NCBI GenBank assembly: GCA_961205875.1 | Contig: OY540822.1 | Span: 126,501 to 190,500 of the forward strand | DNA from: Sialis fuliginosa | Taxonomy: Eukaryota; Arthropoda; Insecta; Megaloptera; Sialidae | Length of the DNA stretch: 64,000 nt | Reading direction: 5' to 3' | Part shown: positions 1-64,000 of the stretch, one piece after another | How the letters are laid out: each line of letters opens with the position of its first letter | How positions within the stretch are numbered: the stretch's first letter is position 1 | Position numbers and translations under genes: made by a program | The notes under the pieces: model-generated | Database searches by the model: none | Told to the model about the DNA's origin: nothing | What the model saw: the letters and a program-made list of their open reading frames with translations, nothing else

Positions 1-669
1 AGTTTGTTCCAAAGTTTGGGGAAATTTAAAAACGATGAAAAATATGGAATGTACCTAATAGAATCTTATGATTTATTATTAAAATGCATATGACAGCTAC
101 CTTGATAAAATCCAAGTATATTTGCAATAATCACTTTTTTTAAATCTGTTTATTCAAAAATATAATTTTTTTTGAATAATGGTTAAAGTTACATATTTTT
201 GCTGTTTTATGTATTTTACTGCATATTTGGGGCTTATTTCGTACATATTTTAACAATTTTTTGTTGCATGTAGTCCAGGCGTTAATAATATTATAGTGGC
301 ATGTACTTCAATTCATGTAAATATTTATAACCACGATAGTATAATATGATCGCTTGAATAAACTTGATTTTTATTTTATTGCAGATATCTAAATATGACG
401 GACTTACAAGCACAACATGTGGAAATTGTACAAAGCAATGAAAAATAATATTTTACTTATCTTTTAAAAAGTAAATTATTTAAAAAGAGATTCTAGAACC
501 ATCTCCAGAGAAATTAAGGTATATACTCAAAATAATACAAATATATTAAGTGGGATTTTTATTAATAATTCTGCTGTCCTAAGCCCAAAGAGCATAAATA
601 AAAAACAAAAAATAAAAATTCTGTGTTTTGTCCATATATGTAGTAGAGCTTTTAATAATCTGTTTAAAA
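1..669. other. AT-rich sequence, no supported gene
   Basis: AT-rich non-coding sequence. At about 384 there is a good acceptor-like signal (pyrimidine tract then cag) followed by a short open stretch containing an ATG at about 395 and a stop within 20 codons. There is no donor and no recognisable motif, so it is not called as an exon. Confidence 0.4.
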
Positions 670-1901
670 AGTTTATGAATATTTGACGAGTTCATTGTAT
701 TCTTATGTATTTTGACGTCCTGAATCCGAATCTGAGGTCCGTTGACCTTGGTTAGCTTAGTTTCAAGGTTATTTAAGGTCAAATTTTTAAAAATCGCTAA
801 ATGATTCTGGTAAAAGGTGATATATAGGTTTTTCTGGTCGCTGATTCTAAATTTGTCATCCGTTGACCTCTACGAGGTCAGGTTCAAGGTCATTTCAGGG
901 TCAAAGTAGGAAAAACTGCTCGAAAATTCTGACAAAACAGTACATATAGATTTTTGGGGTTGCTGAATTAAAGTTTAAGGTCCGTAGACTCTTACAATCT
1001 CAGTTTCAAGGTTATTTCAAGTTCAAATTTTTATTTTTACAAATCGCAAAAAGATTCTGGTAAAAGGTGTATATAGGTTTCTCTGGTCGCTGATTCGGAA
1101 TTTAACGTCCGTTGACCTCTATGAGGTCAGGTTCAAGGTCATTTGAAGGTCAAAGTGGGAAATAAAACTCGAAAATTCTGACAAATCAGTACATATAAGT
1201 TTTTGGGTTCGCTGTATTAAAATTTGAAGTCCGTAGACCCCTACAATGTCAGTTTCAAGGTTATTTCAAGGTCAAATTTTTGAAAATCGCTAAATGAATC
1301 TGGTAAAAGGTGATATATAGGTTTCTTTAGTCGCTGATTCTGAATTTGACGTCCGTTGACCTCTATAAGGTCAGGTTAAAACCTATATGTACTGTTTCGA
1401 GCGAGTTTCCCACTTTTTCTTGAAATAACCTTGAACCTGACCTCGTAGAGGTCAACAGACATCAAATTCAGAATTAGCGACCAGAGAAACCTATATATCA
1501 CCTTTTACTAGATTCATTTAGCGATTTCCAAAAATGAAATTTTGATCTTAAAATGACCTTGAAAATGACATTTTAGGGGTCTACGGACCTTAAATTTTAA
1601 TTAAGCGACCCAAAAAACCTATATGTATTGTTTTGTTAGAATTTTCCAGCGATTTTCCCCACTTTGACCTTGAAATGACCTTGAACCTGACCTCATAGAG
1701 GTCAACGGATGTCAAATTCAGAATTAGCAATTAGAAAAACCTATATATCACCTTTTACCAGAATCATTTAGCGATTTTTAAAAATTTGACCTTAAAATGA
1801 CCTTGAAACTGAGCTAACCAAGGTCAACGGACCTCAGATTCGGATTTAGGACGTCAAAATACATAAGAATACAATGGTCTCGTCAAATATTCATAAACTT
1901 T
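670..1901. repeat. Foldback repeat with internal ~246-bp tandem units
   Basis: The left edge (agtttatgaatatttgacga) recurs inverted at the right edge, and the complementarity continues inward through the gacgtcc and ggtccgttgacc words to a centre near 1380. Each arm carries tandem copies of a unit of about 246 bp containing ggtaaaaggtgatatatagg and gttgacctctacgaggtc. The whole is a long imperfect palindrome, typical of non-autonomous foldback DNA elements. No transposase is present. Superfamily not assigned. Confidence 0.8.
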
Positions 1902-2606
1902 TGTTTTTTTGTAAACCTGTGTTATTATTGAAACAAAATCACAACGTGTATACGCTCAATGAAACATGCATCAATCTCAAAATTTTTGGTACATAATACC
2001 ATTATGAAGTACTATTATGGGCTAAAATTTCAGATTTTTATCTGGTCCCCCACCAGAGTTATTTAGCTTTGAAGAGTGCCATTTTCTCAAATTTTCAAAT
2101 TTTGAGAATTTTTTAAAATAAAGGGGGGCAAGTCTCAAAGTTGAACTTTGGTGTGTGAAGACAACTAGTACCCACCTATTTGAAAAAAATAATTTGACTT
2201 GTTAACTTTTCCCCTTCTTGCAAAAACATCCTCTTGAAAATGGATTTTTTTCAAAAATAGAACTAAGAATTAAGGCTGAAATTTCACCCTTTAGGATAAC
2301 ATTTAGGTGAAAATGTCTAGAAGTAATCTTGTAGCCCGTTTTATTCTGAACAATTTGCTTTTAGTCCCGTGTTGAAAAGTTTGATAGAAGCTGAGATATT
2401 TTAGTTTCCGCGAACCCTTTAAAGTACAAAAAATGCTGCGACCTGTAGAACAAATATGGCCGTCACGCGAAAACAAAAAACAATAAAATTGAAATAATGG
2501 TCGTTTCGAACTACCAACATGTTAGGGTAATTACACACAAAAAATCAATTTTTTTAGAATGATCGAGCAACCAGTGCTGGACTAGTTTATATGGATTGAC
2601 CTGTTA
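1902..2606. other. Intergenic sequence, nothing recognised
   Basis: AT-rich sequence with no convincing open frame. Words such as cccccaccagag and ggggggcaag suggest old repeat debris, but no termini were found. Confidence 0.4.
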
Positions 2607-3388
2607 GTGATTGAACGGTGTTCAAACGGTGGAATATATGCGACCGCTAGAAGATTATAGTATAATAAAATAATATTATAATTATATTATATTAATAAAC
2701 ATATTATGTTTATCAACATATAACTGATTATTTTTTTAAATATATTTAGTAATTTCATGTTCACACGTGGCACACCTAAAATATGTGTATATTTGTATCT
2801 TTCATACAATATTATAATTTTGGCTACACAAAAAACAGTGTGCGATACTAAAAAAAGCTACCTAGTCGAAATACAAATTTTTGAAATTTTCTGCTTACCA
2901 GTTATTTTTTTATTTGAACTTGAATTTTGGGTTTAGGTTGAATTTTTCCAAGTTGGCTAAACCCAAAAGTCAAGCTCAAATAAAAAAAAACTGGCAATCA
3001 GAAAATTCCAAAAATTTGGATTTCGACTATGTTCGCTTTTGTATGTCGTTTTTTTGGTATTGCACACCTTTTAAGACTATCTAATGCCCGAAGACCGTCG
3101 AGACCGCCTTCGGCTATTATTAAGAAATTAAAATTGATAATTTAACAAATAAGTTGAATAATTAATATATCAGCTTGGCGCAATCCTACAGATTCCAATT
3201 AAAACAAAAATATTTTTAGGTGTGTCACGTGTGAACATGAAATTACTAAATTTACTAAAAAAAATAATCAGTTATATGTTGATAAACATAATATGTTTAT
3301 TAATATAATATAATTATAATATTACTTTATTATACTATAATCTTTTAGCGCTCGCATATATTCCACCGTTTGAACACCGTTCAATCAC
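2607..3388. repeat. Foldback element, ~780 bp nearly complete palindrome
   Basis: The left end gtgattgaacggtgttcaaa is matched by the inverted right end. The inner blocks (aataatcagttatatgttga and the gggttta / taaaccc core near 2935-2965) are also complementary, so the element is palindromic almost to its centre. It has no coding capacity; the short frame at 2881-3084 lies across the hairpin core and is not a gene. Confidence 0.8.
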
Positions 3389-3658
3389 AAACAAAAATAT
3401 GAAATCTGTGTGTAAGTCGGATACTAAAGTTTCGTCCAATATTTTTTGGTAACTCATTTACCCCCCATTAAAAAGCACCACAAACTTAAAACTTTATTTT
3501 TTCAACTCTGGTTATTATTGGCCCACTATTTTATCTCAGCGTTCTAAGTCGAACAGTTTAGTACTTAAAAGGTTATGACAGACAGACAGACAGACAGTGT
3601 TGATTCCAAGTGTTTCTTTTTTTATAATTTCAAAACATTAAAAAACATTATTTTTTAG

Positions 3659-3875
3659 AAAATATCTACGTGACAGTGAACGTGAACAATTATCGCAGCA
3701 AGCTCAATCATTCAGAGAAATATTACAAGCTATATCGTCTGGAAAATTCATATTGACTTCTACTATTTCTACGCCAACGTATGATTTGAATCCTGCGTCT
3801 TCTTCGTTGGACCTGTTTGTAGACATGGGTTTATTAACAGAAAGCTATTGTTTTAATTTCCTCGACGACTCCTGA
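3659..3875 (+). CDS. Possible terminal exon of an unrecognised gene
   Basis: After an acceptor-like ttttttag there are 71 open codons and a TGA. The composition is protein-like, with a charged and glutamine-rich start (RDSEREQLSQQAQ) and a C-terminal LDDS before the stop. The exon would start with one base completing a codon. I do not recognise the product, and no upstream exon with a matching donor was found in the 3 kb before it, which is foldback repeat. It may be the 3' exon of a gene with a long intron, or a stranded fragment. Moderate to low confidence. Confidence 0.35.
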
Positions 3876-4496
3876 AAGTTTGTCAGTATGTTTAAGGGAC
3901 ATCCTGTATATTATGGTTACAGGCAATTATTGATTTATAAACTAATTTAATTCATTCACGATGCCATGTTTTTAATAAGTCTACAAGATTAGCGTTACTT
4001 CCTCCAGGGGTAGGAAAAGGACAAAAATAAGTTTTCGGTAGAAAATGTCAAGAAATTGGCGAAATACTGATTTTTCTCTCATTCCTACACCGATCTCATA
4101 GGAGGGAGGAAACTTCAAGATATCTTAGTGACAACCTAAACAACTATTATATGAATATTTTCTACTCTAAAATACTTGGCGCCTGTCAAATATAAACCAA
4201 ACATTTAATTCTAAATATTTGCATCCATATAAGAAAGTCCTACAAACAGTGCCAAATTTAAAGAGTGGAGTTTTGTGGGCAGTGGAATACGTGAGGGCTC
4301 TTTTTTACTTTCTTATACCCATGTATACAAAATAAACATGGATACAACAAGCATGGCTTTTTTTTAAACACTTCTTGTTAAGCTTTTTACTAAAGAAAAT
4401 TATATTTAAATTAACTTTAAAGCAGCTTTTCTTATGCCACGAAAAAAAGGTGCCGAAATGTTGTTTCACCGCGTTACATTACAAAAATAGCCCTGA
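3876..4496. other. Flank of the retroelement, nothing coding
   Basis: Non-coding. Near 4300 the sequence tttttactttcttata resembles the stretch near 20520, and the sequence just after the retroelement (12227-12275, gtctgtaagcactgtaactc) resembles 20720-20750. The retroelement therefore probably landed in a copy of an older dispersed repeat that also occurs around 20500-20900. Confidence 0.45.
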
Positions 4497-4500
4497 CGTG

Positions 4501-4849
4501 AGTCATGAAATGAACTATCTATTATATAAGATAAATATATTTCAATAACCAATAGTTTAAGATATATTATATTGTATTGTACTTAATTTAATTATGAATA
4601 ACTATTTAATCATATGTATAACACTTATGAATTTAACACATTTTTATCATCGCCTTATCCGGCGTACAAAAGTATTGTATTACATTCAGAGAATTATAGA
4701 AAATGATGACGGAGTAAAATCATGCAAACTGTTATCCTCTTCTATAAGATTCATTCTCAAGTATACCATCTAGCTATAAGCATTATATAGAATTATAACA
4801 AATAAAGATTTTTTTTAAAAAGGATATTTTTTCAATGAAAAACATAATT
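4501..4849 (+). repeat. 5' LTR
   Basis: 349 bp, begins AGTCATGAAATG and ends AAAACATAATT. It has a TATA-like tattatataag near 4520 and a polyadenylation signal AATAAA at about 4800, followed by a T-rich tract. It reads the same as the 3' copy at 11874-12222. Confidence 0.95.
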
Positions 4850-4866
4850 GGCGCAGTCGGTAGGAT
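4849..4866 (+). promoter_or_regulatory. tRNA primer binding site
   Basis: TGGCGCAGTCGGTAGGAT begins at the last LTR base. Its reverse complement ends in ...CGACTGCGCCA, which fits the CCA-terminated 3' end of an insect tRNA-Ser, the primer used by the 17.6/297 branch of errantiviruses. Confidence 0.85.
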
Positions 4867-5235
4867 ACAAAAAGATTCGTTGATATCCAAACAGTAAGAT
4901 TAAGTGAATCGCGAAAAAACAGCCTTAACAACGGTTTATTGTTAAAAGTTGAAAGTTCGGAAATTGTTAATACAAAACAGTATTAGTGAAGAGATTCAGT
5001 AAATCAGCTGTCGATCAATCAACAACGACCTAGTGAACCAGTCGAAAACTCTACTGGGTGAATTCTAATTCTTCGCACTAAGAACCAACGTACTCCACAA
5101 GAATATTTGGTGACGAATCCGGAATAGGAGAACACTATTCAACCCGAAGGAACATCGGGCAGGCAGTGGGTTCGGACGATGGTATTCTACATTTGGGCTA
5201 TGTGGTAAGTCTGTATTGATTTTTTTGTTTCGTTC

Positions 5236-6738
5236 ATGTCTAAATATCCTTACCCAAAAATTAAAAAATCCAAAAGTTGTAATACTGTAAATGCTTTGAG
5301 TTCAAATACTGACGACGGTTTATCGATAGTACAAGAACAAAGCTTTAACACCGGCGAAGGTTTATCGCCAGTTGTTAAAAACTTGAGTTTCGCTAGTAAT
5401 AAGTCAAATATTGAAAATATAAAACTAACAATTTCAAAAGAACAAATAAATAAAATTAAAGTAAAAATGGCAGCAACGCCACTAGATATTTTTAATAATT
5501 TAAGAATACCAGATGCAATAAAAGATTTGCCTACATTCAATGGTAATCCAAGATTACTGTACGATTTCATAAATAACGTACAGGAAATACTAGATATAAT
5601 ACCTAATTCAGACAATAATTATGTAAAATTTATAACTAGGGCTATAAGAAATAAAATAATTAATGAAGCAAACGAAGTATTAAATATGTACGGTACTCCG
5701 GTACTATGGTCAGAAATAAAAAGAAATTTAATTTTACATTATTCAGATAAGCGTAACGAAACTTCCCTTATCAGAGATTTACATACACTAAAGCAAACAA
5801 ATGAAACTGTAGAAACCTTCTATAGTAAAATTATTGAACTTTTCTCAACAATGACAAACCTAATTAACATTCATGAAACTGATGTAAACGTTATATCAGC
5901 CAAACATAAACTTTATCAAGAAATGTGCCTTAATACGTATCTGACAGGATTAAAAGAACCGTTAGGTAGTACTATAAGAGCAATGCGACCAACTTCATTG
6001 GCGGAAGCATTCAGTTTCTCGATACAAGAACAAAATACGTATTATGTTAGGAATACACCAAAATTCAATAATACACAAAATAATAGTCACACACCACACA
6101 ACAGAACTTACAATCACCCTACACCTCAAAATTCGAATTACAGACAATTTTCACATAATTCGAATATTCGATCGTATAACCCAAATAATTATCAATCGTA
6201 TAATCAAAATAATAATCGATCGTATAATCAAAATAATTATCGATCATATATTCCAAATACTCAAATCAATCATCCACAACAATTAAGATTTAATTCAAAT
6301 GTTAATCGTCCTCAACAATCCCAACCTTTCTTCAATAATCGTCCAATTCAACAATCACAACATCCACAACAATCGAAACCTATATATCGTCCTACTCCAA
6401 TGGACACAAGTAGTGGTAACACTAATAGATATAGACCAATACCTCAAACAAATACCCAATTCTTCAAATCAACAGGTCCTCCAAATTTCCATTCAAAAGA
6501 ATTATTTAATTGTGAAAATCCTGAAATAACCCATCCTGATTTTGAAAACGAGTATATCGAATATAACTCTGCTTTAAACGATGAATCAGAACAAGAATAC
6601 TCTAGCTATCAACTAGATATTAATTCACATACACATTTTCAAAATTTAGATCCACATATAAATGATGATTTCGAAACAAACGAAATAGATGAAGAAAATT
6701 TTCGGAAAATAGCCTTACACCAGCAGTCGGGTTCTTAA
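5236..6738 (+). CDS. gag: Retroelement Gag polyprotein
   Basis: 500-residue structural protein of the element, expected to assemble the particle and package RNA. The N-terminal half (about residues 80-290) has the capsid-like helical character of Ty3/Gypsy Gag, ending in an LxEAFSFSIQEQ-type segment. Residues 300-400 are extremely rich in Asn, Gln, Tyr and Ser with repeated SYNQNN-like units, and no CCHC zinc knuckle is visible, as in many errantiviruses. The C-terminus is acidic. The start is the first ATG after the untranslated leader. Gag overlaps the pol frame near its end, where a slip site is found. Confidence 0.9.
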   Translation: MSKYPYPKIKKSKSCNTVNALSSNTDDGLSIVQEQSFNTGEGLSPVVKNLSFASNKSNIENIKLTISKEQINKIKVKMAATPLDIFNNLRIPDAIKDLPTFNGNPRLLYDFINNVQEILDIIPNSDNNYVKFITRAIRNKIINEANEVLNMYGTPVLWSEIKRNLILHYSDKRNETSLIRDLHTLKQTNETVETFYSKIIELFSTMTNLINIHETDVNVISAKHKLYQEMCLNTYLTGLKEPLGSTIRAMRPTSLAEAFSFSIQEQNTYYVRNTPKFNNTQNNSHTPHNRTYNHPTPQNSNYRQFSHNSNIRSYNPNNYQSYNQNNNRSYNQNNYRSYIPNTQINHPQQLRFNSNVNRPQQSQPFFNNRPIQQSQHPQQSKPIYRPTPMDTSSGNTNRYRPIPQTNTQFFKSTGPPNFHSKELFNCENPEITHPDFENEYIEYNSALNDESEQEYSSYQLDINSHTHFQNLDPHINDDFETNEIDEENFRKIALHQQSGS

Positions 6739-9700
6739 ACTTAGACAGTAAACTAATAACAAAACTACCATATATTCATATTTCTAATTCAAACGGTCCT
6801 CCATTAAAATTTTTGATTGATACAGGAAGCTGTACATCATTCATTAACCCAAAATTAATTTCTGAAAAATATATTTACACAGTTAAACCAATAACTATAA
6901 CAACCGTATTCATTTCAAAACAAATAGACAAACAAACAACAATTGACAATTTAATAGAATTACAAAATGAAAAACCATTAAATTTTTATCTTTTTAATTT
7001 TCATTCATATTTTGACGGACTAATAGGTTCAGACATATTAAGACAAATAAAAGCTCATATTGACTATGGCAACCAAAAACTAATAACAGACAAAGTTTGT
7101 ATACCTATTCTTTACAAACCAAATCACACAACAGGGATATTAGAAATAAATCCGCGCAGTAAGTTAACAATTAACGCACCTGTAGACATAGAAAACGGAG
7201 ATATTTTTATACCCAAAACTAATATACAACCAAATTTATTTGTCAACGAAGGCATTTATAAATCTAAAAATTGGCAATCTAGAATTGAGATTGTAAATTT
7301 AAATGAAACCTCAAAAACTTTCATGTTAGAACAACCTATTAAATGTAATAATTTAGAAAATTGCCAACAAATAAATAATTTTGACATAAATTACACTAAT
7401 AACGTATCAGACTCATCAGAAATTGAATCATTAATTCGCATTAATCATTTAAATTCAGAAGAGAAAAAAGCTATAGTACACATTTGTCAAAAATTTGATG
7501 ATATCTTCTTCAAAGAAGGACAAGACCTATCTTTTACCAATCAAATTAAACATGAAATTAAAACTACTGACGACACTCCAATTTATACCAAGTCTTACCG
7601 ATACCCGGAAATTCATAAGAACGAAGTACGTAGTCAGATAGATAAATTATTAAAACAAGGAATTATTAGACCCAGTTTTTCTCCATGGTCTTCACCAATT
7701 TGGATTGTTCCAAAGAAATTAGACGCAAGCGGTATACGTAAATGGCGTTTAGTTGTAGACTATAGGAAATTAAATGAGAAAACAATAGACGATCGCTATC
7801 CTTTACCTAATATAACGGAAATCTTAGATAAGTTAGGAAAATGTATCTATTTTAGTACACTTGACTTAGCCTCAGGGTTCCACCAAATAGAAGTACATTC
7901 TAAAGACATTTCAAAAACAGCTTTTACAGTAGATCACGGTCATTACGAATACGTTCGGATGCCATTCGGATTAAAGAACGCACCTAGTACATTCCAACGA
8001 GTAATGGACCATGTATTACGTGAATTACAAGGAAAAATCTGTCTTGTATACATGGATGACATAATTGTATTTTCTACTTCCCTCCAAGAGCATATCGAAA
8101 ACCTTAATAAAATATTTGAAAAGTTAAGATCAGCAAATCTAAAAATTCAGCTAGACAAATCGGAATTTTTACATAAAGAAGTGGCATTTCTAGGACATGT
8201 AGTAACAAGAGACGGTGTAAAACCAAACCCTGATAAAATTTCTGCTATAAAAAAATTTCCCATCCCAAAAACAGAAAAACAAATAAAATCTTTTCTAGGA
8301 CTCTTAGGTTACTATAGAAAATTTATAAAAGACTTTTCCAAACTGACAAAACCACTAACAGAATGTTTGCGTAAAGACAAACAAATTGTATTAGACGATA
8401 GATACAAACAATGTTTTGAGAATTGTAAACAATTACTTTGCAATGATCCAATTTTACAATACCCTGATTTTAGTAAAGAATTCAATTTGACAACAGATGC
8501 TAGTAATTTCGCGTTGGGCGGAATTTTGTCCCAAGGTCCTATTGGATCTGATAAACCAATATGCTATGCGAGTAGAACACTAACAAAAACAGAACAAAAT
8601 TATTCAACAATAGAAAAAGAACTTTTAGCAATTGTTTGGGCAACCAAATATTTCAGACCTTATCTATTCGGTCGAAAATTTAAAATAATCACAGATCACA
8701 AACCTCTCACTTGGCTTTTCAGTTTAAAGGAACCAAATTCAAAATTGGTCCGCTGGCGGTTGAAACTCCAAGAATTCGAATTTGAAATTTTATATAAATC
8801 TGGAAAACTAAATCTAAACGCAGATGCACTTTCTAGAATCGAAATTAATTTACATAGTTGTAGCTCCGGAAGTTCTTTAAGCAACAATGAAGATGATTTA
8901 GATAAATTAACGGATAGTAACACAATTCACTCTGCTCAAGAAAATTTAAATAACGATATACCTATCACCGAAAAATGTATAAATGACTTTAAAGAACAAA
9001 TAATATTCACTCTAAAAGAACAATCACAAAAAATGACTTATAAAGTTTTATTTGAAACGAAACGTAGACGAACATTTTATCAAAAAGACTTTAGTGAACA
9101 AGACATAGTAAACATTTTTAAGCAATATGTTAGACCAAACCGATTATTTTGTATTTTTACAGATGACAATACATTTAAAATGGTACAAACCGTTTATGAT
9201 AAATTTTTCAGTAACGGACGTTTTAAAATTGTTAGAAGTACAAAATTATTAGAAGACATTACCGAACGAGACTTACAAGATAATATTATATCTGAATATC
9301 ACGAAAATTCAAATCATCGCGGAATTAGCGAAACATTTGAACATCTAAAACGGCAATATTATTTTGATAATATGAATCAGAAAATAACTAAGATTATAAA
9401 TAATTGCGAAACTTGTCAAAAATTAAAGTACGAAAGACATCCACCAAAAATAAAATTTGAAATATCAGAGACCCCACGTGCACCTCTTGAAATATTAAAT
9501 ATAGACATATTCAATATTCACAAGAAAAATATATTAACAATAATAGACAAATTTACTAAATTTGCCTCAGCATTCATTATAGAACAAAGAACAAGTTTAA
9601 ATGTAGTTAAATCATTAACTCATTTCTTTTCGCAACACGGTCTTCCTAAATTAATTATAAATGACCCAGGTTTAGAATTTACTGCTTCTATCTATAAAGA

Positions 9701-10319
9701 TTTTCTTAAACAATATAATATTAAACAACATGAGACTACCGCAAAAAGTTCAACTGGTAACTCAGACGTAGAACGATTTCATTCTACGATAACAGAAATC
9801 TATAGGATAATATTTCATAAAGATAAAACAAAATTACCTACAGATATTTTGAATGAATGTTTAATAACTTATAACAATTCAATTCATAGCACAATTAAAC
9901 TAACACCATTCGAAGCGTTAAAAGGTCATATTAACAATTATAATGATTTAAATATAACCAATAATATAACAACCCCACACGATTATTTAAATGATTTAAA
10001 AACCAAGTACGAAAATATAAAACAAATTATTCATGACAGGCAACATAATAAAAAATTGAAAACAATTGAAAAACTAAATAAAAATTTAGAAACCCCATCA
10101 AAATTAAAACCTGATGACGTAGTATATGAAAGAGATAATAAAAGAGAAAAATTAGCTCCTTTATATCAACAACATATAGTTTCAAAAAATAAAAATGTTA
10201 CAGCTCAAACTTTAACTCGTAAAGTACATAAACGTAAGTTAAAACCAAAACGTAAATTTCAGGTTAATGCTGCAAATCGCAGGCAGTCAACGGATGGAAA
10301 TCCACGATCTAACAAGTAG
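6693..10319 (+). CDS. pol: Retroelement Pol polyprotein (protease, RT, RNase H, integrase)
   Basis: Replication polyprotein in the -1 frame relative to gag, open from 6693. Domains in order: aspartic protease with the DTGS motif near 6818; reverse transcriptase with LDLASGFHQI and the catalytic YMDDI box near 8048; RNase H with TDAS near 8490 and the DHKPL segment; integrase with an H-H-C-C zinc region (9300-9425), then a DDE core where the second Asp lies in an NDPGLEF box and the Glu in DVERFHS near 9768. It ends with a basic tail. All domains are uninterrupted. The last 53 bases overlap env. Confidence 0.93.
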   Translation, partial: RKFSENSLTPAVGFLNLDSKLITKLPYIHISNSNGPPLKFLIDTGSCTSFINPKLISEKYIYTVKPITITTVFISKQIDKQTTIDNLIELQNEKPLNFYLFNFHSYFDGLIGSDILRQIKAHIDYGNQKLITDKVCIPILYKPNHTTGILEINPRSKLTINAPVDIENGDIFIPKTNIQPNLFVNEGIYKSKNWQSRIEIVNLNETSKTFMLEQPIKCNNLENCQQINNFDINYTNNVSDSSEIESLIRINHLNSEEKKAIVHICQKFDDIFFKEGQDLSFTNQIKHEIKTTDDTPIYTKSYRYPEIHKNEVRSQIDKLLKQGIIRPSFSPWSSPIWIVPKKLDASGIRKWRLVVDYRKLNEKTIDDRYPLPNITEILDKLGKCIYFSTLDLASGFHQIEVHSKDISKTAFTVDHGHYEYVRMPFGLKNAPSTFQRVMDHVLRELQGKICLVYMDDIIVFSTSLQEHIENLNKIFEKLRSANLKIQLDKSEFLHKEVAFLGHVVTRDGVKPNPDKISAIKKFPIPKTEKQIKSFLGLLGYYRKFIKDFSKLTKPLTECLRKDKQIVLDDRYKQCFENCKQLLCNDPILQYPDFSKEFNLTTDASNFALGGILSQGPIGSDKPICYASRTLTKTEQNYSTIEKELLAIVWATKYFRPYLFGRKFKIITDHKPLTWLFSLKEPNSKLVRWRLKLQEFEFEILYKSGKLNLNADALSRIEINLHSCSSGSSLSNNEDDLDKLTDSNTIHSAQENLNNDIPITEKCINDFKEQIIFTLKEQSQKMTYKVLFETKRRRTFYQKDFSEQDIVNIFKQYVRPNRLFCIFTDDNTFKMVQTVYDKFFSNGRFKIVRSTKLLEDITERDLQDNIISEYHENSNHRGISETFEHLKRQYYFDNMNQKITKIINNCETCQKLKYERHPPKIKFEISETPRAPLEILNIDIFNIHKKNILTIIDKFTKFASAFIIEQRTSLNVVKSLTHFFSQHGLPKLIINDPGLEFTASIYKDFLKQYNIKQHETTAKSSTGNSDVERFHSTITEIYRIIFHKDKTKLPTDILNECLITYNNSIHSTIKLTPFEALKGHINNYNDLNITNNITTPHDYLNDLKTKYENIKQIIHDRQHNKKLKTIEKLNKNLETPSKLKPDDVVYERDNKREKLAPLYQQHIVSKNKNVTAQTLTRKVHKRKLKPKRKFQVNAANRRQSTDGNPRSNK
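6696..6702 (+). promoter_or_regulatory. Candidate -1 ribosomal frameshift site A AAT TTT
   Basis: In the gag frame this heptamer reads A AAT TTT, the X XXY YYZ form of a -1 slippery site. The -1 frame is closed by a stop at 6690-6692 and open from 6693 to 10319, so the site sits just inside the short gag/pol overlap (6693-6738), where a shift is needed. Confidence 0.7.
10255..10263 (+). promoter_or_regulatory. Likely splice acceptor for the env mRNA
   Basis: The sequence aaatttcag ends 3 bases before the env ATG at 10267. In gypsy-type errantiviruses Env is made from a spliced subgenomic RNA; an acceptor placed immediately before the start is consistent with this. No donor was assigned. Confidence 0.5.
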
Positions 10320-11886
10320 TCAAGGTCTATTATCGCTAAAAATAGGCAATGCAAAAATCATAAATGATTACACCAAATTAATTCACATAGTAAATTTGAC
10401 CAAATACGAAGAAAACATAGACATTATAGAATATAACATTAATCGACTCGAACATGAAATCACAACTCGACCATTTTCACTTAATACACAAATTGTCCAT
10501 AATAAATTTGAAAATCTTAAAGAAAAATTAAGATTACTTTTACCACACAAATTAGTCAAACGAGGACTAATAAACGGACTTGGAACAATTATTAAGACAA
10601 TTACAGGTAATATGGATCATAACGATGCAGTAGAAATTAATAGACAAATAGAAACACTAAAACTAAATCAACACGACTTGAATAATGCACTGACAGAACA
10701 ATTAAGTATAAATCAAGAAATGACAAAAAGGTTCAATAATATTACAAACCATATTAATAAACAACAAGTAACCATTGAAAAGTACTTTGATCATTTCCGA
10801 AACGAACTATTAAATAAAATAAATTTTGCAGAAGCACAAGTTATGTATAATCAATATATTGATAAAATTATTTACAATATAGATCTACTTACTATACATC
10901 TTAAAGATATAAGTGAATCTATAGTTTTAGCCAAACTCAATGTAATTCCTAAACAAATATTACATCCGGCGGAATTAAAACAAATCTATCAATATTTTAA
11001 CAATCAAAATATCAATCTAGTTTCTAGTGAACATATATACGAATTATTAGAACTACAAGCATATTACAATCAAACAAATATCATATTTGTAATATTAATT
11101 CCTAATTTCCTTAATGAACAATTTAATTATTATCATATTAGAAACCTACCTATAAACAATACTTATACAATTAAAATTCCTACTCCTTATATTATCTTGA
11201 ACGAGATAAGCTATCAGTATATGACGAAACCATGTAACCTTATAGAGAATCAATATTTCTGTGAAAGTAAACATCTTAAATCGTTAGAAAATGAACATTG
11301 CATTACAAAACTAATACAGAAATCAACAGCTAACTGTTCTCTGATCGAAACCGAAGATGTGGAATTTATAGAAACAATCGAACAAAACTATTTACTGATT
11401 GCAACACAGCACCCCCAAGAAATTCAAACGACATGTGAAATGGAACAAAAGACCATCATAGGAAATTTATTAATACATTTCCAAAACTGCAGTATAGAAA
11501 TTAACAACATAAAATATACAAGCAAATCAACACTTTCGTGGGACGACATTTTTATCATACCTACTGTTTTTTCGCAACTTCAAGTAAGAAATATTTCCAA
11601 AACTCTAACTCTACAAAAACTTAACGATTTTCATCAACAAACAAGAAAAGCAATAGAGTTGTTAGAAGTCAGAGAAAATAAAATGAATTATTCTACATAC
11701 ACTATAATTGGGATACTTATTACAATAATAATCACTACAATTATTATTCGAAGAAAACGTAAAACCAAAAATGAAGAAATGAAAAATGAAAATTGTGCAC
11801 CAGTCAGCTATAATGCTTCCACATCGCCTAAAGTTCAATTTCATTGGCCGATGTCTCAGAGTTTGGTGGGAGGAGTCATGAAATGA
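10267..11886 (+). CDS. env: Retroelement envelope-like protein
   Basis: 539-residue Env-like protein that overlaps pol by 53 bases and whose stop lies 13 bases inside the 3' LTR. Visible features: a basic cleavage-like site (KR followed by GLINGLG) about 100 residues in, which resembles the proteolytic site of insect F-type envelope proteins; cysteines in the C-terminal half; several N-x-S/T sites; and one strongly hydrophobic Ile/Thr-rich membrane segment near residues 478-494 (around 11700-11750) followed by a basic cytoplasmic tail. No obvious N-terminal signal peptide is seen in this frame, so the leader may come from an upstream spliced exon. The frame is intact. Confidence 0.85.
   Translation: MLQIAGSQRMEIHDLTSSQGLLSLKIGNAKIINDYTKLIHIVNLTKYEENIDIIEYNINRLEHEITTRPFSLNTQIVHNKFENLKEKLRLLLPHKLVKRGLINGLGTIIKTITGNMDHNDAVEINRQIETLKLNQHDLNNALTEQLSINQEMTKRFNNITNHINKQQVTIEKYFDHFRNELLNKINFAEAQVMYNQYIDKIIYNIDLLTIHLKDISESIVLAKLNVIPKQILHPAELKQIYQYFNNQNINLVSSEHIYELLELQAYYNQTNIIFVILIPNFLNEQFNYYHIRNLPINNTYTIKIPTPYIILNEISYQYMTKPCNLIENQYFCESKHLKSLENEHCITKLIQKSTANCSLIETEDVEFIETIEQNYLLIATQHPQEIQTTCEMEQKTIIGNLLIHFQNCSIEINNIKYTSKSTLSWDDIFIIPTVFSQLQVRNISKTLTLQKLNDFHQQTRKAIELLEVRENKMNYSTYTIIGILITIIITTIIIRRKRKTKNEEMKNENCAPVSYNASTSPKVQFHWPMSQSLVGGVMK
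11862..11873 (+). promoter_or_regulatory. Polypurine-rich tract
   Basis: The GGTGGGAGG-containing stretch just before the 3' LTR fits the purine tract that primes plus-strand synthesis. It lies inside the env coding region. Confidence 0.6.
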
Positions 11887-12222
11887 ACTATCTATTATAT
11901 AAGATAAATATATTTCAATAACCAATAGTTTAAGATATATTATATTGTATTGTACTTAATTTAATTATGAATAACTATTTAATCATATGTATAACACTTA
12001 TGAATTTAACACATTTTTATCATCGCCTTATCCGGCGTACAAAAGTATTGTATTACATTCAGAGAATTATAGAAAATGATGACGGAGTAAAATCATGCAA
12101 ACTGTTATCCTCTTCTATAAGATTCATTCTCAAGTATACCATCTAGCTATAAGCATTATATAGAATTATAACAAATAAAGATTTTTTTTAAAAAGGATAT
12201 TTTTTCAATGAAAAACATAATT
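11874..12222 (+). repeat. 3' LTR
   Basis: 349 bp, same ends and same internal sequence as the 5' LTR by direct reading, followed by the target duplicate CGTG at 12223-12226. Confidence 0.95.
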
Positions 12223-12226
12223 CGTG

Positions 12227-13091
12227 TTTGTCTGTTGGTCTGTAAGCACTGTAACTCAAATATGACAAATCGTAGAAGAGTGAAATTTTATATTTAAGAT
12301 TAATTTATAAATAAAAATAAAATGTTTTATTTGTTAATTATAAATTTTTTTTCAAACAAAATAATTTTTTTTTCAAATACAAACTTGAACCCGAGCCTTA
12401 AAAAAATAACGGTTTTTGAACCCAAATAGTTTGCAACATGTTGAACCCAAACCCGAACCGAAATTTATATTAATTCTGTTCAAGTCCCTGGTTATAGGAA
12501 ATATATATAATTATATAGCAATATTATTGCTATTTGTCTATTTACATTGAAGTGAACATATGTATACATATGTATTTATGACTTTTTACCTGTCCAAAAG
12601 CAAATGTTCAAAAGGTCATATGTCATTCAATTTTGTAACTGGGCATATTTTTAAAATTTAAGTTTAATATATATAAAGTTATATTATTAATGTTATTTAA
12701 TCAACAATAAAAACTTAACAATATGAAATATATTTTTTATTATTATGTTTCCAAACTTTAAATTTGCTGTACTGTAAAATAAGAAATTCGTACATATGAC
12801 TGTTTGCCCCCACACCATAGATATTTCATCATACTGGAGTTCGAAGTTATAGTACAGCTGCCATTATGCCTTATTTCTGTTTATTTATTTATATTTAATT
12901 TATGTAATCCTATGATCGACTTTAATCAATCCAAAAGTGTGACGTAACAAAATTATATAAAGGCACAATTCATTATATTGATAAATAAATAATTTGGCTG
13001 TTAAAACAACAAACAGCTAATAGTAAAGTCCTGGACACAGATCTTCTGGTGACACGTGTTATAATAACCTGGAGTAAAAAGTCCATTTTTA
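12227..13091. other. Intergenic sequence, old repeat debris
   Basis: Begins with a gtctgtaagcactgtaactc segment shared with 20720-20750. The rest is AT-rich without convincing frames. Confidence 0.4.
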
Positions 13092-13757
13092 TCTCTATAT
13101 ATAAAAATAAATGTTCGTTTGTATGAGGCTTATAGACTCCGGAATTACTAAACCGATTTCAATGCGGTTTTCAGCAATAGTTGAATAATTTTTCTGTACA
13201 ATATCGTATCTATTAATATTTTATGAAAATCAAAAGACTAAAAAAATCTTTATCAAGTCGTGTTTTGCTATTAATTTAGGTCACAATGATCACGTCTCTT
13301 TCAAATATTTTGTCAAACAAATAAGATGATTTTTGACACATGCTAACAATTAAATATTTTGAAATATAAATAAACATTGATTGAAACATAAAGAAACATT
13401 TCACTTCCAAAAATGGTAAAATATCGAAATTAATTATTATGATTGTTGCTAATCTATTTATTTATTTATTTTTGATTTTCATACAAATTCTAAGACAAGA
13501 CCTGGTGTTTTCTGGGAGTTTGAAAATATAATTTTACGCGATTTTCTCAATAACTACTGAACGGATTTTATTCCGGTTTTCACTAATGGGTAGGTTAAGT
13601 TTAGGTGTATAATTTTTGTAGATTTTGTGTAAATTTCATGAAGTCGGAAAAAAACAATTCGCGGTGAACCGTGTGTTGTGGGCATGTCGGGTGGGCATGA
13701 TTACTTCATGTTTAATTGAATCAATATCCCCGGGTGACACCGGGTCCAATGCGCTAG
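13092..13757 (+). mobile_element. Non-autonomous Helitron
   Basis: Starts TCTCTATATATAAAAATAAA directly after an A and ends with a CCCGG-loop-CCGGG hairpin, then TCCAATGCG and CTAG followed by T. These are Helitron hallmarks: 5' TC, a 3' hairpin shortly before CTRR, and insertion between A and T without target duplication. 666 bp with no Rep/helicase, so non-autonomous. Related 3' ends occur at 34885 and 56317. Confidence 0.88.
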
Positions 13758-13783
13758 TTCATTTATAAATAATATCTATTTTA

Positions 13784-13924
13784 TTATTTATTTGGGCAAT
13801 AGAAACAAAATTTGTAAATAAAATTGCCATTTTTAGTAAGCATACGTTTCGGAGTGTTTATTTCTTCTTCTTCTTCATCTGTTGACGTTCTTTTCTTAGT
13901 GATACAGCCAAATAGGTACTTCAT
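13784..13924 (-). CDS. Short coding-like frame, possible 3' exon
   Basis: A 46-codon minus-strand frame from ATG (13924) to TAA (13784) with a Lys/Arg- and Glu-rich middle (KKRTSTDEEEEE) and a Cys-containing end. An in-frame stop lies about 10 codons upstream, and there is no clear acceptor. It could be a remnant of the gene suggested by the exon at 14321-14519, but the phases did not match any acceptor I could find. Unrecognised. Confidence 0.25.
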   Translation of the reverse strand: MKYLFGCITKKRTSTDEEEEEINTPKRMLTKNGNFIYKFCFYCPNK

Positions 13925-14137
13925 ATCTTGAATGTCTTGAGCGTTAGTTTATTAATTTAGTTTTTTTTATTATTAATTTAGTTGTTTTTCGGAATGTTTC
14001 ATTTCTGTCTTATTGTAAATGATAAAATAATATTGCATAACTTCAATAAAAACCAATGTACAAAACATAAAGCCCACCAATGTTTTAAGAATATTAGTTA
14101 TTTTCCAATTATTCTTGAGAACTTAGACATCGAGTAA

Positions 14138-14200
14138 TGTCCGGTATTATAAACGAGTTAATATTTATTTGTTAACAAGCACTTTCAATGGGGTATTAAT
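14138..14200. repeat. Partial Harbinger-type MITE
   Basis: TAA followed by TGTCCGGTATTATAAA, the terminus of the family described at 36566-36879 and 61883-62208, then a short internal match (caagcactttcaa, ggggtattaat). It looks like a deletion derivative with the other end missing. Confidence 0.5.
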
Positions 14201-14320
14201 TATTAATTATATAAATTCATTTTAGAATTTAATCTGTGATACTTCAACTTATTATAACACAGTTAGTGACGAGATAATCTTCATAGTACTACCGTTTTAA
14301 TATCATTGATGTTTACTTAC

Positions 14321-14519
14321 CGCGCATCAAACACTTCATGATACTTCAAGGGAACTGTTATATGTTTGATACCCATTGGAAAGTGCTTGTTTAGCTCCTT
14401 TATAATACTGCACATAAGCGTTTCATTTTTATTAGTGTAGCCTAAATATTTCTTGCATTGTTTTATTTTAATTAATCTAATTTTCCTTTTTTCTACATAT
14501 AAGATTTTGTAAAATTGTT
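14321..14519 (-). CDS. Likely internal exon of an unrecognised gene
   Basis: On the minus strand a frame of about 65 codons is bounded by an acceptor (tttttgtttag) and a strong donor (gtaagt, with GCGCG before it). The sequence looks like real protein: basic start (VEKRKIRLIKIKQCKKY), then ELNKHFPMGIKHITVPLKYH. The exon enters with two bases completing a codon and leaves with two bases over. I do not recognise the family. Neighbouring exons were not found with confidence; the surrounding DNA is filled with mobile elements. Confidence 0.5.
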
Positions 14520-15480
14520 CTAAACAAAAACGAATCACAAAAATGAATCATCTGAATGTGCCTTTAGTTTCATGTTATCACAACTCTGATCATAGGTGCC
14601 AACTACGTGGAGGTAATTAATTGGAAACAATTTCACTCACGTTTTAGTTATGACGGGAGGGAGGGGGGGTCATCATTTTTTGTCGCCATAATAAACATCT
14701 TAAATAGAAAAGAAAATAAATTATATGTATTTTCTAACCTGTTTAATAAATACCTACATAATTAATAATATAAAGTACGGCAATTTTTATAACAACCATT
14801 TTGTAAAAATTGTATTCATTTACTGAAAAAGCTGAATTATGTTTATGTACATAATTTTTGAAAGTGTAAAAGTAATATGGTTCTTGTATTAGTTTGGTTA
14901 TTGCGGTTATTTTAAGAAAATTTTTCAACTGCAAATACATTTTGTTTGTTGTTGTTTTTGCTCTTCACTTTGTATATTTCTCTTACAAATTTAATTTTTT
15001 TTTATATTTTTCTTTCTACTTGCAATCTTTCATTTACACAAATTAGCTTTTACAACTGCAGTTTTCATTTAGTACATACTGAAGTAACCCTTGCATTAGT
15101 ATTGGATGATGATAATGTCATAATTCATAGCCCTAGATTGCATTGTTATGTGAAGGGCGGGACGGGCATGTATTACATTATTAAGATTAACTACCAGTAC
15201 CAATTTAAGATCCAGATTTTATACACAAAATGTCCCCCAGAAGAAGGTATAAATTTCTATTACAGATCTATTAAAATCCAACATAATTTCATGATGATTC
15301 TACCTACTTGTAATTATGAGTACGTTTACACAGCGCCGTTATTCTAGTTTTACTGTAACCAATGTAGTAAAACCGGGTTTAAAAATACGTGTAGATGGCA
15401 CATTACATACTAATTAACTAATAATAATTATGATATTCCTGTTAATCTACAGGCATAGCATAGAGATGGAATAATAAAAT
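14520..15480. other. No supported gene
   Basis: AT-rich sequence. A 133-codon frame at 14946-15347 begins at a non-ATG codon, is hydrophobic and low-complexity at first, and has no recognisable domain, so it is not called. Confidence 0.35.
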
Positions 15481-16406
15481 GGCCAAGTGCGTGTTGGGTA
15501 CGCACATGATAGGTTTCCGTAGTCATTACGATTTATAAACAAGAATTATTTCAACGGACGCTCTGATAACGACATTTAAATGCAAATATATCGTGATTAA
15601 AGGGTTAAAATCAAAAGGTCATATAACATTTTTTGTTGCATTTTAGGAGACCTATCTAAAGATACCCCACTCAATGGGTTAAGTGAAAAAAAATTTGAGA
15701 ACAATTTTCAGTCTATGGGAGGGGGTCCAAAATAATTTTGACAGTGTTCGTTATAATTTTCAGTGAAAGTACTACCTCAAAGCTACATTCTGAATTTGTT
15801 TCAGATTTTTTGAATAGATAGTTTAGAAATTATCGTGACTGAAGGGTTAAAATCAAAAGATCATTTAAAAAGTTTTGTTGCATTTTGGGAGACCTATCTA
15901 ATGACATCCCACTCAATGGGTTAAGTGAAAAAAAAATTGTGAGTTCATTTTTCAGTCAATGGGAGTGGGGGCCAACATAATTTTGACAGTGTTCGTTATA
16001 ATTTTCAGTGGAAGTACTAATTGAAGGCTACATTCATGAATTTTTTCAGATTTTTTAAATTGATAGTTTAGAAATTAGGGTGGGGGGACGATTTTATCAC
16101 GAATTATATCGTGACTGAAGGGTTAAAATCAAAATGTCATATTGCATTTTTTATTGCATTTTAGGAGACCTATCTAAAGACTCCCCACTTAATGGATTAA
16201 GTGAAAATTTTTTTTTGAAAATACTTTTCAGTCTATGGAAAGGGGGTTCAAAAAATTTTTTTTTTCAAAAATATTATCATTTTTGTTTTTGGGTTATCAG
16301 TCTTCGTCTGTATACCAAATTTCATCTTAATCGGCTTAAAATTTTTGAGGACGGACGGACATGGCGAAACTATAAGGTTTCCTAGTTTTCTACGGAAACC
16401 TAAAAA
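15481..16406 (+). repeat. Interspersed repeat 'GGCCAAGTGCG' family, copy 1
   Basis: Starts ggccaagtgcgtgttgggta, contains three diverged internal units each with gactgaagggttaaaatcaa and ggagacctatcta, and ends gttttctacggaaacctaaa. About 0.93 kb. Other copies: 19806-20394 (minus), 21696-22654 (plus), fragments at 34022-34157 and 47625-48085. No coding capacity; frames inside it are chance. Class not certain. Confidence 0.8.
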
Positions 16407-16670
16407 GGTGACACACCACTTCATCGTGCTTTAAGAAAAGGTAACCTACGAAGTGCGCAACGATTGTTAAATGCAGTTACAGATGTAAACGTTGTTAATG
16501 ACGAGGGTGAACGACTTTTACACTGTATTATTAAATATATCATGTTTATGGAGGCGACTCCATTACAACGTGTAATGATGGCCGGTAAATCCTGTAATAT
16601 GCTCGAGAGCCGAGGTTTTCAATGGGACTCCAACGAAACAATCCATCACTTCAATTTTGGCGCCCCCTAA
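16407..16670 (+). pseudogene. Ankyrin-repeat gene fragment
   Basis: Immediately after the repeat end, an open frame starts mid-protein with GDTPLHRALRKGN, a good ankyrin helix pattern (G-x-TPLH-x-A), followed by DVNVVNDEGERLLH, the start of a second repeat. The frame then loses the ankyrin pattern and ends at a TAA at 16668. No start codon or upstream exon is present because the repeat abuts the first codon. It is best read as a broken piece of an ankyrin gene, possibly related to the ankyrin gene family represented at 41500-42299. Confidence 0.6.
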
Positions 16671-17657
16671 AAATAACTTTTACGCTCTCCTTCAATTTGT
16701 GAAGACCTTTTTTAAATCCTCATCAACGTCTTCTGCCTCATTTTGACACCCTCTGTACTTTGGCACCAGCGGTACTTATAAATAGGTATGTTATATTTTT
16801 TTAACCAAAATGTTTAAAATTATGTGTTTTGTATTTTTTAAAACAAATTTTATTATTCTAAATTAGGTTTCATTTTATTTAATTTTTATCAACTTTATTT
16901 TACACGATTTTGAAATAACACGGTTCACAAAGATGAACAAATACACTTTTTTTACTCGAATTTTTTGTTCTAACACGAATTCCAAAAAAATCAAATTTTT
17001 ACAATGTCCTACATAGACTTAAAAAATAAGTTAACAAATTGTAAAAATGCATAATTTTTTTACAAATCTAATCTATTTTTCCCGGATTACTTATTTTTTA
17101 TTTTATTTGTTATAAATATTATTAATTCCTATCAGAGCTGTCACAAGTACTCACTCAGTGAAAGTACTTGAAGTACAAGTACCATGTACTAACTTAAAAT
17201 GTACTTGAAGTAAGTTCTTCAAGTATTTTACTTGTTAAAACATAGTATTGAATTTATGTATTAAGAAAAAGATCTACTTACTGTTAGATCTAATTTATTT
17301 TTTCCCAGGTTACTTATTTTTAATAAATATTATTAATAATTAATATCTAATATATGTATACCCAGCGGCGCGTTATACTAGTAGGTACTTAAAGCAATTG
17401 CCTAGAGTTCCGTGGTAAGGGGGGGGGGGGGTAGGAAAAAGTTAAGACCTTCTTTTTATCTTAAAATAATTTTAGTGATTAATTTTTGCTTTTTTGGAAA
17501 ATAAAATCACGAAAGCCTTGAAATATTATAATTATGGTAACATTTTTACTATTCAAAATTTGAATTTTTCTACTACATTTTTTTAAATGGGGCAGGGCGA
17601 AAACTTTTTATGTCTAGGCCCCCGACTATCATAACGCGCAACATACCTATATACATT
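16671..17657. other. Intergenic sequence with repeat debris
   Basis: Includes an imperfect palindromic stretch rich in agtacttgaagtacaagtac (about 17140-17240) and a G12 run near 17420. No gene seen. Confidence 0.4.
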
Positions 17658-18261
17658 AGGGTGTTTTTTTAATTTATTTTTATTTTTTCGATCCCGCAGG
17701 CCTATGTTTTAGCTTTGAATCAAATGTAAATTGTCCCAAAATTTCAGACTCGTAGATCAAACCTGTGTATGGTGCAAACTGAGTCTTTTCCCATTTGATT
17801 AACATGGGAAAAATTACTTTTTACTTATGCATAAATATCTCGTTGAAAAATTTATTTTAATTTCGTACAGCAGCATATCAAAGAGAATTAGATTTCTTAC
17901 AAAAAAGATCCCTAGTGCTCAATTCATAAATCGAATATTTTTAAAGATATGTTCGTTTAAACATTTTCATAAAAAGTAGAATTTAATTTCTATGATAATT
18001 TTTAAACAAACATTTCTTAAAATTTATTGGATTTATGAAAATATTATACACAATATTCCCCTGAGAAATTTTCAAAAAAAATTTGTTCAACGAGATATTC
18101 ACGCGTAAGTAAAAAAGTAATTTTTCCCATGTTAATCAAATGGGAAAAAGACTCGGTTTTCGCCGTCCACCGGTTTGATCTATGAGTCTGAAATTTTGGG
18201 ACAATTAACTTATGATCTAAAGCTAAAACATAGGCCTGCGGGACCGAAAAAAAAACACCCT
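17658..18261. repeat. Foldback element with AGGGTGTTTTTTT ends
   Basis: Left half (ggcctatgttttagctttga; gggaaaaattactttttact) is repeated inverted in the right half, to ends agggtgttttttt / aaaacaccct. About 600 bp, arms near 270 bp, no coding capacity. Confidence 0.8.
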
Positions 18262-18566
18262 TATATACATATATGTATTATGTATATAATAAATATGTAC
18301 TTTAATATGCATAAGTATCAAACCAATTCGGTTTTTACACGATATTGAAATAGCACGGTCGATAACAATAAAATAAAAATTTCTTATACACGTATTGATA
18401 TGATTTTATACGAAATAGTGTAAAAATACAATTTATTATTTGCGTTCAGTGAAATCATTTTTATTTATTTTTTGTTATATTTTCTTTTTAAATTAAATAA
18501 ATACTTTTTACACAGGTTATAGGCTATACGTATCTACCGTGTTATTTAACAAAATTGGGTGTACGT

Positions 18567-19014
18567 TAGCGATTCTCAACCTGTGGGGCGTGATAAAACT
18601 AAATGGGGGGCCCGAGCATATCGGGAAATGAGAAAAAATATTATTAAATTTATTATTATATTATTAATTATTATACATTCTGATATAATAAAAAATAAAA
18701 TACACGTTTACATTTACGCTGATATAATACTTACACTAATAAATAGGATTGTATATATTTGCACAATATATTTAATAATAATTTAACGTATCAATATTAA
18801 ATTAAAAACAAAATTAATAATTATTAGTGTCTCCCTTGGGCTTGTCTTGCAGAGCAAAGTTTTTCGAAAAAAGGTTAAATATTAGAAATTGACACTTAGA
18901 AGCTCTTTTTCTATATTTAGCTGAGATTTTCAGTGAAAATTTTGTATGAGGGGGGGGGGATGAGAATTGTGAATGAAAATTGGGTTGCAAATACTAAAAG
19001 GTTGAGAAACGCTG
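18567..19014. mobile_element. hAT-type MITE
   Basis: Ends TAGCGATTCTCAACC and GGTTGAGAAACGCTG, flanked by a perfect 8-bp duplication GTGTACGT (18559-18566 and 19015-19022). Eight-base target duplications and short C/TAG-type ends are hAT hallmarks. 448 bp, non-coding, with a G10 run inside. The frame at 18559-18786 is not a gene. Confidence 0.85.
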
Positions 19015-19022
19015 GTGTACGT

Positions 19023-19805
19023 ACATAATACACTTTTGTTCAAATTTTATCTAATATTTTTTAAATTTAACATTGATTGTAGTAATTTTTTTAGTGCCAT
19101 TCAGAAGCATAAACGACTAACAACGTTTTTGTTGTTTTTGGTTTAAATACGACTACGTTGTTTTAAGAATATACTAAGCAACAGGAATAATAATAGTTTA
19201 GGTTTTCCTGTCCTAATATCGATGCAATTTCTCATTATATTTTCAATATCAATTGAATCTCGTAAATGAAGAATTTGTTTTTATACAAGATTCTTTTTAA
19301 TGTTTGTTTTGTAAAGTTAGTCGCTTTTTCAGATTTTCTATTATGTTTCTTATAAAATATTTTTTTAATTTTAAAATTATTATATTATTATATATTATAT
19401 TCAATTTTTATATTTCATTATTATATTTTTATAAATATTAAGAGGAAAAACTGTTTTACTTTATTTTGTAATTGTTTATTATTTTATTAATAAGTTTTAT
19501 AGTATAAGGCCAATTTGTGCCATAGGGTATCTCAGAAATGAATAGATTTTTTGGGTTCAATAAAATGTAATTGAAAATAATGTTCTTTGTTCGTTTATTC
19601 TTTAGATGACTCCTCCCTCCATTTCCCTTCTACCTTGAGTCTCGATTAAAATTATTGTCTAATATTAATGTTATTAAAATTAATAAAATCTTTTAATTGA
19701 AATATATTATTATAATAATTCAATTTTAATAAATTCAGACGGTCATTACTTGGTGAAGTACGAATCTGGTGAAAAATATGTAATTTAATTTTAATAGCTT
19801 TCATT
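19023..19805. other. Intergenic AT-rich sequence
   Basis: No coding frame or repeat terminus recognised. Low-complexity tatta words around 19370-19450. Confidence 0.4.
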
Positions 19806-20394
19806 TTTAGGTTTCCGTAGAAAACTAGGAAACCTTATAGTTTCGCTATTTCCGTCCTCAACAGAAGTGATAATATTTTTTTTGGACCCCCATTCCATAG
19901 ACTGAAAAGTATTTTCAAAAAAAAATTTCACTTAATCCATTAAGTCAGATGTATTTAGATAGGTCTCCTAAAATGCAATACAAAATGTAATATGACATTT
20001 TGATTTTAACCCTTCAGTCACGATATATTTGCGTTCAAAGTCGTGATAAAAGCGTCCCCCCCCACCCTAATTTCTAAACTATCTATTCAAAAAATCTGAA
20101 AAAAATTCAGAATGTAACTTTGAATTAGTACTTTCACTGAAAATTATAACGAACACTGTCAAAATTATTTTGGACCCCCTCCCATAGACTAAAAATTGTA
20201 CTCAATTTTTTATTCTTTAGATAGGTCTCCTAAAATGCAACAAAAATGTTATATGACCTTTTGATTTTAACCCTTCAGTCACGATATATTTGCATTTAAA
20301 TGTCGTTATCAGAGCGTCCGTTGAAATAACTCTTGTTTATAAATCGTAATGACTACGGAAACCTATCATGTGCGTGCCCAACACGCACTTGGCC
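19806..20394 (-). repeat. 'GGCCAAGTGCG' family, copy 2 (inverted, shortened)
   Basis: Starts tttaggtttccgtagaaaac and ends gcacttggcc, the reverse of copy 1, with one fewer internal unit. Confidence 0.8.
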
Positions 20395-21695
20395 GTTTTA
20401 TTTATTATATAACTTGTTTCCCCATGTGGGACGCAGGAGTTTGAGTGAGAGCACAATACATACAATTTAGTGCCTGAATGGCGGACAAGCTGGATTTATA
20501 CGAGTACCGACATTTTTATTTTTACTTTCTTATACCTTGTATATGAAATATACTTACAATAGTATATATAAATAAATATATATAAATAAATATATTTATA
20601 TAAATAAGTAGGTATAGTGAAGCCAATTTTTTTCGAAATCCAGATTTTGATTATCCATTTTGACCTTCCCTTAATCCATTTTTACTATTTTCGCCATGAT
20701 GTCTATGTGTCCGTCTGTCTGTCTGTCTCTCTGTAAGCACTGTAACTCAATTAGGACAAAAAGATTAATTTTTGTCTGGAAAGAAAACGTCCTATTTTTG
20801 GAAACGATCTTTCAACCGGATACGGATGTTTACCTACGTCGATTTTTGAATTTTTCGAATTACTCTGAAACAGTGCAAAATAGAGAAAAATAGTCAAGTT
20901 AAAAAATGTAGGTAATATCTATATCTATAATTTATGTTCAATTCATTTTTTCGTAAAAACGAATTTTTGAAAAAAAAAACATTTTTATTATAATTCAAAT
21001 GGTTCATAACAGAAGAGAAATATCTGCCATGAGTGTCATGGGACTTTCTTATACGTATTACAGAGATTAAACAGTGTGTGTGTTTGCCATAGGTACCACG
21101 GGACTTTCTTATACGTAATACTGAGAGTGAACAGTGTAGGTGGATCTAAATAATTACATACAAAAATTCTTTCTGGTTAAATCATAAATGTTGGAAAAAA
21201 TGTATGGGGAATAAATTATAGATAATAACATACTCGACATTTTTTATCTAAAATATTTTTTTATTATTTCAAAAATAGTTCGAAAATTTAAAAATTTACA
21301 AGAATAAACATCCGTTTCCAGTTATTACGTTAAAAAAAATTACTTGTTATATAATGGAGAGAATAATATTACCATTATTCATTTTATTCTATCTTGTTAG
21401 TTTGTCAGAAATGTGTTAATAAAATAAGAATCACGTATACAATTCACTGTTAGGATTACGTATAAGAAAGACCCGTGGTTCCCAGGGCAGATATTTTTTT
21501 TCTATATAGAATATCCGGTATATACATTATTAGTTTTTTGATAAAATCTTTAATTAATATTACAGTAGTACAATTAATTAGTACAGTAGCGTTACTTATG
21601 TTATGTAGTATATCATGTAAAATAATTATGCAATTTAAATTAGTCTTAATAAAATTGACATGAAAGTATATCGAGAAATAATATTTAAAAAAAAC
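20395..21695. other. Repeat remnants, including a small inverted pair
   Basis: 20500-20900 holds a dispersed repeat also seen beside the retroelement. At 21020-21130 two tandem, diverged ~67-bp units share gggactttcttatacgta, and an inverted copy lies at 21440-21490, so a small inverted-repeat element spans about 21070-21490. No gene. Confidence 0.45.
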
Positions 21696-22654
21696 GGCCA
21701 AGTGCGTGTTGGGCACGCACATGATAGGTTTCCGTAGTCATTACGATTTATAAACAAGAGTTATTTCAACGGACGCTCTGATAACGACATTTAAATTCAA
21801 ATATATCGTGGCTGAAGGGTTAAAATCAAAAGGTCATATAACATTTTTTGTTGCATTTTAGGAGACCTATCAATGGGGTAAGTGAAAAAAAATTGAGTAC
21901 AATTTTTAGTCTATGGGAGGGGTCCAAAATAATTTTGACAATGTTCGTTATAATTTTCAGTGAAAGTATTAATTCAAAGTTACATTCCGAATTTTCTTCA
22001 GATTTTTTGAATAAATAGTTTAGAAATTAAGGGGGAGGGGGACGCTTTGATAACGACATTTAATTGCAAATATGTCGTGACTGAAGGGTTAAAATCAAAA
22101 GATGATTTAACATTTTTTGTTGCATTTTAGGAGACCTATCCAATGACCACCCACTCAATGGGTTAAGTGAAAAAAAATGTGAGTTCACTTTTCAGTCATG
22201 AGAGGGGGGTCCAAAATAATTTTGACAGTGTTCGTTATAATTTTCAGTGAAAGTACTAATTAAAAACTACATTCTTGAATTTTTTCAGATTTTTAAAATT
22301 GATAGTTTAGAAATTATGGTGGGGGACGCTTTTATCACGACTTTAAACGCAAATATATCGTGACTGAAGGGTTAAAATCAAAATGTCATATTACATTTTT
22401 TATTGCATTTTAGGAGACCTATCTAAAGACATCCCACTTAATGGATTAAGTGAATTTTTTTTTTTGAAAGTACTTTTCAGTCTATGGAAAGGGGGTCCAA
22501 AAAAATGTTTTTTTCAAAAATATTATCATTTCTGTTTTTGGGTTATCAGTTTTCGTCCGTATACCAAATTTCATCTTAATCGGCTTAAAAATTTTGAGGA
22601 CGGACGGAAATAGCGAAACTATAAGGTTTCCTAGTTTTCTACGGAAACCTAAAA
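21696..22654 (+). repeat. 'GGCCAAGTGCG' family, copy 3
   Basis: Full-length copy in the same orientation as copy 1, with matching ends and three internal units. It abuts a mariner-transposase fragment at its right end. Confidence 0.8.
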
Positions 22655-22759
22655 ATGGCTGGCGATGAATTTATATTTTCTGATGAGAAGTTATTTGTTC
22701 TGAAGCATTCCCACAACTCCCAGTATGATAGAGTTTGGTCTGCTAGGATTGAGGACTAG
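22655..22759 (+). pseudogene. mariner/Tc1-type transposase fragment
   Basis: A 34-codon frame reading FIFSDEKLFVLKHSHNSQYD then RVW. The FSDEK-x-F segment with N-x-Q-x-DRVW after it matches the region around a catalytic Asp of Tc1/mariner transposases. The rest of the transposase is absent and a TAG closes the frame, so it is a dead fragment beside copy 3 of the dispersed repeat. Confidence 0.6.
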
Positions 22760-23370
22760 TTTTAATGGGTGGTAAATTGAATATTATACAGAAACAACAA
22801 CAACAAAATAAATTTTGTATGTCCACGATTGCGCCTGTAAATATTAATTAAATGAATTTTAAAAAAATAACAGGATATTATAATATTATCTTACGTTTTT
22901 AATTTTTTGATTAATGTTTTTTAAATTGAATAAAAAAATAAAAAGTAAATTACGTATTTCCACGATTTCGCTTGTAAATATTAATTAATTGAATTGAAAA
23001 AGATAATAGTATGTAGTAGATTCAGTTTTTTTAATTGAGTAAAAAATAAAAAGTTAATTACGTATTAATAAATTAATTGTTTTTATATAATTTTACAAAA
23101 ATTCAAACGTTTCTGTGTAACAAAGATGTATCAATCCATGACACACCCATTTTTTGTGTGTATTTTTATTAGGTTAAAATTTTATTTTAATAATTGACTG
23201 ACTCATCAACGCACAGCCCAAATTCCTTAGCCAGGAAAAATGAAATATTATGGGTGTAAATGTGTTTTATTTTTTTATTTATTAAATAATAAACGTTTTA
23301 TTATTTTATTTTGGCACCCCGTAATAAAAAAATCTGGTTACGCCACTGATCACATATAATTTTTTTTCAG
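22760..23370. other. AT-rich intergenic sequence
   Basis: No gene. A tggttacgccactg word near 23338 resembles the end of hAT elements (CAGTGGCGTAACCA in reverse), but no partner end was found. Confidence 0.35.
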
Positions 23371-23544
23371 TATACACAGATGTAGGTCTTGGAGCAACAA
23401 ACCCATTGACTATAACAGTCGTTACAAGTGGACCCAGTTTTCCAAGAATGTGGAAAATCAAAATAACTCAAATAATCTGCCAGAGCATATTCAGAGGTTT
23501 GTAATGTATTACCATCAGTGACGGGAGTTCAAAATATTAATTTT
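23371..23544 (+). pseudogene. CUB-domain protein exon remnant
   Basis: After an acceptor (tttttttcag) the frame reads GLGATNPLTITVVTS and later PRMWKIKITQI with a Cys two residues on. This matches the pattern of insect CUB proteins (G-x-x-NP-x-T-x-x-V, then R-x-W-x-I-x-ITQI-x-C). About 40 codons in, the pattern continues only in another frame (C-NVLPSVTGVQNINF), so a frameshift is present. No other exons are recognised nearby. Confidence 0.5.
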
Positions 23545-23753
23545 ATTTTTTCCCATTTTTTTCCATTTTTTCATATAAAACGACTTCAAAATCAAATAAT
23601 TTTTAAATTTCATCAAATTTCAACTTTCAGGTATATTAAATACAAATACGAATATTGGAATTTGGAACGTCCCTAATATGTATTGAATATATTTATTTAT
23701 GATTTATGAAAGTTTTGAAAAATATCGCACATTTTACACGTGATGGGAAATCA

Positions 23754-23912
23754 ACCACATTAACTAATGACATAAATATTTACCAAATAAAAAATATTTC
23801 TAGTTTTTGATAACAAAATTAATTACATCAACTATAATTAACTTTTGTCACCAAAAACTAGAAATATTATTTATTTAGTAATTATTTATGTAATTAGTTA
23901 ATGTGGTTGATA
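23754..23912. repeat. Small palindromic MITE
   Basis: atcaaccacattaactaatg at the left is matched inverted at the right, with aatatttctagtttttg / caaaaactagaaatatt inside. About 160 bp, just upstream of the lectin promoter. Confidence 0.7.
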
Positions 23913-23972
23913 TATTAATTTAAAAATTAATTAAAACGTGGTAAAAAACAACAAATGACTAATATAAATACA

Positions 23973-24012
23973 TATATAAATATATTGTAACTTAATTTAT
24001 TTCTGTCAGTGT
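23973..24012 (+). promoter_or_regulatory. Core promoter of the lectin gene
   Basis: TATATAAA at 23973-23980 followed by the arthropod initiator TCAGT at 24006-24010; the A at 24008 lies about 35 bp from the TATA start. The ATG follows 36 bp later. Confidence 0.7.
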
Positions 24013-24043
24013 TTAATAAAATTGTAACACAACAATCATCATC

Positions 24044-27000
24044 ATGTTTTCGAAAATACCTTTATCTTTGTTTGTAATATTTTTTAATACTAATAACTGT
24101 TATTCTCACATTTTCGTCAATGTAAGTATTAATATATTATTGTTATGCTTGGGCTACACCTGCGGCTGCGTGAAACGTGACGATTAACGTCTAGTTTGCC
24201 ACTAAACGCAGGTACCTATAGCCACGAATTAACACGCTAATTTTATAACGGCATTAATAATGGCATTAGACGTTAGACGATAACATTATACAGTGTATTC
24301 CAAGTTGATTAAGCCATAAGAAATTTAACATGGGGACAATTAGAAGTGTTGTAGTAGCCTTTAATCGAATTTAACAATCTGTCATTGGTGCATTTTGAAA
24401 TGCCGCCCAACTGTTAATACTTAAAATTATTAATTTTTATAGCTGTATGGCATAAAAAAGATGGCATTTATTCATGCCAACAATTTGCTGAATGAAGTAA
24501 TAGAACTAGGGGATTGAACGAAAATCTCGAATTTTTAATTATCTCGAACATATTCAAGAATAGTGCTTCTGGCTGCGTACTATTTAGGCCCGATCCGCTC
24601 GTTGCGGCATGGCAACGTCAGTGTTGGCAACTATAATTTTAAAATTCTATCTAATCATATGAGATTGGAATAATAGTTGTTATTTTCAATGAAATAGTTA
24701 CTAGTTGAATTTTTTTTTCGGAAAATAGTTGGTAAATAGTTTTTTTTACGATTTAATAATAATTAGTGCAAACGAAGCAGTAAAAAGTGTCGCAAATAGT
24801 CTTAAAATAGTTGGAAAGGTAGTTGCATATAGTTGATTTCAAATTGTGTTCAATCAAACCAGTTTTCTGAAAACGATGGAGATATGTAATAAAAATTACA
24901 ATAAATTCATTTTTACGAAATAGTTGAGAAACTATTTTTCCAATCTCTACTAACACACACCTCGATTCTGACCGTGGATGACAGTTCACATAAAACTAGA
25001 ACTTTGAAATCTGAATATTTTGTACTGCTACTTACAATATATCGACAAAATTTGCTCAAAGCAAAATATTCACGTGAACTATCCTATTTCAAATAACCCA
25101 ATCTTTAAATAATTTATCCTGAAATCACTCATTGCAAAACTTTTGTTTATACTAAGTTTTTTGAGATCCACCTCGCAAGTAGAATAGGCAGTTAGATTAT
25201 TCCTAATGTTTGACTCCTCACAATAAAACCCATGAACCATGGTCGTCATGTTTGTCTCAACCTAAAATGCTTTGATTGGCCCGAAGCGATTCCTCATCCT
25301 TCTTTGTATCCACGTGCTATATGTATAAAGTAGGTCTAACAGAGAGGGTCGCTATCCACTCAATTGAATATAATAACAAAAAAATAATACAAAGAAAAAA
25401 ATAATAATAATAAAAATAAAATCATTAAACAAAAAACAAAAAAATTAAAATAAAATATAAAAATGTAAATAAAACCAAACATAAAAAAGGAGAAAAAAAA
25501 AAAAAATAATTAATAAAAATAAAAATGACAATAAAGTATAAAAGCTGTCTAAAAAGTTCAAGATGAGCTAGAAGACAAAAATAAAATATATATAAAAAAA
25601 AAAAATACTAAGTTTTTGGCATTAAAAAAAAACAGTACTAGAGCGGCCGATCATATTCGCCCAGGGCGCAAAATTTAGAAATACGTCCCTGTAGCCAATC
25701 AATAATGTAAAACTTAGCGCGTAATTATTTAACGCGTTAATTAACGTGTTAATGCCCGCTAGACGTTAACGCAGGTGTGGCTCTAGCATTACAAATATAA
25801 TGACGCCTTATATTAGATTTGTATTTTATAGATTAATACAAAATCGAATGACTCCTTTAACCAAGATGATCCGCAGAGTCCAATGAATATACAAGTATAT
25901 AATATAGTTTGTAACGAAGGTGAGTTTTTTTTATAAACATAAATCTAAATTATTTGTTTATAAATAAAGTAATGTTTTGTAATTATTTCTTCAGCAGATA
26001 AAATAGTTGAGAAGGTGCTAAAATTCCATGACGGTAATATAGTGGACATAGTCTTGAATGTAAGTATTTATTTCTTTCGTTATATCTTTTACAGATGTTG
26101 AACAAATTAAAATAATAATAATCAATTTAAATTTTACAATTTAGTCTAAATATTCACTTATGCTATAATGGCATCTAATGATAAGAAAATGTTTTATTTC
26201 AATTTTAAATTTCTTTATGGGTAATTTTATATAAGATGGTAGTTTATTATATATTTTTATTTTAGAGTTACATATATGCTCCTTTATACACAACTGTTAA
26301 TTTTGTTTGTATTTGATCTAAATTTTCTTGATTTCTAGTTGAATAATTATGCGTAAAATTTTTTTTTAAACGTTTTATAATATTTTTTAGCGAAAATTAA
26401 ACATTCGTATATATAAATCAGTAATTGTTAAAAATTTTTAAATAGTGGTTTACATGACTCGATTGATTTTGTTTTAAATATAAATCTAAGACATCGTTTA
26501 TTATTGTTATAACTATACTGACGTTTAATATTATATTTAATATTATAGAATAACACAAAACCAAATGATACTTCCAACAAAGTGAACACAACTTCAGACC
26601 AGAATAAAGGTGAGTTTTTTTAATAAATCCAAACTATTCGTTTTTTTTTTATAAATAAAGTAATGTTTTGTAATTATTTCTTCAACAGATAAGATAGTCG
26701 AGAAGGTGTTAAAATACGGTAATGATTACATTTTCTACCCTGGACTTGGTTATTACAAACACCACAAAAATTCCGCCGAATGGAACAATGCAAGAGACAC
26801 CTGTGTAAAGGAGGGGGCCCATTTAGTTGTGGTCAATTCTCAAGCCGAGGCGAATTTGGTCCATGGGATGATTCTAATAAATTCTGCTTATTCGGTACAT
26901 GTAGGCTTCTATAGAATGTCCAAGAATAGCGAATTTGTAACTGTTTTAGGTAAATAACCAAATACAGTGAAACTTCTCAAAAAAGACCAGCATTTCATGA

Positions 27001-27284
27001 TATTTACGTTATTTTTATTTGTAACCAAACTAGGTCAATTTTGAGAAGTTTCACTTAAAGTATAAATAATTAAAAGATTCGAAATTCTCGAAAAAATATA
27101 TCAATATAAAAAAAATATTTGGTATTGTTTTTCAGGTGGTCGTTTCACGGATTCTGTATTTAACAAATGGTACCCAGGTTATCCCTCTAATAATAACGAA
27201 GCCAACTGTGGAATGATGCATAAGGATGGCACTATTTATAATAGTGTCTGCTCATATTCCTACAATTTCATCTGTGAAAAATAA
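24044..27284 (+). CDS. Secreted C-type lectin, six exons
   Basis: Exons 24044-24121, 25832-25919, 25998-26059, 26549-26609, 26689-26949, 27136-27284; phases agree at every join and give 232 residues. Exon 1 encodes a hydrophobic signal peptide (start MFSKIPLSLFVIFF). Exons 2-4 encode a polar, Asn-rich linker. Exons 5-6 encode one C-type lectin domain: WNNARDTCVKEGAHLVVVNS, later GRFTD, W-YPGYPSNNNEANCG and a terminal FICEK, with the four expected cysteines. The usual EPN and WND calcium/sugar residues are not obvious, so ligand preference is unclear. Likely a haemolymph pattern-recognition protein. Polyadenylation signal at 27354. Intron 1 carries a 1.6-kb element. Confidence 0.85.
24619..24949. 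mobile_element. Nested hAT-like MITE
   Basis: Begins CAGTGTTGGCAACTAT and ends in the approximate inverted form (aaactatttttccaatctcta), the typical hAT terminus. No clear 8-bp duplication, so confidence is moderate. The minus-strand frame in it is not a gene. Confidence 0.5.
25376..25620. repeat. A-rich low-complexity tract
   Basis: Long run of aaataa/aaaaat words within intron 1 of the lectin gene. Confidence 0.8.
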
Positions 27285-27895
27285 CTTTAAAATACATTTA
27301 CTTAATTTTATTTTTAAAACTGTTTAATGAATTTCTGTATTTTTACATTAAATAATAAATATATATCTTAATCTATGAATGTTGTTTAGTTACACACGCA
27401 CAGACACACAGACACATATGTGTATAAAAAGATAGAAAACCTCTTTTAATAATTTTAAAAACTGATAATGTGGAAGCCCCGAATGACTACAGCAATCGAG
27501 GCTTTTGTGTTAATTATGTCCAACAGCCATGCACTAATGTCGTTTTGTAAATTTAGATAAATTTTCACTTTTTGTTATAATTCATTATTTTTTTTCCTTG
27601 ACTATATTTTTGATTTTAAATAAATAAATTACTAAGTTTACTCATCTACGTACAATTAAATTAATATTTGAACTGTTTTTTACTTTCATAGTAGCGAAGA
27701 AATTTTTTTTGTGTTAAATTTTAAAATATACCAAAGATTTTTTCCAGATATTACTGAATTATTATTTATTCGGGAAAAATGATCAAAAAAAGTCATTTAC
27801 TTAATTATTATTATTATACTTAACCTCTTTTTGTTATTTCTATTTTATATAAATAAATTACATTTATATTTTTCTTTTAATTTTTTAAATAATAT
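27285..27895. other. Lectin 3' flank
   Basis: Contains the AATAAA at 27354-27359, then AT-rich sequence without frames. An acacacgcacagacacacag simple stretch lies near 27392. Confidence 0.5.
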
Positions 27896-29271
27896 TAGTA
27901 GAAGGACATAAAAAGTGATGAATAGTGATGCATTCGGGAAGTTGTTTTTTTTTTAGATTTTCTCTTTATATGTTCGAAGATGAGTTGAAAATCGTATCAA
28001 AAAAATTGCATAATTGTTCATTTTTTGATACATTTCGAGTGTATCGCTACACTGTTTTTGAAATATCTCCGGTTCTATAGGTCGTAGGAAAATAAAAAAA
28101 AAATTAAAATACTTATAAGTTAATAGACTATAGAAAGGCATAGGTAGCGTTACCTTTCAAACGTATCATAACCTCAAAAATAAAAAAAATGTCGAAAAAC
28201 TTTTTATCACTAATAATTCAATAATTAACGTAAAAATGAAGGGATTTTTACGAAAATAACAGGAAATATGTATTGTTATATTATAAATACATGATAAAAT
28301 TTTCAAAAATAAAATTTGATTTTTACACCCACAATCGGTTATTTTTGAAAAAAATGGAAAAGCTCGCCATTTAATGTAGACTTTTTTATGTACTTTTTGT
28401 GAACATATGCCAAAATCTGTTAAATAAATTAATATACCGTAAATGATGTATAAACTAATGCTCGATCAGGGCCACGTGCGCGTAATATATGTTTATACCA
28501 CATTTTAATAGTCTTATTATAGATGTTTTGTATTTATTTCTAATATTGCATATTTTTTATGTTATTGCAAATGACTGTTTTTATTATGTGAGTGTAATTC
28601 TACAGGAATTGCATTTTTTTTTTATCACAGTAGTGGCAAAATGTAACATTTTGTAATTACAAAAAATGATATTTTAACTTATTTAACAGATTTTAGCATA
28701 TGTTCACAAGACAGTTCATAAAAATGTCTACAATTAAAAAAAATAAAATTTACCCTACGCCGTTTTCTCATTAAATGGTGAGTTTTTCCATTTTTTTCAA
28801 CAATGGCCGATTGTGGGTGTAAAAATCAAATTTTAGTTTTGAAAATTTTATCATGTATTTATACCATAAAAATACATATTTCCTCTTATTTTCGTAGAAA
28901 TCCCTTAATTTTTACGTAAATTGTTGCATTATTAGTGATAAAAAAAGATTTTCGACAATTTTTTTATTTTTGAGGTTATGATGCGTTTGAAAAGTAACGC
29001 TACCTATGCAGTTTTATAGTCTATTAACTTATAAGTATTTCAATATTTTTTTTTATTTTCCTACGACCTATAGAACCGGAGATATTTCAAAAACAGTGTA
29101 GCGATATACTCGAAATATATAAAAAATGCACAATTATGCAATTTTCTTGGGACGCACATGGCCGATTTTTCCAAATATTTTCAATTAATCTTGGAACATA
29201 TAAAGAGAAAATCCAAAAAAATCCAACTTCTCGAATGCATCACTTCAAAATGCTAATTCCCTCTACTAGTG
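27896..29271. repeat. Foldback element, ~1.4 kb
   Basis: tagtagaaggacat at the left is mirrored by ccctctactag at the right. Long inner blocks (ctccggttctataggtcgta; cttataagttaatagactat; gttatgatgcgtttgaaa) are inverted copies of each other around a centre near 28560. Arms about 600 bp; no transposase. Confidence 0.85.
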
Positions 29272-30676
29272 CTATCTAGTTTTCAAACTTCTCATGGGAC
29301 ATATTAATACATAGATTAATATATGCTATAATTGAGTATTTTGATGAAAGTGTATATTTCATTTTTTATTCATTAAAAAATAAAATAATATTACATTAAA
29401 TAAATTTTTGTGTATCCACAAAAAATAAATAAATTTTGAACCCTTTCTTTGACCCCATACAATTTTTTCTGGAAAAAGATAACGTACTGAACATAATTTT
29501 AAATATTTTTAAATCGATAAATAATTTAAATTGACTCAGTAACTTGAGTATTTTTTTAGAATTTGTCGTATTTTTGATAAGTGTTTATAGATTCAGTTAC
29601 TTTGTGCCAAGTATTTCATATCAATCTTTTATAGAAAGTTAAGTGTTATAATTTATTTCTTAATAAAGTGAATTTTTCTACATTGTTTTTAATGATTAGT
29701 GATTTTGTGTTTTTTTGATAATTGGTAAGTTAAAAAGCACACATATATTTATAAATAAGATATATAATTCACAATTGGGTTAGTGATTTTTTATATTTAA
29801 TTCAAAACAGGGCCAGTGTTAGATTTAGAGATAAATAGACACATATTTTATCTCAGGGCAACATTTAAAAATTATTTCATTAATATGTAACAATTTATTT
29901 TCAAATATTATAAAGGAATTGTCTTCTTAAAATATACACATATAGTAAAGTAACACGTATTTCAGTGAATGATAAAGGGGTGTAAAAATTGTTTTCTTAG
30001 AAGGAGAGACGGTAATTTTTAATTTAAAAATGTATTTTTTTAGTGCAAAAATAAATGCAATTTTTATGTTAGATTTCGAAAAACCAATTTAGATATTTAG
30101 TATATGTTAGTTATTTTATAAAAGTGAGCCAACCTTGAATACATGTTTTGATTCAAATTATTGTATACTTGTTGAAAATGTATCATTTTTATATATTTTT
30201 AGTAAGATTAGATAGGCGCGTAAAGGCCTCTCTATTGATCTTTGTAAAGGTGTGATAAAAATAAATATTACCCATAATGCATGTTAACAATAATTCCTGT
30301 GACTCGATAAAAAAATCAAGAATTTTATTGAATAATATTTATAATGATTTTCTATTTTGAATACATTTTTCTGTATTTTGTAAATAATTATTATTATCAT
30401 TAATAAACACTTGAAATAAAATTCATAGAAACATGGACTGCGCATTCTGTATTACCGTAATGTGGAAAATTAAATTCACAAAAGTGAAGATAGAGATATT
30501 ACCCAAACAATACTCTATCTTTCTTACACTCATGTTTAAATAAAGACAAGTATATAGACCAAACGTACGCTCTATCACTTTCTCTGGTGACGACTCTGTT
30601 TTAGAATCAGATGCGCGGTACATGCTCTATATCAATGATTCAAAACAAAAATCTAAGGTGATTTTTAATTTTTACA
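29272..30676. other. Intergenic AT-rich sequence
   Basis: No supported gene. A 66-codon minus-strand frame (30423-30623) has no recognisable motif and no splice context and is not called. Confidence 0.35.
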
Positions 30677-30677
30677 G

Positions 30678-31072
30678 ATATCTGTATTTTCTATACGTGG
30701 CATATATTAATAATTTTATTGGACCTCAAGATACAAAAACCGACTGCGTCACTGAATATTGTAAGTACAAAACATAAAATTATTTTTAATATATACATTT
30801 TTTATAATGATATAGATTTTTTTATGATAAAAATGTTTGTATAAAATAAAACAATTATTTTTCCAGATCCTTGTGTTACTGTGAACTGTATTATAATTGT
30901 ATTAAAGTTATTTTGGCCCCCAAGATTCATCAAGTGATTGTGTCCCTGAATACTTTAGGTATAAATAATTTTTAAAATATATTATTTTACAATACTTAAA
31001 TTATTTTATTTATAATACATTTCTTATTTTTACAGATCATTGTTTTCACACTGAACGTGCCCCTTTATAGAA
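30678..31072 (+). pseudogene. Decayed small cysteine-containing exon set
   Basis: Three acceptor-led segments (30678-30761, 30867-30958, 31036-31072). Two of them share a coding-like block: GPQDTKTDCVTEY and GPQDSSSDCVPEY, differing largely at synonymous or conservative positions, which implies past selection on protein. The second segment starts with a PCVTVNC-like stretch. Frames do not join cleanly, and the last segment stops after about 11 codons. It looks like the degenerate 3' part of a small secreted, cysteine-containing protein gene with a tandemly duplicated exon. A related copy lies at 34912-35122. Confidence 0.35.
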
Positions 31073-31371
31073 TTTAAATAAACATATTGGCCTTCAGAAA
31101 CTAGAAACTTACTGCTTTCTGTATATCGTATGTAGAACACTTTTATATTATACAATATCTATATCTGTAAAACGAGAAGTCATGAGTGACTGACTCATCA
31201 ACGCCCAGCTCAAACCTCTGGGCCTAGAAACGTAAAAACTTAAGAGGTGTTTTCCTTTTATCAAAAAAACACTCACTAAGAGATTTTTTAAATACAGCCC
31301 TTAAGTGTTGGGGGGGGGGGGGGTAAACCTTTTTTTATTTTACTGCGTTTATCTTTATAGCTGCTTACATT

Positions 31372-32130
31372 TAGTGATTACAATACCGGACCAAAATCCT
31401 AATACCGGTATTTCTCCTATTATTTTTTTAGTAAAATTCAAATTTAAATTTAAGCACTAAATTATGCATTTGTATTTCTTAAATTAATAAAATTATAAGT
31501 AATAATTATAATAAAAATAATGTAGTGACTTAGTATGTATAGTTTATAACATGAAAGATGACCGGTCGAAGTATTGTAATAATTACATTGCTTAGACCGG
31601 TCATCTTTTATGTTATAAACTAAATGTACCTACGCATGAGTAACACACAGTTTTAAAAAAAATATTATTTGAATCATATAATATTGCTTATATTATCATT
31701 TTATTCAAATATTCAAATTAAAATAAGCTCTCAGAAATCCTAAATTATTTGAGGTTCCATTGACCTGAGAACGAATTTAATATTATTTAGAACAATAAGG
31801 CTTGTACTTGGATATTTCTTCATTAAAAGATGTTTATTTAAATTATATATTATTTACATTATACTCGTATTAGGTTTTGTCATTTATATTTATTTATAAA
31901 ATATAAATGTTTCCTGAGAAAATCTATCACATATTGGAAAAATATCATAATTGGACACTACAATAATATATTACAAATTATTTTATCGAATTAAAATATA
32001 TTAATTTAAAAATCAATTCCCTAACAGTCACTTATACGTATTTTAATACTAATTATAATTACCGAAATACCGGTATTATTTGCACCAATAGCGAAGAAAA
32101 ATGTCCGGGATCCCGGTATTGTACTCACTA
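31372..32130. mobile_element. hAT-type MITE with 8-bp duplication
   Basis: Ends TAGTGATTACAATACCGG and CCGGTATTGTACTCACTA, flanked by a perfect 8-bp repeat CTTACATT (31364-31371 and 32131-32138). 759 bp. An internal hairpin (accggtcatctttt with its inverse, about 31540-31626) lies inside. No coding frame. Confidence 0.85.
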
Positions 32131-32183
32131 CTTACATTATTAATGTGAATATCAGACAAAATACTCTTCTATTAGATCCATTG

Positions 32184-32480
32184 ATGTCGGGTATTATAAA
32201 GAATTATCTCTAGAGCAAAAGCTAACCTAACGTTATTGCTATTGCTCGGAATTTTAGAGCAGTGGTAATAAATGTATAGTAATGTAAATGCTAAGCATTT
32301 TATGAGGTACAATTGTCACTACTGCTTGTAGATCGCTTATTTCTACTTAACGCGCATGCATCAAGGTCATTCATATAAACCATACCATTGATTTCAACTG
32401 TCAGTGGGTTGTTATTTATATCAAATACCCCGCAGATAGCGTTAGCTTAGCTTTTGCTCGAGCATTTGTATCATAGCGTC
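32184..32480. repeat. Harbinger-type MITE, 3' truncated or diverged
   Basis: Starts TGTCGGGTATTATAAAG and resembles the element at 33625-33926 (gcgcatgcatcaa, cagatagcgttagct). The right terminus is degenerate. Confidence 0.6.
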
Positions 32481-33624
32481 TCTTTTGTTCAGCGAGACTG
32501 CGTCACATTTGACAAACACTCTAGCCCAGGGATGGGGAACCTGCGGCCTTTTCAATACTTCATTGCAACCGGTAAATATTTCAATTATTTATAATATATA
32601 ATTTTTCTTCTCAATTTATTTTTAATTTTATTCTGACAAGAGACAAAAATAAAAATGTTTGAACAAATAATTTACAGTAATCAAGCGTAAATTAAAATTG
32701 GCTATTGCGCGTATATTCTGAAGTTATTTGATATGAGTCTAGCCTGTTATTTTGCCCAACCGCGTGTAAAAATGTTTACACATCTTGCTATTTTTGAATG
32801 TTTTAAACATTGTTATGAGTGGCAAGGACAGAGTCTATTGGATCTTGTAAGGAACCTTATTTAATGAATTATGATTTATAACTTATTTTTTATTTTTAGA
32901 TAACCTGCACTAACCAAGTCCAGTTGTTTTTTTAAATAATAAATAATCAAGACTGCCAGACCACTTTCATTGAACCCTAGCTATAACACTTCAAGGTTCT
33001 ATGTTACATGTAGATATTGTACACAAGATTGAAGAATAAGGTAACCGTTTTGTTTATTATTTATTTAAGTTCGTTTCTAGATTATTTTTATTCTCTTTTT
33101 ATGCGAATTTGTATCAAAAATATTTATAATTTACGAAAAAATCCTATCGAATCCAATCATACCATTTCGAGGACCTAACATTGCCATACTCAAAGGTCCA
33201 GTGTTGCCATATTTCATGTAATTATATACTAAACAATTGCCCTATAAAAATATATAAAATGATATACATATAACTTTGAAAATTAGATTTTATTAGTATC
33301 TGACTTGTTATCTTATGTATTGGAAAATAATATGTTAAATATGTTCATATGTTGTTATGGAGGGGGGGGGGGGGTATTATACATTCATTTAAAATGTAGA
33401 GTGTAATATTAAGGTTTGAATTAAATGCACTATTTTTTAACTCAAAATTAAATATTTATCTTCAATTGTTTTCACTAATAACAAACAAAGGTATGTACTT
33501 CACGAAAAATAAATTATTCAACATAAAACAAATATATTGAACTTTAAACAAATAATGTCATTTTGAGTAAATAGTTTCCACTAAAAATTAATTCTTTTCA
33601 CTAAATGATGTTTTGATATTTTTA
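32481..33624. other. Intergenic; possible hAT end and G-run
   Basis: cagggatggggaacctgcgg at about 32527 resembles a hAT terminus, but no inverted partner was found. A G14 run lies near 33361. No gene. Confidence 0.4.
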
Positions 33625-33926
33625 TGCCCGGTATTATAAAGAATTTGCTTGAGTGCAAAAGCAAATTATCTTCCAGCTAACGCTATCTGCTAGGTATCAA
33701 ATTGTATATTAATGTAAATATTATGCATTTTATGACGTACACTTGGCGGCACTTATTTTATATCGCTGATTTTACTTATAGCGCATGCATCAAAGTTATC
33801 ATATGTACGATTTCATTCGCTACATCTATGAGTATGTTGTCATTTATATTTAATGCCCAACAGATAGCGTTAGCTGGAAGCTAATTTGCTTTTACACTCA
33901 AGCAAATTCTTTATAATACCGGGCAT
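33625..33926. mobile_element. Harbinger-type MITE, subfamily A
   Basis: TGCCCGGTATTATAAAGAAT and its inverse at the right, flanked by TTA on both sides (33622-33624, 33927-33929). 3-bp TWA duplications fit PIF/Harbinger. Inner arms caaaagcaaatta / ctaatttgctttt give a foldback form. Confidence 0.8.
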
Positions 33927-34021
33927 TAATGTGATTTTCTGAAGATTATTAAGGTTATTCGATCGTTAGAGTAATGTATAGATAATATATTTATATATTT
34001 TCTAAATATCGATGTAAAAAA

Positions 34022-34157
34022 GTAATTAGTACTTTCAATGAAAATTATAACGAACACTGTAGCAAAAATAGCTAGTTTATGAAAAATTTTGAAATAAGTC
34101 TTAAGAGAGAATGACTACGGAACTCTATCATATGCGTGCCCAACACGCACTTGGTCG
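34022..34157 (-). repeat. 'GGCCAAGTGCG' family fragment
   Basis: Reverse-orientation fragment retaining gaaaattataacgaacactg and gcgtgcccaacacgcacttg. Confidence 0.7.
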
Positions 34158-34199
34158 TTTTATTTATATTTATTATATTATATATTTATATTTTGTTGA

Positions 34200-34885
34200 A
34201 CAATTTGATTATTTTTGAAACATGTTAACAAATAAATATTTTAAAATATAACGATTGAAAATTAAAATATGAACAAACATTTTACAGGTAAAATATCGAA
34301 ATTGATTATGATTGTTGCTAACCTATTTATTTATTATTATTTTTTCATACAAATTCTAAGATGGGATCTGATGTTTCCTGGGTGTTTGAAAATATAATTT
34401 TACATGATTTTCTCAGTAACTAAAGGGATAGGTTAGTTTTGGGTGTATAATTTGTGGATATTTTGTGTAAACATGAAATCGAAAAAAAAAAACAATTTGC
34501 GATGAACCGTGTGTTATAAGCACGTTGGGTGGGCACGTTGGGTGGGCACGTTGGGTGGGCATGTTGGATGAGCATATTGGATGGGCATGTTGGATGAGTA
34601 TGTTGTGTGGGCATGTTGGGTGAGCATGTTGAGTGGGTTGTTGGATGGGCATGATTACTTTATATTTAATTAAATTTTTATTTTGATTTCGAGGCTTTTA
34701 GGTCGTGGTTATAACATTATTTATTTTGATAAACGTTTCGTCTTTGGTAAGACTTCATCAGTATCTATAATATGGCCTAAAAGCCTCGAAATCAAAATAA
34801 AAATCAATAAAAATGATCATTTTCATAAATTCTACATATTTAATTAAATTAATATCCCCGGGTAACACCGGGTCCAATGCGCTAG
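34200..34885 (+). mobile_element. Helitron copy 2, 5' truncated
   Basis: Homologous to the Helitron at 13092 from about its position 240 onward; ends with the same hairpin and CTAG before T. It differs by a 13-bp minisatellite (34521-34650) and by a hairpin insertion at about 34675-34803 (ttttgatttcgaggctttta and its inverse). Confidence 0.8.
34521..34650 (+). repeat. 13-bp minisatellite inside the Helitron
   Basis: About ten units of the type cacgttgggtggg / catgttggatgag. The other Helitron copy has only one or two such units at the same place (about 13680-13700), so the array expanded within this copy. Minus-strand frames rich in His-Pro-Thr here are translation of the satellite, not genes. 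Confidence 0.85.
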
Positions 34886-34911
34886 TATAAAATAAAACAC
34901 AATTATTTTTA

Positions 34912-35122
34912 TAGATCCGTGTGTTACTGTCAACTGTGTGTGCCCTATTATAATTGTATTTAAATTATTTTCCTGAATACTTTAGGTACAAATCTTTATA
35001 AATATTTTGTTAAATATGTAAAGTATTATTTATTATTTTACAATACTTAAATTATTTTGTTTATAATACATTTTTATTTTTACAGATTATTGTTTTTATA
35101 CTGAACGTGCTCCTTTATAGAA
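34912..35122 (+). pseudogene. Second copy of the small cysteine exon set
   Basis: The DPCVTVNCVCP-coding segment and the downstream (H/Y)CF-x-TERAPL-stop segment match those at 30867-31072, with the same spacing, polyadenylation-like aataaac and downstream gtagaacacttttatattat. The two loci are a segmental duplication about 4 kb apart; both look decayed. Confidence 0.35.
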
Positions 35123-35594
35123 TTTAAATAAACATATTGGCCTTCAGGAACTAAAAACTTGCTGCACCCTGTATATTGTATGTAGAACACTTTTATATTA
35201 TACAATATATGTATAAAGTGATGTATAAAGTGAGAGGTCCTGAGTGACTGACTCATCAACGCCCAGCTCAAACCTCTGGACCTAGAAACGTTAAATTTAG
35301 AGTTATTTTCCTTTTATCATATTATAAGCACTAACTAAGAAAGGATTTTTTGAAATTCAACCCTTAAGGGGGGAAGTGTAAAATCTTTTTAGTAAAATAT
35401 AAAAATAATATCATATTAATTAAACATTCGTCTGATGTAAAGAAAAACATAAGTAATAACCAATCGTATAGAGTACAAAATATAGGATGTTATTAAAAAG
35501 TCTATGACATAATATCTTTTAAAAACTACCCATAAAATATTGTTTCATAAAGTTGACATTTTCAGAAGTAGAAACCAAGAATACACAATACAAA
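35123..35594. other. Upstream region of the NLR-like gene
   Basis: AT-rich, ends in the 5' untranslated sequence. No clear TATA-initiator pair was identified. Confidence 0.35.
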
Positions 35595-35634
35595 ATGGCA
35601 GACTCCAGTAAAAATAATGCAGCTTTTTCCTCAG
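35595..35634 (+). CDS. Exon 1 of the NLR-like gene
   Basis: ATG then 12 codons (MADSSKNNAAFSS) and one base before a consensus donor gtgagt. The ATG is preceded by caaa, a good insect start context. Confidence 0.65.
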
Positions 35635-38600
35635 GTGAGTCATGTTTAAATACTCTACATAATCTCTACGCGCGCTATAATTAATTACAGACGCGTATCC
35701 AGGATTTTTCAAAACTATAAACTATAAAACATTCATTAAACAAATAAGTTAATGGCAAAATGTTCTCACAAAAAGTAATATCTTATTAATATTAGATTTT
35801 TGTCCGGTATTATCAACCAATATAATGCTTCTTGAGCGCTAAATGCTCTTTTATAGTAGATTTGGTATATTACCAACGTTATTTTTACCAGGTTGGTCTA
35901 TTTAAATTGAGACAAGCAAAAGGATTTTCAGGGAAAATGTTTGGTACAAAAGTTTTAGTGTTAAGAGGAAAACCGATGAAGGTAAAAATTTTGCCCTTGA
36001 GATGAGGTTTGAAGGTAATTTTTTGAGGTCAATTTCATTTTTTAATAGAAATCTAATTCTTGTTTTGTAGATTCCTATTCTAAAGAAATATGGAAACAAC
36101 TTTTCTATATTTTTTTTTCAAAAACCTCAATTTTAACGTAAAAGGCTAATTAACGGAGTTTGAGTCACTACTTTCTATCAACTCCACGATATAATCTTAA
36201 ATATTCATTTAGTATAAAACATTATTTACCTGTATGCTAATTGAATCTTATCCATAATAAATATATTACAGATGATTTAACTTCACGACTGTTGGATTAT
36301 CTTCTGCACATAGACAGTTGTAAAGGTCACGAATGCACTTTGCCTTCTTGCAAGACTATCAAACAGGCCTTAAGTCACATGAGGACATGCACTTTAACAG
36401 ATGACTGTACATTTCTACATTGTTATCCATTGAGTCAGCTTATCAACCATTGGAGACATAGCAGGCCTACTAACAAGTGCCAACAGTGTTTTCCAACAAT
36501 AAGTAATAATACAAACGGTGAGTGTATCAATATCCTATAGGCACATTCTGGATTAATTTAAATTATGCCCGGCATTATAAAGGAGCTAGCAAGTACTTTC
36601 AAATGAGATATCAAACTTATATGACAGTTCTTTTGGAGTTTGTTAAAGACTTTGACAAGTTTCGCGCACGCGTTGTAGGTAAATAGCAACGGTATTAAAA
36701 CAGTGGTGATATGAAAATTATTTTGTACGGTGAAAGATGCCAACTGTGTTACAATTAGTTGAAGTGTTACTGCTCTAAATTCCATAGCTAATCCATAGAT
36801 ACTAGTACAGAATTAATACCCCATTTGAAAGTGCTTGCTTCGCTAGCAAATTTTGCTAGCTCCTTTATAATACCGGACATTAAAATATCAAATAGTCTGA
36901 CAAATTCTTAATTTTTTCGAGACGATAATTTTAGTTATTAGTAGAAAATTGAATTTCCAATCAAAATGGAAGGTTTAAAAAAATTATGTAGGAAATATTT
37001 AAAACAAATCAAACGTCAAATTAAAAGGATTAAAAAATACCACATCTATTTATTTGGAACAGAAGTCATATTTATGTCTAAAATTACTGGACTATTAACA
37101 CCAGATAACTGAATTTATAACAAAAGTATTTTCTTAGGAAACAGCAATTTGTCAACAACCTAGAACTCTATAATTATCAGAATTTATATATTCTTCAACT
37201 GCTGTAATTTTGAAATAAAATTTCAGATGATAAAGTAGCGAGATTTTCGAAATCACAAGGTGGCCCTCAACGCCCTCAACAGAGAAAACAAAAGAGTGGA
37301 GATCCCAAAAACCCAATAACCTCATCCGGTAAGTTATGTTAAATTTTATTTTGAAAAATTGCAATCAAATTTTCAAATTGTGACTGTGTTCCAACCTTGA
37401 TTGACCCCACGTTTTGTCAATTTGCTAATTTAGATACAAAATACATATACAGGAATTCCCTCTTCAAAAGACCAGAAGAACTCAAACAAATGTAACCAAA
37501 GAACAAACCTTTACGAACGAAAACGAAATTTAGAAAATTCAATAAAATATTCTAAGACTCGAAAATTGCCATTGTAATTGTTCGGTGTTCCATAATTAAT
37601 TTTGGCTAATACGGAGAGTCTGGGGGTCCTCTGTCAGATTTGTGAAAAATCACGTATATAGTTATTCAGAATAGGGTTGACGCGCATGCGTGACTAGATC
37701 AGTGTTAACAACTTTTATAAATCACGCATTTTATAAAACGACTGACCACGTTTAGCTGTGTTATATTTAATTATTTAGTTTAAGTTAGAGTAGTCCAGAT
37801 AGATTGGTTCGTTTTCAGGTAGAGTTAGGTTAGGTTTATGAATTTCTGTTTATGCACTAAATAATATATTAACATAGATACAACATACTCTACTCTATTC
37901 TAACACATCAACACGTGACTTTTAGAGTTTTTGACAGAGGACCCCCAGAGTCTCCGTATTTACCTTAATTTTTTTCTACTTTGTGCTAAGTATCATAGAT
38001 AATTATGACGTTTAGAAATTATTTTTGTGACTTAACAGAATCAATGATCTTATTAACAAATTTTACTCGGGTATTTTCTGAAACTTGTCTCTCTTTCTAC
38101 CCTTACAGAAATTAAAAAAAAAATTGCGTTATATTACCGTTTCACTAAAAATTCGAGATTTCAATCTTTTTAAATATTTTATGTTGAGTATTATAAAAAA
38201 TTAGCTCTAGAGATGTCCGAGAGCCAATTCTTTATATAATACCGGACATTATTTATTTATTTATTTACGACTACTTTTACTATAATTGGAGAGCTTTGAG
38301 TTTTTCCCATTTTTCTCTAGAAATATTTTGATTACTTAATTTTGACAATTGTACTGAATATACCTAAATATTTTTTTTCCCGGGGAACACTAAAAATGTA
38401 TTATTATTTATTTATTTATTATTATCTTTGTTTTTCCTCTAGTATCATTCTTGAGCAGGGTGCGAAATTATTAACGTAACCATAATTTTATATAATTATT
38501 AAGATATTAAGATAATTATCCTGTTTTTGACTGAAAAAATTGCACTATTATTACATTTATTTAAGCTAGAGACATTATAGTTATATATCACAGTTAGAAT

Positions 38601-41600
38601 ATTTATTACACAGATTCGGTTAAAGAAGAGAACAGAGGCATTGTTGGTAACAAAAGGGGCATTGATTTCCATTACTACACGGTAATGTTGTTGTGTCTCG
38701 AGGGTTACCTTCACAAACTGTCCAATCCCGACTACAACTACAGAGTTCATCAAGAAGATGCTGAGGCTGGTAAATTCGACGACATTGTTTATGAGTATAA
38801 AGATAACAAAGACGAACAATGGACACGTTTACTTATTCAGTGCAAGAACAAAAAATCATCAGACAATTTTATTAAAACAAGTAATCTTCTTAGCGATCAT
38901 AAAAAAGAAACTTTCAGTTTGGTTAAATTTATGAACTCGTCAAAAAAAATCGAAAATACTGAAAATTGTCATTTCATCATCTATACGAATATTTCTTTTG
39001 AGTTGGAAGAAAACGGATACTTGAGGCAGTGGTACAAGAATGCAGATACAACAGTTAGTCTTTTACCTTCCGAAATAAATTGTTTCCCTATATTCGGCAA
39101 AGGTTCTCAGTACAAATTTGACAATGAAATAAATATTCCAATATTTTACGAACATACAAACATTGTCAAAGAAGACTGGGAGACATTTTTAAACAAACTT
39201 GTGTTTGTTGTTGTTGATCAACCGAACCTTGAAGACAGTAAGCGTATCATTGAAGAGAAAATAGAATGCATTTTACCCAAATCTACAGAAAAAATATGGA
39301 ATATATTGTACGAGATGATCAATCGTTCTTTGTTTGATAATAAAATAATAACTTCACAAGAAATATCAACGTTATTTGAAACAATGGAAAAAAATATTCA
39401 AGAAGGTCATGATAATAAGTACGAAGAAGGCGAATTAGAATTTATTTGCAATTTACCAGAAGTAAATCAATTCTTGACTTCGGAATTCACAACACTGCCT
39501 ATTATAACCACGATTCCTGTACTTACACTTCATAAAGTATGCAAAATAATAAAGAAACTGAGAGAAAAGAAACTTGCCAGAAAATACACAATGAAACATG
39601 TGTACAGTGTGAAGGATAAAAAAAACGCATCATTACCTAGCCTTGTTATAATTGTTATTAAAGACAGTGATCAATTGGATCTATTTAAAATTATGAAAAA
39701 TGTTGATATTAAATACATAGTTATTATTTTAAACGATCAATATTTGCTTGAATTTCAAAATAGTTCTGACCCGTATAAAGACGAAGACCATAGGTTTAAC
39801 TTATTAACTGTTAAATCTCAACAAGATGTCTTAGATAAAAAATGCATTTCATTGAACGGGCAGAAATTTAGTTTCAGCGAGATTCTTGATATAAATTCTA
39901 GCGGTTTAACACAACAACAGGTAGAAAAGTTGAACAGCGTACTTACAGAAGACATTTTAATTTATTTCTTCAATGAAAAAAAAAAAATATTTAAATTAAG
40001 TTTTAACCATGAAGGAATAAATAAATTGGGAATTTATATCAACAGGCGACTGCGTTGTTCAGAACACAGTAAAATAGAAAAATTTAAAGAGTTATATAAA
40101 ACTAACAATGTCACAATTACAGAAGATGAACTGTGTGATGTAGATGCTAATACAGTGTTGATTTCCGACAAGCCTGGAATGGGGAAATCTACACTTATTA
40201 GCAACATGTTCAAAGAGATACAGAAGAAACACCCGGCACATATTATAATCCGATTAAATTTCAACGACCAAACAAATTCATTTAGTAAAGAAGACCTAAA
40301 TTTCAATAGTTTTGAAAAAACGGTAGATTTTATAATAAATGAATTACTGACAAAAGCTAAACTTTCTAAATTATCACAAAATGTACTTCATTATATATTT
40401 CAAAATCAATATAAAATATTTCTCTTTCTCGATGGTTTTGATGAAATTTGCCCGGATTATAATGATATCGTAATTAATTTTATCCAATCCGTAATAAAAT
40501 ATACAAGTTGCAAACTGTTTGTGACGACCAGGCCAGGACAAACAGACACATTAGAAAAAGTTTTGTCAACATTTGCGCTGTCAATACAACCTTTCACGAA
40601 AAAAGACATACATTTATACTTGGAACAAACACTGGGATGTAATTATATAAATAACAATTCATTGTTAAAGAAAATTAATACATATTCACAATTACTTGGT
40701 ATTCCTCTATTACTCAAAATCGTAACGGAAACATATTCTAAGAATGATGACAAATTAAATACTGATGCAATATTTAATTTGTCTCTATTATTCAAGACAT
40801 TTATCAATAAGAAATTTGTAATTTACTCAGCTGAAAAGAAGAACCAAGACAATACAAAAACCGCAAGTCAAGAAGATAATAAAAGGATACAGGAAGGTTA
40901 TGAAGAAGAACACGAACAGTTAGCTCTAAGACTACTTTTTGGTGAAAAAATGAAAACTCAGAAACAAATAAATTATGAACAAATAACAAAAATAGGTATA
41001 ATTACACAAGTAAATGATCAAAGAATAGAATTCATTCACAGAACCTTTGCCGAGTACTTTGTAACTTCGTACGTTCAGAAAAACTTCAACGAAGACAGAG
41101 TTATTAAGTTATTATTGACAGACGTGTTAGTTAAAAATGATTTAACAGCACTAAGACAAATCATAAACAACTACATAGGAGAGAAGATAAGTGATGTTAA
41201 AACAATAGACAAATACAGACAATATGTTAATAAGTATTATAAAACTAAAAAAGTAAATAATTCTGTATTGAGTATTTTACCCACAGCTGTGGATGAGAAC
41301 AACTCAGAAATAGCAACTTTTATATTAGAGTGTTTTAAACAAAATCAAAATATGTTAGACAGCATTATGTCATATGGAAATAAAACAGCACTATACACTG
41401 CAATTATGTTAAATAAGATAGAAATAGCAAAACAAATAATCAATTATTGTGATAAAAATAAAATGAATAAAGAATGTAAAGCATACAAGTTTATATTTGG
41501 TGGTGAAGGTGATCAGTACGGTAGGACAGCTCTACAGTGGGCTGCTAGAGAGGGTCATACAGAGGTAGTGAGTTTGTTAATAGATAAAGGCGCAAGTGTA

Positions 41601-42299
41601 GACATAGCTAATACAATCGGCGAGACAGCTCTATACATGGCTGTTAGTAAGGGTCACACAGAGGTGGTGAGTTTGTTATTATATAAAGGCGCAAGTGTGG
41701 ACATAGCTAATACAAGCGGCGAGACAGCTCTATACATGGCTGCTGAATGGGGTCGGACATAGGTGGTGAGTTTGTTATTAGATATAGGCGCAAGTGTAGA
41801 CATAGGTGATAGACACGGCTGGACAGCTCTACACAGAGCTGCTAGTGGAGGTCACACAGAGGTGGTGAGATTGTTAATAGATAAAGGCGCAAGTGTAGAC
41901 ATAGCTAATACATACGGCAAGACAGCTCTATACATGGCTGCTAGAGAAGGTCACACAGAGGTGGTGAGTTTGTTACTAGATAAAGGCGCAAGTGTAGACA
42001 TAGCTGATACATACGGCGAGATAGCTCTACACATGGCTGCTAGATGGGGTCGCACAGAGGTGGTGAGTTTGTTAATAGATAATGGAGCAAGTGTGGACAG
42101 AGCTAATACAGACGGCTGGACAGCTCTACACTACGCTGCTAGTGAGGGTAACACAGATACAATGCAACAGTTAATAGATCACGGTGCAGATGTTAACATT
42201 ACTGATAACACAGGTCGCACAGTTCTACAAATGTCAATACAAAGGAATGACACCAGAACAGTTGAAGTATTCCAAACCAGAACTAAAACATCACAATAA
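35595..42299 (+). CDS. TAZ zinc finger - NACHT ATPase - ankyrin protein (NLR-like), with internal TAG
   Basis: Exons 35595-35634, 36272-36517, 37227-37328 and 38614-42299; every junction is phase 1 and the frames join exactly, giving 1,357 codons before TAA. Residues 14-95: TAZ1-like zinc finger (CTLPSCKTIKQALSHMRTC) as in CBP/p300. About 130-210: RG-x-DF start, FDDIV and later QCKNK, resembling a PD-(D/E)XK-type nuclease core (tentative). About 648-656: Walker A DKPGMGKST; about 733-740: Walker B LFLDGFDE, as in NACHT STAND ATPases. About 1030-1340: some nine ankyrin repeats. An in-frame TAG (41760-41762, where sister repeats read GAG) would end the protein at 1,178 residues; it may be a null allele, a pseudogenising change or a base error. 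Predicted cytosolic sensor. Confidence 0.75.
36272..36517 (+). CDS. Exon 2: TAZ-type zinc finger
   Basis: 246 bases, phase 1 to phase 1, ending at gtgagt. Encodes H/C-rich motifs in the TAZ order: H-x3-C-x4-C-x4-C, H-x3-C-x5-C-x4-C, then H followed by CQQC. The tail of the third motif reads HWRHS where CBP TAZ1 has Cys, so one zinc ligand may be lost. TAZ1 in CBP/p300 binds transcription-factor activation domains. Confidence 0.7.
36566..36879. mobile_element. Harbinger-type MITE in intron 2, subfamily B
   Basis: Ends TGCCCGGCATTATAAAGGAG and its inverse, flanked by TTA (36563-36565, 36880-36882). Interior matches 61883-62208 (atatgacagttcttttggag; caagtttcgcgcacgcgttg). Confidence 0.85.
37227..37328 (+). 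CDS. Exon 3: basic linker of the NLR-like gene
   Basis: 102 bases, phase 1 to phase 1, bounded by tttcag and gtaagt. Encodes a Gln/Arg/Lys/Pro-rich linker (GGPQRPQQRKQKSGD), probably disordered. Confidence 0.6.
37453..37577 (+). CDS. Possible alternative last exon (short TAZ-only isoform)
   Basis: An acceptor (atatacag) leads to 41 open codons in the correct phase from exon 3, basic and Asn/Lys-rich, ending TAA. If used, it would give a product of about 171 residues with the TAZ finger but no NACHT or ankyrins. It could also be a chance open frame. Confidence 0.35.
37608..37961. mobile_element. TIR MITE in intron 3
   Basis: aatacggagagtctgggggt and the inverted acccccagagtctccgtatt at the ends, continuing to cctctgtca / tgacagagg. 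About 354 bp, non-coding. Confidence 0.75.
38182..38248. mobile_element. Minimal 67-bp Harbinger-type MITE
   Basis: Flanked by TTA (38179-38181, 38249-38251); ends tgttgagtattataaa and ttataataccggaca. Almost only termini remain. Confidence 0.6.
38614..42299 (+). CDS. Exon 4: nuclease-like, NACHT and ankyrin domains
   Basis: Single large exon after acceptor ttattacacag; the phase matches exon 3 and the frame is open to the TAG at 41760 and again from 41763 to TAA at 42297-42299. The ankyrin part (41510-42250) consists of near-identical 99-bp units (ggtcacacagaggtggtgag, gcaagtgtagacatagct), showing recent duplication or gene conversion. Last repeats (GNTDTMQQLIDHGADVN) are more diverged, as expected for a capping repeat. 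AATAAA overlaps the stop at 42296. Confidence 0.8.
41512..42200 (+). repeat. 99-bp tandem units encoding ankyrin repeats
   Basis: Seven consecutive 33-codon units with high DNA identity, plus a partial eighth. The third carries the GAG to TAG change. Confidence 0.85.
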
Positions 42300-42352
42300 A
42301 CGTGTTATTTACTTATTTAGGTTTATTTATATATTAAATATAATTATAGTTA

Positions 42353-42507
42353 AAGTAATCCCTCAATTTACGTGGATTCACTTTTACAAGGTTGAAAAAG
42401 TTTGGAAAAATGTGTGGAAATACAAAAAAACACACAACGTAACGGAGTGGTTTTTTTACACGTTGTTTTCATGGAACTGATTAACCGCGTAAACAGAGGG
42501 ATTACTG
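42353..42507. mobile_element. pogo/Tc1-like MITE in the 3' flank
   Basis: Ends aagtaatccctc and gagggattactg next to TA on both sides; 155 bp. It lies 54 bases after the NLR-like stop, probably in the 3' untranslated region or just beyond. Confidence 0.6.
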
Positions 42508-42750
42508 TATTATACATTTTATAGAATAGGAATATTTAATTAATTTAAAGATTTGATGTATTTTTTTATACAAATGTTTATTCAAAGATAAAAATAATAT
42601 TATTTAAAATGTAATACAATTTTATTAACATGTACCTACGCATAACAAATCAACTAAATATTTAATATTAATATTTATAAATAAACAAATCTTAAAAAAA
42701 ACAAACATTACAAAAAAAAAACATCTCACCTACTTTATTTAAGTTAATTT

Positions 42751-43034
42751 TCAGCCCCAACGCGACCACTTACGGACTACAACAAGAATGTCTCGAGCTG
42801 TTTGATCAAGTTTGTGTACTTGAACTGGTGATGTTTGTTTGTGAATGTTTCCAACAGCTTGTTCTCTTGTTTCTCTCTGTATTACAGTTGTAGCTAGTTC
42901 ACCAGACACTGCGCTTTCTCACAGTTTAACGTGTTGTTGTCTAACTCGTCCCTCATCAGAACAATACCCTTCTGTTCTCTAAGTTCCGTGTAGTCAGCGA
43001 TGTTTAAACGTTCTGGAGTATTTTCTTTGTGGAC
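42751..43034 (-). pseudogene. 3' exon of an unrecognised gene, one frameshift
   Basis: Read on the minus strand after an acceptor (aaatatacag): VHKENTPERLNIADYTELRE then QKGIVLMRDELDNNT and CEKAQC. The coding pattern then continues in another frame with SGELATTVIQRETREQAVGN and ends KLDQTARDILVVVRKWSRWG and TGA. Both halves look like true protein, so a single frameshift near 42905-42915 (or a base error) explains it. It converges with the NLR-like gene. Upstream exons would lie beyond the satellite element at 43184-44934. Family unknown. Confidence 0.5.
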
Positions 43035-43183
43035 CTGTATATTTGTATTTATTAGGTTGGTATTTTAAAAAATCGATGGAATTTAAATTAAACAAGCTTC
43101 ACAATCCTGTTTTGATCATTTGTACCAAAATTATAACGATTTAAAAAATTTTAGAAAAAAAATATAATTCAATTTGGCTTCTA

Positions 43184-44934
43184 CCCTAACGGATTCGGGT
43201 ACACGCGTATACTGTGTGTATACGCGCTGTATACACACAGTATATGGCGTGTAAACGCTGTATGCGCATAAAGTCTGTGTAACAACCGTGTAAACACCCG
43301 GTATACGGCGTGTGCTTGGGAAAATTATATACGCGCGTTACACTGTGTATAGTGCGGTATACACGCGATTCATACGCAGTAAACTCTGAGTAAACACTTG
43401 TGTTATACAGTGTTTACGCGTGTAAACACTGAGTAAAAACTCGGTAAAAACACAATGTACTGGGTATACCAAGAAGTTATTCTTCGTGTAAATTCGGTGT
43501 ATATGCGAAGTTTATACGCTATAAAAAACACAAACCGCAAGTTACCTCTCGCTAGGGAATCATGTTTGTGGTTTTTATAAAGGCTATAAATGTTACTCTT
43601 GTTTTTTTAAACGAAAAGTAGGGCTGTAAGTATAAATACTGTTAACATACACGGTTTATTCGACGTAATCACTGTGTAAATTCTATTAGTTACACGTCTA
43701 CTACACGTATGAAAACGCGATACATTCGAATAATCACTGTGTAAACTGCGTGTAAATTCTATAAGTTACACGTATGAAAACGCGATATATTCGAATAATC
43801 ACTGTGTAAACTGCGTGTAAATTCTATAAGTTACACGTATGAAAACGCGATACATTCGAATAATCACTGTGTAAACTGCTTGTAAATTCTATAAGTTACA
43901 CGTATGAAAACGCGATACATTCGAATAATCACTGTGTAAACTGCGTGTAAATTCTATAAGTTACACGTATGAAAACGCGATACATTCGAATAATCACTGT
44001 GTAAACTGCGTGTAAATTCTATAAGTTACACGTATGAAAACGCGATACATTCGAATAATCACTGTGTAAACTGCGTGTAAATTCTATAAGTTACACGTAT
44101 GAAAACGCGATACATTCGAATAATCACTGTGTAAACTGCGTGTAAATTCTATAAGTTACACGTATGAAAACGCGATACATTCGAATAATCACTGTGTAAA
44201 CTGCGTGTAAATTCTATAAGTTACACGTATGAAAACGCGATACATTCGAATAATCACTGTGTAAACTGCGTGTAAATTCTATAAGTTACACGTATGAAAA
44301 CGCGATACATTCGAATAATCACTGTGTAAACTGCGTGTAAATTCTATAAGTTACACGTATGAAAACGCGATACATTCGAATAATCACTGTGTAAACTGCG
44401 TGTAAATTCTATAAGTTACACGTATGAAAACGCGATACATTCGAATAATCACTGTGTAAACTGCGTGTAAATTCTATAAGTTACACGTATGAAAACGCGA
44501 TACATTTGAATAATCACTGTGTAAACTGCGTGTAAATTCTATAAGTTACACGTATGAAAACGCGATACATTCGAATAATCACTGTGTAAACTGCGTGTAA
44601 ATTCTATAAGTTACACGTATGAAAACGCGATACATTCGAATAATCACTGTGTAAACTGCGTGTAAATTCTATAAGTTACACGTATGAAAACGCGATACAT
44701 TCGAATAATCACTGTGTAAACTGCGTGTAAATTCTATAAGTTACACGTATGAAAACGCGATACATTCGGAATAATCACCGTGTAAACGGCGTGTATACAT
44801 CGCATAAACGCCGTATAAAAAATTCCCAAGGACACGTCATATACACGGTGACTACACCCCATAAAAGCGCAATAATCAGCGTGTATACTGCGTGTATACC
44901 GCGTGTAAACCGTGTATGATCAAAACCGTTAGGG
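43184..44934. mobile_element. TIR element carrying a 65-bp satellite
   Basis: Ends CCCTAACGG and CCGTTAGGG. Both flanks inside are rich in gtgtatac/gcgtgtaaac words that are largely alternating purine-pyrimidine, and the centre is a tandem array. No transposase. Target duplication not clear. Confidence 0.7.
43727..44766 (+). repeat. 65-bp satellite, 16 copies
   Basis: Exactly 16 units of 65 bp, each starting cgaataatcactgtgtaaac and ending cgcgatacatt. Copies differ by only one or two bases (for example tgcttg in the third, tttgaa in one late unit). A diverged partial unit precedes the array (about 43650-43726). Confidence 0.95.
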
Positions 44935-45309
44935 AACACTTACATTTCTTTCAGAACATGGAAGTAAAAAATTATTTAATAAAAAAATATGATGAAGTAC
45001 ACCGCATACCCCTTGAAACACTTGCGGGTACCCCTTGGGGTATGCGTACCACAGTTTGGTACACACTGATCTAGAGTAACATATAGTAGTTAGAATTATT
45101 TATTGCAGTAGAGATTGAGTTCCCGTTTTTAAACGATATTAACCACAATTGGCCTCAATAGATTACCCTAACCAGCAATGTACACTATTTGAGCACAACG
45201 TCCACGCATGTTCTCCAGTTTTGAGTAGTTATGAAGCATTGAGTAATGTTAATCACTTTAATTTTTCAAACAATTCTTAAAAATATTGTAACATATTTTC
45301 TTGTTTCAG
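44935..45309. other. Intergenic
   Basis: No gene. A ggtaccccttggggtatgcgtacc palindromic stretch near 45026-45050 may be the end of another element. Confidence 0.35.
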
Positions 45310-45603
45310 CAAAAACCCCACAATTGATGTAGAGTAAGTATTCTTTAACTTTATGACAAATTCTACAATTCCTATCCTTTTATTAATATATAATATTCTG
45401 TTTGTTATAGAATGGCAGCTGAGGAACCCTCTCAAAACAAAAAAATCAACTAATTGTATGATTATTTTTTTCGTAATCGTGGCCGCACAAAATCATATAA
45501 TAGATTGAATCATAATGATTGACCTCGAGGTCGATCTGATTACAATCGACCTCAGGGTCGTTCGTATTATCAAGATCAGCCAAATATAGTTATTTATAAC
45601 TAA
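45310..45603 (+). pseudogene. Decayed R/G/Y-rich protein exons
   Basis: Exon 45310-45333 (acceptor tgtttcag, donor gtaagt) joins in phase to 45411-45603 (acceptor gttatag). The second exon reads MAAEEPSQNKKIN, stop, LYDYFFRNRGRTKSYNRLNH, ND, stop, PRGRSDYNRPQGRSYYQDQ. The frame is the same throughout with two nonsense codons (TAA 45451-45453, TGA at about 45520), both one transition from sense codons. The R/G/Y/Q-rich pattern resembles RNA-binding low-complexity tails. AATAAA near 45646. Confidence 0.4.
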
Positions 45604-45736
45604 TTAATGAAAAAATGCTCTGTTTGAATGAAAACAGAGCATAACATAAATAAAAAACTATAATACATACATACATACTATGTTCACCTGTCAATAAATA
45701 AGTGATAAATTATACTATTTTGTATTTTTTATTTAA

Positions 45737-46454
45737 CCCTCCGTTGTGTGAAATGGCCTACGCAGGCCATTTCGATTTTCAAAGGTATATATCTTTTTTT
45801 TTCGTTGTCTTATTCAAAAAAGGCAAAAATATACCATCACATTCTACGAACTGAAGAGGTTTTGAATTTTATAACCATATCCGGCTATCAAGTAAAAAAA
45901 AACTGTTTTTACTCAAAAACTTCATATGTGAGGGTAAATGGCCTACGCAGGCCACAGCTATTATTATTATTGGCATTGTTCGTATTTCTTGGATTTTTTT
46001 TTAGGTTTTCTCTGTATAAACTGTATAACTAGTTTTTGTTTTGTTTTTTAGTTTGAATTAGTTATTTATTGAGTGCGGACGTAAAGTAGAAATTTTTGAA
46101 TATTATTATTAGCATTGTTTGAATTTTTTGGAGTTTCATTATTGTTTGGTTTGCAACGCATGTCTAGCCGCAGTACCATCGAACAAATAAATATTTTTTA
46201 GATACAAAGTGTTTTACATTGTTTTACCTCTGTAACTAGTAGAAAAAAAATATGAATTTTTTTTTTTTTTTTTTTAATTTCTCTTATATTCATAGTCACA
46301 TACAACATTTTTTGATATAGACGACATAAAAATACACACACTATTTGCACACCATCCTTTATCTAAAACACGTTTTAATAGCCTTTTCTCATATTTGGCC
46401 TGGCCAGGCCATTTCACACAACGAAGGGTACAAAAACTTTCACACAACGGAGGG
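45737..46454. mobile_element. piggyBac-type MITE
   Basis: Ends CCCTCCGTTGTGTGAAA and TTTCACACAACGGAGGG, flanked by TTAA on both sides (45733-45736, 46455-46458). 718 bp with internal atggcctacgcaggccat palindromes. The frame at 45748-46032 is not a transposase. Confidence 0.88.
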
Positions 46455-46826
46455 TTAATTTATATCTAATAAAAAACTTTAATACATGTATGGCTTTTAT
46501 ATTTTTTTAAATTTGGTTTCATTAAACTGCGTGTGATTTCAATACATACAGTATGTTTAATAATAATATTTACTGAATAACTATAAATTCAGTTCAAAAA
46601 GTTAAATAAATATTTATTTATCGTTGACCATTAATTCTATATCAGTGAAGTTTCATGAACTTGTTGATTATAATTACTTTAATTATAAATTTCAGCGTTA
46701 TTTTGCAGAAGCTATAAACTATGTCTATGATCTTGACTTTCTATCCAAGTTAAATTTTATATTTGCCGCGTCTTATCAAATTGTTTAGAAGTTTTAAATA
46801 TTAAGAAATTTTTAATACATAGGGTA

Positions 46827-47222
46827 CAGTCACCTGCAATAATGGTCTTGCAGTTTGTATTCATTTTTGTTTATCACAAACTTAGTAGGCTCCTCCCATT
46901 TGTGCAATTATAATATTTAAATCATTTTTCCATGTATCAAACAAAGACAGACATTTTGAAATTCATTTGCTAGATAAAGAACTACTCTTCGTTTATAATA
47001 GGTACTCATATACATATATTTGTGCAATTAAATTATTATGTAATCTATTGAAAATTGTATACGTAAATTTTGTGGCAATAAATATTTGATATTCCGAATT
47101 TTAGTACGTAAATATATTAAACTTGTTAGAAAAAGATAACCGATGATGTTTGTCTTTAAATTTGGAATCTGTTATAAGCGATTCTAGCCTTTAGGGTGCC
47201 AGACGAGTTCTGCAGGCGACTG
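46827..47222. mobile_element. Tc1/mariner-type MITE
   Basis: Ends CAGTCACCTGCA and TGCAGGCGACTG next to TA on both sides (46825-46826, 47223-47224). 396 bp, non-coding. Confidence 0.75.
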
Positions 47223-47624
47223 TACAGTGTACATATACACATATGTGTATATTCAATAATGTTATGAGATAAGACGTAGTTTGTTTAGTCTATTCACCCT
47301 AACCCTGGTGATAATGTTTACGTTTGTGAAGTGGATCTGAGATGCAGATGCACAAAGGAAGGTACATTTGCAGTGGCGTAGGAACGGGGGGGGGGGGGGG
47401 GGTCGAAACCCCCCCCGAAATTTTAAAATATATGAAATTAGTATAACAATTTGGAATTTTTGTGATAATAACCCCCCCCGAAATTTTTAATGCTGTTAAA
47501 ATATGCGAAATAAATATAAAATTTTTGAATCAAATGACCTTTTTTTTATGATCATATAATTCATTGTATTTAATTAAATAACTAAAAAAAAAAAAAATAA
47601 TAATTTAAAAATTAATTAATTAAA
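47223..47624. other. Intergenic with G-run
   Basis: A run of about 18 G at 47384-47402 followed by C8, in a cagtggcgtagg context typical of hAT ends. No gene. Confidence 0.5.
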
Positions 47625-48085
47625 TTTGGTATACCAACGTCGATTGATAACCCAAAAACAGAAATGATGAGATTTTTTGAAAAAACATTTTTTTACCTCT
47701 TTTCCATGGACTGAAAAGTATATTAAAAAAAAAAAAATCACTTATCCCATTGAGTGGGGTGTTTTAAGATAGATCTCCGCAAATGCAACAAAAATATTAT
47801 AGGACCTTTTGATTTTAATCCTTCTGTCACGATGTATTTGCCTTTAAATGTAGTTATCAGAGCGTCTTCCCCCCCCCCCTCTAATTTCTAAACTATCGAT
47901 TCAAAAAATCTGAAAAAATCCAGAATGTAGCTTTTAATTAGTATACTTTCAAGGAATAATATAACGAACACTGTAACAAAAATATTTGATGAAAAATTTA
48001 TAAATAACTATTTTTTTATAAATCGTACTAAGTGAGAATGACTACGGTACCCTATCATGTGCGTGCCCAACACACACATGATAGT
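47625..48085 (-). repeat. 'GGCCAAGTGCG' family, copy 4 (partial, diverged)
   Basis: Reverse orientation: gataacccaaaaacagaaat at the left and gcgtgcccaacacacacatg at the right, with one internal unit. Confidence 0.7.
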
Positions 48086-48372
48086 TTTTTAGAGATTTGA
48101 ACAGATTCCTGTATTACTGTGAACTGTATGTGTTTTGCACTGTACAAATATAGAGAAGCGCAAAATGTAAATTAAAAACGATTGATTACTTCATTGTAGG
48201 CACCGTAATTATTTCATATCTTACATATTTTGTTCAATTTCCTTAATTTTGTATCATTTATTTTTAATAACTAAGGATTTTGTATTAATTATCTAATTAT
48301 AATAACCCCAATCATTACATAATAATGTCATAAGGCGGTCAAGCCTTCATTGATGTTTTAAAAATACAGTTC

Positions 48373-49283
48373 GAAAATTGTAATATTTCCGTAAAATAGT
48401 TCTTGTTTAATAAATAGTAAATACAAAAAAAAATCGATTTTAGTTTAATCATGTCTATTACCGGGTGTTCCAGACCACCCGTCCACTATATTTTACGCCC
48501 AAACTATTGAAGATAGAGTTTTATGATAAAAAATTTACTATATATATCGACCCTAAAGAATTTCAGGAAAATGTTTTCAACCCCCTAAAACTCCTTCTTG
48601 GGGGGTAGTTTGAGGGGTACATGCCCGTTTCTCAGCAAAATCAAATGGAACGGTATATCCAAAAGTAGATAATTTTGAAGATCATAAAAAAGTAAGAAAC
48701 TTTTGTAAAAAAAAATTTTTCATACATTCAATTGTTTAGAAAATATGACGACTTGATCTTAAATTTTAGGGTTTTACTAAAATTGCTCTAGTTTCGTTAA
48801 ATATTAATGAAATTTTGTTTTTAAAATTTGTTTTGAAAGTAGAAATAACGAATTTTCTAATGATGTATGATGACGATTATTTGAGAATTGGATAATTTAA
48901 AGTGTCAAACGCAACATATCAAAAATTCAAAACTTCAATTAGGGATAATTCAAAATTTTTAAATGGAATGGTATATCAATTAGTACTTTATCTTAAAAAA
49001 TATATTTAAATTAACAACTTTTGTTAAGAAAATTATAAATTTTATTTAAAAAAAAAAAAAAAAAAAATTATAATCTTAAATTTAAACATAAACATAGTGG
49101 ACGGGTGGTCTGGAACACCCGGTATAACTACGGCGAATTCAAAAATTGCATTAGTCTCATTTGGAATGAGAAAACGAAAATAATTTGTATACAAAATCAA
49201 AAATAGTTCTTGTTTAATAAATAGTATATATATATACTATTTATTACACAAGAACTATTTTACGGAAATATTACAATTTTCTA
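48373..49283. repeat. Foldback split by a nested MITE
   Basis: gaaaattgtaatatttccgt at the left and its inverse at 49262-49283; the tagttcttgtttaataaata unit also recurs at 49205, next to a short perfect hairpin. The MITE at 48463-49122 sits inside. Confidence 0.6.
48463..49122. mobile_element. mariner-type MITE, perfect 29-bp TIR
   Basis: Ends CCGGGTGTTCCAGACC... and its exact inverse over 29 bp, flanked by TA. 660 bp, no transposase. Confidence 0.85.
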
Positions 49284-49681
49284 ACTAGGTCCGGGTAAAA
49301 GTCTAATCTTACTCGACTAGTAGTCAAGTTAACAAATTATTTTTAACGGTTAAGATTTCAGGCTCGAGACATCTTTGAAATTGCTGACCAGCACATCGAC
49401 ACGTGAGAATAACGATCAATTTTGTCTCACATATAATCAGGATAATGCAATTACAGCACATCTATAACTTTATATGGAACGTACTTGTAAATTTAAAAAA
49501 TACTCATTTATTTTCTCTAACAACCTTTTGTTTAATTCTTTATTTATTCACAATTACCACCGATATGTACAACAGTTGATATTCTTCTATGAAATATGTA
49601 AATCTATCAACATATAGAACCAATAGAGTTCACAAATATATACACATAATCTACCCCCACCACATTTCTACAATTTTCCAG

Positions 49682-49716
49682 TATAAATAACTGTTGGAAT
49701 TTAATATATTGTCAGT
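49682..49716 (+). promoter_or_regulatory. TATA + initiator promoter of small gene 1
   Basis: TATAAATA at 49682-49689 and TCAGT at 49712-49716, with the A 32 bp from the TATA start: a textbook arthropod core promoter. Confidence 0.75.
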
Positions 49717-49779
49717 CAACGTAAAACAACCTACTTATTTACTTAGATATTTACTTAATATAATAATAATAATATTAAA

Positions 49780-50070
49780 ATGGATATTTTAAACAAAGCT
49801 GGTGAGATAAAAAATAAACAATTGAAAAAAATTTCTGAATTAGTACCTTTCGAAAAATATCTTATTGAAAACATCAAATCAGTCTCCACACGTTTTGGGA
49901 AAAAGATACGGGTTGGTACTCAAGATTTTTTTATTTTTCTACCATTACGATTTTCTAGTCTATCAGATGAGGAGTTAATCGAAATCAACAATGCATCACC
50001 AATATATATGGTGTACAGCGGTGAAAATGAATTACTGAAGACATCGGAGATTGTATTTTCAGATAAATAA
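49780..50070 (+). CDS. Small unrecognised protein, gene 1 of cluster
   Basis: 96-residue intronless protein starting MDILNKAGEIKNKQLKKISE. It has a Lys-rich amphipathic start, a central segment of likely beta strands (ENIKSVSTRFGKKIRV, then DFFIFLPLRF) and a C-terminal YMVYSG strand, which could be a small beta-barrel such as an OB fold; this is inference from strand pattern only. A clean core promoter lies 64 bp upstream of the ATG, and AATAAA overlaps the stop. No family recognised. It could be a host orphan gene or a gene of viral or mobile origin. Confidence 0.65.
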   Translation: MDILNKAGEIKNKQLKKISELVPFEKYLIENIKSVSTRFGKKIRVGTQDFFIFLPLRFSSLSDEELIEINNASPIYMVYSGENELLKTSEIVFSDK

Positions 50071-50218
50071 AGTAAGTAAAATATTTTAATTTAATTTATA
50101 TTTAATTAAATCCGTGCCTGACACTATCACTTCTTCGTTCTTATTATTATTATTATTTAGATAAGAAATGTCCGTTACATTTGTGTTTATCCCACCTCTA
50201 AACGTTCATATAAAAATG

Positions 50219-50373
50219 TATAAATACCTGGTGTTAAAACCAGATCCTTTTATTGTCATTAACAATTAGTGCTTTGTATAAAAATTTGATTGTCGGGTTG
50301 TATATCGTGCTGTACTTCATTGTCACTTAGCGTTTCGATCAACATCTCGTGGTCTTCAAACTAATATTATTAT
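50219..50373 (+). promoter_or_regulatory. Promoter and 5' UTR exon of small gene 2
   Basis: TATAAATA at 50219-50226, a TCATT initiator-like word at 50256, and an untranslated exon ending at a donor gtaagt (50374). The matching acceptor tatttcag ends at 50630, seven bases before the ATG. Confidence 0.5.
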
Positions 50374-50637
50374 GTAAGTATATTTTATTTTATTTTATAA
50401 TAATAATTTTTATTATTAAAATTGTGATGTTAAATTTTAATTAGAAAATATTATTATTATTATTATTTTTACTTCATTACATTGAATTATTATTATTTTT
50501 TTTAATAATTTGTTAAAGATCTGTTGTGTTTTAGATAGTTTTCGATGTTGTATCTTCTAAATTAATTACAAATATAAATAATTTCGATGTACCGACAGTT
50601 TTTAACTATATACAATTTTTATTATTTCAGAATTAAA

Positions 50638-51060
50638 ATGGATAGCAGTGATAGCGCGGACTGCCAGATAGTAGCTGTGACCATCGGTACATAAACCGAG
50701 GAAGATATCGGTTTGTGTAACCGATGCAATGGAGTATTGGCCGAGGATTCCGTGGCTTCAGCTGAAGCCGAAGCAGTGGTGCCGACATCACAGCAGGCAA
50801 TTTCTTCTTCTTCGATATCGACATGCCAGACTCCGCATTTGGTGACATTGGCGGAGTTCATGGGGCACGTTGTCGAAGAAGACGTCCCCGTAACCATCAA
50901 AGACCTAATGCTAACAACCCCTTTCCAAGAAACTGTGGTGGTAGAACCAGATAAGCGGTTAGATAACCCCAGTTATTCACCATTATCGATTGACGATGAT
51001 TTCGATTGTGGTAGTGACTGGGAGTTTGACGACGACGGTATGGTGAAGGTAAATCAATAG
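50638..51060 (+). pseudogene. Small acidic protein, gene 2 of cluster, with in-frame TAA
   Basis: ATG at 50638 then MDSSDSADCQIVAVTIGT and a TAA (50692-50694); the same frame continues for 121 codons (start TEEDIGLCNRCNGVLAED) to TAG at 51060. The body is Ser/Glu/Ala-rich with a CNRC pair, and the C-terminus is acidic with aromatic residues (DDDFDCGSDWEFDDD), like an activation domain. Its base composition is clearly less AT-rich than its surroundings. Translation could start only at a non-ATG codon after the stop, so either the gene is broken, the base is an error, or the start is elsewhere. AATAAA near 51178. Not recognised. Confidence 0.5.
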
Positions 51061-51139
51061 ATATTACCAGTACCACCACAGTTGTTGTATGTATATATGT
51101 ATGTATTTTGGTTTATGTATATGACCATATTGACGAATA

Positions 51140-51255
51140 ATATTATTGTTTCAATATTGGGATTTTTTTATGGTCAAAATAAAGAAAATTTAAAAAAATT
51201 TCTTATTTAATTGCACATACGTGCATTTATTTCATAAAATAGCTATTTTTTCGAA
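51140..51255 (+). repeat. Inverted repeat, left arm
   Basis: Covers the 3' untranslated region of gene 2 including its AATAAA. Near-perfect inverted copy at 51651-51766, with about 395 bp between. Confidence 0.85.
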
Positions 51256-51650
51256 TGTTATAACCATTCTTCTTCAGTGCATAAATTTTTTTATAACATC
51301 TACAAAATAATATTACAAAATTAGGAAAAATCCTTGTACAAAATTCAGATAGAAACAAAAAAAACAATAATTATTCTACTTACACTATGGCATTGATCAA
51401 TCAATTAAGAAAAGAAGGAAAAATATTAAAAATAAACAAATTAAACTTCGAAAGCATTCTTGCAAATAACAAAAAATATAATTCTACTTAAAACTAAAAA
51501 TATATATTCTACTTTAACCACATAATATTTTTCTCCTTCTCTTCCATTCCATCAGTTCCTTACACATTATATTATATTATATTATATTATATTAATAATT
51601 AATATTTTAAAAAGAAAATTTTTTTTATTAATAATATACAACCACGTGTT

Positions 51651-51766
51651 TCGAAAAAATAGCTATTTTATGAAATAAATGCACGTATGTGCAATTAAAT
51701 AAGAAATTTTTTTAAATTTTCTTTATTTTGACCATAAAAAAATCCCAATATTGAAACAATAATATA
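51651..51766 (-). repeat. Inverted repeat, right arm
   Basis: tcgaaaaaatagctatttta ... ttgaaacaataatat, complementary to 51140-51255. The spacer (51256-51650) holds no gene and an attatattatatt microsatellite. Confidence 0.85.
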
Positions 51767-52381
51767 TATGTATGTATATATAATATTAATATGTATATTA
51801 TAGTATAAATAAATAATAATAAAAATAAATTCTTTTTTTAATTTATTTAGTAACTTGTTTCTAATTATAATTGAAATGGTTAGACTTACCCCAACAATTG
51901 ATAGTTTTGGGTTTACACAAAACATTTTTAAACTTGACTGATTCATACACATATACACAACACATAACAACATATACACTACACCTGTTTGAAATTTTAG
52001 TTTTCTACAACATCATCATTAATTAATCACTTGATCCATGTTTTAATCACAGATATATATCCACACATTCAAACACACATACATACACATATATGTATAA
52101 GAACTTTAGTATTTCGTAACACCATTATATGATATTATATTCGATATACAAAAGTAAGTATATATCCAATTATATAATAATAATAAAATATTGACTGGGT
52201 TTTATAAGTTGTACGAATTAAACTAAAATATTATTGAGTTTGTGTTATGTATAATCATACTCGGAATTAAATTTATCTCCGCCTACATAGTAACATTATC
52301 GTATCTAGAACGTAGTATCGAGTTTTGTCTTTCAATTTTAATAAATTATTATTATTATAAGCTTTTTTTATTTTATTTCAG

Positions 52382-52483
52382 ATCCTCGATATATTGGTTT
52401 TTATATAAGTGGGGGATTGTTGATATAATTCAACTATAATGAAATTTTATTTTATAATTATAAAGTAAAGTTAGGTAGTTATT
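52382..52483 (+). promoter_or_regulatory. 5' UTR exon of small gene 3
   Basis: A strong acceptor (tttattttatttcag, ending 52381) precedes a leader with TATATAAG near 52404; either this is the promoter, or a spliced leader from upstream (TTTATAAG near 52202) is used. Confidence 0.4.
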
Positions 52484-52984
52484 ATGGATCAGACACTTGG
52501 TTCATTGTTGTCGGAATATAGCGTATTACCTATCTTAAAATATGAAGTGCGGTTATTCTATAAAGATTTGAAAATGTGTATTCGTCGGAATGATTACAAT
52601 ACTGTGAAGGAAATTTTATCAGATCGCTCTGGAATAATAGATGAAAGTTTTATAATATATGCTTCTCATTGGAACACCTCTAGAGATATTTTTGTTTTAT
52701 TATATGAATCTTTACAACTGAAAGAATCCGCCAAAATTTTGAAAATACTATGTAGTTGTTTGAAAATTACATTGTTGTATGCTCGTCCCGAGATCTTAAA
52801 AGTTATTTTCAACATAGCTAGTGAAAATAATGTAACGTTAATATTTGACCCTGTTAAGAACGATAAAGATAAGATTGCTTGGAAATGGATTCTGGAAAAT
52901 ATTGAAAATTCTAAAAACAACCGAAGAATTGGAATACGATGCTGTGGTGATTCCTCGCCATGGCCTAGTGATTATATACATGGC
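52484..52984 (+). CDS. Unrecognised protein, gene 3 of cluster, C-terminus cut by an insertion
   Basis: 167-residue frame from MDQTLGSLLSEYSVLP. It is helical in character, with a CIRRNDYNTVKEIL segment that resembles a degenerate ankyrin-like helix pair and later ARPEILKVIFNIASENN of the same style; this is weak and may only mean alpha-solenoid. The frame ends two codons after the start of a TIR element whose left end is at 52982, so the original C-terminus is probably lost. Like genes 1 and 2 it has a short leader and an intron acceptor before the ATG. Family unknown. Confidence 0.55.
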
Positions 52985-53758
52985 TGATTCTCAAAAAAAG
53001 TAGAAAAATGATTTTGTTTTATTGTGTTTTTTTTTTTTAATAATGTACAATTTCTTTCGTAAATATAATAAAACATAGGGTAATTTTCTGAAGGGTTATA
53101 GTGGTCCCCAATATTTTTGACTTTAAAGGGGGTTAAAACAAAAATTCAAAAGTGAGGATATGATAGCTTAGTGTATTAGTGAGGGAATGATCACTTTGTG
53201 AGGGAATGACGAGCGAAAATGTAAATTTGGATAATAATACTTTAAAACAATTTCAACACTCAGCCCTTTCGCCATATTTATTTTTTAATGTCAGTATTGC
53301 CACATTATAAAAACAATAACACTGCGTTCAGATAGATTTAAAATTACGGTCTAATTTCACTGTTATAGAAATTGTGAGGGAATGATTCGTTTTTTAAGGA
53401 CATACTTGTAAATTTATTTTCTGTTTTTTTCTGTTTGTGTTTTACTTACTATTGTACATTTTTAAATAGAGAATATTGTTATAAATGAATAAATAATAAG
53501 TTATTAAACACATTCTAGAAAACTTTTCGAAACAAATTAGAAATGTATTTAAATTTGGTGGTTGGGACACAGTGATGATTTTTGAGGTATAAATTTTAAT
53601 ATATTTTGACAATTTATAATAACTGAAATAAAATGAATATACAATTTGGTACACCTAGTGATGTAGTTTCATAAGAGAATCTCCTTAACTTGAATTTTCG
53701 ATCTCGTTTTATAGAAATCAAAAAGGACAACAATTTAGATTTTTTTTGAGAATCAGCC
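52982..53758. mobile_element. TIR element inserted at the end of gene 3
   Basis: Ends GGCTGATTCTCAAAAAA and the inverse, flanked by ACAT on both sides (52978-52981, 53759-53762). 777 bp. Contains three agggaatga words but no transposase. A 4-bp duplication does not identify the superfamily by itself. Confidence 0.65.
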
Positions 53759-53777
53759 ACATATGTATGTGATTATA

Positions 53778-55905
53778 CACTCACGGAAAAAATTAAAGGA
53801 CCACTTTTATTTTTCGAAAAAATTGCTCATTTTCTAAGTAATGCCGATAGGTCAAATATGATCCTTTTTTTACTTATAGGATATGAAAATTGAAGGAAAT
53901 TATATCATCTTTTCGAATTTGGGGGTATTTTTGTGTTTTTAAACTTATTTTTGTGACAAAATCGCGGTTTAATAAAAAATAAAAAAATGAATTTTTTTTG
54001 CAATTTTGATAGTTACCCACGGGGATGTTAAATTTTTTTTCTAAAATTTCAAGATAACCGTTTGGTAGGAAATTTTTTCCGCTTTAAAACTCTTTTTCTT
54101 TGTTTTATAATTTTTTGGTGTCGCGATATTTGAGTTTGAATGAAAAAAGTACCAAAAAGTTTTAAACGACCATAAAGTGCCTAATGTTGGTCGCACAGAA
54201 AAGAAAAAAAAGAATATTATAGCTTAAATAATCACCTATTATCTAGTAGAATTTAAAAAGTGTTTAATTGTAACTTAACACTTCAAATACGAAAAACAAA
54301 ACAATGTTCGAATTTAAATAATCCTGTAAAAATAACCTTTTTTTAATCATAGATCTAATGTTTAAAATGTATCCAGAAATTAAGTTCTATCAAAGAATAT
54401 GAAAATTAGACTTATTACCTTCTATGTGAACAAAGGTTCTAGTAAAAATCTTTTAATTTGGCTGAGAAATTGCATTTTGAATTTTTTATATACGTTTAGG
54501 ATTAGACCGTACTTTTATAACAAGTTTTTCTTTGGATTTTTTTTTCGAAAAAAAATCAATTTTTGAGAAAAATTGTAAGAGGGAGAAAGTTTTTCTTTCT
54601 TGTTAAAGAATATTCATAATTTTTTCAGATGTTTTATATCAATATTGTGGGATCAAGTTTATTTTTAATAGGGTACTTTTTCATTCAAACTTGAATATCT
54701 CGGTATCAAAAAATGTGACAAACATTTTTTAAAAAGCATTTTGAAGCTGAGAAAATTTACTAAAATTTCAATGAAAATTAATTTAACTGTCGAAATCAAT
54801 AGTCTTTCATATGTACGTTGTTGAACGTTTTTTCATGACCACACGCAGTTGACTAAAAATTGAAATTTTTTGCAATAATGGAAGTTTCACACGGGGATGT
54901 ATGATTTTTTTTTTTTAATTCCATGATATTCATCATTTAGTAAATTTTTTCAGCTTTAAAATGCTACTTAAAAAATGATTGTCACATTTTTTGATGCCGA
55001 AATATTCAAGTTTGAATGAAAAAGTACCTTATTAAAAATAAACTTGATCTCACAATATTGATATAAAACATCTGAAAAAAATTATGAATATTCTTTAATA
55101 AGAAAGAAAAAATGTTTCCCTCTTACAATTTTTCTCAAAAATTGAATGTTTTTTGAAAAAAAATCACAAAGAAAAACTTGTTATAAAAAGTACGGTCAAG
55201 TCCTAAACGTATATAAAAAATTCAAAATGCAATTTCTCAGCCAAATTAAAAGATTTCTACTGAAATCTTTGTTCACATAGAAGGTAATAAGTCTAATTTT
55301 CATATTATTTGATAGAACTTAATTTCTGGATACATTTTAAACATTAGGTCTATGATTAAAAAAGGGTTAATTTTACAGGGTTATTTAAATTCGAACATTG
55401 TTTTTCGTATTTGAAGGGTTAAGTTAAAATAAATTTTTTTTAAATGCTACTAGACAATAGGTGATTATTTAAGCTTTAATATTCTTTTTTTTTATTTTCT
55501 GTGCGACCAACATTAGGCCATTTAAAACTTTTTGGTACTTATTTCATTCAAACTCGAATATCGCGACACCAAAAAATTATAAAACATATTTGAAAAAGAG
55601 TTTTAAAGCGGAAAAAATTTCCTACCAAACGGTTATCTTGAAATTTTAGAAAAAAAATTTAACATCCCCGTGGGCTTTCAAAATTGCAAAAAAAATCAAT
55701 TTTTTTATTTTTTATTAAACCGCGATTTGGTCACAAAAATAAGTTTAATAACACATACCCCTAAAATCGAAAAGATAATAAAATTTCCTTCAATTTTCAT
55801 ATCCTATAAGTAAAAAAACGATCATATTTGACCTATCGGCATTACTTTGAAAATGAGCAATTTTTTCGAAAAATAAAAGTGGTCCTTTAATTTTTTCCGT
55901 GAGTG
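53778..55905. mobile_element. 2.1-kb foldback element, TA-flanked
   Basis: Ends CACTCACGGAAAAAATTAAA and its inverse, flanked by TA (53776-53777, 55906-55907). The two arms, about 1 kb each, are inverted copies almost throughout (aatgccgataggtcaaatat; catagaaggtaataagtcta; caatattgatataaaaca...). TA targets suggest Tc1/mariner mobilisation. No transposase frame. Confidence 0.9.
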
Positions 55906-55907
55906 TA

Positions 55908-57362
55908 TTATTATTTTCATTACATTTGTATGTTCCACATATGTTCTAAATAGTGTTATTTAAAAATATTTTAATTTATGTCATTTATAACAATAAAATA
56001 CTTCTTTTGTTTTTATAGCTGACAGATGAATTCAAAATAAAATTTTTTCGTATTATCAACATAAATATGAATTTTTTGGCTAAAATTCTAAAATAACAGT
56101 CAATAATTGGAAATATGCTTTTAAACAAATGTATTAATATATGTAGTTTATGTAGTATATAAACCAATTTGACTTTCTTATAAGCATTTAAAGTGAATAA
56201 TTCATAATTTGATTTTGATCGTTCATTGCATCTAGATTTACAATATTTTTGACTCAGACTGTACGTGCCATACATCTTTAATAGAACATATATGTAACAC
56301 CGAGTCCAATGCGCTAGACCAAAGCAGTTTTTTTTTTTTTTGGTTTTAAAGGGCAATTTTTTTTAATTGTTATGCCTTATATATTTTGAGTTTTTCGTTG
56401 TGCATATTCAAAGAATTTTTTTAGCAAACTTGTTTTAGCTCATCACAAAAAAAAGTCATAGATTTCATAGCGGGAGAGGGCCCGTTGAAAATCCTGGACT
56501 AGTGGCCCGGTTGTGTGTGAGGGGAGGGGGGGAGGGTAATTTAATTCTACAATTATTACACAGAACCACAAATTAATTTTCTAGTACCCGCTGCCAGGAC
56601 CAGCTGTTTCGAATATCATATCAAGGTTTTGGTCTAAAATTTAAAATCAAAATTTATATCACGATTTTTGACAATATCAAAATTTGACTTATATTTAAAT
56701 ATTAGTTTGGGTTTTAGAACGTCCAAATACATGCGGAACTTTACGTTCAAGAACTTTTAAAGTTGTGGTTCTATGTTATTAAGATTGTTTTTTAAACTAT
56801 ATTGGGTGTTTTGTAATAAATGTAATGTTTATGTATTTATAAATAAATAATATATAACTTAAATTGTAAAAATGTTTTCTATCCTTATATTGTTGGTTCA
56901 ATTGTTATTACTTTGGAAATATATTAGTTAAGTAAAAACCTTATACTTATAAAAATGGGACCATTAAAAAAGTTGAGTTTATAATGTTATATTTAATAAA
57001 TTTTAGAATATTACGGAAAGACCCAAAAATGTACAAAATATACATAAACATAACCAGAAGAATGAAATTTTTTTATAATTAAATTAAAAAATTAGATTAA
57101 TTTTGTGAGTAGTTTTCAACACTATGAAGCGATTGTGTCGCAGTTGAGAACCACTGGTTTGTAGCAGATGTCCACCATTGGTAACTAGCGACTAGCGAGT
57201 GATCAGTGAACTACAATACATCAGTTTCCGCTGTACTCTAAACGTTGATTGTTTGTTAACACTATGTATTATTTCTAATATTATTTGGATTATGAAGTCC
57301 AGAGTTGCAGTTTTACTTAAATAATTTATATATTGTAAGATTTTACTTGAAAGTGTACAAAA
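55908..57362. other. Intergenic; Helitron 3' end
   Basis: At 56295-56317 there is a Helitron 3' terminus (taacaccgagtccaatgcgc then tag) with most of the element missing. A GAGGGGAGGGGGGGAGGG purine tract lies near 56518. The rest is AT-rich; minus-strand frames here have no motif. Confidence 0.5.
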
Positions 57363-60300
57363 ATGATTCATGTGAAACAAGAAGATATACAAGAAGAAAG
57401 CGATCTTCTTCAAGAAGTTGAAATTTATGATGAATTTCAAATATATTACAAGCAAGAATACCAGGTAATTAAATACAGTGTTCGATATTGAATAATCAGA
57501 GTAATATTACTATAATAAGGTTCATGGGCGTAGCACGGATTTTGTTCAGAGAGGGGCAAAAATTTTTTTTTTGAAACCGATTGGTCGGTGTGTTTTGCCT
57601 AGGACCCCGAGGTAATGAGAGAGGGGTGAGCAAAAAAATCTCTCACATTATTATGGTAACCTTACCTAAAAGTTTTATAAAAAAAATTTTTAATAAAAAT
57701 ATTTTCAATGGGCCTCAAATTTTTAGCTTCTGGGACCTCGAAATGTGTAAGAACGGCTCCGATAAATGGCCATTAATGTAAACATTTGGTAAATCCTTTT
57801 TTTTTCTTAAATTTAATTCTATCGTTTCGTTGCAACTTGGAACTTTGGCTCGTGAAAATCCGTGATTTTCATTAGCTTAATAAATTAATTTTTTGGTGTG
57901 TTCTTGATTATTATCGAGGAATTGCAAAAGAGCTATGAAAAAATTAACATTTTCATTATTTATTATATCTCTTGATAGGTGCGCAAAAAGTAACAATGAA
58001 AAGTCATTCTTTTTTCATTTCTTCTTTTATTTTCGCCACATTTTTTTCAATCAATTAAATTTATATGTATGTGCATATCTTTTTGAAGACATAATCCTCT
58101 ACAAAAATGTACTCTACGTTGCTATTTTGGCACCCCCCCCCTGCCCCGCCCTGGCTACTCCCATGATAAGGTTATGTATTGATTGGTAATGAAATGTTTG
58201 ACATGTTACGCGCATGCGCGAATGTAAAAGTAAGAAAAGACAGCAGTTCCAAAACAATTGTATTAAAAGAAATTTTCTTTTTATTATATAAATAAATTTA
58301 ATTTAGAATTTAGATGCATTTTAAAAACAATACTGTTTGACTTATTTTTAGGGTTCCGAAGAAACCCTATTAATCTCTCTTTGTCGTCCGTCCGTCCTTT
58401 TCACTCAAAGCTAAATAGCTCGTAAACTATATAAGCTAGAAACTTGAAATTTTTACTGAACATGTAAAATGACACCCTCTAGTAAAATATGTACAAATTT
58501 ATTAAATAAATAATTTTTCGGGGGGGGGGGGGGGGGGGGCAATAAGCTAGGTAAAAAAAATATTTTTTTTATACCAAGGCATGTGGCAAGTTAAAATGTA
58601 TAACCAAACAAGCGGAATGTGACTCTTTTTCTATTTTTTTTCTAAATCGAAAATTGTGCCTGTAGGGGGCTTTAAAGAAAATCCAAAAAAACAAAAAAAT
58701 TATATACCAAGACGTGTGGTATGTCAAAATGTACATCTCTAACTCTGTAACTACTGGCTCAAAAAAACTGAAAAAAATTTGGTAACGAGGCTTTGGTGAG
58801 ACTACCAACGACAAATACTAAAATCAACATTATAATTTTTAATTTTGGAATTATAGGGAGGGGCGTCATAGAATTTTGTTATTTTGATATCTAGGCATGT
58901 GGTATGTCAAAATATAGATCTCAATTAGTAGAACTTGACACTTTTTTATATTTTAACATTAACTTAAAATTGCAGCTGTAAAAGGTTCCAAACATTTCAC
59001 GTAGTACGTACTTCGGAACCCTTATGGCATACATTATTTTTAGACATATAGTTCGATATTATCAAAATTAATATTCTAAAATGGCCAAAAGACTTCCATT
59101 TAAATGCTTCATTTTTGTGCAGTAACTTTACCATCACATGGATTTAAACATTTTTTTGACGTTAATTTGAATTCAGAATATTAGAAACCGTAGGTAAAGG
59201 TGAATGAAAATGTAAAAAAGTAATATAAAATAATTTGGGTTGCTAAAACGATAAATAACATGATATTTTGTTAAGTATAAAAGGTATTGAAAATGAGTAT
59301 CTTTGAACATTATCTCAAAATTCTATTCATATTCACGTAAAATCGTCAAATGCTCGTTTTATCGACTTATCCATTGTTGTTTTGCAGGGGGACTTGCAAG
59401 TTAAAGAAGAAAATCTGCTAGACACCGACATTAAAAATGAGCCAAAAGAAAACGAAGATATTAGCGAAGAAACAAAATACAGTGATGAATATTTAAATGC
59501 AAATAATGGAAATAAAATACAACATTCTGACCAACGACCTTTTAAATGTAACCAATGTGAATTCAGTTGTAAAACAACAGAAGTTTTGAGTAGACATAAA
59601 TTAACACATTCTGAACAACGCCCTTTTAAATGCGACCAATGTGAATTTAGTTGTAAACAAATAGGAATTTTGAGTAGACATAAATTAAAACATTCTGATC
59701 AACGCCCTTTTAAATGCGACCAATGTGAATTTAGTTGTAAACAAATACGATTTTTGAGTACACATAAATTAAAACATTCTAACGAACGTCCTTTTAAATG
59801 TAATCATTGTGAATATAGATGTAAACTAATAAGTAGATTGACATCTCATAAATTAACACATTCTGATCAACGACCTTTTAAATGCGACCAATGTGAATTT
59901 AGTTGTAAACAAATAGGAATTTTGAGTAGACATAAATTAAAACATTCTGATCAACGCCCTTTTAAATGCGACCAATGTGAATTTAGTTGTAAACAAATAC
60001 GATTTTTGAGTACACATAAATTAAAACATTCTAACGAACGTCCTTTTAAATGTAATCATTGTGAATATAGATGTAAACTAATAAGTAGATTGACATCTCA
60101 TAAATTAACACATTCTGATCAACGACCTTTTAAATGCGACCAATGTGAATACAGTTGTAAACAAAAAAGTAGTTTGAAATATCATAAATTAACACATTCT
60201 GATCAACGACCTTTTAAATGCGACCAATGTGAATTTAGTTGTAAACTAAAATCTGGTTTATATGATCATAAGTCAACACATTCTAACCAACGTCCTTTTA

Positions 60301-61762
60301 AATGTAATCATTGTGAATATAGATGTAAACTAATAAGTAGTTTGAATAGACATAAATTAACACATTCTGATCAACGACCTTTTAAATGCGACCAATGTGA
60401 ATACAGTTGTAAACAAAAATGTAGTTTGAAATATCATAAATTAACACATTCTGATCAACGACCTTTTAAATGCGACCAATGTGAATTTAGTTGTAAACAA
60501 ATAGGAATTTTGAGTAGACATAAATTAAAACATTCTGATCAACGCCCTTTTAAATGCGACCAATGTGAATTTAGTTGTAAACAAATACGATTTTTGAGTA
60601 CACATAAATTAAAACATTCTAACGAACGTCCTTTTAAATGTAATCATTGTGAATATAGATGTAAACTAATAAGTAGATTGACATCTCATAAATTAACACA
60701 TTCTGATCAACGACCTTTTAAATGCGACCAATGTGAATACAGTTGTAAACAAAAAAGTAGTTTGAAATATCATAAATTAACACATTCTGATCAACGACCT
60801 TTTAAATGCGACCAATGTGAATTTAGTTGTAAACTAAAATCTGGTTTATATGATCATAAGTCAACACATTCTAACCAACGTCCTTTTAAATGTAATCATT
60901 GTGAATATAGATGTAAACTAATAAGTAGATTGACATCTCATAAATTAACACATTCTGATCAACGACCTTTTAAATGCGACCAATGTGAATACAGTTGTAA
61001 ACAAAAATGTAGTTTGAAATATCATAAATTAACACATTCTGATCAATGACCTTTTAAATGCGACCAATGTGAATTTAGTTGTAAACAAATAGGAATTTTG
61101 AGTAGACATAAATTAAAACATTCTGATCAACGCCCTTTTAAATGCGACCAATGTGAATTTAGTTGTAAACAAATACGATTTTTGAGTACACATAAATTAA
61201 AACATTCTAACGAACGTCCTTTTAAATGTAATCATTGTGAATATAGATGTAAACTAATAAGTAGATTGACATCTCATAAATTAACACATTCTGATCAATG
61301 ACCTTTTAAATGCGACCAATGTGAATACAGTTGTAAACAAAAAAGTAGTTTGAAATCTCATAAATTAACACATTCTGATCAACGACCTTTTAAATGCGAC
61401 CAATGTGAATACAGTTGTAAACTAAAATGTAGTTTGGAATCTCATAAATTAACACATTCTGATCAACGCCCTTTGTAAATATGTCCAATGTGAATACAGT
61501 TGTAAACTAAAATGTAGTTTGGAATCTCATAAATTAACACATTCTGATCAACGCCCTTTGTAAATATGACCAATGTGAATACAGTTGTAAACTAAAATGT
61601 AGTTTGGAATCTCATAAATTAACACATTCTGATCAACGACCTTTTAAATGCGACCTATGTGAATATAGTTGTAAACGAAAAAAATGCTTAGATTTACATA
61701 AATTAACACATCCCAATAATGTTTTGAGTGAATGGTTTAGACAATCGATCGAAAAAGAATAG
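57363..61762 (+). CDS. C2H2 zinc-finger protein with expanded finger array and broken 3' tail
   Basis: Exon 1 57363-57464 (34 codons) joins in phase 0 to 59388 onward; the first stop is TGA 61047-61049, giving 587 residues. The N-terminal part is acidic with VKQE, VKEE and IKNEP motifs, typical SUMO-acceptor-like sites of insect finger proteins. Then come C-x2-C-x12-H-x3-H fingers of 28 codons linked by HSDQRPFKC: 18 before the stop. Further fingers continue beyond it, interrupted by a second TGA (61299-61301) and two +1 frameshifts, to a natural-looking C-terminus and TAG at 61760-61762, followed by AATAAA near 61782. Predicted nuclear DNA-binding protein. The stop CGA to TGA is a transition. 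Confidence 0.75.
57523..58165. mobile_element. TIR element with 8-bp duplication in the zinc-finger intron
   Basis: Ends CATGGGCGTAGC and GCTACTCCCATG, flanked by perfect 8-bp repeats ATAAGGTT (57515-57522, 58166-58173). hAT-like by duplication length. 643 bp; short frames inside are not genes. A related end (atgggcgtcgcatgg) is at about 63369. Confidence 0.82.
58346..59023. repeat. Interspersed repeat with GGGTTCCGAAG ends
   Basis: Begins tagggttccgaagaaaccct and ends cttcggaaccct. Contains the cgtccgtccgtcc stretch often seen in insect dispersed repeats and a run of about 19 G (58521-58539). Located in the zinc-finger intron. Confidence 0.65.
59548..61720 (+). repeat. 84-bp finger units in a 588-bp higher-order repeat
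   Basis: Finger DNA units of 84 bp. A block of seven fingers repeats with an exact period of 588 bp: the aaataggaat word of one finger type is at 59911, 60499 and 61087. An earlier partial block starts at 59659. Confidence 0.92.
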
Positions 61763-61882
61763 TTCGAAATTTTACATTAAAAAATAAATTCCAGGTTAAT
61801 TTGATATAAATTACGGGAATGTATTAACCTGAAATTTTATGTAATATTTGAATATTTCGAAATATTCATTTCAAGTAACTAA

Positions 61883-62208
61883 TGTCCGGTATCATAAAGG
61901 ACCTAACAAATTTGTTAGCTAACAAACACTTTCAACTGAGATATCAAACTTATATGACAGTTCTTTTGGAGTTTGTTGATGACTTTGACAAGTTTCGCGC
62001 ACGCGTTGAAGGTAAATACGAACGGTATTAAAACAGTGGTGATGTTATGAAAATTATTTTGTACGGTCAAAGATGCCAACTGTGTTACAATTAGTTGAAG
62101 TGTCACTGCTCTAAATTCCATAACTAATCCATAGATACTAGTACAGTATTAATACCCCATTTGAATGTAATTGTTAGCTAACAAATTTTGTTTTTATAAT
62201 ACCGGGCA
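61883..62208. mobile_element. Harbinger-type MITE, subfamily B
   Basis: TGTCCGGTATCATAAAGG and its inverse, flanked by TAA (61880-61882, 62209-62211). Close relative of 36566-36879. Confidence 0.85.
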
Positions 62209-62211
62209 TAA

Positions 62212-62996
62212 ATGTAGTTTAATAATAATACAAATTGAACGAAAACAACAATTAAACGTGTGAAAATTGACAGTTATAAATTGTTAAAGAAGAAAATAAT
62301 TGGAAAATTATCAAATTTTGTATAAACATCAGGTACTTACATGTAATGTTTATTTTCTATAAAACCATTTAATATTTTTGGTTGAGGCATACTGGTATAC
62401 AACTATTGTAAGTTGTAACGACCTATAACTTATTGTTACCAAAAAAATCAATATTAATAATTAGAATTATTTGAAACTTTGTCTTTATGATTTTTTTTCT
62501 ATGTGATTTAATGTGATTAATATTACTTATTGTTAGTAAATAAATGTCAATATGTATGGCAGATAATATTATATCAAATTAATAATCTGCCGAAAGTAAA
62601 TTTCTGTGATGTATTCTGTGGGCTTTAATTGTACCCTCCTTAAGGAATGATAAAAAGATAAAATTCTATTTTATCCAAATTATAGTGTTTATTTAGTAAT
62701 GGGGGTCTACGACAAAAAACTGATAGGTCTACAGAAAAAACTCTGTACCAAAAATGGTTCGTTTTTAAATTAGGTCAAACCAATATTAATCAAAATTTAC
62801 AATTGATATTTTTTATATAAATAAATATAGGTATATACAATAAATAAATATAAAGTAAAAATTTAATAAAATTATTATATTTATATAGCTTAACCCTTTG
62901 GACGCGTAACACGAAAAAAAATATGCTCTAAAAAATGCAGTTTTGCCACCAAAAATAAAATGTTCCAAAATTTTTTTTTATTATGTACTTAATGTA
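62212..62996. other. Intergenic AT-rich sequence
   Basis: No gene recognised; the right edge is the direct repeat of the next element. Confidence 0.4.
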
Positions 62997-63329
62997 GGAG
63001 ACCGGGGTATTGTGAGCCACTTTTTTATATGCTCAACGGGCTGCCATAAAATCAAGTTTTCCTTCAAATTTCAACGCGGGATGTTGTAGTATGACTAATT
63101 ACCTTTCTTTAAGTCACAATAGTTTAATCGAATATCTCTGAATTGGATTATTTTTATTTGTTGACAGAGCAAAATAACGATGCGGGTGCGCACGTTTACT
63201 GATGATGGAAATATTAGCTTATCATGAGACAAGTCGATGACAGTTGTTCGCAGCTGTCATGATTCACTAGGAAAAAAAATATGGCGCTGGCTCACGATTC
63301 CCCGTGGCTCACAATACCCCGGTCTCCCC
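62997..63329. mobile_element. MITE with long perfect TIR
   Basis: Starts ggagaccggggtattgtgag and ends with the exact inverse; flanked by tacttaatgta on both sides (62986-62996, 63330-63340). 333 bp, non-coding. Confidence 0.8.
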
Positions 63330-63340
63330 TACTTAATGTA

Positions 63341-64000
63341 AGGCATCAAATAAAATATTTACAAAACATGGGCGTCGCATGGTTTTAGTTTTGAAGGGGG
63401 TAGAAAGAATCAAAAAATTAATTAAAGAAAACAAAACAGCAATTATTAAATAAATTAAAATTTATAAGAGTAACAGTATGAACATACATATATATAAAAA
63501 TGAAATTAATTACAACCTTCTATACGCGACAAGGGGTGAAATATACAATTTTTCCATTACTTGATTTTTATTCGATATATAAAATCGTAAATATCTCGGC
63601 TCCTATGCGAGATATGGGTTTGTTTTCCCTCCTAAAACCCCCTCCCCCGTAGTATTTTTTCCACTGGATCAAATAAAACTAATTCAACCCTCCATACGTA
63701 ACAGGAGATGAAATTAAAAAGAATATTAAACATTATACAAAGTCGTAAATATTTTGGATCTTAGTTGAAAATTGCAAGAACCCACCCCCTGTCTACCCTC
63801 GCCATTAGGGGTTGAATGTCGAAATTTTTATTTTTTTTAAGACTATTTTGCCCGAATTATTCTTTATGCAGATAAACATATCAAAAGCCCACCCTCGACC
63901 CCTTCCTATACTATTAGGGTTGAATGTAAATTTTTTTATTGAATATTATTTTGACCAAATTTAAAAATTTAACACCAATCCCCCCCTCTACTCCCTAGGG
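63341..64000. other. Repeat debris at the window end
   Basis: Contains diverged tandem phrases (accttctatacgcgac; accctccatacgtaac; ttaggggttgaatgt / ttagggttgaatgt) that suggest a dispersed repeat running past the window. No gene. Confidence 0.45.

Follow-up and report, generated by a model that had tools for sequence, protein, structure and literature searches.

Does the alderfly Sialis fuliginosa encode a CBP/p300-type TAZ1 zinc finger and a NACHT-ankyrin protein in one gene, and, if so, what might the finger contribute? The question is raised by a 64,000-nt stretch of its genome (here called the window), for which the initial annotation had proposed such a fusion. We approach it through the structure of the window gene and its copies elsewhere in the genome, the origin of the finger and the nature of the body to which it is joined.

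A six-copy gene family

The window gene comprises four exons (35595-35634, 36272-36517, 37227-37328 and 38614-42299, all on the forward strand) separated by GT..AG introns, all in phase 1 and mutually in frame. Exon 1 supplies the start codon and MADSSKNNAAFSS and ends at the phase-1 donor CAG/GTGAGT; exon 2, a symmetric 1-1 exon of 246 nt, encodes the TAZ1-like finger (Pfam match at 36286-36489); exon 3, also symmetric 1-1 and 102 nt long, encodes a short charged linker with counterparts at other copies; and exon 4 as assembled (38614-41762) carries a nuclease-like domain, a spacer, the NACHT module and the first part of the ankyrin array before a TAG end. Scored by a simple consensus, the donors reach 9, 8 and 8 of 9, and all three acceptors end in CAG behind poor pyrimidine tracts (6, 5 and 7 of 13). 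Eight start-to-donor candidates for a first exon between 33000 and 38613 score at least 7; only the one at 35595 reaches 9/9, and four other copies (A, B, D and E) share it.

The four exons had been described as joining without a frame break as far as 42299. The exons, phases and frame hold, but a TAG in frame at 41760-41762 had been overlooked. It is codon 1179 and falls in the third 99-bp unit of the ankyrin array, leaving a window-copy protein of 1178 aa as assembled. Pfam Ank families match the region upstream of the stop (41286-41759), 6.4 tandem copies of the 99-bp unit cover 41525-42157, and a Pfam scan of the post-stop protein traces the array through a further 178 open codons (41763-42299). 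In its family, the window copy is thus probably one that has been truncated or is dying.

That family emerged from a whole-genome search for TAZ, which returned eight matches, two resembling CBP itself and six others. A nuclease-NACHT-ankyrin exon lies downstream of every one of the six non-CBP TAZ exons, on the same strand and in the same order, so that the association is not a matter of chance. Four of the six copies stay open throughout (1221-1484 aa) and two are disrupted. The 5' flanks and exon 1 are shared by five of the six; at copy C the only candidate is a 37-nt exon without DNA similarity. Exon 3 recurs at copies B, D and E; copy A has two exon-3-like stretches, and no exon 3 was found at copy C.

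It could be argued that the TAZ exon was annotated into the model from another gene: the gene model is known from sequence alone, the acceptor tracts are weak, and the exon 4 frame of copy A stays open back across the acceptor to an intronic ATG. We consider such an artefact very improbable, as the order is kept at all six copies; in addition, exon 4 of the window copy has no ATG ahead of a conserved Gly (aa 145) and thus requires an upstream coding exon. A separate TAZ gene is accordingly rejected, and the predicted single gene with TAZ ahead of NACHT-ankyrin, as originally proposed, is borne out. Membership of the window gene in the six-copy family, with this architecture, is near certain.

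A TAZ1 finger from the host CBP gene

The finger occupies aa 19-86 of the window protein, with a zf-TAZ match above the Pfam cut-off (5.6e-11 in the protein, 5.2e-10 in the genome search). Its best PDB relatives are CBP/p300 TAZ1 chains (1.6e-7), followed by TAZ2 chains over a shorter stretch (1.1e-6), confirming the CBP/p300 TAZ1-like assignment; the copy A finger matches TAZ1 chains at 1.4e-17 and no TAZ2 chain in the PDB at E<=0.01. Identity to the TAZ1 finger of the animal's own CBP is 60% for copy A, 58% for B, 44% for D, E and the window copy (O in this comparison) and 41% for C. The corresponding values for CBP TAZ2 are 26-35% across copies (26% for A, 31% for the window copy), and by this measure the fusion fingers are closer to TAZ1 than to TAZ2.

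The CBP TAZ1 exon is itself a symmetric 1-1 exon with the same phase-1 borders as fusion exon 2, reading acag/CTGAT...CCAAACG/gtaagt in CBP and gcag/CCGAT...ACAAACG/gtgagt in copy A (slashes mark the splice sites). Because the donor exon is symmetric, its borders match and two copies reach 58-60% identity with it, the fusion bears the signature of exon shuffling, and comparison at the sequence level establishes that its finger derives from the host CBP TAZ1 exon.

The finger has also moved since. The TAZ tree groups copy B with A (99/96) while the nuclease-region tree groups B with D (98/99), and from this conflict it follows that the TAZ cassette was exchanged between copies; a bait carried by the cassette could therefore change independently of the body. 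Two types of TAZ are found among the copies, 42-47% identical to each other. This bears on the possibility that the finger is a signalling adaptor, docking host activation domains of NF-kB, STAT or HIF-like type, so that in stress or infection the NACHT protein detects or sequesters host transcription factors, or is recruited by them. PMC3760798 describes CBP TAZ1 as binding the activation domains of RelA, HIF-1a, CITED2 and STAT2, and the purifying selection on the finger (dN/dS 0.32-0.72 in all 15 pairs) is what a conserved host ligand would lead one to expect. However, a fixed host ligand would imply less divergence between the two types, and an adaptor leaves the exchange between copies unexplained; we regard this role as unlikely.

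The chromosomal setting invites a further alternative, in which subtelomeric recombination produced the fusion incidentally, the TAZ has no selected role and any function of the family lies in its other domains. Four of the six TAZ copies lie less than 200 kb from a contig start, CBP itself is at 41-57 kb of contig C5, and (CCTAA)n repeats stand at the starts of C9, C5 and C14 (in C14 after N) among five starts read. Besides the two disrupted copies, about 17 of the roughly 23 family loci in the genome are without TAZ. Upstream of three of these ~17 loci (C8:34 kb, C9:129 kb and C10:1.164 Mb) there is an exon-3 match and no match to exon 1 or to any TAZ exon, in stretches that may be too short; the open frames of at least 70 aa in these stretches were inspected by eye only. 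Yet the TAZ frame is open at all six copies, and of the zinc ligands, which in TAZ1 form three HCCC sites, copies A and B retain 12/12, C, D and E 11/12, and the window copy 11/12 with Ser at the second ligand of site 3. Together with a dN/dS below 1 in every pair, this makes a finger free of selection rather improbable.

A nuclease-like, NACHT and ankyrin body

Behind the finger, the Walker A/B NACHT module and the ankyrin repeats that had been read from the sequence both find significant Pfam matches. NACHT spans aa 643-802 (40152-40631; 2.1e-11, above the Pfam cut-off), with Walker A GMGKST at 40176-40193 and Walker B LFLDGFDE at 40422-40445, motifs retained with conservative changes in the other five copies. 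Ank_2 is matched at 2.9e-23, identifying the C-terminal repeats as ankyrin and not LRR.

The initial annotation had further likened the domain ahead of NACHT to the nucleases of bacterial antiviral STAND proteins. It appears to be of PD-(D/E)XK type (aa 139-270; 38640-39035), and its D185 and D186 (38778-38783) and Q205-x-K207 (38838-38846) are invariant in 29 of 29 rows of one alignment (A2) and conserved in at least 90% of the 32 rows of another (A1). AF2 models (mean pLDDT 76.2 and 73.6) have an alpha-beta-beta-beta-alpha-beta core with D..(E/Q)xK. Searched against the PDB, a 23-row profile of the domain matched two Cap4 chains and nothing else at E<=10 (best 7.8e-4). An LmuA model matches five of the 23 homologue rows (best 3.9e-6), the window row not among them, and CBASS endonuclease models match some homologues. 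Foldseek matches, which include LmuA, Avs3, Cap4 and Avs4, are middling (E >0.001), and the nuclease-plus-spacer region searched alone gave one weak match (P0121, 2.4e-3). On a moderate match, then, the domain resembles bacterial Cap4/LmuA-type nucleases; the proposed likeness stands to that extent, but no Pfam nuclease family was seen.

This last point, which holds for the Pfam scan of the window protein at E<=1 and for the listed Pfam families of relatives (25 of 98), and the middling Foldseek values would also suit a dead DNA-binding or assembly module in a protein that signals by another route, a view compatible with any reading of the TAZ finger. Against it, the D, D, Q and K residues are invariant throughout A2, the QxK Lys has Lys 74 of Cap4 as its aligned counterpart, and the K74A chain (7yia) scores lower (0.025 vs 7.8e-4), and dN/dS of the nuclease region is 0.06-0.32 in five of six measurable pairs. 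A dead domain thus seems unlikely.

Taken without TAZ, this body is, on sequence similarity, a widespread and unnamed arthropod family, with named homologues among those listed from insects, Daphnia and a spider. Members from Blattella, Periplaneta, Schistocerca, Helicoverpa and Schizaphis have the same nuclease-like FDD..QxK before NACHT and mostly ankyrin behind it; those from Hermetia and Daphnia have no ankyrin listed. They differ from the window gene in that TAZ occurs in none of the 120 listed homologues (120 of 144 matches), in a word-based, insensitive search that scored 7990 candidates and from which close relatives, with records near the Sialis genome, may be missing. A region search for relatives of the finger among proteins of similar length gave nine word-sharing candidates and none at E<=1, 38 pattern matches in viral contigs included no relative, and phage DNA gave none. 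The full-text literature search found no TAZ zinc finger combined with NACHT (or with NACHT, ankyrin and insect) and no DUF4297, and papers joining NACHT, integrated domain and exon shuffling concern, by title, fungi and plants only. On these searches the domain order, of which the initial annotation knew no described example, is unusual in its addition of TAZ; the body itself is common among arthropods.

A putative integrated decoy and its known counterparts

The best reading of these features is that the family represents an animal STAND (NLR-like) sensor-nuclease with an integrated host domain, the TAZ finger serving as bait and the nuclease as executioner; for the latter pairing of roles we would put the probability at roughly 0.45. 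In the resting protein the NACHT module would be closed, and sensing would fall to surfaces of the ankyrin array and the TAZ finger. A foreign protein that binds CBP TAZ1, disabling transcription of NF-kB, STAT or HIF type, would be caught by the finger, whereupon ATP-driven assembly would gather the nuclease domains, and these would cut DNA and stop the infection. Such a mechanism would concern the four open copies. An exon that stems from host CBP TAZ1 is in keeping with a decoy, and the animal may, like some plant immune receptors, bait pathogens with a copy of one of their likely targets.

Plant NLRs are an established setting for integrated decoys, as is anti-phage defence for nuclease-STAND sensors. 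More tentatively, the family could be an instance of NLRs with integrated decoys evolved in animals: a CBP docking exon would have entered an Avs-like nuclease-NACHT-ankyrin sensor near chromosome ends by shuffling, spread to six loci and become a bait cassette swapped between them, such that pathogen proteins attacking CBP TAZ1 would trigger a suicide nuclease otherwise known from anti-phage defence. A family that joins both designs, with a traceable donor exon and evidence of cassette exchange, would make it possible to test whether animals, too, bait pathogens with copies of their targets and whether arthropods keep Avs-like nuclease sensors. It also suggests the host hub TAZ1 as a promising screening target in arthropods, with pathogen proteins as the quarry.

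Of the known systems, Avs proteins are STAND sensors that recognise phage terminase or portal through a TPR-like region. The window protein has ankyrin repeats instead of that region of Avs3/Avs4 and an additional TAZ, and scans of it gave no Avs model in PADLOC and no TPR in Pfam; we therefore reject it as an Avs. The Cap4 (CBASS) and LmuA (Lamassu) nucleases share profile and motif similarity with the nuclease-like domain, which here is joined to NACHT and ankyrins, with no SAVED in the Pfam scan. The NACHT fold is common to NOD2, NLRC4 and NLRP3, whose structures the window NACHT model matches; the window protein has ankyrin in place of LRR, and its nuclease-like domain stands where these receptors have CARD or PYD. 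CBP/p300 shares the TAZ1 finger and its exon borders, at no more than 60% identity to the animal's own CBP, whereas Pfam scans of the window protein and copy A show in the fusion neither a second TAZ nor an acetyltransferase, KIX or bromodomain. A further counterpart is found in the plant NLRs with integrated domains, for which PMC5819176 proposes ectopic recombination or transposition as the source. There, too, an NLR-like receptor carries a domain that belongs to another host gene; here the gene is an animal one, with other effector and repeats and a putative bait role, and the extra domain that marks an integrated decoy by its homology to another host protein is the CBP TAZ1 exon.

Gene structure and copies of the TAZ-NACHT gene

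The four plus-strand exons proposed in the initial annotation (35595-35634, 36272-36517, 37227-37328 and 38614-42299) are borne out, with GT..AG introns all in phase 1, and a Pfam scan of their joined frame places zf-TAZ (aa 19-86, 5.6e-11), NACHT (aa 643-802, 2.1e-11) and ankyrin repeats (2.9e-23) above the respective cut-offs. The frame does not run unbroken to 42299 as claimed; it stops at 1178 aa, at an in-frame TAG (41760-41762) inside a 99-bp tandem ankyrin array, downstream of which 178 more codons are open.

A profile search of the genome (392 Mb, 20 contigs; all eight candidates scored, counts being lower bounds) recovered at least eight zf-TAZ matches. Two lie 16 kb from each other on contig C5 and comprise a TAZ1 and, after a finger that is ZZ-like by eye, a TAZ2, with sequences that fit CBP. 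Each of the six others is an open TAZ exon with a nuclease-NACHT-ankyrin exon downstream on the same strand, in agreement with the earlier placement of TAZ and NACHT in one gene. Besides the window copy (O), these are A (C9, 158 kb), B (C11, 163 kb), C (C14, 5.82 Mb), D (C9, 196 kb) and E (C14, 1.26 Mb). Exon 1 (MADxxxxNxAFSS, 40 nt, phase 1) and its 5' flank are common to five of the six, copy C having only a candidate 37-nt first exon. Copies A (1323 aa, in a model that omits two exon-3-like stretches), B (1221 aa), D (1484 aa) and E (1223 aa) are open to the end; C is disrupted after 768 exon-4 codons, and O carries the TAG. The window exon 4 could not start alone, because its open frame has no Met until after a conserved Gly (aa 145); in copy A, the exon-4 frame does extend back to an ATG inside the intron.

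The number of ankyrin units differs among the window copy (41525-42157), A, B, D and E, with 2 to 11 motifs before the stop, and the array thus seems to expand and contract. Among six units of the window copy, 47 of 54 changes from consensus are non-synonymous, stop included (p=0.051), and pN/pS is 1.49 across 15 unit pairs, an excess that is suggestive only.

A MITE-like 300-bp repeat in intron 2 (36584-36883) has 90% identity to 61917-62212, 25 kb off; directly 5' of exon 1, 35028-35368 has 85% identity to 30977-31305, 4 kb upstream; and a 65-bp satellite (43702-44795, 16.8 copies, 99% matches) lies 1.4 kb past the gene. The window also holds a Ty3/Gypsy element (5209-11886) with open frames for gag, pol (protease, RT, RNase H, integrase) and a Gypsy/F-like envelope, a tandem array of 26 84-bp units (59307-61711) that contains a C2H2 zinc-finger frame (59307-61049), and a 170-aa open frame (52475-52987) with no match in the Pfam scan.

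Origin and movement of the TAZ exon

The TAZ1 exon of CBP is a symmetric 1-1 exon of 303 nt, and the fusion exons have borders much like its own (acceptor acag|CTGAT, donor CCAAACG|gtaagt). Identity to the species' own CBP TAZ1 is 60% in A, 58% in B, 44% in D, E and O and 41% in C, as against 26-35% to CBP TAZ2, and a PDB search with the copy A finger returned CBP TAZ1 at 1.4e-17. At what we take to be the TAZ1 zinc-ligand positions, A and B keep 12 of 12 ligands and the other four copies 11 of 12. The absence from all six copies of nine residues that CBP TAZ1 carries between ligands 2 and 3 points to a single capture; two separate captures are conceivable.

The TAZ tree recovers the groups B plus A (99/96) and C plus D, E and O (100/99). 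When the tree is built instead from the 360 aa at the start of exon 4, B pairs with D (98/99) and no copy diverges more than C, although A and C are flagged there for long branches. The DNA bears this out for B: the 715 bp around its TAZ exon are 92.7% identical to A, and a 4009-bp stretch with exon 4 is 95.6% identical to D. TAZ has therefore moved between copies at B, and probably at C as well.

Nuclease/NACHT loci number at least about 23 in this genome (65 matches; 44 of 508 candidates scored, hence a lower bound), and six carry TAZ. Three TAZ-less relatives, on C8, C9 and C10, keep an exon-3 match; the sequence read for them showed neither exon 1 nor a TAZ exon. Beyond this genome, a homologue search gave 144 hits at E<=0.001; the best 120 of 144, kept for analysis, are metagenome proteins and, in the named cases, arthropod proteins, and none of these 120 matches the TAZ query or lists PF02135.

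Four of the six TAZ copies lie <200 kb from a contig start, and CBP lies at 41-57 kb of C5. Inspection of five contig starts showed (CCTAA)n at the very beginning of C9 and C5 and, after N, on C14; C11 and C1 contain N and lack the array within their first 6 kb. The exon may plausibly have been captured through subtelomeric ectopic recombination.

Possible roles and known relatives

The domain order, the kinship of the finger with CBP TAZ1 and the conserved ATPase and nuclease motifs are established at the sequence level. In the mechanism we envisage, the TAZ finger would act as bait, NACHT would switch and the nuclease-like domain would execute. Alternatively, the finger may be an adaptor that docks host transcription factors. 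The activation domains of RelA, HIF-1a, CITED2 and STAT2 bind CBP TAZ1, according to the available portion of PMC3760798. The fusion may also be a neutral by-product with no selected role for TAZ. Across all 15 pairs of the six copies, TAZ dN/dS is 0.32-0.72; for the nuclease-like domain it is measurable in six of 15 pairs (five at 0.06-0.32; B-D at 0.86, on ten changes), dS being saturated in the remaining nine.

Excerpts of PMC9279507 describe a Toxoplasma protein that binds STAT1 and thereby blocks CBP/p300 recruitment; the STAT1 activation domain favours TAZ2 in the same excerpts, and the example therefore has, as far as these go, no direct TAZ1 role. Consistent with the initial claim of an order without described precedent, our literature search found no paper combining TAZ with NACHT, and within the reach of that search the TAZ1-nuclease-NACHT-ankyrin order is new. 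There are relatives both of its parts and of its logic. A 'NACHT and Ankyrin domain protein' is named in a table list in the accessible part of a cricket transcriptome paper (PMC7711483), and plant NLRs, according to the abstract of PMC5819176, acquire domains of other host genes via DNA transposition or ectopic recombination.
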